Below, in pieces: positions 1-64,000 of a stretch of 64,000 bases of DNA. The notes below the pieces were generated by a model, which saw only the letters and a program-made list of their open reading frames with translations, had not been told where the DNA came from and made no database searches. The DNA is from Camillea tinctor (lineage: Eukaryota; Ascomycota; Sordariomycetes; Xylariales; Xylariaceae): the NCBI GenBank assembly GCA_022578605.1, contig MU394119.1, positions 62,001-126,000 on the forward strand, given 5' to 3'. How positions within the stretch are numbered: position 1 is the stretch's first letter; each line of letters starts with the position of its first letter. The translations under genes were made by a program, and so were the position numbers.

Positions 1-152
1 ACTCCACCTGTTCTGGTTATCCTGATATTCCAGAGGTGGCCTCCCAAACTCCTGACACTTAGCTGTGCACTTCTTATTTGGCAATATCGCTCGTTCTGAA
101 ACCCCCTTCAATCCTCGTTCATCGAATCCATCCTCCTACAAACACCTCTACC

Positions 153-977
153 ATGTCTGCCAACAACGACAATGCTATGACTAGGTTTCTGTTTGCCATA
201 CTCCGGCAGAAGAACCTCAAGGATGTAAGTTGAAGAATCTAAAATATATTGCTATAGTCTATAGAGCCAGGCCCGACTAACTCGCAAATCTAGATCGACT
301 GGAATAAAGTCGCTCACGACCCGATCCTAGCTCAGGAGATCACCAATGGACATGCTGCCCGAATGAGATATTCGAGATTCCGGTCTGCTATGCTCGGCCT
401 CGAGCCCACCCGACGCAATCGCACCGGTCCTCCCAAATCGAGAGTCACTAAATCTAAGAAAGATCCCAAAGGGAAGAAGGATGAACACATGAAGTCCGAG
501 CCGGCCGCCAGGTCTCCGACCCCACTACAGCCGGTGGACCCGCCTGCCCCGAAGATCAAGCAGGAAAGCTCCCAGTATGCTTTCAACAGTCGACTTACAC
601 CAGGACTGACGCCGGGCCCACTTTCGAAATCTCCAACTTTACCTAATACACCCCTTTTCCAACCACGTCTCCTTACTCCGTGCAGCGATACGGATGTTTT
701 CGCACCAACTCCGGCCGTGGCTTCTAGCCCGTCCGATTTGTTCCAATCTGCGAATCCATTTGAGTTCCACACAGCATGTGCGGATCATACCAACCCTACG
801 TGGCAACATGACACTACCTACTCAGCGTTTGATGCCGCATTTCCCTTTGATAATTATGGGCCTTCTTCATGCGATCACTCGCACCTACATGGGCTAGTTA
901 TGCCTAACCACTCTATCGAGGATGAAGGGGCTCACTACGTTGAGGTGAAACATGAGGAATGGGATGGGTATCACTGA
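153..977 (+). CDS. Myb/SANT-like DNA-binding protein (putative)
   Basis: Two exons (153-224 and 294-977) joined by a 69-bp intron with GTAAGT donor and AATCTAG acceptor give 251 residues. The start is the ATG in ACCATGTCT. Residues about 8-55 form a compact helical segment (MTRFLFAILRQKNLKD, then IDWNKVAHD, then ARMRYSRFRSAML) that resembles the small fungal Myb/SANT-like domain. A lysine-rich stretch (KSKKDPKGKK) after it could be a nuclear signal. The rest is rich in Ser, Pro and Thr and looks disordered, with an acidic end. The 72-nt first exon, ending at the same place within the domain, is shared with the gene at 8478. It is probably a nuclear DNA-binding or chromatin protein; the target is unknown. 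The family call rests on pattern only; the exon structure is well supported. Confidence 0.65.
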
Positions 978-3900
978 ATAGGGAGGCGATGGCACGGATG
1001 GGCAGATTATTCAAACTTGATTTTTTTTTTTTTTTTTGGATTTTTTTGATGAAATAAGATATAATTGACAACTGGGATGATGAAATGGGTTGGAGGGAAA
1101 TACAGGTATCTACTTCTAAAAAGGGGATGAGGGTTGGGGTCTTGGATGAGAGATGGGTTCTTATTTGGGTTATGTGTCATGATAGCCCATTCTGAGGGCA
1201 ACTCATATGATAACGGCGTTCTGGAAGGTACGGCATTGATATTCCATACCACCACAAGTGAATATCTGGAGGATGAGTTTTGAGGCCAGCACATGGGACT
1301 GGCCCTGTACCAATTATTGTAATGAATGACTTTATTTCCATTATTATGGTCTATTCTATTTCCTCTAGCGAGCACAACATCTAGGATGCAACCTCAACAC
1401 CACCCGCATACTACAATTTTCCATTCCCAATGGTGTTCGGTGTATGTAACCGAAGTCGTGTTTGCTACATAGTATCAAAATCTTAATGGGCTAGGTTGAG
1501 ATGCTATGAACATGGATGAAGCACGCTAACTAAACCTCTGCCATCTTAGCAATATACGTTCCCGTCTTTCGACAACCAATAATCGTTTCTCCGGCAGGTC
1601 CTTAAGACCGTGAGCTTGCAGTGGCAAACGGTCTACCCGGGTCCCGGCAGCGTGGCACTTTGGGGGCACCTCGACCTAACTACGAACATTGTTAAGCGAT
1701 GTCCAATCGCGCGGAGAATATAAGCTGACAGGCAACCAGGGGTCTTGCAGCTGTGGTTCACTTCCAGCTTAGGTATGGACGTCAAAGCGGTGTGTGGGAC
1801 AAATGACAAACGGACTAGAATAGGAGACAGAACAACGAAAGGAAAAACGTTAGCGAGTCTGGCCACCTACCTAGTATCATTGGTTAGAAACCCCTCACTA
1901 TGCTGTCGTATTCGGGCGCTTTGATGGCAGACAGATGGTACTCTACCTCTAGGGCCTATGAAGAGGCGAGGAATTGGGGGGTCATAAGGGGGAGGGGGGG
2001 CCCAGTGGAAGAGAAAAAAAAAGCAAAAAAGAGATATCAGATAAAGAAATGAGATGAAATGTTACCGGGTAATGGGGTTCTTACATGCAACGTCGCTGTT
2101 CTGTCATATCTCACATGCTACCTACATGCCACTTTCTCTCATTGGTCGATTCTCTCACTTATCGCCTCCCCAAGCTGAAGAAAAAGAAGAAAAACAGACT
2201 CACGGACGGGGTTCTACATCGTGACTACCATGCCGTTTGACTGTCAACACATCTGACAGGAGTGTATCGCACGTGTGGGATAGGTCAGTCGCTTATAAAG
2301 ATCAAGTGTGGAGGTGGCGGTGTCAAGTTAATTGGGTTGCGTTCATCCCACTTGGTGAAGGAGACGCCATATTGTGTGCATAGAGAGATTTATGGCTACG
2401 AGATCGATCGGCTTGCCTCTCCCACTGCTTCTAGATCGTCATCCATCTAGATTCATAACCGAGTATAGATAGAGTAGGCTCAATTAGTGGTGTGTGTATG
2501 TACCAGCGTCCCGGGGATAGACCTTAAAGCAGCTTAGCTAACGAGAGTGATAGACAAGCACCCGAGAGCCCGGTTTTGCTTTTTTTTCTCACACCCTCAA
2601 TCCTTCTCCTGCTTTCCCCGTTGGAGATGCAAGTTGAGATTTGATGCCGGTTGAGATTTAATTATTCCGTCGTCATCGTTATTGCGCCTACAAGCATGGA
2701 CCTTGAGACCATTCCTGGCCGGTCGACTCGTCACTTTCGCGAAGAAGAGGGGTAGACCGGAAGACAGGTTCACGCGCTCGCGTCGATGCGGTGTGCCGCT
2801 GGTAAGGGGATGTCATCGTGGGGGTCCTCACGTCGACGAGGGAGGGGCATCGATATGGCCTTCGACGTTAGCACTCGGAGTAGCTGAAGAAGTCTTCTTG
2901 CAGGCCTATCTCTGAGGTTTGGGCCGGCCAGGGGGCTAAATATTCTTGGTCGATACTCAGCAGTGCTAACTATATATGCGCCTAGTCTCCAGCCAAGATC
3001 GTTGAGCAGAGGCAGTCCGCTACGGGGCACGTATCTTGCATCGGAGGCGTGCCGCATCTGCGTGAGCGCAGAGAAGCGGGAGCTACTCTGCCGTGCCAGC
3101 GCTAGTAGATGCGGGCTGAACGATGCGGGCTGGCATGTCCGATGCAGCGTGGCGTGTCTCAAGTCTCTATAGTCTCATGCTGGAGGACTATCTTGACATG
3201 GAGTCGAGGGGTGTTAACGCACGACTGAAAGAATGTATCTTCAACAGCAAGATCGCCTTCTAGGTGACATTGCGGGGGGAAGTCATTCACGCGGTCTTCC
3301 GAATCGTCGCCTCCGTAGATGTCATAGATTGCGTCGCGAGTAGGACAATAAGGATGTCGAGTTTTCACGTCGAGAAAGGACAAGGATCGCGGCTAGGCGT
3401 TTGCCTCGTTCACGATTGGTGTTGTGGTGAGGGATGCTACATACTGTGTTGCTTAACACGATGCAGCTCTTGAGTTTTCTCACAGGCAATACGACCCAAC
3501 AAAGCAGTCTAGCTGCAGCACACCTGAAATGTGTCTAACTAAAACATGGAGATGCGCCAAGATGGTAGGACTACCAGTCGTGAAGGTGCTCCCAGTTTTC
3601 ACGTTAGGGGAGGGTTGCATCACGAGAGCGCCTTGTATGGAGATCGAAGCGGTGTCGTTGCTGCACAGAAAAGCTAGGAATATAGTTGTTTGTTTGGATG
3701 AAGCATCACGATGGGTGTCAATCTCTGCATGGTCGGAAGCACCGTCCCTACATGATGCTTGCACCGAAACTTCTGGTCCAGAATACCACCCTCGCCTCCT
3801 CTTTCTAGCCACTGGAAGAGGGAGTGTGACCTGGTTTATGATGGGAGAAGACATATCAAATCTATTATGCGTTTCATAGATATGATCTAGGATCGAAAGA

Positions 3901-5133
3901 GTACATGACTGGATTAAGAGGGACTATCGTACATAGCACTCATCACGAAGGTTCAGGAGGTCTGAGATTCCAGTCTACCCAAGACGAAATCGCCACCCTT
4001 CTTCTCCTGATCTAATTGCAACTTGAAATATTGACAAGTACAACTTGCTACTACTCGAACCCGCATACTAATACTGTCTCTAATGCAGGCAATACTGCAA
4101 CTTTATACTTTCCGTCTTATTAAATTGAGAAACAAAAAAAACCGTGAATCGAGCGTGATTATCCCATCAGTCCTCTAACATACTATCAGCGAACACAGTA
4201 GTGTAAAGAGTACACGCTTTCTTAAGTTTTTTTGCTTCGCTACACATAATTCTACTCCATGGGCCTCTCTAAGACACTAATGGTCCTGAAAATATACTTA
4301 ACCTGCTCCCAACCTTCTTTCAATATATGGTATTGTGCATGCATATAAATGAAGGAGACAGGCTATATAGCATCGTAGCTTCTCTTTATGTCTAGTATCT
4401 GGCATGGAGATAAAACCTCTAGCTCTACAGGAATGCCATTAACAGACTGTAAGGCCTATATTTGTAGTACGGTAACTACAACACCACCCAGCTTGGGATA
4501 TGAACGAAGTAAGGGATCAAATCATCAAGACCCCTCTCTATGAAAAAACATCCCATAAGACTAATCCTGCGAACTACACTTCATATAGAAATGCTGATAT
4601 ATAATATGGCTATCCTGACTTTATAGATCTAATGTCTAGTATTAGATCTATCCGACCTAAGTTTCACATCATCATCGGGGAAAGATGTCTTACACGGAAT
4701 TTTTTATATACAAAAAAGGACAAAAAAACCATCAATACGAACCCTTTTCAGATTCCAGACCGTTCTGAGGGGAAACTGCCGGGCAAGTGGATGCTCGAAA
4801 TGCGGAGATCTCATCGCTGCGGAGAAATTATTTCCACCTACAGGGATGAAGATGAGCGGGAGATACTAGGCTCAGGATGTAGTTCCTCACATCCGATTCG
4901 TGGTATATGTTTCAATACCACGTGGGAAACGAGGATATATACGAGAATTTCTACGAAAAAAATGCTCACGTGGGATTCCGGTGACACCTCATAACGGTAT
5001 CCATCAACGGCTTCATTCAGTAGTTGGGGGCTTGGCACAGAATGTATAAGAGAAGGGTTCGAATGCGATATGATGAGACAGATTTTCGGGTGCTGCTTGT
5101 ATAATAGAAGATACAGATTGTATATACTCTGAA
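978..5133. other. Intergenic stretch, no convincing gene
   Basis: About 4.2 kb. A poly-T run lies at 1020-1037 just after the upstream gene, as expected in a 3' region. Open frames of 60-146 residues occur on both strands, mainly in a more GC-rich part at 2.7-3.9 kb. None shows a domain, a signal peptide or plausible intron joins, and several overlap on opposite strands, so I treat them as chance. The last 200 bp hold a paired CACGTGGGA motif and a TATAAGA-like site near 5050 that probably belong to the next gene. Confidence 0.6.
4919..4975 (+). promoter_or_regulatory. Paired CACGTGGGA elements upstream of the acetylesterase
   Basis: The nonamer CACGTGGGA occurs at 4919-4927 and again at 4967-4975, 48 bp apart and in the same orientation, about 160-215 bp before the acetylesterase ATG. 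The CACGTG core is the classic bHLH (E-box) site. Spacing and position suggest a regulator-binding pair; function is inferred. Confidence 0.35.
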
Positions 5134-5994
5134 ATGTATTTTGTCACGTCAATATCTGCTCTGGCTTCATTGATTGGGGTTGCCGTAGCTGATCCGAAGT
5201 TGCTCATCTGCTCCGACTCTACCACAGCTAATTATAGCGAGGATGATACTCTTCAAGGGTCAGCTAACATTTCTAATGCAAACGACTGAGATGAGCACTA
5301 ACACAAGAGTAGATGGGGATACTATATCGGGGAGTATCTTTCAATCCCGGTGACGAATCTTGCTCGGAATGGTCGCTCGACACGTTCCTTCATCAACGAA
5401 GGGCTGTGGGATGCACTGCTAAACGCCACGGCGGCCGGCGACTTCGTGGTGATAGAAATGGGGCACAATGATGACGGAGACCCGGAAACTGACGCCAAAG
5501 ATCGAGCCACACTCCCTGGAGCCGGCGAAGATACCGTGGTAGTAACTACCGCGGCTGGCAACGAGGAAACGGTGCATACATTTGGCTGGTATTTGCGGGA
5601 GATGATCGCAGATGTCCAAGCGATAGACGCCATCCCCATCATCTCAGGGATGGTAAATAGGAATGACTGGGATGATGGTATGCTCCAGTCAGATTGGCCC
5701 TTTGCCAGCTACGCAGAGCAAGTAGCCGAGGAGGAGGGTGTCGAGTGGGTGGACCATACTGCGTACTCAGTGGCCGAATTCCAGTCATTCGGGGAGACCG
5801 AAGCCAAGACGTACTATCCCGAGGACAACACACACACAAACCCAGCAGGTGCGAGAATCAACGCTGAGACATTCGTCCAGGCAGTCAAGTACGCTTGTGG
5901 AGGTAGTTCGTTGGCGGCCTATTTGAACAATGAGGGAGAAGCCGTCTCAGAACCACTAGCACAAGCATGCCAGGGCTATGAAATTATCATCTAG
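5134..5994 (+). CDS. Rhamnogalacturonan acetylesterase, secreted (SGNH/GDSL family)
   Basis: Two exons (5134-5258, 5313-5994) with a 54-bp intron give 268 residues. The intron begins GTCAGC, ends GTAG, and carries a CTAAC branch site. Residues 1-19 are a signal peptide ending AVA. The SGNH blocks are present in order: Ser29 in CSDST, then the GWG-x-YI-x-YL and NGRSTRSF segment, GHNDD at about 92-96, and DNTHTNPAG with the Asp213/His216 pair. This is the layout of fungal enzymes that remove acetyl groups from the rhamnogalacturonan backbone of pectin. The normal AGDS becomes CSDS here; the nucleophile is kept. The first exon carries both the signal peptide and the catalytic serine, so a call starting in the second exon would miss them. 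It fits a plant-associated or litter-degrading lifestyle. Confidence 0.88.
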
Positions 5995-6902
5995 AACGAT
6001 GTAGAGATATATTAAGACACCTTAATGTCATATTTGTATGGAAAAAAAAAACATTAGGGTATATAAAAGTCTTAGATAGGCAAAGCCAGATATTCAGTGA
6101 TGTAGGAAGGACATGTTTGGCCTTGGCTGTTATCTAAACTAATTTATAAGGGGAGCAAAAAAACACCAGATTATGTTGTATATTTGGTTGACTTAAAAAT
6201 ATTCAAGCAGATGCTACATAATGCTTGGGGTAGTGTAGTATACAGATGTTCGATTATGCAGCCAGGCGTGAAGCTAGGGGTTGCTTAAACGAAGACCAGG
6301 GTATAGTCGAGCAGAAAAAAGAAATTCTATCACTTGCTTCATAGGTCTATGGCTTCTAGTTACCTGTGTAGATCTTCATCCTGGTATGATATACTATCCA
6401 TGACACTACACCAATAATCGTATACCTGCACGTCGCTCCCCGTAACCGTTGCACAGCACGACCAGTACAGCAGCAGATAACAACAAAAAACATTAGAAAT
6501 ATCATGTCGTTACCTCCTTCCCATATTTCCTGTATAATAGCCCAGTGCATCCCGTTCTACTCCCACCTTTCACTCTTTGGCCACTACCGCCATCTTACCT
6601 ACTACCACTACATGCCAACATCTCCTTCCATCTTTCAACAACCTCCAGAAAACTACACATACATTACATTACCTTTCTCCTGCTATTCATACTTAACACC
6701 ACAAACCTAAGAACGCCCCCAGCAACCAGTCAAGCAAGGTTAGTATCCCTAGATGTACTTCTGTCCATACCTATCATGTCCTCACCCAGCCCTGGTTACC
6801 TTTGAACTTTCCTCACTACTCAGTCAACCTGTTTATTCTATCAACATCATAATATTTTCTTAAATATTTCGAGGAAACATACTGACTACCAGCCAACCCT
6901 AG
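5995..6902. other. Intergenic stretch, leader of the next gene
   Basis: AT-rich 3' DNA of the acetylesterase is followed from about 6500 by C/A/T-rich, G-poor sequence, the usual look of a fungal 5' leader. Short open frames at 6504-6805 come from the lack of G and stop codons. I see no separate gene. Confidence 0.55.
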
Positions 6903-7483
6903 ATGCCTCCCAGGAAGGTCACTGAGCCTCAGGCTAATGGCGACGCCGGCAAGAGAGTTGTGACTGACAACGACATGAAAATCCTCATTTCTGTCTTCTC
7001 TCACGCCACTGCGTCATCTAAGCCCGTTGTCGTTGATTGGGACCACTGTGCTTCGGAGCTCAATTTGAAGTCTGGAAAGACTGCTCGAGACCGATTCAAC
7101 CAGATCATCAACAAGTACCAGGTATGCATCCCCAATATATAGATTTCTATATATTCACCTAAAAACAAAAAGCCTAGTCATAGCAAGAAATTATTGATGT
7201 ACTGACCAAGATATGAAACATCTAGCTGTTCACTGTTAACCAAGAATCTGATCCTGGCAAGAAAATGGCTGCTGCTAAGACTACTCCTACAAAGAAACTA
7301 CCTATTGGCAAACGCACCCAGAAGGTCATGAAACAAGACAATGATCACCAAGATGAGGACAGTGATTATGAAGAAGAGCAAAGTCCTACTAAGAAGCACA
7401 AACCTGATTCTAAGGCAAATATCATCAGCGAGGAGGAATCCGATTTCAAGGCTGAAGAAGATGGTATCCAATGGGATATCTAA
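6903..7483 (+). CDS. Small Myb/SANT-like protein with acidic-basic tail
   Basis: Two exons (6903-7121, 7226-7483) give 158 residues; the 104-bp intron begins GTATGC and ends ATCTAG. Residues about 20-73 carry the small Myb-like pattern: a helix (DNDMKILISVFSHA), a middle helix after VDWDHCASEL, and a third helix in TARDRFNQIINKYQ. The second half is low complexity, alternating basic segments (PTKKLPIGKRTQKVMK, PTKKHKPDSK) with acidic ones (DEDSDYEEEQ, EEESDFKAEEDG), as in chromatin-associated proteins. It sits between the acetylesterase and another Myb-like gene and shares the MPP start with the latter. It is probably nuclear; partner and target are unknown. Confidence 0.68.
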
Positions 7484-8477
7484 GTTCTACTCTTTCCAAG
7501 GTATATGTTCTCATATTCCTGGGATATTGGAGTATTTACTATGTATTGAGAGTAGAGTGTATGGACCCTAGTAGCAGAGGTTGATTGTCCTGTCAATTTG
7601 GCTTCCTGGCTTTGATGCATTGATATTTTATTTGCGGTTCTCTTCGTAAGATATAAAGACAGGCAGACAGGCAGGCAGATATACACGAAGAACTATCTTT
7701 CTGACACCCCTTTGGCTATTTATCTACCGTGAAACTTCAAAGCAACATTCCACTTGATCTTTGTGCAAAATTCTCTTACCCAAGTCCTGTAACTTAGCAG
7801 AGACCTATACCGGCTTCATTAAGGACACTCAAAGGACAGGCACACAAGAGAAGTATCTGACTTAGTGGCAGAAACACTATATTTTAAGTCTTAAACCTGA
7901 CATGTACCGTCCTCAGAGCTCCACAAACTGTCCACAGCCTTGACATTACTCGAGAAAACTTTAGATATCTGCATCTGAAATAAAACCTTGCCTGGGTCCA
8001 GATGAAGACATAGTTCCTCAAACGAAGATTATTAAGCAGTATCCAGCATCAGCTGCATATCCTGACAGAGGAGGACTTGAGAGTCCTCGAAGCAGCTACC
8101 CAATCTTTCTTAAATTTCCAGTTGGTAGCCAGGCCTATCATACGTTAGAACTTCAGCATCAACATCACCTACCTAGTCATTACACCGTGGTTTCTACAGT
8201 GCTGGATAGAGTACCTACGTATAGTTGACAAAGAAACACGCACGGCCCAAGCGTTGTTGCCCGGTTCCAATACTAGGAGTCCTGCATCCATCGCACCTGT
8301 CTTGTTTTTCTGCACCCACCACTTCCTGCTTCCAACTCACCTCTGTCACCCGACATCTACCACTCTCACTCATCTTGAAGTCTTCTGGACTCACTAGAAT
8401 ATCTTCTTCATCCAACCTTCTTCTATTCATCCATTCTGCCACATCCCAGAACGTTCATTCATCAGCATTCTGCCAAA
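7484..8477. other. Intergenic stretch and pyrimidine-rich leader
   Basis: About 1 kb. AGACAGGCAGACAGGCAGGC (7658-7678) is a short degenerate tandem repeat. From about 8225 the sequence is C/T-rich up to the next ATG and stays open in one frame for 174 codons, but that frame has Ser/His/Pro-rich translation with no domain and runs through two introns of the real gene. I read it as 5' leader. Confidence 0.55.
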
Positions 8478-9689
8478 ATGCCTCCCATCGACACCGAGTC
8501 TCAGTTTCGATTCCTCATCTCTTGCATCCGCAACTCCTCTGCTGGCAAGGTACGTACCATTATTGGCATTATTTTCTCAGCAAAGCATGTCCCATCGCCG
8601 CCACTGAAAACTCCGCTACGCTACGAGGTAAGAAGCTAACCTTGGGCAGGTCAACTTCACTGAGGTCGCCAACGAATGTGACATCGTCAGCAAGGGCGCT
8701 GCGTAAGTTCTTTCCTTCTATTTTTTTTTTCCAAACCCCATGCTTCTAGACAGACTGTTGGAATATGGGATTACCACCCCACTATACGGTACTATACTAC
8801 TACACTATTTACACCATGTATATCTGAGCTCCCTCACACTTCCTAGAGACTCTCATGGACCCATGCACTTCATCCTATTCGCTCACATTTGTTTCATGCT
8901 TCCATGGATACGACGAATATCTAACCCGCTATCATTATCTACAGTGCCAAGCGATACGAGCGCCTCATGAGAGCTCACGGCATCCAGTCTAGCGGTGCCC
9001 CTGGCGGTACTAAGAAGGAGACTGGTGACTCCAAGGACACCAAGGAGCTCAAGGATGCCAAGGAGGGCCGCAAGGGCCGCGGTGGCACCACCGCCTCCAA
9101 GAAGCGCAAGCTTGCTGCGGTCGAGGAAGAGGCCGGTGACATCGACGAGCCCGTCAAGGCCGAGGTCAAAGGTGAAGTCAAATCCGAAGTGAAACTCGAA
9201 GATGCCGTGAACGTGAAGCCCGAGCGACCGAATGATGATCTTGCCATGCCACCTCCCGCCGGCGGTCTGACTAACGACTCTACTGCTATCGACGACGATG
9301 ACGACGAGATCCTCGTCGTCTCCGTCACGGAGAAGCACGACACTACACCACCTTCGCCGTACAGCGGTGGTCACCACCATCACCACATCCATCATCCATA
9401 CCCTCACCATCATCATTCGTACTCGCTCGCGGCGCCAACGATCCCGGGGATCCACTCCTTTGACTACGCGACCGCTGCTAACATGGGATTCCCGCAACAT
9501 CAGCAGGACCACGCAAGATTGCAAAGCCTGCCCGCAAGCTCGCCCTCATCGACTCGGACAATGACGAACTCGCCAACGCCGACGACGACGGCGACGATGA
9601 TGGATTCTAGTGTGGCTTACCCTTACGGCTTCGGTCCCGGCCCTTGGATGTTCCCCTCCCATGACACGGCACACGGCTATCTTCAGTAG
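8478..9689 (+). CDS. Myb/SANT-like DNA-binding protein with His-rich C-terminus
   Basis: Three exons (8478-8549, 8650-8702, 8945-9689) give 289 residues, with donors GTACGT and GTAAGT. Residues 7-50 form the small Myb-like domain: FRFLISCIRNSSAGK, VNFTEVANECDIVSKGAA, AKRYERLMRAHG. Both introns interrupt the domain, the first after exactly 24 codons as in the gene at 153. After it comes a Lys/Glu-rich region with a KKRK nuclear signal and three KXE-type segments, an acidic run (DDDDDE), then a His-rich stretch (repeated HHHH at about residues 160-185) and a Ser/Thr/Pro tail. It is likely a nuclear regulator or chromatin protein. The His runs are low complexity and need not bind metal. Confidence 0.72.
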
Positions 9690-12600
9690 TTGGACGACGA
9701 CATTGGACTTGGTCTATTTCTCTTTTCTATGTTCCTTTTTTCTCTTAGGATAGGGACTAGGAGGGGAGTTTAGGCGCTTGTTTTCTTTGGTAGGTTCTCC
9801 TTTGTTCGTCTACACCTTACTATGATAATGAAGCTAATATTATTATGCCCAGTGTCATGGTCTGGACGAGATGGCTGGATCGAGAGGCTTGGAAGGTGTA
9901 ACATTTGCCAAGTTCACATGGTTCCTATTCTACGTACACGCAATGCTTTCTAGCTGGAGGATATGAGGTTTCGTCACGATGAGAAAGTTTTTTCTTGCGC
10001 GATGAGTCTAGATAGTAAATCGGCACTCTATGTTTACGAACTGAATGTCCCTTAAGTTTAGTGATTGTTTATGATCGTAGGCTATGCTTGGGACATTATT
10101 ATTAAATCCGGTAATATCCAACAATATTGTAGGTAATTGTAAATACTTGAATCTGGGTATCTAGACATGTCTTACTACCATCTCGATATCTACTTCGCTT
10201 TGTTTTTCCATCATACACTCTGTAGAGGCGTGTATACTACAGGAGTACCTTGTATATCCCTCTTAGGAAATAGGGGCGGATGACTAAGGACGTGCTACAA
10301 GTACTTGCCTACACATACCTTTCTTCAGTCGCACCTACTTTATTTACCCGATTAAAGGCAGTTAAGGGCCACGTGGTACGCAGCCTCGACACGTGCTTAT
10401 TATGACTACATTGAATACGTTGCGGGAGGTACCGATGTACCTCTTGTACATCAAATAAAAATCGCAAATGGTACCTAGGTACCTAAAAAAATGGGATGAT
10501 CTACACCTTCTGCCTAAGCGTTTTTTTCGCGTTGTATCTATGTACCTATGTAACTTGCAGTTTATAATTATAATAATCACCTATAATAAATATCCCTGGT
10601 TGTTCTTTCCCTTAAAGTTTAATAAAAAGGTACTTAGGTACCTTAAGGGCTTTTACTAATAACGTGTATATTGAAAATAAATCATGGTAAGGCAGTTTAC
10701 AATGTACCTAGGCACCACTTAATAGCTCAGCCATGTACTTTTTTTTAACATAAAATCTCTTACCTCGAGTCCACTAAATAAACTTACCTATCACTACATG
10801 ATAGGTACCTAAGACCCTTAATGTTTGCTTTGCACTGCCCCTCCCCCGCCATTATGTACCCCAGCCTCGGTATTTCTTTTTTTCTTAAAATACGCGCTTT
10901 CTGCTTTTTTCACCTACCTATAGAGCTTGGACGCGAAATTCTGTCATGTACATAGGTACCTCGTTTTTGTTTACCTACTACACCTCATTATTACCTGTAA
11001 GCTAGGTCGTCCTTGCCCAACCTCCTGTATTTGGTACAAGGTACCTAGGTACTTCTTTTATTATATGCACATTTAGCTGCTAATAAGAAACAGGTACATT
11101 GCAGGGCTGTTATAGTGTGTACTGCTTGCAATTATTTTGTCTTGTCCCTTGTAGAGAAGTCACTCTTCCGTAATAAGTAGGAAAATTGAAGATATTGTAA
11201 ATATACCTAGTGTTAGGGGTTAGGAAGGAACAAAGAAGAGATACTTGTATATAGGTAACAGTGACATCCATAATTGTAGTCAGTTCCTCGCACAACAACG
11301 TATTGATTACCTAAGCACTTGTACCTAGTACTTGCTTGGTCCTTCGTGACACCTAGGCACATTGATCGTAGAATTGTAAACAAGGGGGTCTCATGGAGGA
11401 TATAGTTACTTTGGAGGTATATTGTCATTGTCGCCATTTTTTCGATGCATTGCTGTAGCTTTGTATTAGAAATCTTAATGGCATCGATATATTCTTCTCG
11501 AAGCAATATTCTCATAATGAAAGACTGATTCTACGTACCGTGTCACAATCAGCTCGGCATCGTTGGTGTTAACACAGCATTAAAATACTCCAATATCTAC
11601 TAGAGATACTCACGTATGCTACCTATCTTGGTGACAGTGCCGGGTCCCTAGGATCGTGCGTGATCCTGTATTCTTGGAGCTTTATGTTAGACTTTTTACA
11701 CTGAGACTATCGTGGTGATTATACCTAGGTATATTCGTCTATGATATCCGGTACAGTCATAAGGCCTCCTTCTTCGTCTGATATATTTAATATGGGATTT
11801 ATTTCAATCGCAACGATGATGTCATGATCATCCCGCTGCCCGGGTGCGATCGCAGTAAGCAAACTCGTGATCGAATGATTTCAAGGCTGTTCACCAGCTC
11901 TGAAGACGATTTCCTTGAGTGCGAAAGATTCAATTAGATATGGACGCTATACTCAATATACTCCATCTATTTACAAATACTTCTGGATCCTGCATTTAGC
12001 ACCACCTAATAGTGTTACTTTCGTCGCTCGGGCGTACCCGAGATCTGACTTCCCCAGATTGCCAAGCCCCCCAAATGCGGGAAGTGGGACGCGATCTACA
12101 GTATTACTGCATGTCAACGGTCGCGATGCTGATTGGTCAGGCCAAGACACTGCAGAACCTTGAGGTGGATCACAAATGCCAAATTCAACTACATCGCATT
12201 TAACAAGCATCATTTGGTGCGCGCGTGTGTGTAACCCATCGAGTATTTTGAACATGTCTCTCGACGGTAGCGAGTATCAATTCTCAAATCTACAATTTTT
12301 ATCACGACACTGTAGGTAGTATTATAATGACACAAGAAAGCGTAATCTGATTTACGCGACAAACTCATTGCTTCCGTCAGATTGGCAAATCGGCGGTTGC
12401 TTAAGGATGTTAAAAATAATGAACACCTAGAATTATGTGATCCCCGCAAAATACGAAGCAAAATATGTGCAAATATATCGAGGAATTAAAAAAAGTAACG
12501 AGCCACATGGATAAACGAAGAGGTCTCACGACGGCGCCATCGCCAGCTTCACGAAAGGACAAGATGATAGATATATCGCAGGACTGAAAAGGTAACAGAA

Positions 12601-13060
12601 CATATAAGTAGATCAAATATTATTCTAATAATTCATCAACTATCACAAACTAATAAAAGTGGCCTCTAGAATACAAATAGATAGTACACGCTGCCTCTAA
12701 ATTGGCACAGCACTGAGAAGACATCACAATGTAGTCCTGCAGATGTGCCTAATGTGTCATACGTGCATATATCGGCCACGATATAATATCTATCCTGTAG
12801 AGAATGGCATTTGCATCCTATGGCAGGTGCAAGTCCTAGCATCGCTTAGAATTGACTCACTTGTGATGACTGATATCTAGAGCATGGACCCGATATAGAC
12901 CATTTTTACAGAGAAAAAAAAAGAATTGGGCAGGTACCTACCCAGTGAAGAACCTGCACAGTCAATGCTCCTGCTGCATTAACTATCTACACATTCAATG
13001 TTGGCTACATTCTATGGCGGCAGTACTGATTGTGCCCACACCGCTCTCGTCTCCGGGTGG
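9690..13060. other. Gene-poor AT-rich stretch
   Basis: About 3.4 kb with no credible gene. Open frames are 60-100 codons, overlap on both strands and look like chance. The notable content is the recurrent TACCTAGGTA word at about 10.4-11.7 kb (listed separately). The last 100 bp carry the promoter of the coiled-coil gene. Confidence 0.6.
10426..11733. repeat. Cluster of TACCTAGGTA-type palindromic words
   Basis: GGTACCTA, CCTAGGTA and their overlaps recur about ten times, for example near 10471-10484, 10628-10642, 10701-10713, 10801-10811, 10951-10960, 11036-11053, 11320-11330, 11350-11360 and 11721-11731. The core GTACCTAGGTAC is its own reverse complement. The same word recurs in other intergenic gaps near 32.4, 45.0-45.3, 57.4 and 60.1 kb but not in coding regions. 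Function unknown; it may be an old dispersed element or a mutationally favoured word. Confidence 0.5.
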
Positions 13061-13069
13061 TATAAAATA
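13061..13069 (+). promoter_or_regulatory. TATA box for the coiled-coil gene
   Basis: TATAAAATA is followed at once by a C/T-rich tract (CCCTTCCCCCCACACTCTCT) typical of fungal transcription starts. It lies 1.76 kb before the ATG at 14830. No other open frame starts nearby, so this is the best promoter for that gene, implying a very long leader. Confidence 0.5.
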
Positions 13070-14829
13070 ATCCCCTTCCCCCCACACTCTCTCCCTCCTC
13101 CACCACCTCTACATCCACAACATCATTGTTCACCCACCACTTTCATCTTGGACGAGACCAAATCTTTTTCAAGAGATCAATCCAGTGATAGTGAACTACT
13201 TCAGTGAACTTATTTTGTGGTATTCTGAGAACCAACTTTGTGGTGAGTAACATCCCCTCTATCCCCCCATCAACCATCTATCTATCTGCACATGCACTTC
13301 GCATCTCCTCCCCCATATCACCTTGACAACCTCTTCTACATTTCAACGTACCTAAGTATTTGGCATTTTGATTTCTGCCAGCATTCAATTTCACCGCTTT
13401 CTTTTCTGCCAGTTCGCTAGAACTATTTGTTACCCATTCCCTTCTTCCATATTTCAATCCCTCTTCTCTCCCCCACAACATCAACATCTTCCACCACAAC
13501 CACAACCACCACCACTACTAACCCAACACCACCCAGACACACAGCCATACAATAATCACAGATTATTTTCCCAAGCTACACATCTGGTATGTATTTTCCC
13601 TTTTGATTTCCCACTTCATTCTCGATCTGCACTTGCATCTCTGCATCACCCTCTACCTTACAATCTATTATTTTCCCCCTTCTTGTACTTTTGTACCTCT
13701 GCATCCCCTCCTACTATCTCCTGCACCAACTTACTTCCACTCGCATCACCACGGGTCACTGTTCACTGCAATTATTTTTCCACCCTACCAAAATTTTCTG
13801 GTATGCACATTACACATTCTGCTCTTTCCTCTTTTTTTTTTTCATCATTCACTACAAAATCTTTTTTTTTTCGCGTTCCTGCCACCTCAATTTTCTTTTC
13901 TTTCCCAATCATATCACACCACAAACATACCTAAGTACACTTGTACCTGTACCTGCACTTGCCCTTGAATTTGCACATTCACCTGCAATTCGCACCTGCA
14001 CCTACCACCTACACACAACAAGTGCCCCACCTTCCTCCATTCACTTATTGTCAAAACACCAACTCGTGTGTACTATTTTTTTCTCCCACCATACTACTTA
14101 AACCTCCCTCACCCTTCCTTACTACAAATACCTTCCACTCCCTTCACCTGCACACATCTTTTCTTCCAACCTTTTTTTCTCTCTCTCTTCACCTCAACCA
14201 ACTATCACCCACCCACATACATACTTCAATCTTTTTCCATCACCTTCACTTCAACTGACCCAACCATTCTTTAGATACTCATATCTGATATCTGGTATTC
14301 TTGACAACTATCATACACCAGTATACACCAGTATTCCCCAGTGTCCATCAGTATCAGCCAGTGTCCATTTGATACCATCTGTGAACCTTCAGGTATCTGC
14401 ATCAATTCAGGTAAGTTATTATGATACTAATGCATCATCTCCCACCCACATCCTCCTACTCCCATCCTAACCCGACACACATTAATCTGTCCCGATTATC
14501 CACCACAATAATCATTTGACAACATTCACCATACGCCTTCACCTTTACCTTTACATTCACTAAATATCCATCATCTTTTCCCCACCCACTATCAAAATCT
14601 ATTCACCTTTACCCAACTCATCATTATTTCCATCACTTCTATTCAACCCAACTAACATCATCGTCGCATCTAGTGACCCAAGTGAAGGCATCAGCCAAAC
14701 ATACAGTGAACATCAACATCACTACAAGTCTACTAGACTTCGATTGTAAGTATTCTATATTTACCCTCGACTTTATTCCACTCCTACACCATAGCATTCA
14801 CTGACCATTTCCCGTACCAGCTGACAACC
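13070..14829 (+). other. Very long, G-poor, probably intron-bearing 5' leader
   Basis: About 1.7 kb of strongly strand-asymmetric sequence, rich in C, A and T and poor in G on the plus strand. All three plus frames stay open for 100-190 codons simply because TGA and TAG are rare; the translations are Ser/Pro/Phe/His-rich and featureless. Good donors occur at 13243 (GTGAGT), about 13587 (GTATGT), about 14411 (GTAAGT) and about 14747 (GTAAGT), and a CCAG acceptor lies 9 bp before the ATG at 14830. I infer a leader with several introns, the last ending just before the start codon. Confidence 0.5.
14313..14366 (+). repeat. 10-bp tandem repeat ending in CAGT
   Basis: Five to six units of 10 bp, each ending in (C/T)CAGT (ATACACCAGT, ATTCCCCAGT, GTCCATCAGT, ATCAGCCAGT), lie inside the leader of the coiled-coil gene. 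The ten-base period is exact across the run while unit interiors vary. Confidence 0.65.
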
Positions 14830-16149
14830 ATGTCTTGCACTATTACCAAGACTAAGACCAAGAACAAGACTCGCAACCCCGACCAGGTCTTGCGCCTCCG
14901 TCTCGAGCCTGCTATCACTCAAGGTGATAACACTACTACTACTACTGGAGCGATGGGAGGTCTCCAAACCCCTCCTATGACTCCTACCGAGACTTCGGTC
15001 TCTGGTACCAACGTTGTTGTTAGTGGACGTCCTATTACCGCTACCGAGCTTGCCAACATGGGCGAGATCCTTGTCCAGGCCCGTGCCGCAGGAGAGTTCC
15101 CTACTACTACTGCTGCCGGTTATGATGCCACCGCCACTATCCAGGACTTCGCTCGTCTCATGCACCTTCGTCACCTTCGTGTCGGTCTTACTCAGGCTGA
15201 GTGGACCACTGACCAGGCTGCCTCTGAGTATCTTGTCACTGTTACCAGCGAGATCCGTGAGCGTGACGAGACTCGTGCTGAGGAGGCCGCCACTGCTAGC
15301 GTTCAGGCTCGTGTTGCTGGCATGATGAACGGTGTCCAGGCTGAGTCTACCATCTATCAGCTTATGCGTCATGCTGTCCACTCTGTTCTTCAGAGCAGTG
15401 ACATTCAACAGGCTGGTGCTAACTCTGGCATTGACATGACTGCTGTTGTCCAGGACGTTGATCGTCGTCTCAATGAGCTGACTGCTGCTCATGAGGGTGT
15501 TTCCGCTGTCATCACTCAGATGCGTAACACAGTTCAGCCTCATATTTCGGCTGTTGCTGGTGTTGATATGGAGGCTGTTATGGAGGAGGTCTTTGCCACC
15601 ATTGAGCGATCTCTTCTTGATGCTACTGGCCCTCTTCGTCTTAATATCAACCGCATGAATGGTCAGTATGATCGTATGGATGGACAGATCGACAACGTCA
15701 CCAGCATTGCTGATGTCCAGCTCAACGCCATTGGTCAACATGTCAACGCCATCGATGGTCATGTTCATGCTCTCGGTAACAACATTGGTTCTATGGGTAG
15801 TCTTGTCAACTCTACCAACACCAATGTTCAAGCTCTTGGCACCAACCTTCAGGTTCTCCAGACCATTGTTAACATGCTTCCCCAGATGGTTATTCAGGCT
15901 ATCCAGGAGATGCTTCCTAGTATTCTCCATGAGGCTGTTCAACAGTCTGTCCAGGCTTCGGTTACTCAGATCATCACTGCTCGTCTCCAGGGCCTTGCTC
16001 AAGCTGCCCTTGCTGGTCGTGCTCAGACTGTCAATAAGAAGAATGGTAAGAAGGGTGGATTTATGAACAAGTTCTTCGGCATCTTCAAGAAGAATGACCG
16101 TGGTGATGGACATGGCCCTTCTGGCTCTGGTCCCGGTATGGCTGCTTAA
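14830..16149 (+). CDS. Unrecognised coiled-coil protein, strongly codon-biased
   Basis: One exon, 439 residues, start in ACAACCATGTC. I do not recognise a family. The N-terminus is basic (TKTKTKNKTR), followed by a Thr-rich linker. Residues about 70-270 are alpha-helical in character. Residues about 275-355 show a seven-residue rhythm with repeated short motifs (MNGQ/MDGQ, NAIGQHV/NAIDGHV, ALGNNI/ALGTNL), as in a coiled coil. Near the C-terminus a short amphipathic basic-aromatic stretch (GGFMNKFFGIFKKN) could bind a membrane, before a Gly/Ser/Pro tail. Codon use is extreme (nearly all Arg are CGT, many Leu CTT/CTC), suggesting strong expression. A long antisense open frame is a by-product of this bias. 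No signal peptide or transmembrane helix is visible. Confidence 0.75.
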   Translation: MSCTITKTKTKNKTRNPDQVLRLRLEPAITQGDNTTTTTGAMGGLQTPPMTPTETSVSGTNVVVSGRPITATELANMGEILVQARAAGEFPTTTAAGYDATATIQDFARLMHLRHLRVGLTQAEWTTDQAASEYLVTVTSEIRERDETRAEEAATASVQARVAGMMNGVQAESTIYQLMRHAVHSVLQSSDIQQAGANSGIDMTAVVQDVDRRLNELTAAHEGVSAVITQMRNTVQPHISAVAGVDMEAVMEEVFATIERSLLDATGPLRLNINRMNGQYDRMDGQIDNVTSIADVQLNAIGQHVNAIDGHVHALGNNIGSMGSLVNSTNTNVQALGTNLQVLQTIVNMLPQMVIQAIQEMLPSILHEAVQQSVQASVTQIITARLQGLAQAALAGRAQTVNKKNGKKGGFMNKFFGIFKKNDRGDGHGPSGSGPGMAA

Positions 16150-19033
16150 ATACAGTCACTATCTTAGCGCATCTCTGGCCCTGTCGTGTCCATCTTGGAT
16201 CTCAACAGACACATGATACGCAATTCATCACCACTTTGCCTGCTTTACCCATACTTGCTCTGATTTCTCGGGTATCATGATGGTCGGCTCAACACTTTCC
16301 CCCACCACAGTCTCTTTAGACTACTTTGTCATGAGAGCTTGTTCTCTCTTTACGACATACGACACCGCTATGCGGAAATTTGGTGGATATAGTTGAAGCC
16401 CGACCTATTTGCACTGAGCGCACTTGACGGATGGTTTTACGGATATTACTCACTGAGGATCTTTTCACGGTACCCTTTTGTCGTTGGCAGGATGTTTATA
16501 GCTGTCTATAGTTCCAGGCCATTTGGATGGGATCCCCTTAGGCATACGAGTTTTCTAGGTGGTATTCTTGCAACCTTGGAGGAATCTTCCGAAAGTCTCA
16601 TCGTCTTTGGCTTCTTAGATAATGGTATGGCATACTATAGGCATTGCACATCATCTAGTCACCCCAAATAGGTAGATAGATCAATTGCAAACCAAAAAAA
16701 TAAAACCCATACTGATTTCTTTGAAATGTGATTGTGTGTTCTTTTTGAAGCTTTCGTAAATATTTTCTGTCTTTAACCCATTTCTCATAGCATTAACTAA
16801 TGATTTGTCGTAGGAGGAATATCTGTATTCTTTTGCTGCTTTTCTGTTCTTCAATTTCTTTATATTGCAAATGTCGTATTTCTGTGTTATACATATTTTG
16901 CATTTTTCATTTATCTGTCTTGGTGCTCAATTTCTACTTATAATGCCACTAATTGCTGTTCATCCCTATAGCATCTCCCGTTACGGTACTGATAAGCTCC
17001 AACGAAAGAGTATTGCTATAGGGGATTGAGAAACAATTATCCGGTCACAGCCTTGTCTACAAGGTTACAATACCACACTCAAGACGGCATTCAGTGTCTC
17101 TGTAGGTCGACACTAATGTGAGGATCCGAACTTAGCTTAGAAGATAGTCCATAGAAACTGCATGTGTGTAAATAGACTACGCCACTCTGCGTGGTAAGTT
17201 AGATAGCTTAGGTCTTTGCCCAACAACAAGTACGTTTTTCCCCATCTAGGTCTCTCATCATAACGTTTAGTGTCATCCTCATGGTAGTGCAGAATAAATA
17301 AAACTCCGGTATCAGATATCAACGACGGGAAGTCCTGTTTGTTAGTTGGAATTAGCCACATGTTCAGCGTGAGTCCGGGCGGTTAGCAACACGCTCCTCC
17401 ATGTTTCCCCTTATCCCCTGCATATACTTGTTGGTTGACTTGCTACTTTTGCGACGGAGGTTTTCCGGCCCCTTTGACATAGGTTATATTATTGGCGTTT
17501 TGGTTTTGTAGTTGAATAAGGGGGAAATGATATCTATTCACAGCCTACTTCACGTTCTACATCTGCAATGAAAAGGGAGGAATAATGATCCAATCGTCAT
17601 GATGTCACTTAATCAACTGTGTGTTCAGTCCCATTGATTGATTGCATGAATATTGACTTGTTTACTGCCGCGCGTCTAGGGCTGAGTGGTCAGGCTTCGT
17701 ATAGTTATCCACAGCCTCCATACAATAATAGGGCTATTAAAGGAGACGCGCCATATCTAGGGGTATAAGGTTTCCTAAATAGGATATAAGCTTCGAGAAG
17801 TCCAGCCGAGTGTTCTTCTCCCTGCATGTCTGACATTATAGCGGACTAGTAGCACTCATTCGCAATAAATAGTGTGTACGCCACGACGAGGGAGATGTGG
17901 CTATACATCCTTGGCCATACATTCATAGAAGACCTGCATGTAAAGCCAAGGCTGCATGAGTTTAAGTGATCCTGAAAAGAAATCTCCGAATGTCTGCGTC
18001 CCACCCAATGGTAGCCGATGATTGAGGTGGGTGTCGATGTATCCTCGGCTGGGTTAGTGATCAGATGTATTGCCACATCTTGGCCATATTGAATGGCGAA
18101 GCTACCCCGATTTGGATAAAATTTTGTATATTGTAGCCAATGGTATTGATCCATGATGGGCCATTCTTCATCAAGCACGGTTGTGATATTATCTGCTAAG
18201 CATGTCCTTACAAGATCGTCTATGCATCTCTCAGGGGTACATCGGAGATTTTACATCATGGTTCAGCTACTCAAGTAACCCATGTGTCTTCAGACGCTAA
18301 ATATCTGAGTGGTTGTTGATTATAAGGATAGGGGGCAAATATTTTCTATTGGCACTCACAGCCTTATGAATCTATTAGGTAGTCTTAGCCTCCGTACGAT
18401 AGACCTAGCCTCGCTAGTTTGGGAGTGATTGAGATATCTACTATGCGATCGAAACTAGTACCTAGAATTGAGAATAGTCACAATCTAGATGTAACTGTGT
18501 AAACTCAAAATTTATTCGATCCATCGCTGAGTCCGAACGCTAAAAGTCATAATACATAACAGAAAATATTTACATGATCTCATCCTATTCAGGGCTCAAA
18601 TCGTTCAAGTTCGGTTCGGACTTTCACTTCCTTAGTCTTTAGTTCCTCTAGTCATCATTTAATCCTACTTGATGTGTTTATTATTCAGTCTCGAAACCCA
18701 AACCACCACAATAGGAGTTTTAAATACATCTAAATCCGGCGCTCTGCACCTAAAGTGTCTTTCCCAATTCCAGTGTGACGAAATGTAGTTGAAGATCTAG
18801 AATAGATAATTATAATTTCGACATAAAAAAAGATGAAAAGGATCGAATTTTGGTTGCTGATTTATCGAATTGTTTCGCTCGTTATATATTCAGGGCTGTT
18901 TCCTAAACGTTGACACATCGGGAAGCTCCCTGAAAATATGGTAATAATGTGTATATTGAAAGGACCGAAAAAACCTCTCTCGTTACTCCCACCAATCCAC
19001 GGCCCAACCGGTACTGATTTATAGTGAATGAAT
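16150..19033. other. Gene-poor AT-rich stretch
   Basis: About 2.9 kb. The longest frames are 92 codons (16393-16671, plus), 74 (17137-17361, minus) and 110 (17846-18178, minus). The 110-codon frame has balanced composition but no motif and no support from splice partners; I leave it uncalled. The first several hundred bases are probably 3' untranslated sequence of the coiled-coil gene. Confidence 0.55.
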
Positions 19034-20089
19034 TCAAGCCGCCCATGAGTCTGGATGAAAAGCCATAAGGTCATACCACTGAAAGATAGAACCCATTAGG
19101 AAGGTGAAGGAACCGATGAAAGTAGCAACGATTGAACTCATGATATCGCCAAGGAAGAGGGAAAAGCCAACGACCGCGAAATTGAAAGCTCCGATTGAAC
19201 TCCAGAACGCCGACTGCCAGGGTGCTGAGTTGAATTTGGGCTTATACCAACGGTCCTGCAACCAAATGAGCATACTCAAGTTGGCAAAGAAGAACATCAA
19301 GCCTCCAAGCGATAGCGGCGTATAGACCAAGATTTGCATGGCTAGAACGTTGTCGTGCGAGAGGAGACCAGGCCAACCGCCTACAATGCTGACAGAAAGG
19401 ACCATGCCGCCGGAAAATTGGATCAGTGCAGATTGGAAAGGGATGGTTCGTAAAAGCCCCCTTAAATCAGCCCCTGAGGGTGCCCACCTCCACGCCTTAC
19501 TACCGAGTAAAGCTGGTTTGTACGTCTTAGTAGGGCCTTCCTCAGTCTTTTCTCCGGGTTCGAACTCTCCTTTGTCGGCGTTCCAGCTAGCAATCAATCC
19601 CAAGGTACCACCGACGGTGAACAGAACAGCGCCACTAACCAGTGTGGCCGTCCCACCGATTAACACTTCGCCAGGGAATTCGGTCTCCGGAGCGAGCGTG
19701 GGCAGCGATGCGAAGAAGGCGTTGATAACGAACGAGATAGATCCGACCACGAATAGGATGGCAGTGACCCAGCTAGCATCTCGATACGGAAAGATGGTGA
19801 ACATGCGCCAGGTCTGCTCTCTGACCGATGTGGGTTCTGGTTCCGGGTCGATCGTGAAGACCGATTTGTCACTAGATGTACCAGACTCTGAGATCGTCGG
19901 CTGTCTCATTTCCTGGCAGTACTTGATATATTCGGCGTAGTTAACCGGCACCAGAGCGGTCTTCTGGTTGAACGCCTCGACATCTGTAGCCACCGTGTGC
20001 CGTCTGATCCTTCGTAGATCCTGCGGAGCTGGACCAAGAGGGCCATCAGGCCCATAGAAGGACGCCCGAAGTCTTGCGGAGGCATTCAT
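19034..20089 (-). CDS. Integral membrane protein, six predicted helices, unknown function
   Basis: One exon, 351 residues on the minus strand. The N-terminal 100 residues are polar (with an RRIRRH stretch) and probably cytosolic. Six hydrophobic segments follow, at about residues 106-126, 142-166, 218-240, 250-276, 291-310 and 314-337, with a hydrophilic Glu/Lys-rich loop between the second and third. The layout resembles conserved fungal membrane proteins of unknown function; I see no transporter signature motif. It lies tail to tail with the coiled-coil gene and head to head with the MFS gene, 1.5 kb away. No link to metabolism can be read from it. Confidence 0.75.
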   Translation of the reverse strand: MNASARLRASFYGPDGPLGPAPQDLRRIRRHTVATDVEAFNQKTALVPVNYAEYIKYCQEMRQPTISESGTSSDKSVFTIDPEPEPTSVREQTWRMFTIFPYRDASWVTAILFVVGSISFVINAFFASLPTLAPETEFPGEVLIGGTATLVSGAVLFTVGGTLGLIASWNADKGEFEPGEKTEEGPTKTYKPALLGSKAWRWAPSGADLRGLLRTIPFQSALIQFSGGMVLSVSIVGGWPGLLSHDNVLAMQILVYTPLSLGGLMFFFANLSMLIWLQDRWYKPKFNSAPWQSAFWSSIGAFNFAVVGFSLFLGDIMSSIVATFIGSFTFLMGSIFQWYDLMAFHPDSWAA

Positions 20090-21618
20090 CTTGAGTTGAC
20101 TAAATTAAGGTTGTTGTGAATAGTAGAAGGGAATAGTAGAAGGAAAATCTAGAAGAAAGAAGGGACTTGAAATGACTCGTAATTTACAGAATTGAAAACG
20201 GGCCGGCCGCGATAAAAAGATATAAGCTTTCGGGGTAAAGAGAAATGATCGTATTTTGATATTACCCTTCGACAGCCCAGAGTGAGTGAAGGGAGGAGAT
20301 GACAAACCTGCGCGAGAAGAGAATTCTCTTCGATAGAGGCAGAGAGGCATTGCGCTTACCCGCTGGCTTTATGCCATGATATTCAAAGCCTCGAATGTCC
20401 ATGTCGTCCACTAACCTATTTACACGGACCGTAGTCTAAGACGTGAAGAGCAGCACAGCCCAAAACATGATCGTCCAATGATCGCCACTAGAGGTTGCTG
20501 GTTGGCGAACAAGCCTTGACGACAATGTAGGGGATCTCGTATTAGTATCATCGCCTTCGCAGACACGTCTTTAGAAATTGTTACTATTTTCTCTTTCAAT
20601 ATTCGATATTCAATGACATATTATAGACTCGCAGAACGGTAGGTCCTATGAAACTATAATACAGAATCAGTCTCACCATTGGACGGCGAACCGGGTCCGT
20701 TCCAAGGGTAACTTGCCCCTGATGATAAACCCCAACTCGAGCCTTATGAGGTCGGCTTCAACCGAGTTGGCGAAAAAGCTTTTTTCTTCTCCATGTGGGT
20801 ACAAACTGACTTACACACTTACATGACAAGTCTCAGCCCAGCTAAGCAGACTATAAGGTTCCTAGATATTGGTCTATAGCGATCCTGGTTGGACTTCCAG
20901 AGGACCAGTTTCAAACTTACGTCTTGGCTTCCTATAAGGGAAAGGCGAGCGCACGGAAACTTTTTGGATGCCCCCACTCATCGTCTGGGACCGTCACGTC
21001 GACGTGATCGTCATTCGTCCCGTTTCGTTTTTAGATCTGTAGCTTGGCTTCCGAATGCGGCCTAGAGAGCTCTCCTTAGTGGGGACATCAGATGCTTCTT
21101 ATACAAATGTATAGGTAGGTAGTCGAAAGACGCCATTTCAGATCCCTTTCTGTTGCTCTTCCTCGGAGATCCGTGTGTCTAAGCCGTGCACTCGCCTTAC
21201 ATAGCATACAACAGTACCTAAGGGGTTTTCTCCTATATATATATGTATGAGCGGCTCGGTGGTTAAACCCCTGGTCTAGCAAAGGGTTAAGTAAGCTCCG
21301 ATGAGATGAAGGTATAAGGTAATCTGAATGCACAACTTTACCCTTGGCTACTCCTTTAGATAGAAGCGTGTCCGCTAATATACCATCTCGAATTCTTGAC
21401 TCATTTGCTTTCCCAGTTTCCTTGCGATTTCGCTCTTTGACCACGTCCTCCTTAGAAATTCTCATCATATTTATAGTCGAAAAAATCAGTGACATTATGC
21501 CACAAACTCTACCATCTCTAAATACTACTACACGTTCCGTGCCAGAACTAGCGAATTTCCAGAAACCAATTCATTGTTTCTGTTTTGCAGTGCATTGACG
21601 AACAGCCGAATACCGAAA
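20090..21618. other. Divergent promoter region of membrane protein and MFS genes
   Basis: About 1.5 kb between two divergently read genes. Purine-rich DNA right before the minus-strand start (20100-20350) is the leader of the membrane protein. A short inverted repeat (AACTCGAGCC / GGTCGGCTTCAACCGAGTT) lies near 20731-20768. Open frames of about 80-135 codons at 21088-21598 carry no motif. Confidence 0.5.
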
Positions 21619-23419
21619 ATGGGTACCGATCCAGAGTCAGCCCCTGCTTCAGCAGAGCAGGGCGATAGCAGAATTCCATCACGACCATCGAGCAGTAATG
21701 ATCCTTCGGACGTTGAGAAGCTTGGGAGATGCAGGCCCGCGATTTTCAAGAACACCTGGGTCGAGGTTGGATTTTGTGTCTCGGTTTTAGGGTCGATGAT
21801 GCTGGCGGAATTCCTTGTTAGTGGTTTCAGTGGTAAGTACTGTTAAAAACAAGATCACGAACTTGTATTTCCTGTCTCAGAGAATGAGTTTTCCGTTAGA
21901 CTTATTGAAAATTAGAAGAAACTGTTTCCAAAATAACCATGAGAGACGCCAAAGTAATTACTAACCCTCGTCACTACAGTTCTGCTCCCGGTACTTATCG
22001 AAGACACGGGAATCGATCCGAATCAAAAGACCTGGCCGATTTCAGTTTTCTCTCTCGTAACCGGCTCGCTCCTTCTTCCCTTCGGCCGACTCGTCGACAT
22101 CTACGGCGGCTTTCCAGTTTACATCGGCGGCATCTCATGGCTAATGATTTGGTCGCTCATCGCCGGGTTCAGCCGTAACTTGCCCATGATACTCGCTACC
22201 CGAGCACTTCAGGGGGTAGGGGCAGCGGCATTTATGCCCGCCGGCACAACATTGCTAGGTACCACGTACCGCCCTGGACCGCGCAAGAATATTGTGTTCA
22301 GCCTGTATGGAGGCTGCGCGCCGCTGGGGTTTTACTCCGGTATCCTCATCGCCGGCCTGTGTGGGCAGTTTCTCTACTGGGGTTGGTTCTTCTGGATCGC
22401 GTCGATATTGCTGGCAGCATTGTGCATTCTTACATTCTTGTGCATTCCGCGAGAATTCAAGCACGGAGACCTGTCGTCTATGGACTGGCTAGGATGCATA
22501 ACCATCTTGTCTAGTCTCAGCTTGATCACGTATTCAATTACCGATTCATCCCATGTTGAGGGCGAATGGGCGTCACCGCAGATACTAGTAACGTTCATCT
22601 TGGGCGTTATTATTCTTGGTGCCTTTATATATATCGAAGGATGGGTTGCTAAAGACCCTTTACTGCCTTTCAGCCTATTTTCTATCAAGTACCTTGGACC
22701 CCTTTTCATCGCACTCTTTTTTGCGTATGGAAGTTTTGGAATATACCTTTTCTACGCAAGTTTCTAGTAAGTTATTTCGTTTAGGACTGTGCTCTAAGTA
22801 ATCAGGAACCCCCTAACTGAGTATTCCTAGCATCGAAACCATTCTCGAGGTCCAACCACTTCTTGCCGCAGTTTGGTTTACTCCTCTTGCTGTGGGCGGA
22901 ATGATTATCGCTGTGGTAGGAGGTGCTACTCTCCATAAACTCCCGGGAACCGTATTGCTTCTATTTTCTGGAGCCGGCTTTACGGTTTGCTCCCTGCTAT
23001 TCGCACTCATTCCTGAACATCCCAACTACTGGGCTTGGGTTTTCCCAGCAATGGTCTGTACCACTATAGGCATCGATATCAGTTTCAACGTTAGTGGGAT
23101 TTTTATCACGTCGAATGTTCCCAAAGACCAACAAGGTCTAGCGGGAGCTTGCATTAATGGATTGGTACTTTTGGGAATTAGCTTTTTCCTTGGATGGGCC
23201 GACTTCGCAGTCGGTAGTAGGTCGCATGATGGGCAGGGAGAAAGCTATAAGGTGGCGTTTTGGTTTGCGGCAGCATGTGGAGGAGTTGTCATTCTGGTGG
23301 TTCTGGCATTTGTCAGAATAGGTCGCGCCAAAAGTGAACTGACAGTAGAAGAGAAGACGGGAGCTCAGGAACCTACTAGTCATGAAAATCAAAGAGACCA
23401 GTCGGAGTTGATAAACTAA
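21619..23419 (+). CDS. MFS transporter, drug:H+ antiporter type (ATR1-like)
   Basis: Three exons (21619-21832, 21980-22766, 22831-23419) give 529 residues. Introns begin GTAAGT and GTAAGT and end TACAG and CCTAG. The start is the ATG of MGTDPES, after which about 50 polar residues precede the first helix. The MFS motif between helices 2 and 3 is visible as LLLPFGRLVDIYGG, and ATRALQGVGAAAFMPAG matches the next conserved block. About 12-14 membrane helices can be counted, and the C-terminus is polar. This group exports small organic molecules or toxicants using the proton gradient at the plasma membrane. It precedes the Zn2Cys6 gene by 0.9 kb and could be the exporter of the pathway at 30-44 kb (a SwnT-like role), but that is positional inference only. 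Confidence 0.85.
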
Positions 23420-24312
23420 CACGAGATGTCCAACAATAGTTTTAGTTCTAAAGTCTTTTTTCTTAGTCTTTTTAGTATAGATACCACCAAAAGTTTTTTT
23501 TAATAGAACATACATATTTAATCAACCAATAGACCATACACGGTTTTAGAAAACTAGACTCTTCTACTAGCTTGGCTAGACTATACTTAGCAAACTCATA
23601 TCGTAACATAGCCGAAACGATACGAAGCAATCATGGAACAAGAAATAGACGGCGACTGAATCGCGGGAAAAACGTGGCGTAGCCCTACACCACATAGGTA
23701 AGTTCATGCCAAGACGGTGGCTTGGGAAATATAGAGAGGCTTAGAATCAAAATAGTGGGTATAACGGAAATTGGACATTCAAGGCGCTTATGTCGTGACT
23801 AGACAGTATAGCAGCGGGTTGTCACGAAAGAAATGTAGTGAATTGTCATCGAGGAAAGCAGTTTCAACTCAGCGGACACTTGAGGGGGATCTACAAAATA
23901 ATCACTTTGTATAACGCAGGATCCACTATCAATAATAATAAATTGTTTCAACTCGATATACTATACTACTCGCTATAGAATCACGTTTGCAAGTCTATAA
24001 CTATAGGAAAAGTAGCATCTCCGGCCATTATGTAAGCAAGCGCGTGTTAGTGGGAGGCAGTGAAAGGACCAAGCCGTGGCGAAGTGTACCAAGACGCCAA
24101 GTAAACCGCCATAAAAGCGGGCGATTAATTTGTCGTTCAGTTAGAATTCAAAGCGGGATATGCATGAATAATTCCCGTAAGCCCACGTGTGTCCATGCGT
24201 TGCCGCCCAGGGGTATATGTTGTCTCGCATCCCCCAGATTCAACATGACGTTTTGAGGTTTGATGAAACAAGATCTATCAAGCTCTATCAAGCTATACTT
24301 GTTGACGACAAC
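23420..24312. other. Intergenic stretch upstream of the Zn2Cys6 gene
   Basis: About 0.9 kb, no gene seen. A CACGTG site lies at about 24183, and the decamer CTATCAAGCT is repeated at about 24274 and 24286, close to the regulator's start. These are possible control sites, weakly supported. Confidence 0.45.
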
Positions 24313-25985
24313 ATGGAATCGACGACGTTAGAACCGAACTACCCCTGGGCTCATGTGGCCGGACAGCAGAAATGCTGGACCTGCCGCAAGAAGCGGGTCA
24401 AATGCGATGGCTGTCTGCCCACTTGCTTTAAGTGCAAGAAAACTGGTCGCCAGTGTCTTGGGTACAGCAAGAACAAACCATTAGTCTGGACTGGAGTGGC
24501 AAGCAGAGGGAGGATGGCTAATAGGACTTTCGAGAACCCAGAAGCATTAACGTCTACAAACCTCCGGCCAGCACCGCCGAAACGGCTTTTGGTGAAGTCT
24601 TTAACAGAGCCTACCTTTAAGGATCTCAACGACAAGGCTAGCCAATATCTCTCTTATTGTACGCGGCAGCCCAACTCCCCCTTGCCTTGACTTGTGTGTC
24701 TCAGAGGCTCATGTTAATCACAGACATTCATCGATGCTGCATTGAATGTACTCTATATGGAGATGACTCTCAGAACCGGTTTAAGCACTTTATGGTTCTG
24801 CTGCCGGACAATCCCGTCTTGGTTCATATCATGATCGCCCTCTCCGCTACCCACCAAGCAAGCGCGGCAATATGTCCTCCTCGTACGCCTGAAGCTTCCG
24901 GTGCTTCGTCGGCATTGGCAGTTCTAAGACGCAAGGGTCTTCCTCGCTCAGACTCGAATAGCCTGACGCATCGCAATGATTTATTTTCAACTCAACGATT
25001 AGACGCCTTGTCTCATTTATCTTTAGGAATGGGTGCTCTTAGAGAAGCTGTCGCAAATGCCAAATATTCTGACGCGCTTATTGCTACAATTTTCCTGTTA
25101 ACGTGGATTGATGTGATGGAATCTAAGGGGTCGACCTGGAGACTTCATCTAGAAGGGCTCAAGACCCTTATATCATTACGGAGGAATCCTTCCTCGGAGG
25201 CAATCTCTGATTCCCAAAGCAATATTAATTCTCCCTTCCAGATATGGTTCGAAGATTTTTATACAGTGTAAGCAAACAGAAATCATCCTTCAAGCCTCTT
25301 CATACCTAACATCATTTAAAGGTTAGCAATATTCGGTTCAACGTTTGATCCCGGCAATTTAAACCTGCTCGACGCGGTCTCACGCTCCGAACTTCGGGGT
25401 ATACTCGACCGAGCCGAGTCCTACATGTGGAACGGGTGTCCGTCCGAACTTGTCTATATATTACATACATTCAACACGATAGCATGCGGGACTCTCCACC
25501 TACCGCCAGAGGATATTCCCGAGTTATTTGACCGTCTACGAGAATTCGATTGCGAGGCCTGGATGAGCCGGTCTGGCCGGGTATCAGCAAGACCTGCGAG
25601 GCGCTCGCTGGCCGAGGCCTGGAAATGCACCATCGAGATTTACGGTCTTCGGGCTCTGCGCGGCCGAGACCCGAGTTTCGACGACGTGCCCCGAGAGCTT
25701 GTAGATAATGCGTTCTTCCACCTAAGCCAGATTCCCCACGACGACACGCACTTTAAGGGGACGGTTTGGCCGGCCTTCGTCGCGGGTGGCGATGCACGGA
25801 CGGAGGAACACCGCCAGCTCGTGGTTGGCATTTTCGGTCACCTCATCGAGTTCTTGCACCTGTCGGTGCTGCAAATGGCGTACGAACGGCTGGAAAAGAT
25901 ATGGACACGCTCGTCACCCTATCCGCCAGGACGGTCGTGGGTGCACGATATATGGGATATTAAAGGAGGTATCCTGCTGCTGTGA
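24313..25985 (+). CDS. Zn2Cys6 transcription factor with fungal regulatory domain
   Basis: Three exons (24313-24658, 24724-25267, 25322-25985) give 517 residues. The binuclear zinc cluster is complete at residues 21-48: CWTC, six residues, Cys31, a six-residue linker, CFKC, six residues, Cys48. An extra cysteine (Cys34) sits in the linker. A basic Ser/Pro region follows, then a long helical regulatory domain of the kind found in fungal Fungal_trans_2 proteins (QYLSYY, IALSATHQA, a leucine-rich LLTWIDVMESKGSTWRLHLEG segment). Joins were chosen because they restore the QYLSYY-IHRCC and FYTV-LAIFG continuity. A GTATCC near the 3' end could be a further donor, so the C-terminus may be slightly different. 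It could control the nearby MFS gene or the NRPS-PKS locus; neither is shown by the sequence. Confidence 0.85.
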
Positions 25986-28900
25986 TGGACCGAAGTCGAA
26001 GTTATATTTTACCCCATTGTAGGGATGACGCCACTCTCGACTCAAAAGAGCATCGATATTCATTTGGTATAGAATACCTCCAGTGCTTGTTATGTTAGCA
26101 TATTCAACATAGGCCCCATGATATCCCCAATCACATGATTTTGATGATTCCCTAGGAAATTGGATTTTGAAGAGTACCTTCTGTGAAATAGCCCTAGATA
26201 GAACTCCCGTTTGGAGCATACGACTGACCCTATATTCTATGAGCATGTTGGAGAACTCAGCCAACCACTTATTATTACCAAATCAGTACGGTTGTTGTTG
26301 ATTTACCAAGCTGTCAATATCACCAATCAACTTTAGCTCCCTAAAAAGAATAGGAGTATTGAGCTTATAGTTTACCCCTTTTTACTACTTGAGCTGTGCA
26401 CTCACAAGAATCGGAGCTTAGCCAACTCAAGGTTGCTACGCTGCATGGCCTTTCTTCTAACGATCAAGAGTAATCACAAGCAAGGAGCGAATGGGGAGCC
26501 CGGAAAGGAGAGGTCGAGATGCACAATAATACGTAAAAGGCGCCGGTAGGCTTATTCGATCCTTAATGACCATTCACATAGTGTCGTGGCTTGGGATCCT
26601 AAAGTACCCCGCGAATTTATGCAACTTTCTTAAGTGGGAGTACGGAACTTGAACGCATTCAAGGTTGACGAACCCAGGACAGATTTTGACCCGTTCTTCA
26701 CAGATGTACGAATACCAAGAATGCCATGACACCGACGGAGGGGCGCTTAGGTAGGCCAAGTCTGGGACTATCGACAACTTACGCACCTATAACCTGTAGT
26801 CTGAGTCAGATCAATATTGATTTCTACGAGTGAAATTAGTTTTTTGAGGGCCCGAATTCAAGTTCATGTTCATGTTAGTATGTTGGTAGATCAGATGACG
26901 ACTCCAGAGCGCTGCGCCTCTAAGTCTAAAGCTCGCCCAGGAACAGACCCAAGACCCCCAAGACCCCACCCCCGCACTCTGCTGATTGAACGCGCCAGTC
27001 CGCTTTTTCAGTGTTGCGTCAGTGTCCATATCGAGCACCAATAAAGGCTTAAATTTTGGGGACCGCAAATGCCCATGCATCATGTAACCCAGTGTAAACC
27101 AACCAGATGCACCAATTCCAACGACAACGTAGTACGAAGTAATGTTTTAATAGTGAAAAAGAATATATCAAGTTATTTTCTTTCATTGCATTCGCTGTTT
27201 GGCAGGGAACAAACAACTAACCTCTCATAAATGAATTTAATTCTCGATATGTAAGTTACCCAAGTCTGAAGGTACTCCTTGACATGGAGGGGAAATGAAA
27301 TGCAGACTTTTAGGACTTACCAAACATCAATTCGGTGCGAAGTAAATAGAAAGGAGCTATAATTTCTTAACACACAGGAAGAGTTTTTATTGAACAAATC
27401 ATTGCTCCAATAACAGCCACTTGTTTGCATCTCTCGGTTCGTCGTGCATCCTGGGTCTTGGGATAGCCTGTCCACTTTTTGATCTTTTTGGCCCCCCTAC
27501 CTGAGTAGTAGATATGCAAGACCTTCTCGGTTAATATGTAACAAGTCCATATTCGCGTTTCACCAATATATCTAGTAACCTAGTCTATTGCATGTTATAC
27601 AGACTAAACTTGTGTTAGAGAACTCTTGTTATAGCCTATGAGATCCTTCTCTTCAGAGCACTGATTCAAGGATATCTTTTCTGTAATAAATATTTCTCTT
27701 GGTTGAAAAAATTTTCTTCCAAGAAAATCTTGTCACATTTCAATCATCCATTTTGTTATTTTCACCAGAAATCGACTATACTTGCAAAGGCGTGGTTGAG
27801 CGTGCTAGTGTATAAAAGGTGTCTCCATGTGCAGGTCTGTGTTACGACTCGAACACAAATAGTCCACTACCTAGGTATAGCCTATATAGAGGCTTATGTA
27901 ATGACAATGTCTTTGCAACAGAGATTTATAACTATACTTACACAAAGGAAATGTAACGACCTCATTGTTCTCCATCGATTATGTATCATCCTGTGCTCTA
28001 AGGTCTCATACACCGCGAGTTACTTTAACGCACGCCGGGGATCGCGTATACTCTTTAGTGTAGAACGCGTAACCACGGCTCATCCTCATTACGGCCGTAG
28101 GTGATGTTGTCGAATTCAGATCTCAGGTAGTTCAATTTTTGACTATTGAAAGAAAAACAAAGATTTCGCTTGTAGGAATTTCCGAGTGGATATATCCATG
28201 ACACATATTCATGGATCCAAAAACACTGCCTACCCAAGCTCATCAGAGAGACCGTTACGCACTCCCCTAAAAGACAAATATTGTCTCAGTCATGCTTGGT
28301 AATCCGTTCGACTAAGCTGACGCTAAAATATGTAGTTGGGCGATACTTGGCATCAAATATTGCCTCGATCCATACCGAAAATCACTGTGTTCTGGAGCTA
28401 CTAGTGCTCTCATCGGAAGACGTTGAGGATGTGCTACAAACATTCAACGGTTAGTATATCCGAAGGTGAATAATTGTTACTAATAGTTAGACGAATAGGT
28501 TAAGCCTTGCGTGACTTTCTTATTAGTCTGATCTGCGTATTAGCTGCCTTCATTTCTTTTTTTCTTAACTTTTTTTTTACCTTCCAATCCTTCGCAGTCG
28601 GGATAAAGTGTTGGTGTGTTGTAGTGAAGATGGAGAGTTGGCCAGGTCAAGGGTCGGAGAAGGGCTGCAGATGGGGCTTTATGCCTTGTCAATCAGTTCT
28701 CGATTTCTTTATCTAATCTGATCTCTGCGTATCCTTGTTTCGGTTAGTTGCTCATATCCAGTTTAGACGATATTCTAGAAGCTCGCTTGCGACCTTGATT
28801 TTTTAGGTAACGCGGAGCTTAAAACGTAACGAGAAAGTCGACTAGCACGCGCTACGATCGTGAAATAACACATTGAGGTGCAATGGCGAGAGAGCTAGGT

Positions 28901-30519
28901 TGCAGCTCTAGCGTGTGGGCCGGAGAGAGAGATATTTCGCGAGTTGAGAGCCTATACCGGAATATGCAAAGAAGCCTAAGTCGAAAAGGGAAGGCCGCAT
29001 AGGGAAAAGAGTTTGTCCAGGGTGTAATCTTAAAGGTCGGATGACTTCGTGATAACGTCGGTTGCGACTAGGTATAGTTATAGCCACAGGATCGGTGTTT
29101 TATGTTCTGTTTTAAACATCTTATCTCAATAAAAAAAAAACCAATACCATTGCCGTAGGTAATTATTGTCTGCATGCGCTGGGAGTATATAACCATGTAT
29201 CATCCATTGACTTACACACCGAATACTCGGAACCGAAAGGTTACAATTGTATCACTAAGAGTTCGCAAGAAGCTGTTTTCCAAATCTGTTTGGCCTTTCT
29301 CCCCCTTGTAATAATACGATCGCGAAAGCGGGATATAGCCCTCCAATCCTACGGAGTCCACTTTACTTCTCTTGCTGTGTCCCGCGCCGCAGGTACGCCG
29401 AGAAACTCGAGATGATTCCATTTATGCAGGACGCCAAGCTTTGCCAAGTTCCCCAATACCGTAGGGTACCTGGCAAGGGGGACCACTGATAACACTCACA
29501 TGTTACCAATAAACTGCATAAACTTCCAACAGCTATAACGAAGGAGATAAATAGAGAAAAGGCAGAAGATCACTTTAATCAACCTGGAAACTGACGTCAG
29601 GCGTACTTAAAATTAGTTTATTGCGAAGTGAGATCGGGTCTGGTCTGGTCTTTGTAAGCGACCTGACCTAGGTTAGTCGAATCGATGTTGACTGTCCAAG
29701 TCCTTTCTCTCTACTAAGGTCCCATAGACTATCTATCTAATAGTGAGCAAGGCCTGACCTTGATTTAGAAATGGGGTGTCATTTCGCACTAATAATTTTC
29801 CCAAAATGTTGTTTCGAGTTGACGATCGTGAAAGGGACTACTTCTTTGGTGAACCCTGTATATGTGGCCCAAACCCATCGCTGACCTCCGAGGCCTTTTA
29901 CGGCCAGCTGCTCCACCAAAGCCGAGACTACAATCAAAATTGAGCTTCAATTCGACCTGCTACATCAGTAAGCTCCCTAATTCCTCGATAAAGCGATGTT
30001 ACACGGCCACGGGACTGAGGCGACATGGACTGTATGTCTGTCTTCCCTCTGTCTCTCTCGGTGTTTACTTGTGTCCTTATGATCGGAGCCTATAGCCAAG
30101 GGTTATGAATTCACAAGATCTCGGTCCCAACGCTCGTGGGTAAAACTCCTTGATCCTCGCGATAATCATCTAGTCTAGCCTATCCAGGGACCGCAGAGCT
30201 TCTCATTGGCCGACCATTAACTTCTCACTCTAGCGTATGCCAAGTTGCTCAAGGTATATGACGTTGGATCCTTTACCCACCCTTTCATATTCCACATTGA
30301 GGAAATCATCGTGCTTGGCAACGATGGCTTTGAGTTGATTGACAGCTTGGGTGTCTTATTCCAGCGCCTTGGATTTCTGAGTCGTGGAACCAGAGACCAA
30401 TGTGGTGTTCATATAAGATGGCGTGCATATTCCCCTTCGTCTGTCCAAAGTAACCCATCCGCACTCCTGATCCTCCATCTCCAAGGCTTAGCCATACGTC
30501 ACTAGTTCATCATACCAAG
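25986..30519. other. 4.5 kb without a convincing gene
   Basis: Frames of 60-133 codons occur on both strands (for example 27703-28104 plus and 25914-26264 minus) but none carries a motif or joins to another by plausible splicing. The sequence is mostly AT-rich with homopolymer runs. It separates the regulator/MFS pair from the metabolic locus. I see no clear transposon ends. Confidence 0.55.
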
Positions 30520-32084
30520 ATGCACTCTTCGTTTGTTTCTCTCACTCTGCTGGGCTCAGCTCTTGCTGCCCGGCCCTTCTTGAACGAGCCAGACACGGGG
30601 TTAGTGAGAACTTACCTATCGTGGATCGCACCTCTGTAATCACTAACAGAAACCTAGGTTTGATGAGTTCTTCTCAAGTCTGGCCCCTGGAGAGCTGCCG
30701 CCTCTCGATCAACTTGTTGGCCTCCCAGACTTCGATGCCGCTGCACGGCGGCATATGTCCACCCAGAACTATACGTATTATCGCAATGGCGCTGCTGGAG
30801 AGTGGTCATATCGAAATAATCTTGAGGTCTTCAACCGATATGTATTGAAGCCAAAGACTATGGTAGATGTTACAAACATTGAGTCGACGCTCCCGTGAGT
30901 AGAACCGTCACTTACCCCCCCTGGTATATGGGTCTCGTGACTGATCCTTAACACAGGACCACAATATTGGGTCATAACTTCTCAGCACCCTTTTTCATCA
31001 GCCCTTGCGCACGAGGAGGGTACGGTAACGTGGACGGTGAAAAGGGTCTGGTGGAGGGTGCTGCAGCTGGTGATATCCTATACATGGTAGGTTATCTCCA
31101 CCCTTTACTTAGGTTAATGTTAGGAGATTTCAGAGACTAACATAGGTTTTATAAAGCCTGCTATCTATGCTTCCTTGACGATAGAAGACATCGCAACATA
31201 CAAGACCGACGACCAGGTCACCTTCCAGCAGGTCTACCTTGATGGGAATGACACAGCGACACAACTCATCTTCGACCGTATCCAGAAGTCAAACAGCAAG
31301 GCCATCGTCTTCACCATCGACTCAGCTGCTGATGGTAACCGGCACCGGGCTGCTCGCTACGGAGTCGGATCTGCGTAAGTCTTTAATCCCAACTCTAGAC
31401 CCACCGAGAACAAAGCTAACGAGACGCGTATAGTGACTCGTCATACACCCTCATCACAGTGAGCCTTTTATTTGCGACTAAGACGCTGCCGGCATGAAGC
31501 ACTAACGGTTAAATAGTGGGACCTCTATGATCACCTCCGAACCATGACCGACCTCCCCATCATCCTCAAGGGTATCCAGACCGTCGAGGACGCGCAAGCT
31601 GCTGTCGAGCACGGCGTGCCCGCTATCTACCTGTCGAACCACGGTGGGCGACAGATCGACGGCGCGCGCTCGGCGTTCGAGGTCGCCATTGAAATCCACC
31701 AGAAAGCGCCCGAGGTCTTCAGCCAGCTCGAGGTCTACGCCGATGGCGGCGTGCGCTACGGGGCCGATGTCGTTAAGATGCTTGCTCTGGGCGTCAAGGC
31801 GGTCGGTCTCGGACGCCCGTTCATGTACGCTAATGTGTACGGCACTGAGGGCGTCACGAGAGCTATTGAGATGCTGAAGCACGAGGTTGCGATCGATGCG
31901 GCCAACGCAGGTATTGCGGATTTGCACAAGATTGATACGAGCGTTGTAAGTTGATTATCTTTCTCTCAGCGAAGACTCGGCAACTAGCTATCGGCCACCC
32001 GTGATTCTATAGCCCATTTCCCAAGACCAAGCGCTAACATTGGATTTGCAGATCGACTTGACCCCTAATAGTTACCAGGCGTAA
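30520..32084 (+). CDS. FMN-dependent alpha-hydroxy-acid oxidase/dehydrogenase with signal peptide
   Basis: Seven exons (30520-30599, 30658-30894, 30957-31086, 31157-31374, 31434-31458, 31517-31945, 32052-32084) give 383 residues. All introns are GT..AG. Residues 1-17 are a signal peptide ending ALA. The family's TIM-barrel motifs follow: TTILGHNFSAPFFISPCA, LPIILKGI, the active-site SNHGGRQID (His base and Arg), YADGGVRYGADVVKMLALG and GLGRPFMYA. Such enzymes oxidise 2-hydroxy acids (lactate, glycolate, mandelate type) to 2-oxo acids with FMN. There is no cytochrome b5 domain. The loop between the substrate-lid region and LPIILKGI is short. It converges with the NRPS-PKS gene, 652 bp apart. 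It might supply or process an acid for that pathway, or simply be a neighbour. Confidence 0.82.
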
Positions 32085-32736
32085 AGCGTGGGATAACACA
32101 AAATTAGATCATGAGATACCCACGATAGATTGTTTCTTCCTACCTTGTATTATTATTTGGCTATGAGATGTGTTATTCATGATTCATGTCGTTATATATT
32201 TCATCTGGTTTAATTATCATGGTAGACAAAATACGCATTAAAGACTTGAAATATATTTATTGGATGTAATAGACAAATTGTTGATGTTTATGTATAAGTG
32301 ATAGAAATGGGTGTCTGGGTGTATTCTTGACTCGGCTTATTAATGCACTAGATTGGGGGTATCTCAGGTGTTTACAGCCGACACTACCTCCTGTAATACC
32401 TAGCAGCTAGCTGGCTACCTAGTACCTAGCTGCCTAGGTACGTAGTAGGTACATGTAAGCGCGTTCTGCCGATGTTGACCGCCTTTCGTGGCTTTGGGTT
32501 CGGGTAATTCGTGCTCCGTTTCCAATTACAACCAGGACCAGACCACATATTACTTTCTCATCTCTCAAACGAAGCTGTCTGTAACAAATCGCTGCATCTC
32601 AACGCAAGTGAGCAGTACAACAACAGCTCAACTCTCTTTAGGGCTATATGATATTCGTCTGATCTCAATTTTAACATTCAATAGTTCTATTATTCTGATT
32701 CTCATTGAAAATGTCTCTTGTCTTTTATCTCTATTC
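32085..32736. other. Convergent intergenic region
   Basis: The 3' ends of the FMN enzyme and the NRPS-PKS meet here. The stretch at 32395-32456 is packed with CTAGCTACCTAG and CCTAGGTACGTAG variants, the same word family as at 10.4-11.7 kb. A 94-codon plus-strand frame at 32488-32772 runs into the synthetase gene antisense and is a shadow. Confidence 0.5.
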
Positions 32737-35700
32737 TTATTTGATCAAGCCGGCCTTGTATATGCGATCTAAATATGTACTGACAAATTGCTTGTCAAGT
32801 GGCGGCGCAGGAAATGCCTCGTTTCCAAAGACGTACTCTCCAACTGATGAACCCTTAAACATCGTGGCTGCGGTTTCGTCCGTGTAGCCATCGAACACAG
32901 CAGCGATGCGAGCTAGTGGGCCTTTTGTATGAGTAGTAGCGTGGTCCAATGCTCGCTTCTTCCATATGTCAAAGGGCACGAGATCTTTCTTACCGTTCAA
33001 GCCACCCAGCAGCTTGAAAAAGTCATCGCAGGCTGGTGCACACGTATTCAAGAAATCATAGTCTCGACCTATCCGGTGTAGATCTCGTGTCATGACAGCA
33101 ACGATGGTTTGGCTCAGATAGTCGACGGGTAGCACGGCGGACATATCAGCATCCAAGGATGGGAACGCTCCTATGTCAAGACTCCCCACGATCAAGTTGT
33201 GTAAAAAGTCTCCGCGATCCAGCCGGAAATGGCCAGTCGACGTTGAAGCTGTGACGTAGGGCAAACGGTAGACAGTCGCCCTGGCGCCGCGCCATCGAGC
33301 GGCTGCTACCAGCCTCTCCGCGAGGTATTTCGAGGTTCCGTAGCCATACTCTTGGTCCTCCTCGGTGAGGTCTAGACCCATGTGCTTAGGCAATGTGGAG
33401 ATTGTAGACACAAGATGGACTGCCTTGGCACGGCCACGCGAGGCGAGGCGCAGAATCTCGTGCGCGCTAACAATATTGGGGCCAACATAATCTTCAAGGG
33501 GTCGCATCCAATCGACAAGGCCACCGGAGTGGCAGATGGCGTCAACTTGATCTGCTAAGTCGCCAAACTCATCCTCAGCCAAGCCAAGCAAGGGTTGGCT
33601 CATGTCGCCAACTACTGGACTGATCAACGACGCAAAGTTGGAGTCCCAGAGACTATAACTTTCAAGAATACTCTCCACTCGTTGCTGTGCCGTATCGACA
33701 CAATCGGCACGTACGAGGCAATATACGGTAATGCCCTGTTTCAGCAGCTCACATAAGATAAAGGCACCGACAAAGCCTGTAGCACCCGTGAGAAATACCG
33801 ACTTGGGACACGTAGTACAGCTAGCTGAATCTCGAGTTACGTTGTCGAACGTGAAGCTGCTATCGAGACAGCCTCTGCGGACTGCAGCCATGTTCAGAAG
33901 GGGAGAATCAGGTATCGTGGTAGCCAAAGTTGCACTGCTAGATACCGTTGTTGTAGACGATGTGTCTGTGTCTCGAAGCTGAGACAACAGAGACTGGCTG
34001 AGTGCTTTCAGGTTCGGATGAAGGAAAGCGATATTTACAGAGAGTGTCAGGCCTGTCAGTGTCGCCAAGTGATTGCGCATCTGGACTGCGGTCAAAGAAT
34101 CGATTCCAATGTCTTGTAAAGATCGGTCGACATCCACATGAAGCGGATGCGCAAAACCCAGAGTCTTAGCGACCACTTCTCGGGTCATGTTTAGGACAAT
34201 ATCGGCGTGCTCTCCGGTTTCAGCTTCGCTTAACATTTTACACAGATCCCACCCTCGGGTGAGTTTTTTAGTTCTCCCTATTCTATTCAAAAGCGACTGG
34301 AGAAAGACTGGTATATCACCGCGCTCCTCAAAATAGGCTTGAAGCCGCACCAGATCAAGTGCCGCTGCTACAGTCAATGCTCGAGAGCTGTCGACAGCCT
34401 GTTTGAATAAATCTAGCCCATCTTCTAATGTTAAGGAATCAAGGCCAAATTGAGTGAGGTGAGAAACGGTGGTCCCAGCAAGCCTCGAAGCCATGCCGGT
34501 GCCCGCCCAGGTGCCGTACGCTATTGAGGTTGCTGGCAAACCCTGGGCGCGCCGCAGATGCGCCAGCGCATCGAGGAAGACGTTGGCTGCCGCATAATTC
34601 GCAAGGCCCTGCATACCCATGACACCAGAGATAGAAGAGAACATCACAAAGAGGTCAAGATCCATGTTTTTAGTGGATTGGTGTAGAAGCCAAGAGCCAC
34701 ACACCTTCGACGCAAGTGCCTTTGCACATCGCTCTGGTGTCATGGCCAGGAGAACCCCGGAGTCTGACACACCTGCTGCGTGCACCACACCCCGTAGTGG
34801 CCGATCCTTGTTAAATGTTGCCATGATTGACTTGACGCTTTCTGGATTGGTTATATCGCTGGCTACTACGGTAACTCTGACGCCGAACCTAGAGAGTTCA
34901 GTTACCAATTCATCTGCACCGGAAGTCTCTATGCCACGGCGTGAGGTTAGTACTAGATCGCGGATATCGTGTTCACTCGCTAGCCACCGTGCTACATGAG
35001 CTCCCAGATTACCTAGTCCACCTGTTACAAGAACTGCGCCATCTGGCCGGATAAGTCGTCGTTTGGCTAATGGCTTTGGGACCGAGTTGACGCGCTGCAT
35101 CCGCGGAACGAGCACTTTATCCCGACGTATGGCACATTCTGGTTCAGAATTCAGCATCAACGCTGCTACGATGCCGGTGCTTGTTTCCTCGTCAAGATCG
35201 ACCAGGCGTAACTGCAATTCCGGATGTTCGCTCCTAGCAGTCCTCATTAAACCCCATAGCGGCGCCGCTCCGAGATTCATGACTCTATCGTCGGACTCGA
35301 TACCCACACCGACCGCACGATGAGTGGCCCACACCAGGGGCGGTATGAATTGAGTCTCGGCTGCCGTCTGCAGCTGTGCTAGCGCCTTGGTGACAAAATC
35401 CCCCGCTTGGAATATAACATCATCATCTGAATCCCATAAGCATATTAGACCATCCAGCTTTTCAGCCTGTTCGAGATGTTCAACTTTGGCTAGTCGAATA
35501 CCAGCGCCTGATAGGACACCTGTTATATGCTCTACCCACGTCGTATGATTATCTATAAGCAAAAGACCCCAGGTTCCGCCAGAATAGACATTGTCTATCT
35601 TGACCGGATGCCATACGACCTCAAACTGGAAACGCCCTTGGTCGTCTTGGGGGGCCCGCGTAGTGATACTATCGATACCATTAGCAGCACCGCCACCTAG

Positions 35701-38700
35701 CTGCATGTCACGACGAACAAGACACTCCCGTTGAAAGGCATATGTGGGGAGTTCTACCCGCTGGCAGCTAAACGGTTCAAAATAGGCATGCCAATCAAGA
35801 GGCACGTGTCGCATGTGTAGATCAATAATACTGCGTTGAAGGGCCAAGGCGCTGTCTTGGCGAGGCATGAGAGATGACAGCCAAGCGACAGATTTGCTTC
35901 CGTCATCATCTGCAAGAGAAGCTATGCCCATTCCACAGAGTACTGGCCGTGGCCCTAGCTCGAGGAAGACATTGACCCCGTGACGGGCAAGCGCTTGGAT
36001 ACCATCATTAAAGCGGACTGGCTCGCGTACTTGCCTAACCCAATAATCCGCTTCTTCAAGCTCGCCAGCCTTAGCCAGTCGACCTTCCCGGCTGCTAATG
36101 ATACTCAGCTGAGGAGGGTGAAACTGTATGGTCTCAGCTATGGCCCGGAAGTCTTTCTGCATACCATCCATATAATGCGAGTGGAAAGCATGCCCGACCA
36201 CAAGTTGTTTAGTCCTACGGCCTAACCTAGCGAAGTGGTCCGTTATGTTTTCAATGGCAACAGCGTCGCCGGATACGACTGTCTGCATTGGGGCGTTATA
36301 AGCAGCGACGTCGACCTCACCACTATACCCTAATTGTTCAATTCCTATCGATACCTCAACAGCGCTGGCGCCAAGCGATACCATGCTACCACCAGTAGAT
36401 TGAGCTTCCATCAACCGACTACGCGTTGCGACTAATCGACAAGCATCGGACAGATCCAAGATCCCAGCTACGTGAGCGGCCACAAGCTCGCCTAAACTAT
36501 GACCAAGGACAAACTCTGGCTTCACGCCCCAGCTCTGCCAAAGTCGCCATAGTGCTACCTCTAAGGCGAATAGAGCCGGTTGGGCGAAATCGGTACGATT
36601 CAAAAGCGTGGAAATTGTGCTATCAGGGTCCGCCCACATAACATCGAGTAGCGGTAATTCTAACTCCGTAAATTCGGCCGCGATCTCGGTTACAGTTTCG
36701 CGAAAGATGGTGTAAGTCTCGCAGAGGTCCTTACCCATACCTGGCCATTGACTGCCTTGACCGGTGAAAAGTATAGCGAGTCGTGGCACCTTGGGAGTTT
36801 CGCTATCGGGTAATGCGAAGATGTCTGGGTGGGCTACCGACTCTAGCTTCTCCAACAGCTCAGTTTTGCCCTCGGCTAGCAATGCCAACCGCTTGCGGAA
36901 ATGACTGCGGCTGGTTGCCAGCGAGTAGGCCACGTCTATGAGACTATTCTGACTAATAGTGTTCTTGATGTGCCGATAAAGTTTCTCGGCCTGCATACGC
37001 AGGGCTGCGTCCGAGTCCCCTGAAAGGAGGAACGGCATAATGGAAGGTGGCCGAACCATTATCTTCTCATTATCAACAAGATTAGTTGGTCTCGGTGGTT
37101 CCTCAAGTATTGCATGGGCATTTGTGCCTCCGATACCGAATGCACTCACTCCAGCTCGGCGCACCCTCGTCTCTTGCGATAGCCAGGGTCGTTCACTCTG
37201 TACCGGGGCCATATTGGCACTCAGCCAGTCTACTGCCGGAGTAGGCTTGACAACATGCAAAGTTTGGGGTAGGGTGCTATGTCGCATAGCTAGGACTACC
37301 TTTAATAAGCCTACGAGACCAGCTGCGGCTTGAGTGTGGCCTATATTAGACTTCGCCGAACCGATCCACAGAGGTTCTGCATTGGCACGACTGGGGCCGA
37401 ATACCTCCGCTAGTGCTGTAGCTTCGATTGGGTCACCTAGCTTAGTAGCAGTGCCATGAGCCTCAATATAGTCGATATCATCAGGCTGGAGTCTGGCTGC
37501 ACTTAGTGCTGTGCGAACAAGCCGTTGCTGAGCAGAGCCGCTTGGGGCTGTTAGGCTGGCACTGCGGCCGTCATGGTTGACAGCGGTACCGCGTATGACA
37601 GCATGTATAGGGTCACCATCTCGTTGAGCGTCAGATAGTCGCTTAAGAACTGTGACGACAGAGCCTTCAGACCATCCAGTGCCTTGAGTGTCGGCAGAAA
37701 AAGCCCGACAACGACCATCTGGTGACATACCTTGTAGCCGGCTGAATTCCACATGCATTCCGGGATTGAGCATAAGACTTACACCACCAGAGACGGCCAA
37801 GTCGCATTCACCCTGGCGCAGTGCAGTGCATGCTAGATGGGTGGTGACTAACGAGGAGGAACACGCAGTGTCTATCGTCATTGCCGGGCCCTCTAACCCT
37901 AGTATATAGGAGATGCGCCCAGATATAGTACCACCAGCCGAGCCTGTCACCGTATACCCATCAAGATCGGTTAGATCTCTGATGCCAGTTGAGTTGAATC
38001 CAAGATGGGCCAAGATATTGCTAGTACCGATGAAGACTCCAGTTTGGCTACCACGCAACTGTTCCATAGTATAGCCCGCACGCTCGAATCCTTCCCAACA
38101 AGTTTCCAACATTACGTATTGCGAAGGGTCTAGCGAGCGTGCCTCTCGTGGTGAGATGCCAAAAAAGGTCGCGTCAAATGAGTTGATTGAAGAAATGAAT
38201 CCACCTTGACGAGAATATGATTTCCCTTGAGCGGCTGGGTTGGCATCATATAAGGCATCGGCATCCCAACGGTCCTTAGGCACATCAGTGATGGCGTCGC
38301 CACCGCGCTCGAGCAATTCCCAGAATTCCTCCGGAGTGGTGATGCGACCAGGTAATCGGCATGCCATAGATATCACCGCGATATCCTCAGTATCATCCAC
38401 GTGGTGTCGTTTAGTTGTAGGTTTGCGGTTAGCTGGGCTAAGAGAACCTGCCAGATATGCTGCCAATGTCTTGACCGTATAGTATTCGAACAGTTTGGGA
38501 GACGGCACCGGCCGCCCTAGTAGGGTTTGGAGCTCATATTGAATGCGGATGATACGCGCCGAGTCCCCGCCAACCTCGAAGAAATTATCATTCACACCAG
38601 CACGATCATGGCCAAGAACCCTCGACCAAATTTCAAGTATCTGGTGCTCTAACTCAGTAGCAGGCTTCATATTGCCTGTAGTCTGAATAACCGCCACTGG

Positions 38701-40257
38701 ATCTGGAAGTGCATCACGGTCAATTTTACCGTTAATCGTCACTGGGAAAGTTTCCATCTCGACGAAGAATGCTGGAACCATGTAAGTTGGCAATCGCTCA
38801 ACCAGCCAAGGGCGTAACACACGGTCAAGCGCTTCCTTGGCTTCAAGCTGGCTCCCAGGCAACCCCGTCTGTTTGACACAATAGGCAACTAGTCGGTCAT
38901 CACGACAAACCACAACTGCGCCGGAGATGTCCTCACGCTCAGCAATGGCCGCTTCGACGTCACCCAGCTCAATTCTGTGACCTCGGATTTTAACCTGCCT
39001 ATCAATACGACCTATTAAGCTTAATTTGTCGGACGTCAGCATGCAGGCAAGATCGCCAGTTCGGTACATCAGGCCATCGTGAAATGGATTGTCGAGGAAT
39101 CGAGAGCGGCTAAGTTTGATGTTGTTACGATAGCCACGTGCCACACCAGCCCCTCCGATGTACAGCTCGCCGGGGGTACCAAGTGGTACTGGTGACAGGT
39201 GCTCATCTAGCACGTAAAGACGGCCGTTAGTTATTGGATTTCCAATAACCACATCATGACCTTGCCGCACCTTCCATATACTCCCATAGACAGTTGCTTC
39301 GGTTGGGCCATACATGTTCCACACCTCGTCACCGCAAGCCAGCAACCGCTCGCCTAGTGGTCGAGACAGTGCTTCACCACCGCAGAATATTTTTGCAAGC
39401 CGAGGCTGGCCTTGCCACCCTGAGTCCAACAACATTTGCCAAATCGCAGGCGTCCCCTGCATTATGGTGATTTCATGGCGCTCCATAAGCCTAACAAGGG
39501 CGACTGTATCTTTTATTTCATGTCTTTGTGCGATTACAGTTGTTGCTCCGCACAGTAGAGGGAGAAATAACTCAAGAACTGCCATATCGAAAGACACTGT
39601 AGTGATAGCAAGCAGTCGATCAGTCTCACTACACCCAGGTTCTTCCCGCATCGATAATAGTAAATTTGCAATATTTCCGTGGCAGACCTCAACCCCCTTG
39701 GGCCGGCCAGTCGAACCGGAAGTATACATAACATAAGCAAGACTGCTGCTCTGAACTGGCACACTAACGTTACTACTGCCGATGCCTTCCTGGTTTATAA
39801 TGGCCAGTAGCTCGTCAATGCTCATGCATACGCTTCTCCAGGAAGCGAAGCCCCCAAGCGCATCGTCACCGGTAATGACTAGCTTCGGACAAGCATCATC
39901 CATCATTTGATTGATGCGTTCTGCAGGAAACGCTGGGTCAATAGGTATGTATGCTGCGCCTGTCTTCATTGCTGCTAACAATACTGCGACAAGGTGGACC
40001 GAGCGGTCCAAGGCCACACCGATGAGGTCGCCATGACTAATCCCTCGTTGAATAAGGACTCTAGCCAGACGATTCGTTAATATATCGAGTTCAGAGAAGG
40101 TAAGTGTTGTGTCAGCACAAATTAGGGCGATCTTGTCGCTGTAGTCTTCTGCCACCTTTTCGAGAAGCCGGTGTAGACATAACCCCAGTGTCGTGGGATC
40201 ATCAGTGTCGTTGAAGCCTCTAAGACTTGTCTGGCACTTTTCGGAGATAAACCTCAT
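32737..40257 (-). CDS. swnK: Hybrid NRPS-PKS, SwnK-like (A-T-KS-AT-KR-T-R)
   Basis: One intronless frame of 2506 residues. Domains in order: adenylation, about 25-525 (YTSGSTGRPKG at 178-188, GELYIGG, YRTGD, NGK with Lys511); carrier with Ser566 in GGDS; ketosynthase, about 625-1055 (Cys799 in DTACSSS, His934, His974); acyltransferase, about 1158-1450 (GQGSQWPG, Ser1254 in GHSLG, HAFHS as in malonyl-specific ATs); ketoreductase, about 1735-1925 (TGGLGNLG, Ser near 1875, Tyr1888); second carrier, Ser2054 in GIDSL; terminal reductase, about 2150-2506 (TGATGFVG, YGYGTSKY). No dehydratase, enoylreductase or condensation domain is seen. This is the SwnK order, known to condense pipecolate with malonate and release the product reductively on the way to swainsonine, an alpha-mannosidase inhibitor. 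All catalytic residues I can locate are present. It is divergent from the reductase gene. An SwnK paralogue with another substrate is the alternative. Confidence 0.9.
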   Translation of the reverse strand: MRFISEKCQTSLRGFNDTDDPTTLGLCLHRLLEKVAEDYSDKIALICADTTLTFSELDILTNRLARVLIQRGISHGDLIGVALDRSVHLVAVLLAAMKTGAAYIPIDPAFPAERINQMMDDACPKLVITGDDALGGFASWRSVCMSIDELLAIINQEGIGSSNVSVPVQSSSLAYVMYTSGSTGRPKGVEVCHGNIANLLLSMREEPGCSETDRLLAITTVSFDMAVLELFLPLLCGATTVIAQRHEIKDTVALVRLMERHEITIMQGTPAIWQMLLDSGWQGQPRLAKIFCGGEALSRPLGERLLACGDEVWNMYGPTEATVYGSIWKVRQGHDVVIGNPITNGRLYVLDEHLSPVPLGTPGELYIGGAGVARGYRNNIKLSRSRFLDNPFHDGLMYRTGDLACMLTSDKLSLIGRIDRQVKIRGHRIELGDVEAAIAEREDISGAVVVCRDDRLVAYCVKQTGLPGSQLEAKEALDRVLRPWLVERLPTYMVPAFFVEMETFPVTINGKIDRDALPDPVAVIQTTGNMKPATELEHQILEIWSRVLGHDRAGVNDNFFEVGGDSARIIRIQYELQTLLGRPVPSPKLFEYYTVKTLAAYLAGSLSPANRKPTTKRHHVDDTEDIAVISMACRLPGRITTPEEFWELLERGGDAITDVPKDRWDADALYDANPAAQGKSYSRQGGFISSINSFDATFFGISPREARSLDPSQYVMLETCWEGFERAGYTMEQLRGSQTGVFIGTSNILAHLGFNSTGIRDLTDLDGYTVTGSAGGTISGRISYILGLEGPAMTIDTACSSSLVTTHLACTALRQGECDLAVSGGVSLMLNPGMHVEFSRLQGMSPDGRCRAFSADTQGTGWSEGSVVTVLKRLSDAQRDGDPIHAVIRGTAVNHDGRSASLTAPSGSAQQRLVRTALSAARLQPDDIDYIEAHGTATKLGDPIEATALAEVFGPSRANAEPLWIGSAKSNIGHTQAAAGLVGLLKVVLAMRHSTLPQTLHVVKPTPAVDWLSANMAPVQSERPWLSQETRVRRAGVSAFGIGGTNAHAILEEPPRPTNLVDNEKIMVRPPSIMPFLLSGDSDAALRMQAEKLYRHIKNTISQNSLIDVAYSLATSRSHFRKRLALLAEGKTELLEKLESVAHPDIFALPDSETPKVPRLAILFTGQGSQWPGMGKDLCETYTIFRETVTEIAAEFTELELPLLDVMWADPDSTISTLLNRTDFAQPALFALEVALWRLWQSWGVKPEFVLGHSLGELVAAHVAGILDLSDACRLVATRSRLMEAQSTGGSMVSLGASAVEVSIGIEQLGYSGEVDVAAYNAPMQTVVSGDAVAIENITDHFARLGRRTKQLVVGHAFHSHYMDGMQKDFRAIAETIQFHPPQLSIISSREGRLAKAGELEEADYWVRQVREPVRFNDGIQALARHGVNVFLELGPRPVLCGMGIASLADDDGSKSVAWLSSLMPRQDSALALQRSIIDLHMRHVPLDWHAYFEPFSCQRVELPTYAFQRECLVRRDMQLGGGAANGIDSITTRAPQDDQGRFQFEVVWHPVKIDNVYSGGTWGLLLIDNHTTWVEHITGVLSGAGIRLAKVEHLEQAEKLDGLICLWDSDDDVIFQAGDFVTKALAQLQTAAETQFIPPLVWATHRAVGVGIESDDRVMNLGAAPLWGLMRTARSEHPELQLRLVDLDEETSTGIVAALMLNSEPECAIRRDKVLVPRMQRVNSVPKPLAKRRLIRPDGAVLVTGGLGNLGAHVARWLASEHDIRDLVLTSRRGIETSGADELVTELSRFGVRVTVVASDITNPESVKSIMATFNKDRPLRGVVHAAGVSDSGVLLAMTPERCAKALASKVCGSWLLHQSTKNMDLDLFVMFSSISGVMGMQGLANYAAANVFLDALAHLRRAQGLPATSIAYGTWAGTGMASRLAGTTVSHLTQFGLDSLTLEDGLDLFKQAVDSSRALTVAAALDLVRLQAYFEERGDIPVFLQSLLNRIGRTKKLTRGWDLCKMLSEAETGEHADIVLNMTREVVAKTLGFAHPLHVDVDRSLQDIGIDSLTAVQMRNHLATLTGLTLSVNIAFLHPNLKALSQSLLSQLRDTDTSSTTTVSSSATLATTIPDSPLLNMAAVRRGCLDSSFTFDNVTRDSASCTTCPKSVFLTGATGFVGAFILCELLKQGITVYCLVRADCVDTAQQRVESILESYSLWDSNFASLISPVVGDMSQPLLGLAEDEFGDLADQVDAICHSGGLVDWMRPLEDYVGPNIVSAHEILRLASRGRAKAVHLVSTISTLPKHMGLDLTEEDQEYGYGTSKYLAERLVAAARWRGARATVYRLPYVTASTSTGHFRLDRGDFLHNLIVGSLDIGAFPSLDADMSAVLPVDYLSQTIVAVMTRDLHRIGRDYDFLNTCAPACDDFFKLLGGLNGKKDLVPFDIWKKRALDHATTHTKGPLARIAAVFDGYTDETAATMFKGSSVGEYVFGNEAFPAPPLDKQFVSTYLDRIYKAGLIK

Positions 40258-40873
40258 CTTTTCTGTTAATAGTATTGCTAGTATAAGTGATACTGATGTT
40301 GCTATATTCCACGCAACGTATAAAACTTCCTGACATAAATCATATATTAGGAAGAAACTTGCATATTTTAATAGTGTAGTTGACCAGACTTGTCACAAGA
40401 ATCCTCGGTCTGAATGATAAAAAGTAACTTGGAAACACTTTTACAAGCAACTAGACCAAAGCTGATCATATTCATCATAACAAATAGGCAACAGCTAAAT
40501 AGGAAACCCTTCCGTCTTGTCTTTCAGTCTGCCGTACGCAGGTCTAGTTTAAGTGGGCTCATCCATGTAGCAGCAGATCCCCACGAGACATACTGTTTTC
40601 AATATCTTCTACGATCCTATTTGTCATATTTTGTATGGCGCACTTGTACCAATATGCATGCTTCGGGGGGTAACTTTTGATATCGATGGCCGGTTTTGAA
40701 ATCCTGGCACCTTTGCCTCATGCTTTAGACTGCAGCATCTCGTCTAAAAAAGCCCCCAACGATATTACGTTATTTTCCCCGCGTCTTCCACAACTCACCA
40801 CATATCACTCTTGTCACCTATTTTCTACGAGCTCAAAGTCTCGATACCGTGGTCTTTTCAACATCTACACATC
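40258..40873. promoter_or_regulatory. Bidirectional promoter of the synthetase and the reductase
   Basis: 616 bp separate the divergent start codons of the NRPS-PKS (minus) and the NmrA-like reductase (plus). The half next to the synthetase is AT-rich with several TATA-like words; the half next to the reductase is C/T-rich leader sequence. A shared control region would co-regulate the two genes. I could not single out a convincing factor-binding palindrome. A short 88-codon frame (40414-40680) inside has no motif. Confidence 0.55.
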
Positions 40874-41943
40874 ATGGCCGTTGTTGCTGTCGCCGGTGGC
40901 CTTGGCGACCTAGGTCGCCTCATCACGGACGCCATAGTTAAAACTGGCAAACATGAAGTTTACGTCATGTCAAGAAAGGTAATTAGGAAACATATCCAAT
41001 GATCCATATCACATCACTAACCACGGGTACACAGACTGTTCCGAACAATCCCAGCCACATATCGCCATTGACTGGCAAAAGTTACGAGTCTATTATTCAG
41101 ACTGACTACTCTTCCGAGGATGCCCTAGCTGAGCAACTCACGAAGCATCGTGTTAACGTCGTTGTCTGCACCTTCATTATGGATTCTGACCAGGTGTGCG
41201 ATGCGGAGCTACACCTTATCCGCGCCGCCAACCGATGTCCCTCTGTCCGGCGCTTCATCCCCTCTGAATTCAACGTCGAGTATGATGTCGGGGATGATGT
41301 GCTTCCATACCCGGAGAAGAAATATCATCTGATTGCTCGGCGAGAGCTAGAGAAGACAAGCACTCTCGAGTATGCGTATCTCTACCCGGGCATGTTCATG
41401 GACTATTTCGGCTTGCCACGGGTGGCAAGCAGTCTTCGGCCTCTGTGCTTCTTCGTTGACCCAGAAAATGGACTGGCAGTGCTACCAGGAGATGGGGAAG
41501 CGAAGATGAGCATGACGGTTACCATGGATGCCGCGCGGCTTCTAGCGGCCGCGCTCGAGTTGGACGCATGGCCGCGGATCCTAACTACGGCCGCAAGCAC
41601 CATCTCACTCAATGAGCTTGTCAGACTCTACGAGAAGGCTCTGGGTCATAAGCTTGAAGTGCGCTATCTGCCAGTCGACAAATGGCTCAAGCATGAGACC
41701 GTAGACCTCCCGGCGAATATAGACATCGCAAAGGGGTATCCTGAACGGTTCCCTCAGGGATTAGATCAGCTGCGGCCGCTAGTCGCTGATCTCGAGGCAG
41801 GTGTTGCACTTGGCGCATTCGACTTCAGTAAGTTGGACCAAAATCAGCACCTCGATCTTGTCAAGGCATTGGAGGGAAGAGTCCCCGCGCCAAAGCGCAT
41901 CGAAGAGTTGATTGAGGAAGCTTGGAAGCCGGTCTCCGGTTAG
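40874..41943 (+). CDS. NmrA-like NAD(P)-dependent reductase (SwnN/SwnR-like)
   Basis: Two exons (40874-40978, 41035-41943) with a 56-bp intron (GTAATT..CACAG, branch CTAAC) give 337 residues. The N-terminus is a Rossmann strand and loop, AVAGGLGDLGRLI, followed by the end of strand 2 (VYVMSRK); the RRFIPSEFNVEYD segment is characteristic of isoflavone-reductase/NmrA-like proteins. The catalytic region near YPEKKYHLIARRELE and the C-terminal NELVRLYEKALGHKLEV segment fit the same family. In the swainsonine pathway two such reductases, SwnN and SwnR, reduce cyclic imines (of the indolizidine and of the piperideine carboxylate). Divergent pairing with the synthetase favours a role on its product, but the sequence alone does not tell me which of the two this is. 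Confidence 0.85.
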
Positions 41944-42831
41944 TGAAAGAGAGCTATGCCGGCTTTCCCGAGCTCTCACAGGTTAGGATCAGCGCATGAT
42001 GTAAGCCCGCTAGCTACCTGGGTAGTTAATATTGTGCATGTCGTATATTTCAATCCCTGAAATAATGTCACCGTCAGGGTCTCTCGCGTAAATCTTTCTG
42101 CAGCCACATATAGATCAATAGGCAGCTGTTTCCCTCAGTACATTAAAAGTCGCTTCATATAAATATAAGAGAAAGGTATAGGCAGGTTCGTTCAAGGACT
42201 ATAGTTCAGGGGTTATCAAGCTATATGTACAAAGTCACCTCCTAGTTTGAAATCTAGGCTGATCCTTCTATGCAACGCTGCTGTATGATTATCTAAGTGG
42301 AAAACCACGACGTTTCCGCCCCCAAACTGCAAGAAACTTACAGAAGATAGTGTGCATGGTTCCATTATTCGCAATATGTGGGAAAGGATCCTGAATCGTG
42401 GGGAGCGGTGAATCATATGGGGACGGCAATACTGTTAGTAAGAGTGGACTGTAGGAATCATGGATCTACGGGGCGCATACATAATATCTGGTTATACTAC
42501 TCTTGTATGCTTGTTGCCTACTACCATCATATCATTGAAAATATACGTTATCCTCAAATATGATCACGGATCTCGCCACCTCGCCTACCTTGTTTACCTT
42601 CGCCCTGCTTCCTGAAATGAGAAATAGGATGGCCTGACTTTTGATAGGTAGGTAACCTTAAAGCCTTCCAAATTTCTTGGGTATGTCTCTTCGGCTGTGT
42701 ACTAATGATATAAATTTATTGATTTCCATTGGGACTAACTATTGAAGTCGTCACAACCCGCGGAGAATTTCCTTCGGCACCCCCAAGTCATACATATCCT
42801 TTGAACCCACATTACCACTTTTTGAGGTAAC
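41944..42831. other. Intergenic stretch between reductase and dioxygenase
   Basis: About 0.9 kb, AT-rich. Small frames of 60-66 codons on both strands show nothing. The last 100 bp are the leader of the dioxygenase gene (ACATGTCTAAAG start context). No swn-type gene is hidden here. Confidence 0.55.
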
Positions 42832-43689
42832 ATGTCTAAAGCTACACCCAAACTCCAGCAAGTCAAGCACTCGGAAGGGCGTGACACCATCCTAAAAGCC
42901 CTTCAAGAAGATGGCGCTGTCATCATTAAAGGTCTATTCACGAAAGACCAAGTGCGCCGTCTAAATGAAGAGGTGCAGCCCGCTGTAGACAAGCTTCAAG
43001 CGGGTGGCAAGCACCTAGATGAGTGGGTTAAAGACTTCCACGGTGACAACACCAAACGCTTGAACAATGTCGTCTCGCTGAGCAAGACCTTCCGTGAGGA
43101 GATTCTGGAAAAGGATCTGATCCACGAGCTGTGCGAAGAGATCTACTTGAAGGATGCAGGTGGATACTGGATGAACTCTGCCCAGGTCATCGACATAGGG
43201 CCAGCCAGCAAGGCCCAGCCATTACATCGGGACCAGTGGCAATTCCCCATCTTCACACACTGCGGGCCCAACGCGCCGGAGGCCAGCATCAACTTCGTCG
43301 TAGCTCTGACGGAATTCAGCGACGAGAACGGGGCGACCAGGGTCATCCCCGGCAGTCACAAGTGGGACGATTTCCAAGCAAATGGCACCCCGGAAGACAC
43401 TATTCCCGCGGAGATGGAGGCAGGTGACGCATGCTTCATCACAGGAAAGGTAGTCCATGGAGGTGGTGCTAACAGGACCAAAAACCAAACCAGGAGAGGC
43501 ATAACTCTCGTCTTTCAATGCTCGTACCTGACCCCTGAGGAGGCATACCCCTTTTTGGTCGACAGGGAGATCGCCAGAACGCTCAGCCCGCGAGGCCAGC
43601 GCATGATTGGGTTCCGGTCGCAGTTCCTGAAGGATAGTCCTGGGGTATGGAAGCGTGACTATAGTGAGCCGGATGAAGTCTATTGTTAA
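42832..43689 (+). CDS. PhyH-type Fe(II)/2-oxoglutarate dioxygenase (SwnH-like)
   Basis: One exon, 285 residues. The iron ligands are visible: the His-x-Asp pair in PLHRDQWQFPIF (about residues 125-136), with the distal His in KVVHGGGANRT, about 80 residues later. A downstream Arg (TRRGITLVF) is placed to bind 2-oxoglutarate. NGATRVIPGSHKWDDF is the conserved PhyH loop before the distal His. Enzymes of this group hydroxylate or desaturate small molecules, using O2 and 2-oxoglutarate in the cytosol. The swainsonine pathway uses two, SwnH1 and SwnH2; only one is seen here and I cannot say which it matches. It is read in the same direction as the reductase, 0.9 kb downstream. Confidence 0.88.
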   Translation: MSKATPKLQQVKHSEGRDTILKALQEDGAVIIKGLFTKDQVRRLNEEVQPAVDKLQAGGKHLDEWVKDFHGDNTKRLNNVVSLSKTFREEILEKDLIHELCEEIYLKDAGGYWMNSAQVIDIGPASKAQPLHRDQWQFPIFTHCGPNAPEASINFVVALTEFSDENGATRVIPGSHKWDDFQANGTPEDTIPAEMEAGDACFITGKVVHGGGANRTKNQTRRGITLVFQCSYLTPEEAYPFLVDREIARTLSPRGQRMIGFRSQFLKDSPGVWKRDYSEPDEVYC

Positions 43690-45349
43690 GTCAGGTTAGG
43701 TTAGTTTGAGTTACAAGGTTGATGTCAACTGGATCAACCGGGCCAGCATTGATAATAGTGACTAAGGAGTCAAAGATGGGACCGTGGCGACGGGACCGAA
43801 AAGGATCCTGGTCGTAGGAAGGAAATAGCTAGCAGCCAATGGTAATTCATATACATAGTAATAAGGGGTATATCATATGCGCGGGGTTGTGATAAGAAAC
43901 ATGTCAACATGTGCTTCGTATGCCAGAGTATAGGCAAGTTAGTCTGTGAAATCCTCCGGAAGTCAAGGGGATGCACTCCCTATGGCGCTAGCTAACTAGT
44001 CTCTGCGTAGGGCGTAGGTAGTCAGTAGCGTAGGGCGTAGGTAGTCAGTAGCGTAGTAGTGGAAGGAATAAGATACAGGAACAAGGTGGCAAGTCTAGAC
44101 CCAGAGGGTTGATATAGGGTGTAAATCCGGGACTATCTCTAGAAAGGATCTACGGTCTACACTACTAGCCATAAAACGATAGCTTCATCCCACAGGATCA
44201 CACTTATAGTTCTAGACAAGGAGAACATATCGTGAATCCATAAGGTAATAATTACTGACTTGATTTGTCTTCACGGTTGGAATAGGGGAAAAGGTACAAA
44301 GTTGGTTTGTAATATACGAAGCAATGGGAATCAACTTTCAGGTTGCTCCCTGTCCTGTTCTGCGTTTTTGTCCAAGCGACTAATATACCTATATACGAAC
44401 CGTGCGTCCCTACTAGGTTAGCAGGCAGGGTCTTTATTTCAACTGCATCGTCTATCCGTGACGCTGATTGGTCAACTCCCCAACCTCTTTTAGGATATAT
44501 TCCCTAGCTGGGTGAGCATTGAGCCTTACATGTATTACTGGCCATTCAGATCAATACATGACTATTGGACGGATTCTATCCTGAGGTTATGCCCCCTAGG
44601 TTAAGTGCATCTAGTTCAAACCTTCTCTAAGTATTGAATGCTAATTCTCAACTGTATGAATAGTAGCTAGTATCATTCCATGATAGTTCGATTCTTCATC
44701 CCAATGAGATAGCAACGAGAAGAGACGAATGTATGAAGCAGCAGATTCAGATAAAATGCAACATACATTCCATGCGTGTAGTGCGGGCAGGTAAATATTT
44801 ATATATTATGTAAATGCTTAATGTCCATTCGGTACCTATTGTGATTCAGAACTGAATAGAGAACAATGAATCAACAATGAATCCGCGTAGTCAAATCTGA
44901 TGTTTACCTTCTACGCTTCCAAGATATAGGAGAGGGTTGCTGCAACTGGTAATAACCCAAGTACCGTGACGTATTTACTATGGCATATGTACCTAGGTAC
45001 CTAGGTAATTAATATTCCAAGTGCCTCTCTAACCTTTTCATAGATTATAACATACTGAATTAGTAGTCATCGTGTAGGTGCTGCAGACTACAAGTAGATA
45101 TCTTGTGTATTATTGGCAGCTGGGAATAAAGTCATTCAAATAGTATGTACCTAGGTACTTACATAGGTAGGTAGATGTACATGAGGATATTCACAGTGGT
45201 CATGCGACTCCTATATCACCTCAATCACACTCCTATGCCTTTAATACTGGAAGGCAGCTGCCTAAGTAATGAAAGGGGCTAGAGGGGACTTAGGTACCTA
45301 TGAAAGTACATGATAATTCCTTAGACTGTTGCTGTAGTATTTGTTCATC
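43690..45349. other. Gene-poor stretch downstream of the dioxygenase
   Basis: No gene seen. It holds a tandem repeat at 44005-44056 and several TACCTAGGTA-type words at 44990-45008, 45149-45181 and 45290-45300. A 68-codon minus frame at 43770-43976 has no motif. Confidence 0.55.
44005..44056 (+). repeat. 23-bp tandem repeat, two and a quarter copies
   Basis: A 23-bp unit starting GCGTAGGGCGTAG and ending GTAGTCAGTA occurs at 44005-44027 and identically at 44028-44050, with a partial third copy. Each unit itself contains a shorter repeat (GCGTAG twice). Confidence 0.85.
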
Positions 45350-45455
45350 ACGCGTCTATTACGCGTGCAAGCAATCATCTCTCATAGCTTCACAAAGAAA
45401 CAATAAGACAAGCAAACGCGTCAAGTTTGTCCTCGCTTCGCCATTGTTGACGCGT
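45350..45455. promoter_or_regulatory. Four ACGCGT boxes (MCB-like cluster)
   Basis: The palindrome ACGCGT occurs at 45350, 45361, 45416 and 45450. In fungi this hexamer is the core of the MBF cell-cycle box. The C/T/A-rich DNA right after (45460-45660), with runs of CACCAC and CATCAC, looks like a fungal 5' leader. Yet no coding sequence follows: the first ATG downstream in the hairpin at 45.7 kb meets a stop within ten codons. It may be the relic promoter of a lost gene or drive a non-coding RNA. Confidence 0.45.
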
Positions 45456-45726
45456 ATTAAAAAAATCCTAACTGAAACTTCTTGCTACCGTTCATCTTTC
45501 CCTACTCGCCGACATTTCTTAAACTTCCAACACTACCATCATCACCACTATCACCACCACCACCTAGCATTCTGGCCTCCATATCATCTCCTAATATACA
45601 TACCACGCTCCTAATTAATCGATAATTAATTTCCTAACCCTCCTAATTCACATATATTATTTTAATACCGTTATCCTAATCCCGCCTAAGCCCTACCACA
45701 TTCTGCAAGCAGTAGTTTGCCTTGTA

Positions 45727-45886
45727 GGACACAACATGTTCTACCCGAGCAGAGAGAAAGCCTAGATGGTAGGTTCAGGTGTGTGACTTACTTGTCCAAC
45801 ATCATCCAAGCCTCCAACATTGGAAGTCACACAACTGAATTTACTATCTCGGCTCTCTTTCGGCCCTGGTAGAACATGTTGTGGCC
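45727..45886. repeat. Long imperfect hairpin, MITE-like (1)
   Basis: The two ends are inverted copies sharing CACAACATGTTCTACC, and similarity continues inward through GTGTGACTT to a loop of about 20 bp. Arms are about 70 bp and differ at scattered sites. No open frame spans it and no clear target duplication was found. Confidence 0.75.
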
Positions 45887-46532
45887 GTTGATATAATCTA
45901 CTTAAGATATATTTTGACTCTCTAATCCATTGAGTAGTCAGAATACTACCGCTCCCCGCCTCACTGTGCAGACGTTAATGCAGTAAGTCTTCCTATATGC
46001 TATCTCTTTATTCTAGTAAATGATGATGCTAATTGGTTCAATAAAGGCATGCGCCGTCCACAGCCAGGTTCTATAAGCAGAGTCATAATAACGACACAGT
46101 CTTAACCACGGTATCAGATGAAGTCCGCCAGTCACATAATTCTCATAATCAATCTACGTCGAGATGATCATAGCTACTCCAGGTCAGCACGCCTATAATC
46201 ATAAAGCCCTTCCACTTAAATACATATTTCACAAGTAGGATTTAATACTAATATAACATTTGTCGTAGGAACCGCAAAACCATGATAATATACCAAGTTT
46301 CGATCAAATTGGCGGCTGATTGCCTACCATGGTAACCATAAGTTCAACAATTTCGAGAATCTAAGTTCCTAATAAAAAGGACTAAGGCCATGTTGCCCTG
46401 ATGGAGGGAGGCTCTAAGAGCTATAACTAAAGATACAAGGACCAACATCAATCATAAAGTCAGCAACGGATAAAGACAATGGACATGATGGGTCTAGCAG
46501 CCTACAAAGCACTGGGCAGCCATCACGACCTT

Positions 46533-46742
46533 CTGAAGTGGAAGAGGTACCGCTGATAAAGTACAGTGCATATTTAGCATAGATGACACTGATCCGGTCC
46601 AAAGTTATGGGCGATGGTACACAGAGGGCCATAACACTCGTGTGGCCTATAACTGTTGCCATTGTATACAGCACTGGACCAGCTCAGGGTCATCTATGAT
46701 GAATACGTACTGTATTTACTCGGCGGCACTTCCCCTTCGGTG
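46533..46742. repeat. Long degenerate hairpin (2)
   Basis: Arms of about 90 bp, more diverged than the others. The best paired blocks are CATAGATGAC at about 46578-46587 against its complement at about 46690-46699, GGTCCA against TGGACC, and TACAGT against ACTGTA. The limits are approximate. Confidence 0.5.
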
Positions 46743-47115
46743 AATCCTTAGGTCAGCCCACTTCTGGAGCTGGCATTCCTCACGGTGCCGCTCCTAGAAC
46801 CGTGGCTCAAAGTGGTGCTCGAGGCCCATGGCTGTTTGCCACGGCCGATTCTGACCTATAACAACCTTCCTCCCAACCTATGCAATATACATACAGCGTG
46901 AGTAGCTATTCTGTGATATTTCAAACATGTATTAGCCGGCGTTACTAAATCCTGAATATCTAGCGGCTCTCTGGGGAACCTTTTGTTACACCAAACGTAC
47001 CGGGCTTCCCGCAGCCCACACCGTGGACTCCTTTACAGCCAACACAACATAGATAGAGGTGGTATCTATATCTAGACCCACGATCTGGCTTGTCGACTAT
47101 AAAGTGGGACACCAT

Positions 47116-47282
47116 GAACCTTCATCTCATAAGAGAGCTATGGCTGTAGCCAGGGCTTGGGCTGGCTTTACTATCACTTTAACCATGCGAAGAATGTCCG
47201 CTGTGATTGGTGTGCTGAAAGTGATAATAAAGCTAGCCTAGGCCCTGGCTACAACCATATCTCTCTTATGAGATGAAGGTTC
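47116..47282. repeat. Long hairpin, MITE-like (3)
   Basis: A 167-bp inverted repeat with arms of about 65 bp, outer ends GAACCTTCATCTCATAAGAG, and a loop of about 37 bp. Nearly all differences between arms are transitions (C/T or G/A), as expected if repeat-induced point mutation or cytosine deamination acted on them. A 60-codon frame across it is not a gene. Confidence 0.85.
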
Positions 47283-47566
47283 GTGATTCCAGGGGTTCTA
47301 TCTTAAGAATGAGCTCAACTAGGCTCATTCCATTAGTAGTCATGCCACGAAGATTCACATTCACGACAAAGCCGTTGGATGACTCCACACGTACTCCTAA
47401 TAGTTGGTTGATATCACCACTCCCAGAGGGCACACCTCGCACTTCACCATCTAGTAAGTTTACATCAGTTAAAGCATATTATGAGAGACATCTACTGACA
47501 AAATGGCTACGCTAGAGTGAAACTGTGGTGTAAAGAGCATGAGTCCGTAATTTGTCGCCACAAGAT

Positions 47567-47838
47567 CAAGTTCTCCGAGAATGGCAGCTCTACTCTGCTT
47601 CGCTCATCCCTGCTGGGGCATGAGACGCTCGTTCAGGGAGTGCTGGAAAACAGGTAACTAGTCATCCCGTAAGAGTGAATATGTAGTAGCGGCTACACCC
47701 TTTAAGTAAGTAACGCTACTTCGTATTTATTTTTACAAATTAGTCAGTTATCTGTTTTCCAGAACTCCTAGAACTGGCATCTCATACCCCAGAAAGGATG
47801 AGCAAAGCAAAGCAGAGAAACCTTTCTCCGAGAACTTG
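47567..47838. repeat. Long hairpin, MITE-like (4)
   Basis: A 272-bp element with arms of about 98 bp and a loop of about 75 bp. Outer ends are CAAGTTCTC and GAGAACTTG; inner paired blocks include GGAAAACAG and CTGTTTTCC. Arms are clearly homologous but carry many substitutions. Confidence 0.8.
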
Positions 47839-48093
47839 GCTTCGAGCCAGAAGCATGGCGCCCCCAAGTAAGGTGCTGGCCGTAACACCTTCATAACTCA
47901 TTATTTCCTGGTGATGGCAATGCTGCGGCCACCAAGTAGGCGTGAGCGCTGGTTGTGTCAACACCAGACACTACCTATAATGGCCTATGTTCATATATTC
48001 AACAGGCATATTCTATTCCGAAGAGCTTGGAGATTGGGGCATATCACGAGCTCCGTGCACGCCCAAATGACGTGCATGGTGTCCGAAGATGAT

Positions 48094-48156
48094 ATTCTGG
48101 AGCCTGGTAAACCAGAGTGGTGTCGCATCACAATCTAGTTCGCGAGGCTCCAGAAT
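48094..48156. repeat. Short hairpin (5)
   Basis: Perfect 12-bp arms, ATTCTGGAGCCT and AGGCTCCAGAAT, with weaker pairing continuing inward across a 39-bp centre. Confidence 0.7.
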
Positions 48157-48823
48157 GTTATATTCCTATGCAGCGATACTGGCTCGATGTACCCCAAGGG
48201 TGCTTCCCTTGGACGTACTACATTCTTCATAACCCATAACTAATAAGGCCATTGTCGCCGCCCCAGCTCCCCCACGGCTTCTGGTGCTCCTGTTTCCCAC
48301 CCTGGTGCAGCCGTTGCTGCCAACAACAGTTCAAGTGCGGTATAAAAGTACGAGGAAGATAGACTGTTTGTCAGAAAAGATAGACTGTTTGTCAAACAGG
48401 ATCGCCAAGACGATGATGGTAAGGGAATGACCAATGGTTTTAGCCCTGGCCAGAGCCCTCCCCATATAGGAGGTGCCCAGCATGTCGCACCCTTGCCAGG
48501 TCGGCCAGCTCTGCCTCTAGTCAGTGTTTACCAAAACCCGGGTCCTGTGTACGAATGCGCACAAAATCCTAACTGCGCTTCACTATGTAGGAAAGGGGTT
48601 GAGGCGTTTCCCATTCCCCTTGAACATATTAAGTGCTTCATAACAAGTACTAAATTTCTGGGAGCTTCGGCGCTGCTTGCACCGGATCAACTCAAGTAGA
48701 TGTCAGTTCTTCCCACGAGGAGATGGCCCGGGCGGTGGAGGTGACACCGTCCTTACTGCCGTGACTGCTCCGGCTGGGAACATCTATGCCGAAGATATGG
48801 CAAAGGCCTCCAAGGCTCTCTAG

Positions 48824-49267
48824 GTAAGTATCATAAAGAACTATTCCCAATGAAATACCCACTAACAACATTATCAGGGGGTAAACAAGTGCTCAGTGTG
48901 TGGGAAAGCATTCCCGCAGCACATTTTCCGCCATGTCACCACCCATGTGACGGTGTGCCAACTAGAGAACTGCAACAACGAGCTGTTCCCCAGCGCCGCC
49001 GCACTGGTTCGGCATCTATTTGAGCACCCAAGCCACAACAACAGCAACACCGAAGCCTGTTGCTTCAACTGCGAAGATTTCCCCAAGGGGAAATCCACAC
49101 GAATCAACCATCTGCAAAAGTATGATAGCGAATTATTCCCAATGAAACATCCGCTGACAACATTACCAGGGGGTGGCCGAGTGCCAGGTGCGTGGTAAAG
49201 AATTTCCACAACACATTTTCCGCCACGTCACCACCCATTTGACGGCATGTCAACTAGGGAGCTGCAA
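48824..49267 (+). repeat. Tandem duplication of an intron-plus-exon unit
   Basis: Copy A is an intron-like segment at 48824-48877 (GTAAGT, ACTAAC branch, TTATCAG) plus zinc-finger sequence to about 48975. Copy B is 49120-49169 (GTATGA, GCTGAC, TTACCAG) plus the same finger sequence to about 49267. The intron and exon parts are both similar (shared TATTCCCAATGAAA and CACATTTTCCGCCA). The period is about 294 bp. Confidence 0.75.
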
Positions 49268-49296
49268 TATGATGCTCTCATGAGAATCTTGACACG

Positions 49297-49430
49297 CAAG
49301 GTAATATAGGATGTCAAAGCTGAGCATCGGATGGCTAGTGGGCTGGAAGATTTTCGAGTATTTGAATACTTGAAATCTTCTAAGCACGCGAGCCATCCTA
49401 TGCTCAGCTTAGATGTGTTATATTACCTTG
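49297..49430. repeat. Long hairpin, MITE-like (6), inside the decayed gene
   Basis: A 134-bp near-palindrome with outer ends CAAGGTAATATA and TATATTACCTTG, arms of about 65 bp and almost no loop (GAGTATTTGAATACTTG centre). It interrupts the zinc-finger pseudogene after LTRK. Confidence 0.85.
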
Positions 49431-49507
49431 TCGACAGATTCCTTAAAGTGAGGGTGACTGTTTGGATAACACTAGAAACGCGATTGCTTATTTTGGGGAT
49501 CAGACCC

Positions 49508-49617
49508 AGCTGACATGTCTACTATCTCTTTCCTTCTCATTGCATTGGAGCTGAGGGCAAAGAAGGTTCTTGAGTTCTAACGCAATGAGAAGAGAAAAGG
49601 CAGTAGACATGTCAGCT
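49508..49617. repeat. Hairpin, MITE-like (7), inside the decayed gene
   Basis: A 110-bp inverted repeat with perfect 16-bp ends AGCTGACATGTCTACT and complement, and inner blocks CTTCTCATTGC / GCAATGAGAAG. Arms are about 48 bp. Confidence 0.85.
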
Positions 49618-49718
49618 AGCAATTTCTTGCGTGGATGAATATTGCGGCTAAGATTCAGAAACGAATCACTGAGCAGATGGATAGAGAACTAAACGCCGTG
49701 CTCACTGACGAGCTTTGA

Positions 49719-51274
49719 CAGATACGAAATGGGAACCCACAGCATCAGCAAGCTGAGATGACTAGCGCCCAAGAATGAAAACGTGGAACCATACGATATG
49801 TCACTACACTATGTCCATATAGATCAGGGCTTCTGGCCTCCTTACAGACTCTCTCGAGGACTAATACACTTCGTCTCATTCCATCACCATCATCTTGTAG
49901 TAATAAAATTCCGCTGTTATGAAATATTTTAAGCGACATAGAATGCCACCAATGGTAATTACCTTAAGTCTTTGTCAGAACTACCATGTGTGGGCCAGTA
50001 AGTGAGCTAGATAGCACGGCCTCCTATGATGGAGCTGCTGACAGTATCTCCTCCCTACTTAATAGCCACTAATTGAGTAAACAATGAGAGTAATGTGGTC
50101 TTGCTTTCTGATCTCCCATAGTGCGTTTAAGTCTCTACCTATATTTATATCTTCATGTATGAATCTATCATTCTTCAGATTGTAAACCTGCTCGGCCCCT
50201 CAGCTAGCTTATTCCTGTCTAAATGTACATAATTGGCTAACCTAGGTCTAGACTCGAAAACGCTAACAGAATAGAGTGCCCTTGCTATGTTGAGATTTCT
50301 TAGAATATTTTCACATATATCATATTTCATGTTCTAATGGTAACATTCACTCTACTGCCTAAATCAAGAGCTTACTTGTCATAGCTTCTTGTAGAGGAAC
50401 GCAGCTGACGGGGGTGCTTCCTTGTCAGCATATGAGAGATCACACCGTGCATTGATATTGTTTTTTATAATCAGGAGAAAGAATTCTTTGGCTTAGAAAG
50501 GAGATGTGATCGTTGTCTTTCGGTCCTATTTACCTCGTATCCCGAAGAAGGGGAGTGACTATAAGCCATCTATTCAACCGGATCTGATCGAACATATAGC
50601 CCGAACTAAACTGAAAGAAATTTTGGGTTAACAGTGTTGCGCATACCCTTGGGTCACTGGGGCTATAGTCAGATCCGGATATAAACATGCCTTCATTTGC
50701 TACCCTGCATACAGTAAATTCCGGATCGGCACTAAGTCTGGGCAAGCGGACGGAGTTCCGAGTATCATTAAAGTGTATTCCAAGTGACGAATCGCAGGTA
50801 TCAAACCTATAGTCACCAGGAACGTAGCCTCAACGTAGCATTCAAAGGATCCGAGTAAATATGCAGGTAGTATGTTCCGACCTCGTACTCACTGCCGTGA
50901 TGCTAACCTAAGGAGATTATCTGATGTAAGCCGTACGACGCCTCCCCCAGAATTTCTAATTTTGGGGCGCCACTTGAGGCCAGCCAGATGCAATTGTTCT
51001 CGTAAAAGTCACAGCTAGCTCAGCCTCCAGCGAGGCGGTGTCATGAATTTAGCATAAGCACTTCCAAATCTGGCATGCTGCTGCCCCTGACGGGGAATTT
51101 CCATTGGCTATTCCGCTCACAAGCTCATAGTAACGTTATGGTCGTTCAGTGGCGTTTCGGGGACTTGGAACTAGCTCTTTGTCGAGGATTGTTGATTGAG
51201 TATCAGGCATAGTTGAGTGATCGTGATGTGGTCATGGTAGTTTTTCCGTTGAGGGTGATGGGGAAAATATTCAG
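49719..51274. other. Intergenic stretch upstream of the small secreted protein gene
   Basis: About 1.6 kb, no gene seen. Frames of 64-71 codons have no motif. The final 300 bp are the promoter of the gene at 51434. Confidence 0.55.
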
Positions 51275-51282
51275 TATAAAAA
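51275..51282 (+). promoter_or_regulatory. TATA box of the small secreted protein gene
   Basis: TATAAAAA lies 152 bp before the ATG and is followed by an A/C-rich leader, a usual layout for a strongly expressed fungal gene. Confidence 0.55.
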
Positions 51283-51433
51283 GAGTCGGGATTCCTACCC
51301 CTTGATGGATAGATTTGCTACCCACCACCAGCATACTATCAAAGAAAAGCATCAATCGTCTTCACTATCGCAGCCTTCGTTCAACAATTTTCAGAGTTAT
51401 CATATTCCCAGTTCCCGATACACAATAATCATA

Positions 51434-51909
51434 ATGCAGTTCACTACCATCTTCGCTACTGTCGCCGCCCTTGCCCTCGGCACCAACGCCGCCGTCCTTC
51501 CCCGTGACGGTGCCCGCCTAGGCCAATTCCGAATCTTCGGAGAGGAGGGCTGCTCTGCACTTAACTATGGTTTCTGGACCGTCGACGAGTCGGATGCGAA
51601 CACCTGCAAGGGCCTCAACGCTCCGGAGGGCACTGTGGTCAAGTCCATTGAGTTGGAAGCGATGAACTTCCCTGCCGCTAACGGATGTACTTGTAAGTTC
51701 CCTTACCTAGTTTGACGATGCAGTCAAAGCATTAGAAATTGAAATCCACATATTGACTGACCTGAATAGTCTACATCTACACTGATACCGCATGCGGTGC
51801 TGGCCGCCGCGCCTTGGGCGGTTCCAACGTTGGCTCTTGCAACAACCCGCTCCAGGAGGGCGAGAGCTGGGGCTCGTGGCAGTTCTACTGCCCTACCGGC
51901 TCCGCATAA
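51434..51909 (+). CDS. Small secreted cysteine-containing protein (effector-like)
   Basis: Two exons (51434-51692, 51770-51909) with a 77-bp intron (GTAAGT..ATAG) give 132 residues. The start MQFTTIFA was chosen over an in-frame ATG 132 bp upstream because it begins a clean signal peptide (residues 1-19, ending TNA) and sits after the TATA box and leader. A possible processing site LPRDG follows. The mature part has six cysteines (GCS, TCK, GCT, ACG, SCN, YCP), enough for three disulfides, and is rich in Gly and aromatic residues. I do not recognise the family. It could be an effector, a surface protein or an antimicrobial peptide; nothing in the sequence decides. Confidence 0.8.
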
Positions 51910-52401
51910 ATGTTTTACTTCGGTTTACAAGAATGAGATAATATATGGACGATGGCGAGAGGAATCAATGGACTAGACTGAAGAGGGTGATCGGATATAC
52001 ATTAGACACGGGAAATCTTGTATTCGTGGATATGGGTAACATCACAGCATCAATGGCGTATGGGAAATTGCATCGCTCCTAGATATTCACACATTAATTG
52101 ACACTCCTTACAATACTTTCTTCCATGTCCTATTCATTCATCTTATATTGATACAGATGAAAGAGCCTTTTAATATAGCTTCATCTAGAGACTAGCACTC
52201 TCATATTATCAAGGTAATAGAACGGGATTATATGTATACCCAAACATTCATCTCAAATATTTACTCCCAGTTTCTTCTTATCCATACATGCATAATATAA
52301 TACAACCAAAGTCATAATTACTAAACTAAGTACAGCAAGTAGCAAGTCAACACAAATAGTCGGAACTCATTATTTTATTATTAGCAAATCTCAGACATAG
52401 A
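51910..52401. other. Convergent intergenic region
   Basis: About 0.5 kb of AT-rich 3' sequence shared by the small secreted protein gene and the SurE-like gene. No gene seen. Confidence 0.6.
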
Positions 52402-53370
52402 CTACAAGCAACTGAATATAGGCCCGAGCTTCGCCAACACCTCAGCCTGCTTATCAGCCGACGCCGTCGTCTTGTCGTTCGAGTCTCCGACACTAACAGC
52501 GATGTGACAGCCACTGCCGAGCGCGACCACCGTCTCAGACGGCAGCCGGGTGCTTCCGCAGTGCTCGACATCCGGCGCGGAGACGATGCCGGAGGTGACA
52601 CGGGTGAGGATCCAATCGAAGTCGGCCGCGCTGGCACAGTTATCGTCGACCTTAGGGAAGTTCACGTTGAGGAAGACGTCGGCGGGCAGGTAAGGCGCGC
52701 CCGTGCCGACCACCGTGTCGACGAGATACTGCGCGAGCTCGGTGTACACCTGGGTTTGCGCCGGCACGTCCGGCTCCTCGAACGACCTGGCGCCCACGCT
52801 GGACGACCCCGAGAACGCGATCGCCGGGATCCCCGCGTCCTTGCTGGCGTACGTGGCTACGCCGACGGTGCCCGAAAAGGGCAGCGTGAGCCAGAGATTG
52901 TGGCCGACGTTGGGGCCTGATACGACGAGTTCGGGGCCCGCGCCGTTCCAGATCGCGGGCGCGGTGCGCTCGACGCCGAAGCGGGCCGAGGTGACGGGGA
53001 ACGAGTTCACCCAGTTGAGCCGCGGGTTCGTCAAGTTGGCTCCAAAGGGTGTGTTTTGGTCTGGGCAGGTATTGTATTGGCATCCACCGTTGACGTCGGT
53101 TGGTTCCTCGTCGGACGAGCCTAGGGAGAAAAGCGTAAGTTTCTTATGGATGATTAACCGTAGTGTTTACCACCAGGGCTAAGACTAACCTGTTCCCGAC
53201 CCGTTCTCAGCCGGCGCCGACAGTATGACATCGTATCCGGCCTTGTTCAGGGCATCGTTGAGAGAACGAATAGATTGCTCGGCCCAACCGTCGTCGTTCG
53301 ACTGAAGGATGCGAACTCCGTGCGCACCCAGCGCGGGCAACAGAGCGGCAAGGAGGAGCTTGGCATGCAT
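52402..53370 (-). CDS. Secreted SurE-like acid phosphatase/nucleotidase
   Basis: Two exons (53370-53190, then 53120-52402) with a 69-bp intron (GTTAGT..CCTAG) give 299 residues. Residues 1-18 are a signal peptide. The SurE motifs follow: ILQSNDDGW (metal-binding Asp-Asp), the Ser/Gly loop SAPAENGSGTGSS, VSGPNVGHN, GIPAIAFSGSS, and LNVNFP. The DUF-like insertion with CQYNTC is common in fungal members. SurE proteins are metal-dependent phosphatases acting on nucleoside monophosphates and other phosphate esters; fungal secreted forms are linked to phosphate scavenging. GC content is higher than the surroundings and open frames therefore appear on both strands. The N-terminal Met and join restore a continuous motif order. 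Confidence 0.88.
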
Positions 53371-55733
53371 CGTGATGATCGATCGGTACTGAGATGTCGG
53401 AGCCAGATAAGAGTGACGTGAGGATAAACCAAAACCAAGATCAGCATTCCCCCCAGACCTGGGGGAGGTCTACATTTTATAAAGGGCGCTCAGCTCGTTC
53501 TGCACGGCGGCGCCTGTTCACCCTTCATTTTGCAGAGTCGCATCGCAGGGACAGGACCCTCGCACTATCTCCGAGCGTCGATCGTCTCTCTGCCCCTGAC
53601 TAACCTAGCCTTAGTAGATTCCCCCCCTAGCGGCCAACAGCCAACGGGCATGGGGACGGGCGACAGCTTCTGGTTGGCGGAAAGGATCGTCGTATCAGCG
53701 CCCGCAACCCGGTCGCTATAAGAAGAGCCAAGCTCTCTCCTGTCTCGACAGCCACACCGCGCCACAATTACCTCCGACACTTGGTGAAGCACGTGGGGTG
53801 CGATTGGACGAGACTTCGCCTGAGCAAGGTAGCTTGGTCGCTCGCCAAGGCCCCCGGTTCCTTGCTTCGTGGAGTCGGTCGAGTTCTCTTTCTGGCAGCT
53901 AGTTCGTAGGGGAGCAGCACTAAGCTACGACATGTGACATCGAGCCGGTTGTTGTTATTACAAAGTTGTTATTACAAAGCGATAATACCTTATAAGCAAC
54001 CCAAGAGGCTCTATGAGGATGTAAAGCCGTACTTAAATTTGTGAGTAGTTCTGAATAGGAATGTCCAAGCCTTTCATTCCTCGGGTGTCAAGTTGCTAAA
54101 CAACACGTGCGGGCGTTTGAAAAGAATAGAGGTTCTCTTCCCACAATTAGACGTTCTCATATAACACTAACGTTCGGTGTTATCCCCTTTGACGATGTGT
54201 GACACCATAGTAGAACTCTAGTCTCGGAGAATACCTATGGTTATAATTCTTAGGTAAACAGGCTATTATGTCCTTTCTTATTGCTTCTATGATATTACCT
54301 AGAAAATACGTTCAGACAATTGAACTGATCATAGGATTTACCTAACCTACTTGTTCAAGTTGTAAGTGGAGACGAGCGTGGTAACCTGGTCTCCACTGGA
54401 TAGGCATGCAGCTTAAACCAGGATATAGCGTAGAATGTCAATAGAACGAATATTAATCTAGGTTGCCTCAAACAACAAACCATAAGCAAAAAGTGTAGCG
54501 CATATAGACTGAAGAACATAGCCATGGCCAAAATTGGCAGCTGACAGCTATTCCTCAACGGATAGTTCTGATGCCGTAAGGCGAATGCCTGGTGTCAGAG
54601 GGCTCCCCATTGTTTTATATAAACTGCTCTAGCTAATCCTTGCTGTTTCACTACCTATTCAGCAGCTAAATCTCACACTACATATTTACTTATTACTACA
54701 CATAACATCACGGCACTGTATCGTCATGTATAGGTAGTCTCTAAAGTTTAAGTTTCCCGTGTATTGAAATACGAAGGCAACTGCATACATACTAGATGCA
54801 TGGTAGACAATAGCACCTGCCCCGTAAAATTGACTAAATAGACGCTGCAAACGGACCGGAGCTCACACAAGAAGTAGCCCCGAAGGTTCCCCGCCCCGGT
54901 CGCTCTCAATACCTGGAGCAATCCGACCCACTATATTAAGCATAAAACACATGCTAGTGGTAACAAAGCAAGGACCTCACTTAAGTAATCATGATGCTAT
55001 TTGAAGTTTACGAAAGCTACTATTAGTAGCCGCACTTCGTAAACTGGCTGGTAACACCGTCATGGATTCTTGCTTCTAGAACTGTTCACTAAATGACCTA
55101 TTCCTGCACTCTCAGGCCCGAACTCTCAATGAGACCACATATCATATATTCTGGTCCTGGATCTGTCTTATACAGATAGAGACTAATTAGTTACTTCGTA
55201 ATAGCCACTGAGCTAAGTACTACCCGAAATATATTAACATAGGCAAGCGTTTGCGTGAGGTTGTTGGCCTTCTGGGATTTCCGCATACGGGAAGGACAGG
55301 GATACAAGACTGGGAGTCCCTGGATTCGATTTTACTTCTTTTTTTATATACATAACCTCTCCAGCTTGCCTTTGCTGCTCAGTGCTTCTCGGGGGGATAG
55401 GTTCACATGGGATTGATGTAAATAGCCCCTGTATTTTGATTCTTCAGCATGTAATGGACTATACTATAAATTCAACATGGAGATCAAGCATGTGGACCTA
55501 TATAATTGTATTTGAAAGCTAGTTGATAGCTACAATAACTATAACATGCTCTATAGTATTTTACATGGATATTCTAACATGAGCTGAAGAACTGAACTGA
55601 GTCTAGAAAGTAGAACAAAGAAGCTGTTTGTATGTAAACAAGCCGCGCTGCTTTGTGTGGCTACTTAGGTAGCTTAGTTCCTCCCGCAATAACGATAACG
55701 TTTCCCTCTATCTTGGGACATGCATCGTGCAAT
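53371..55733. other. Intergenic stretch
   Basis: About 2.4 kb, no gene seen. The first 500 bp are the GC-rich promoter side of the SurE-like gene. The rest is AT-rich with frames under 70 codons. A 41-bp palindrome lies at 55005-55045. Confidence 0.55.
55005..55045. repeat. Short palindrome
   Basis: AGTTTACGAA and TTCGTAAACT are perfect inverted copies 21 bp apart, with an inner GCTACTATTAGTAGC palindrome. It could form a stable hairpin; no function is evident. Confidence 0.6.
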
Positions 55734-56899
55734 CTAAGCGCTGATTCCTTCTTCTTTCTCAATCTGCTCCTTAGACGGGGACCACTTGTCCTGAAGGGCT
55801 TTATCGAGACTGAGGGCGAACACATCCTTGGACCACCATTCTCCCCAGCTAGTTAAAAAGATCTGGTCGGGATCCTCAGGGAAATCATCCCGAGTAAATG
55901 CGCGAAGTATACTTTGGGCGCCTGTAAAGTAGTGGTATTAGTCTGGTGCTCCGGCGTGCTACCTAGTGTATAAGTCGGCAGATATTTACATACCTTCTGG
56001 GACACTCTTTGCATCGGGATGGTCAGTTGGTAAGTGCATGGCCGAGCCTCTGGAGAGCCCGGTAGATGGGATCAAACCGGGCGACACGGCGACCACGGTG
56101 CACTTTCCCTGGAGCTGGCGACGCCACCAATGCGCTCCCAGCAACTGTATGAATTTAGTGTCATTGTATACCTGGAATCCTGGCTCGGTTATCGTGTCAG
56201 GCTTGACGCCTTCGTCGAGTAGACCTGTGCAATTTTGTGAGCGTGGGATGTTAAATGGTATGTAAGAGTACTTAAGAGGGGGTTTGGGGTTTGGAAGTGC
56301 TTACTGGTGTCCTTTACCCCCCGGATGGCCCCCGACGAGACAACCACTATGCGAGAACGCGATTCTTCTAGCTTCTGCCGAAGTAGATGGGTGAGATAAT
56401 GTTGTGCTGTGTATTTAATTAGTTTTTGACCACTGATAGTACAAAAATGCAGCAAGAAGACTCACACAAGTGATTCACAAGATACTGCTCGCACCATTTA
56501 GAACCGTACGGTCCTTGAGGGGCAGGGGTCTTTTTGCTGCCGGTACCCGCATTCAGAAGTAGGTAATCGATTTTGGACTTGCCAAGTGTCTCAAGTATCT
56601 GCTGCGCGAAAGTCTTTACAGTCTTCATATTGTCCAGCTCAACTGGGAGGATGGTGACATTATGCTTAGTATTGTCGAACTTAAGTCCATCGTATGCTGT
56701 TTGAGCGGCCTTGGTGTTCCGGGCTCCGAGGATGAAGTTGTACGGTTGCGATTGTACGAGAAGTTGTTTAACAAGCTCGAAGCCCTGTGGTCGTTAGAAT
56801 ATTAAATCTTATATCATTAGGATCTTATATGAAGAGGCGGAAGCTCACTAAACCAGAGGTGGCGCCTGTAGCTACGACAGTCTTTGCGATAGAAGTCAT
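55734..56899 (-). CDS. Short-chain dehydrogenase/reductase
   Basis: Five exons on the minus strand (56899-56849, 56784-56466, 56406-56305, 56224-55994, 55921-55734) give 296 residues. Motifs: cofactor loop TGATSGLGFEL (residues about 11-21), LLLNAG (NAG motif), VVVSSGA with the catalytic Ser, YNDTK as the YxxxK pair, then VSPGLIPSTGLSR. The layout matches retinol-dehydrogenase-like or light-dependent-protochlorophyllide-reductase-like fungal SDRs that use NADP(H). The first exon is only 17 codons and ends inside the cofactor loop. The substrate is not evident. It is not close enough to the NRPS-PKS to be assumed part of that pathway. Confidence 0.85.
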
Positions 56900-57881
56900 G
56901 ACGGGTAAGAAGTTTAGGTAATTCCGTTCTTAGTCAACTCAATTAGGACAGGGTTAAGATGTCTCTCTTGTTGAATTGGATAAAATTGAGAAAATGATAG
57001 CTATGAGCTTATATACTTTTAACTTTTAGTTAGATACTTGTCTTGGGAAAGTGTTTGAGGTTTGTAAGCACCGGCGATAGTATGTACTAACACCGCTTAC
57101 AGGCGCTGGCAGCTTTTATAAGGGGGACTAATATGGAAGTTATTCCATGTAAGTACACTGAATCAGGCGGGGTTAGTGTTATCGATAAGACTTAATCCTA
57201 TGCTACGATTCTAGGTCGTTTACCTAGGGAAGCTAAGTAATTCCGTGTTTACAGGTACATTATTAATCCTATCTGCAATTGTTGCATATGAAAAATTTAA
57301 ATAACAATAGAAACACTTGATTGTATAGAAATCGAGTTTTTTTTTTTTTTTTTTTCTTTGGCTTGGTACCCATTGTGCAAATATAAAAATATTAAATCAT
57401 GTTATGACATAAGGTGGGGGTGGGTACCTAGGTAAAGCGGGAAGGGATGATTGATTGTCATAGTTTTTATGGATGGCAACATTGGTAATTCTGCGTAAGG
57501 AAATAATATTACATGTTCTGCGATATATATCCCTAAAGACGATACCAAGATATGCACCAATGGCTAGCATCTTCCTCTATATGTACTAAAAGAGGTCTTG
57601 TCTTTCGACGATTTTCTACGGACGAACTGAATTGAGAGGGGCTATTCCCACAAAGGTTAGCTTGCAAAGACCTCGGGTTCTAGCCGATTCCTCCGCCATC
57701 AATGCACGACCAAAAATTTTGAAGCTCTCCCCCAGATTCCCCAATTCTATCCCGAGAGACTTTTTTTCTTCCTCTACTTAAACCACATCACCAACTCTCT
57801 TCCTTTTCATCGTTGCAGCTGGTATCTTTGTGGTGGTTTTCCTTTATCTCCTGAAACATTTTTTAATTCACTCATACCACA
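56900..57881. other. Divergent promoter region of the SDR and Hsp60 genes
   Basis: About 1 kb. It contains a 19-T run at 57337-57355 and a GGTACCTAGGTA word at 57423-57434. The last 200 bp are the C/T-rich leader of Hsp60. Partial TTCnnGAA-like heat-shock half-sites appear near 57602-57618, but not in a clear array. Confidence 0.5.
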
Positions 57882-58879
57882 ATGCAACGTGCACTTGCAT
57901 CGCGGACTAGGGCTTCGGTCCTGTCCTCGGCCGCCGCCACCAAGTACAGAGCCGGTGCAGGTCTGTCGCAGCAACTTCGCTTTGCGCACAAGGTTAGTGA
58001 AGGTCCTCCAAGCCATTGAGCTTATAGACCGGGAAGCTGTTGGCATACATGTTATATGCGCAAGGTAACTGACAGACTTTCCTGCAGGAATTGAAGTTTG
58101 GTGTTGAGGGTCGGGCTTCTCTGCTCGCCGGTGTCGAGACTCTCGCCAAGGCCGTTGCTACTACCCTCGGTCCCAAGGGCCGAAATGTCTTGATCGAGTC
58201 CAGCTATGGTTCCCCCAAGATCACAAAGGGTATGTTTGTATTTTTGTTAGTTGCCCCCCCATCAGCCATGCTAACCTATTGGCTTCCAGATGGTGTCACT
58301 GTCGCGAAAGCCATCAGCCTGCAGGACAAGTTCGAGAACCTGGGTGCAAGACTGCTCCAGGATGTTGCCTCCAAGACTAACGAGTCCGCTGGTGATGGCA
58401 CGACGAGTGCTACTGTCCTTGCTCGAGCTATCTTCTCCGAGACCGTTAAGAATGTCGCCGCTGGCTGCAATCCCATGGATCTTCGACGTGGTACCCAGGC
58501 TGCTGTCGATGCAGTTGTCGAGTTCCTCCAGAAGAACAAGCGTGATATTACAACGAGTGAGGAAGTTGCGCAGGTCGCCACGATCAGCGCTAACGGAGAC
58601 ACTCACATTGGTAAGCTGATTGCCAATGCCATGGAGAAGGTTGGCAAGGAAGGTGTCATCACCGTCAAGGAGGGAAAGACCATGAACGACGAGCTGGAGG
58701 TCACCGAGGGTATGCGCTTCGACCGTGGCTTCGTATCTCCTTACTTCATCACCGATGCCAAGTCTCAGAAGGTGGAATTTGAGAAGCCTCTCATCCTTCT
58801 TTCGGAGAAGAAGATTTCTGCTGTCCAGGACATCATCCCTGCTCTCGAGGCTTCCACTCAGATGCGCCGACCTCTTGTC

Positions 58880-58911
<32 letters not shown>

Positions 58912-59803
58912 CGCTGTCTGCATTCTGAACAAGCTCCGAGGTCAGCTCCAGGTTGCTGCTGTCAAGGCCCCCGGCTTCGGTGACAACCGAAAGTCCATTC
59001 TTGGTGATATTGCTGTTCTCACCAACGGTACCGTCTTCACTGATGAGCTGGACATCAAGCTTGAGAAGGCTACTCCTGATTTGCTTGGCTCCACCGGTTC
59101 CATCACCATCACTAAGGAGGACACGATCATCCTGAACGGAGAGGGCACCAAGGACAGCATTGCTCAGCGATGTGAGCAGATCCGTGGTGTCATGAGCGAC
59201 CCGAGCACCTCGGACTACGAGAAGGAGAAGCTGCAGGAGCGTCTTGCTAAGCTCTCTGGTGGCGTTGCTGTCATCAAGGTTGGTGGCTCTTCCGAAGTCG
59301 AGGTTGGTGAGAAGAAGGATCGGTTTGTCGATGCGCTCAACGCCACTCGTGCTGCTGTCGAGGAGGGTATCCTGCCCGGTGGAGGTACTGCTCTTCTGAA
59401 GGCTGCTAGCCAGGCCCTGAAGGATGTCAAGCCTGCCAACTTTGACCAGCAGCTTGGTGTGAGCATTGTCAAGAACGCCATTACTCGGCCCGCACGGACT
59501 ATCGTCGAGAACGCTGGTATGGAGGGCTCTGTTGTCGTCGGTAAGCTCATCGATGAGTTCGGCAGTGACTTCAACAAGGGCTTCGACAGCGCCAAGGGTG
59601 AATATGTGGACATGATCCAGGCCGGTATCCTTGACCCTCTCAAGGTGGTGCGGACAGGTCTTATCGATGCTAGCAGTGTCGCGTCGCTGCTCGGTACCAC
59701 CGAGGTTGCTATCGTGGAGGCTCCCGAGGAGAAGCCCGCTGGTGGCATGGGTGGTGGCATGGGCGGTATGGGTGGAATGGGTGGCATGGGCGGAATGATG
59801 TAA
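57882..59803 (+). CDS. hsp60: Mitochondrial chaperonin Hsp60
   Basis: Three exons (57882-57992, 58088-58229, 58290-59803) give 588 residues. The first exon encodes an Arg/Ser/Ala-rich mitochondrial targeting peptide ([21 protein letters not shown]). The mature protein begins [10 protein letters not shown]. GroEL-type motifs are complete: [29 protein letters not shown] (ATP site), [12 protein letters not shown], and the C-terminal GGM-rich tail ending GGMM. It assembles as double rings in the matrix and folds imported proteins with Hsp10. Introns lie early in the gene. A 525-codon antisense frame over the body is a codon-bias shadow. Confidence 0.97.
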
Positions 59804-61169
59804 TGTGATGCATGATGCAAACGTCTCTCTTGTCTTGTAACAAAACAAAAGCCTGGGCTAAAAAAGGAGCATTGGGTGTTTTTTTCATGCGGACAGGTTA
59901 TCACTTCTGGCCATGTAATTTTTCTTTCCTCTCTACCTCTCTCTCCCTCCCCTCTCTACTGCCCCCGTCTACTTGTTCATACTGATATCCCAAATGGCGT
60001 TGTAAAATAAAGAGGTTGTTGTACATTAGAGCCAGCTACCAGGTACCACGTCTATCATCTGCCATGACTGACGGCCATGTCAATGAAATGATCGACACGC
60101 GTAATCAATTAGCCAGGCACCTACATAATATTAATCATGTTGTGTAGGTGGTCCTACCTAGTACTAAGTGACTAGTAGTTATATAATTTAGAGGATCCCA
60201 AGGACCTAAGTAGTAACCCCTTAAATATTGTTAATGGTTCTGCCTACATGTAATAAGATGGGGGGCCTGTACATGTCACTTACTGTACTGTGACGACGAC
60301 TGCTGACGAATTGTGTCATCTACATTGGTAGGTACGCTGATTGCACACTATATAGCATGTATCTAGACAGTCCCCCATGTGCTTTTAACTAGATTAATAA
60401 GGCGGGACTCACGTCACACTACAGATGCGCAACCAGTGCTGGCAGTGATCACGTGCAGGGATCGATCTGGTTGCTGGAATATGCGGCCTGGAGGTGGAAG
60501 TCGCTACGTTGTACACCATTATTGCCAAGCCAACAGTTTCTGTTTTTCCTTAAAGCTACAGTCAACCCGACAAGCCCGAGCTTGTTCCTTGTTCTCCTAC
60601 CTCCTTACCCACTTGCGGGTGCCCAGCGGTTGCCCAGTGCTTTCCCAGTGCTTTCCCAGTGCTTCCTTGATGCACAGCCAATCATAATCATCAACCCCAC
60701 CAAGGCTTTCCCTCTCAAGTTGTGGCTGCGGTGTGTGTGTGTGTGTGTGCCTCTTTTTTTTTTTTTTTTTCATCAGCCCGACTTTCCCCTCCATTGCGAT
60801 AGTGTCCCGCACTAAAAACATCCAACTTCTCTCTCTTCCCTCTCTCCTTTTTTATTATATCGCACACCCCCCCATCCCAATCCCGACCTGACCAACTACG
60901 AACCAAGTTCGACGCGATTAAACAATATATCGTCGTGACTAAGGTATTCATTATTTGTTAGTGCTGCCTAATCTGAAATTAGACATATTTCTCTTTTAAA
61001 GATATATTTGTCTTTTTTTTCTCTCTCTTTCTTCTCCCGGTCCATCTATTGCTCTCGAACCCCCCCACTAACAACATCCTGCGTCACAGTCCATCTCTCC
61101 GTTCATCCATCCACCCACACCTATCCTCAGATCGCCTGTCGGTGCACTTGACCGCCAAATACTGTAAAG
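59804..61169. other. Intergenic stretch with microsatellites
   Basis: About 1.4 kb. It has TACCTAG words near 60110-60160, a GT dinucleotide run at 60731-60749, a poly-T run at about 60753-60770, and C/T-rich leader sequence of the cofilin gene at 60820-61169. Short frames at 60379-60815 have no motif. Confidence 0.55.
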
Positions 61170-62175
61170 ATGGTGAGCGCCAGCATCTGAGATACCTATT
61201 GCTCAACTGAAGCTTGCTAACGTGATAATCTTTGTAGTCTCAATCAGGGTTCGTATATCTATTTTCTTGATTCCAGGACTGTATTTCTGTAACTTGCGCC
61301 CGATCGCTATACCGCGCACAGCCCCGCTGGTCCCAAGATCATTACTTGTCAATATCAACATCAGCATTAGCATAAACATCAACAACACCACCAACAACAT
61401 TGCCAACCATCACTACAACCACACGGCCATGTCATCAGTGATAAAACAATATCAGCAACCTCCCTAACGGCAACCACAACCATGACCACCACAATGCATG
61501 GCAATCTCGAGCTAACCTTTCCTTTCTATCCAGAGCCACCGTCTCGCAGGAATGCATAACTGCATTCAACGACCTCAAGCTCGCCAAGAAGTACAAGTTC
61601 ATCATCTTCAAGCTGTCGGACGACAACCGTGAGATCGTTGTTGAGGAAGCCTCCGGGGATAAGGACTGGGAGGTCTTCCGTGAAAAGCTCGTCAACGCTA
61701 CCACCAAGTCCAGAGGTGTAAGTTTCGCACTCGAGCCTTATCTATGGGGGTTTGTCTTTGAGCAGCTTACTGACCATGTTGCTGTGACTAGGGTTCGGTT
61801 GGTAAGGGACCTCGTTACGCTGTCTACGACTTCGAGTACAACCTTGCTAGCGGAGAGGGCTCCCGGTTGGTTACCCCAAATTGGCGCAAAGGCTTACCCC
61901 TGCTAACTTGCTGTGTAGGAACAAGATTACCTTCATCGCCTGGTCTCCCGATGATGCCGGTGTCATGGTAAGTATATCTCCTGCGGAGACCAAAGGCTGG
62001 TTCACCGATGATGTAATACTAACTCGCCACGCAGGCCAAGATGGTGTACGCCTCGTCCAAGGAGGCCCTGAAGCGCTCATTCAACGGCATTGCTACCGAG
62101 CTGCAGGCCAACGACCAGGACGACATTGAATACGACACAGTGCTTAAGGTGGTTAGCAAGGGCCTCGCCGGCTAA
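61170..62175 (+). CDS. cof1: Cofilin (actin-depolymerising factor)
   Basis: Six exons (61170-61172, 61238-61248, 61534-61717, 61792-61865, 61919-61967, 62035-62175) give 153 residues. The first exon is just the ATG and the second only 11 nt (encoding SQS and part of Gly), a tiny-exon start that gene finders often miss. The ADF-homology domain fills the protein: N-terminal MSQSG with the regulatory Ser, [38 protein letters not shown], and the long actin-binding helix [14 protein letters not shown]. It severs and recycles actin filaments in the cytosol. The length is normal for the family. Confidence 0.95.
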
Positions 62176-62614
62176 GCTGCGCCGGTCTTTTGTGATAACC
62201 CCCAACATCGATGACGGAGTGGTGGATGACGACCGACTGGGGCCACCGGCTAATTACGGTCTGCTACGATGTTTACGAAGGCCGCGCGATGTATGTGAAA
62301 AGAAGCTCCCCAGGCTGCACTCACCGGGTGAGAAGGCGGTTGTGTCAAAACTTTCCTTAGGAGGGCATGGCACGAATTTCCAGAGTTGATGATGTTAGCC
62401 AAAAGGCACACGCTGAACACCCCCCAAAAATCATACCTGAATGTAGAATCATCCTTGTTGGACTTTCCCAACCCATGCATTTTATGTCTATTGCTTGGCC
62501 AAGCCAGCGTCGGATCCCAATGATCTTCCCCATGCTAACTATGAATTTGTTGTCTTCCTAAGTCACTTCCCGCATATGTCTAATTAACGATCCAAAAAAA
62601 AACAGCGTTTGTTA
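62176..62614. other. Convergent intergenic region
   Basis: About 0.44 kb between the 3' ends of cofilin and the Get5-like gene. A poly-A tract lies near 62592. No gene seen. Confidence 0.6.
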
Positions 62615-63324
62615 TCATGACTTTGCTGCCCAGGCGGCCTGAAAGGTATTCGTAAGCTCCCCAGCTAGACCCTCGTCCCGTACCCGCTGTAGTAGGAAGC
62701 CCTTGAGATCACTCCAGAATTCTGTAGTGTCTATCACCTCTCGTCCACTCGGTCCTTGTGCGACTTCCTTCTGGGCTTGGGTAGGCTTCGTCATAGCAGC
62801 AGCGCCACCGATGACCATGACGGTGAACTCGATGTTCGTTGCCTCCTTGCCGGCTACCAGATCCTTCAACACCTTGCTGTCGGGCACTGGCTTCTTATTG
62901 TATAGCATCTTCAGCTTGTCGACGGGGATGCCCGTCTCGTTCGACACGGAGGTCTTGACGTCGAGGATCGAGGTGTTGAGAGTCTGTGAGGACAGCTTCA
63001 AGTCTAGAGGCGGGTTTCGGAGGGACTTCACGACAACATTGAGGCTGCGTTCCTGGCCCGGTGCGACGGTCGTGGCTTTGCGCTTGCTCATGGGCTTGGG
63101 CATCTTGGGGAGGATGAACTGCTCTCAAGGTTAGACTACGCACTATAATTTCTCGCGGAGTACGAAATCTTATGTGTTCAACCCGCATTATGATGGGTTA
63201 AATGTCATACAAAAGCGCCGTGAGCCTGTAAAGTCTTGGGGTCTTGGACATGGTCTGGCGACAGCGTGACTGGACGGGCGTCCAGCGCCGCGAGGAAGTT
63301 CTTGGCGAAGGATACTTCGGTCAT
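62615..63324 (-). CDS. Ubiquitin-like-domain protein, Get5/Mdy2-like
   Basis: Two exons (63324-63211, 63118-62615) with a 92-bp intron (GTATGA..AGCAG) give 205 residues. The first exon, beginning MTEVSFAKNFLAALDARP, was recovered by splicing; the longest single frame lacks it. Residues about 60-140 form a ubiquitin-like fold (LNVVVKSLRNPPLDLKL, SILDVKTSVSNETGIPVDKLKMLYNKKPVPDSKVL). The C-terminal helices (FWSDLKGFLLQRVRDEGLAGEL) could dimerise. An N-terminal short domain, a central Ubl and a C-terminal helical part are the layout of Get5, which with Get4 hands tail-anchored proteins to the GET pathway. The exact orthology is inferred. Confidence 0.8.
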
Positions 63325-63866
63325 GTTTGTATTTTTTTTTCTTTTCGCAGGAATTCGTTAAAGGTATGTGAAAGTGTGGTTGTGTATTAAGAGAAGATAT
63401 GAAGTGCTGCAGGCTACAAGCAAAACTGGCAAAAAAGGGGTTGGAGTGATGAGATTGTCTCGCTGGTGAAGGTTATGGTTATTGGTAATGGCGACGGCGC
63501 TGTTCCAGGTTGCCCTTGTCCCGCCTTCTACCGCTTGCGCCACAAGCTCTTCAATCGAGTAATCGCACCCCCCCATCATCCCACCACACTGTGGCTGGAG
63601 CTCTAAGATGGACTTGATCTCAAGCCCGGACCATTTTAACCTTCACCGCCTACCTAGCTTGGAGGTAGTAACGCTGGATAGTGGGGACGCTACCACTATC
63701 AGCTTATCGGACCAGGGACCAAAAAAAAAAGTTGAACTTTCTTCAGCGGATACTTGGAAATTTTATGGCCGAATTTCAACCAAGTTCAAACCAAGAACCA
63801 AAACCCAAAACCCAAAAATTTGTAATTGATAACCCTCCAGAAATTTCCTGGATATAACAGTTCAAG
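63325..63866. promoter_or_regulatory. Divergent promoter of the Get5-like gene and the last gene
   Basis: 542 bp between divergent starts. Homopolymer A and T runs occur at about 63332 and 63720, and AACCAAAACCC-type repeats near 63783-63816. The 73-codon frame at 63608-63829 has no motif. Confidence 0.5.
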
Positions 63867-64000
63867 ATGGGTCAAGGACGTCGTATGAAGAGCCAGCAGC
63901 GCACCTACGAACCACCATCAGAAGAACACTTCGCAAAGCTCAAGCGCAAAGCAGGACTCCCCGTCGACGACGTCCCTACTGAAGCCCCGACTAAGAAGAG
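63867..64000 (+). CDS. Start of an unidentified gene, cut by the window edge
   Basis: The frame begins MGQGRRMKSQQRTYEPP and stays open to the end of the window (44 codons). It is very basic and polar (KLKRKAGLPVDD), as in nucleolar or ribosome-biogenesis proteins, but there is too little to name it. The start context AAGATGGG and the divergent arrangement support it being real. Confidence 0.55.
   Translation, partial: MGQGRRMKSQQRTYEPPSEEHFAKLKRKAGLPVDDVPTEAPTKK

What the first reader, a model, noticed from the sequence alone, without database searches (positions are those of the whole stretch)
32737..43689. Swainsonine-type biosynthetic core: SwnK-like NRPS-PKS with reductase and dioxygenase
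The 2506-residue protein has the rare order A-T-KS-AT-KR-T-R with all catalytic residues visible, and is flanked by an NmrA-like reductase and a PhyH dioxygenase. That set is diagnostic of the indolizidine alkaloid pathway known from Metarhizium, Slafractonia, locoweed endophytes and dermatophytes. If this fungus is not a known producer, the locus predicts an alpha-mannosidase inhibitor or a relative of it.
Basis: partly seen in the sequence, partly recalled or inferred. Interest (0 to 1): 0.85.

Follow-up and report, generated by a model that had tools for sequence, protein, structure and literature searches.

The report
SwnK-like alkaloid cluster, not swainsonine
The fungus Camillea tinctor carries a three-gene relative of the swainsonine toxin pathway that belongs to a separate branch of the family and uses a different oxygenase, so it most likely makes another, still unidentified, small alkaloid.

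Summary
In detail: an intact 2506-residue A-T-KS-AT-KR-T-R synthase (K, minus strand), a divergent NmrA-like reductase (N, two exons) and a PhyH dioxygenase (H). The fungus is Camillea tinctor (Xylariales). The swainsonine reading does not hold. K is 56-58% identical to a 7-row SwnK clade whose members share 74-86%. It lies in a separate clade; holding K with SwnK is rejected on the whole protein (p-AU 6.6e-06) and on the A domain (0.006), not on KS alone (0.18). H scores 215/201 bits to solved EasH/PrhA but 78/67 to SwnH1/SwnH2. No second SwnK-type synthase and no second close copy of H or N was found in the genome. Among 58 other clade members with a listed contig, 18 have both N and H on a contig of equal length; of 7 SwnK-clade rows, none. 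Best explanation: a distinct SwnK-type pathway in which K builds a hydroxylated cyclic amine (probably a 1-hydroxyindolizidine), N reduces an intermediate and H oxidises the product. Substrate, order and product are inferred. SwnK-like clades were noticed in print before; I saw no reported product.

The parts
32737..40257 (-). K: SwnK-type NRPS-PKS, 2506 aa, A-T-KS-AT-KR-T-R, single open frame
38725..40164 (-). A domain (AMP-binding plus C-terminal part); specificity-code positions by motif DMLQICMVYK
   Evidence: code positions placed by motifs; the standard NRPS numbering is recalled
38452..38643 (-). T1 carrier domain (GGDS)
37252..38388 (-). KS domain (DTACSSS, EAHGT, KSNIGH)
35806..36771 (-). 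AT domain (GHSLG, HAFH; HAFH read as malonyl type, recalled)
34504..35040 (-). KR domain
34078..34113 (-). T2 carrier motif DIGIDSLTAVQM (motif only; domain edges not given in the Pfam output)
33103..33792 (-). R domain (NAD_binding_4 / thioester reductase)
40258..40873 (.). 616-bp stretch between divergent K and N; candidate shared promoter (inference)
40874..40978 (+). N exon 1 (35 codons, Rossmann GGLGDLG)
40979..41034 (+). N intron, GT...AG, 56 bp
41035..41943 (+). N exon 2 (302 codons + stop); NmrA-like reductase
42832..43689 (+). H: PhyH-type Fe(II)/2-oxoglutarate dioxygenase, 285 aa, HRD at 132-134, H209, RR 221-222

Best explanation
K-N-H is a three-gene biosynthetic unit, a sister or paralogue of the SWN pathway and not a swainsonine cluster. 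K activates a cyclic amino acid (pipecolate is the best guess), loads it on T1, extends it once with malonyl-CoA (KS-AT), reduces the keto group (KR) and releases an aldehyde (R). The aldehyde closes on the amine to a bicyclic iminium. N reduces the iminium, or a 1-oxo intermediate, giving a 1-hydroxyindolizidine-type base. H, an EasH/PrhA-type Fe(II)/2-oxoglutarate oxygenase, then oxidises that base, by hydroxylation, desaturation or ring formation. Shown: gene structure, domains, intact motifs, clade, co-conservation and the kind of oxygenase. Inferred: the substrate, order of steps and product.
Against: KS alone does not reject K with SwnK (p 0.18). In the FastTree the base of the window's 61-row group has almost no support (0.015). 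A constrained tree joining the window's group with SwnK scored 68.6 log units better than the free one, so SwnK may be its sister and the chemistry close. The A code differs from 6 of 7 SwnK rows at one of nine gap-free positions (M for V; two for P0055), which fits the same substrate; but SwnK-like and bacterial rows have similar codes too, so it discriminates poorly. The A5 deletion is not SwnK-specific: 7 of 9 rows of a neighbouring group lack the residue as well. In 17 of 59 group members N was seen with K but H was not, so H may be optional, or missed because the lists stop at 120 rows.
Confidence: 0.7

Rival explanations
1. It is a true swainsonine cluster in reduced form: K = SwnK, N = SwnN, H = SwnH, with the missing genes elsewhere.
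For: Same domain order, same two accessory Pfam families; near-identical A code; KS-only AU test does not reject.
Against: Outside the SwnK clade; below the >70% identity that Cook et al. give for SwnK orthologues (PMC5473758, part 3 of 4 read); H not SwnH-like; no second SwnK-type synthase found in the genome; of 5 other PhyH loci found, 4 were compared with solved structures and none matched swnH1/H2 best, though one partial exon is undecided.
Confidence: 0.07
2. It is a slaframine-type pathway (the route suspected for the S. leguminicola SwnK paralogues).
For: K is 62% identical to S. leguminicola SwnK-like protein 1, against 56% to Metarhizium majus SwnK; the two S. leguminicola alkaloids are structurally similar and a SwnK paralogue is suspected for slaframine (PMC5473758).
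Against: K is separated from that clade (p-AU 0.0047). Among 19 further window ORFs scanned no aminotransferase was recognised, and the only acyltransferase signal was a sub-threshold one on the MFS exon; genes split by introns could be missed.
Confidence: 0.08
3. K uses an acyclic or other amino acid, so the unit makes a 2-substituted 3-hydroxypyrrolidine or a pyrrolizidine and not an indolizidine.
For: The pocket differs from SwnK by the A5 residue and M for V, and one code position varies within the group (L, V, P, F, I); the same release logic closes a five-membered ring from other amino acids (inference).
Against: Code still very close to SwnK, whose substrate is taken to be pipecolate (papers).
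Confidence: 0.2

Closest known systems
SWN cluster / SwnK (Metarhizium, Arthrodermataceae, Alternaria sect. Undifilum)
   Same: Domain order of K; an NmrA-like reductase and a PhyH-family dioxygenase beside it
   Different: K in another clade at 56-58% identity; A5 segment without the one-residue deletion; a single EasH/PrhA-type oxygenase in place of SwnH1+SwnH2; swnR, swnT and swnA not recognised in the ORFs scanned, though no reference sequences for them were at hand
Slafractonia leguminicola SwnK-like protein 1 (P0057) and SwnK-like1/like2 clades of PMC7864672
   Same: SwnK domain order, no experimental product; PMC7864672 reports SwnN and SwnH beside SwnK-like1
   Different: P0057 and the Diplocarpon mali protein fall in a clade separate from the window's. 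Whether the paper's SwnK-like1 equals the window's group could not be checked (its Table S7 was not open to me)
EasH / PrhA / AusE / AsqJ / FtmOx1 oxygenases
   Same: H's closest solved relatives by sequence and fold
   Different: Their solved substrates are meroterpenoids, cyclopeptin, fumitremorgin and the like (titles); I know of none beside a SwnK-type synthase (recalled)
Plant isoflavone / pinoresinol-lariciresinol / phenylcoumaran reductases
   Same: N's closest solved fold (query TM 0.61-0.72)
   Different: 17-22% identity, rmsd 4.8-7.5 A; different substrates

Membership tests
Swainsonine (SWN) cluster | NRPS-PKS with A-T-KS-AT-KR-T-R order | tested here: met
Swainsonine (SWN) cluster | Synthase belongs to the SwnK orthologue clade (>70% identity among orthologues, PMC5473758) | tested here: not met
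   56.3-58.2% to 7 SwnK-clade rows; whole-protein AU p 6.6e-06 and A-domain p 0.006 reject, KS-only p 0.18 does not. The clade is anchored on P0055 (Metarhizium majus) alone, taken as SwnK by inference; the other six rows are unnamed or named only 'polyketide synthase'
Swainsonine (SWN) cluster | Dioxygenases orthologous to SwnH1 and SwnH2 (both needed in M. robertsii) | tested here: not met
   One dioxygenase beside K; 77.8 and 67.3 bits to solved swnH1/swnH2 against 214.6 to EasH. Elsewhere in the genome 4 of 5 other PhyH loci were compared, none clearly SwnH, one exon undecided
Swainsonine (SWN) cluster | Reductase orthologous to SwnN | tested here: inconclusive
   N is NmrA-like but no SwnN sequence was obtained; among the 120 rows listed none shares a contig length with a SwnK-clade synthase
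Swainsonine (SWN) cluster | swnR present | not tested
   No SwnR sequence available
Swainsonine (SWN) cluster | Swainsonine produced | not testable with these tools
   Needs LC-MS
SwnK-like1/like2 clades | Synthase groups with S. leguminicola SwnK-like protein 1 or D. mali SwnK-like2 | tested here: not met
   p-AU 0.0047 against window + 8 such rows; equating P0112 (Diplocarpon mali) with the paper's SwnK-like2 rests on species synonymy, recalled
EasH/PrhA-type PhyH oxygenases | HxD...H residues and fold, best sequence match within the group | tested here: met
   HRD 132-134 and H209 invariant in 33 of 33 aligned rows; metal role of these residues recalled

The most novel reading that the evidence does not exclude
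The window belongs to a third, widespread SwnK-type pathway class, centred on Sordariomycetes. In it a conserved K-N-H core with an EasH/PrhA-type oxygenase makes an undescribed hydroxylated or oxidatively rearranged bicyclic amine, or a 3-hydroxypyrrolidine, and swainsonine is only one of several products of this synthase family.
Probability: 0.5. Interest if true: 0.6.

Novelty: new variant of a known kind. Interest (0 to 1): 0.4.

Why it matters
An A-T-KS-AT-KR-T-R synthase with an NmrA and a PhyH neighbour is easily labelled a swainsonine locus; one public record in the window's group is already named 'Reducing polyketide synthase swnK' (P0047, Paramyrothecium foliicola). If this group makes something else, such labels mislead toxin risk calls, and the group is an untapped source of small cyclic amines that may be glycosidase inhibitors (inference). 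It also gives a clean test of what each SwnK-type clade builds, including the open question of slaframine's synthase.

Tried and rejected
True SWN cluster in this window: rejected, see rivals. Second SwnK-type synthase elsewhere in the genome: searched with P0055. Apart from the two rows of K itself, 21 rows were returned, 26-42% identical, all within the KS-AT part of the query (residues 599-1443); 17 of 174 first-look candidates were scored.

Curvulamine (cua) pathway, met while searching indolizidine papers: abstract, outline and passages of PMC13113314 seen; the words SwnK, NmrA, NRPS-PKS, dioxygenase and PhyH do not occur in its main text, so it was set aside. Lentiginosine biosynthesis: 15 of 9,367 papers listed, none holding the word lentiginosine. 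Camillea: none of the 15 rows listed (of 29,472) holds the word; 4 papers hold 'Camillea tinctor', of which I saw titles and abstract starts only. Structural second look for H: swnH1/H2 are not among the 50 rows shown, which is no evidence either way; the sequence scores carry the point. A-domain code as proof of pipecolate: rejected as too weak.

Print search: (listings) and the passages and sections cited showed no product for a SwnK-like protein other than SwnK; subscription papers are not held (Luo 2020 is known to me only as cited by others).

Rows dropped: of the 120 listed proteins, 100 rows of 1900-2950 aa (many unnamed, taken as fungal) and 3 of the 20 others as bacterial outgroup went into the tree, 17 were left out; 97 went into the contig comparison because 3 had no contig; 44 into the maximum-likelihood trees. 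Sharing a contig was judged by equal contig length in lists cut at 120 rows, so the counts are lower bounds.

Full report
What is there. The window is G000:C69:62001-126000 of a 44.7-Mb assembly. The reductase exon is 100% identical to an NmrA-like protein named Camillea tinctor (P0241), whose contig length, 224616, equals that of C69, so the fungus is Camillea tinctor, Xylariales. K is a single frame, complement(32737..40257), 2506 aa. Pfam shows A, T, KS, AT, KR and R domains in that order (NCBIfam agrees for A, KS-AT and R), the second carrier motif lies between KR and R, and the catalytic motifs are intact. N lies divergently 616 bp away with one 56-bp intron; H follows 888 bp further on, on N's strand.

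Is K a SwnK? The protein search gave 7966 hits at E <= 0.001, of which the best 120 are listed. Nearest named relatives: Biscogniauxia sp. 81%, Whalleya 78%, Xylariaceae sp. and Pseudomassariella 77%. In a FastTree of 100 rows rooted on 3 bacterial ones, the window lies in a 61-row group (support at that base node only 0.015). That group joins a 9-row group with support 1.0, apart from a 7-row SwnK clade (1.0, containing Metarhizium majus P0055) and a 14-row clade with Slafractonia leguminicola SwnK-like 1 and Diplocarpon mali (1.0). In the 44-row IQ-TREE the window's group (19 rows) and the SwnK clade (5 rows) are each 100*. AU tests: window with SwnK rejected on the whole protein (6.6e-06) and on A (0.0058), not on KS (0.181). 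Window with SwnK-like1/2 rejected (0.0047). The window's group joined with SwnK is not rejected (0.90; that tree scored 68.6 log units above the free one), so SwnK may be the sister group and the free search was imperfect. Identities: 56.3-58.2% to SwnK rows, which share 73.7-85.6% among themselves. Cook et al. state >70% among SwnK orthologues and 53-55% for the S. leguminicola paralogues against SwnK (PMC5473758, parts 1-3 of 4 read).

The A-domain pocket. By motif-based positions the window reads DMLQICMVYK, SwnK rows DMLQICV-YK (6) or DMLQVCV-YK (P0055), SwnK-like 1 and D. mali DILQICMVWK. All 7 SwnK rows lack one residue in the segment YGPxETT-YG (P0103, with YGPCE, was read by eye). The window's group keeps it in the 51 of 61 rows that the pattern could read. 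7 of 9 rows of the neighbouring group lack it too. The pocket is thus close to SwnK's but not the same, which leaves pipecolate likely and unproven.

Conservation of the unit. In the 9-row neighbouring group 3 carry H and none N; in the SwnK (7), SwnK-like (13) and other (9) rows none carry either. Consecutive locus tags support adjacency in Pestalotiopsis fici, Thyridium curvatum and Anthostomella pinea (K, N, H) and in Endocarpon pusillum (K, N). In these capped lists N kept company with K only inside the window's group, and H only there and in the neighbouring one. This is the strongest sign that K, N and H are one pathway and not an SWN remnant.

How it most likely works. By the published SwnK scheme, pipecolate plus malonyl-CoA gives 1-oxo- or 1-hydroxyindolizidine, SwnN reduces, SwnH2 gives 1,2-dihydroxyindolizidine and SwnH1 completes swainsonine (passages of PMC11477355 and PMC12025043). 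K here should run the same cycle and N the same kind of reduction. H is of a subfamily whose members also desaturate, epoxidise or rearrange (recalled), so its step cannot be named; a mono-oxidised 1-hydroxyindolizidine is the plainest forecast. All of this paragraph about K, N and H is inference.

What was known. Marssonina coronaria's genome paper defined SwnK-like1 and -like2 clades with no experimental member and noted SwnN and SwnH beside SwnK-like1 (PMC7864672, section 17 read). If SwnK-like1 includes the window's group, which could not be checked, the 'SwnH' there would need relabelling. SWN clusters have been reported in Xylariales (PMC8403587, passages; PMC9030584, parts 1-4 of 6); the window's cluster is not of that kind. 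So this is a new variant of a known kind: real, widespread in the lists seen, product unknown, not the swainsonine find that was claimed.

After holding the text against the calls I mended counts and wording (the A5 row counts, the structure-match figures, the genome-search identities, the scope of the paper and ORF searches).

Noticed in passing
window 31517-31954 (+): Exon of an FMN-dependent dehydrogenase (FMN_dh, 172 bits) ending about 780 bp from K's stop, convergent with K. May or may not belong to the cluster.
   Followed up: partly
window 21958-23419 and 24301-25985 (+): MFS transporter exons followed by a Zn2Cys6 / Fungal_trans_2 regulator, about 7 kb from K: candidate transporter and regulator, unproven.
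   Followed up: partly
window 14737-16149 (+) and 14773-16155 (-): Two overlapping open frames of 470 and 460 aa on opposite strands; the part of the + strand one that was scanned has no Pfam match.
   Followed up: no
P0008 (Endocarpon pusillum EPUS_05757) and P0256 (EPUS_05758): A lichen-forming fungus of another class (taxonomy recalled) has neighbouring K and N at 76% and 75% identity to the Camillea proteins, and its K nests among Xylariales rows: suggests horizontal transfer.
   Followed up: no
P0023, P0027, P0136, P0273: Madurella fahalii has K, N and H on contigs of equal length, and M. mycetomatis has a K of the same group; both are mycetoma agents (recalled).
   Followed up: no
P0055: The Metarhizium majus synthase record repeats its AT-domain stretch, perhaps an assembly error; the genome match to K skips from query residue 1131 to 1451.
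   Followed up: no
P0062, P0066, P0093 and similar: Named actinomycete synthases of about 3800-4100 aa share 60-67% identity over 41-43% of K and carry further Pfam domains (DH, ER, methyltransferase by accession, recalled): a bacterial branch of the same family.
   Followed up: no
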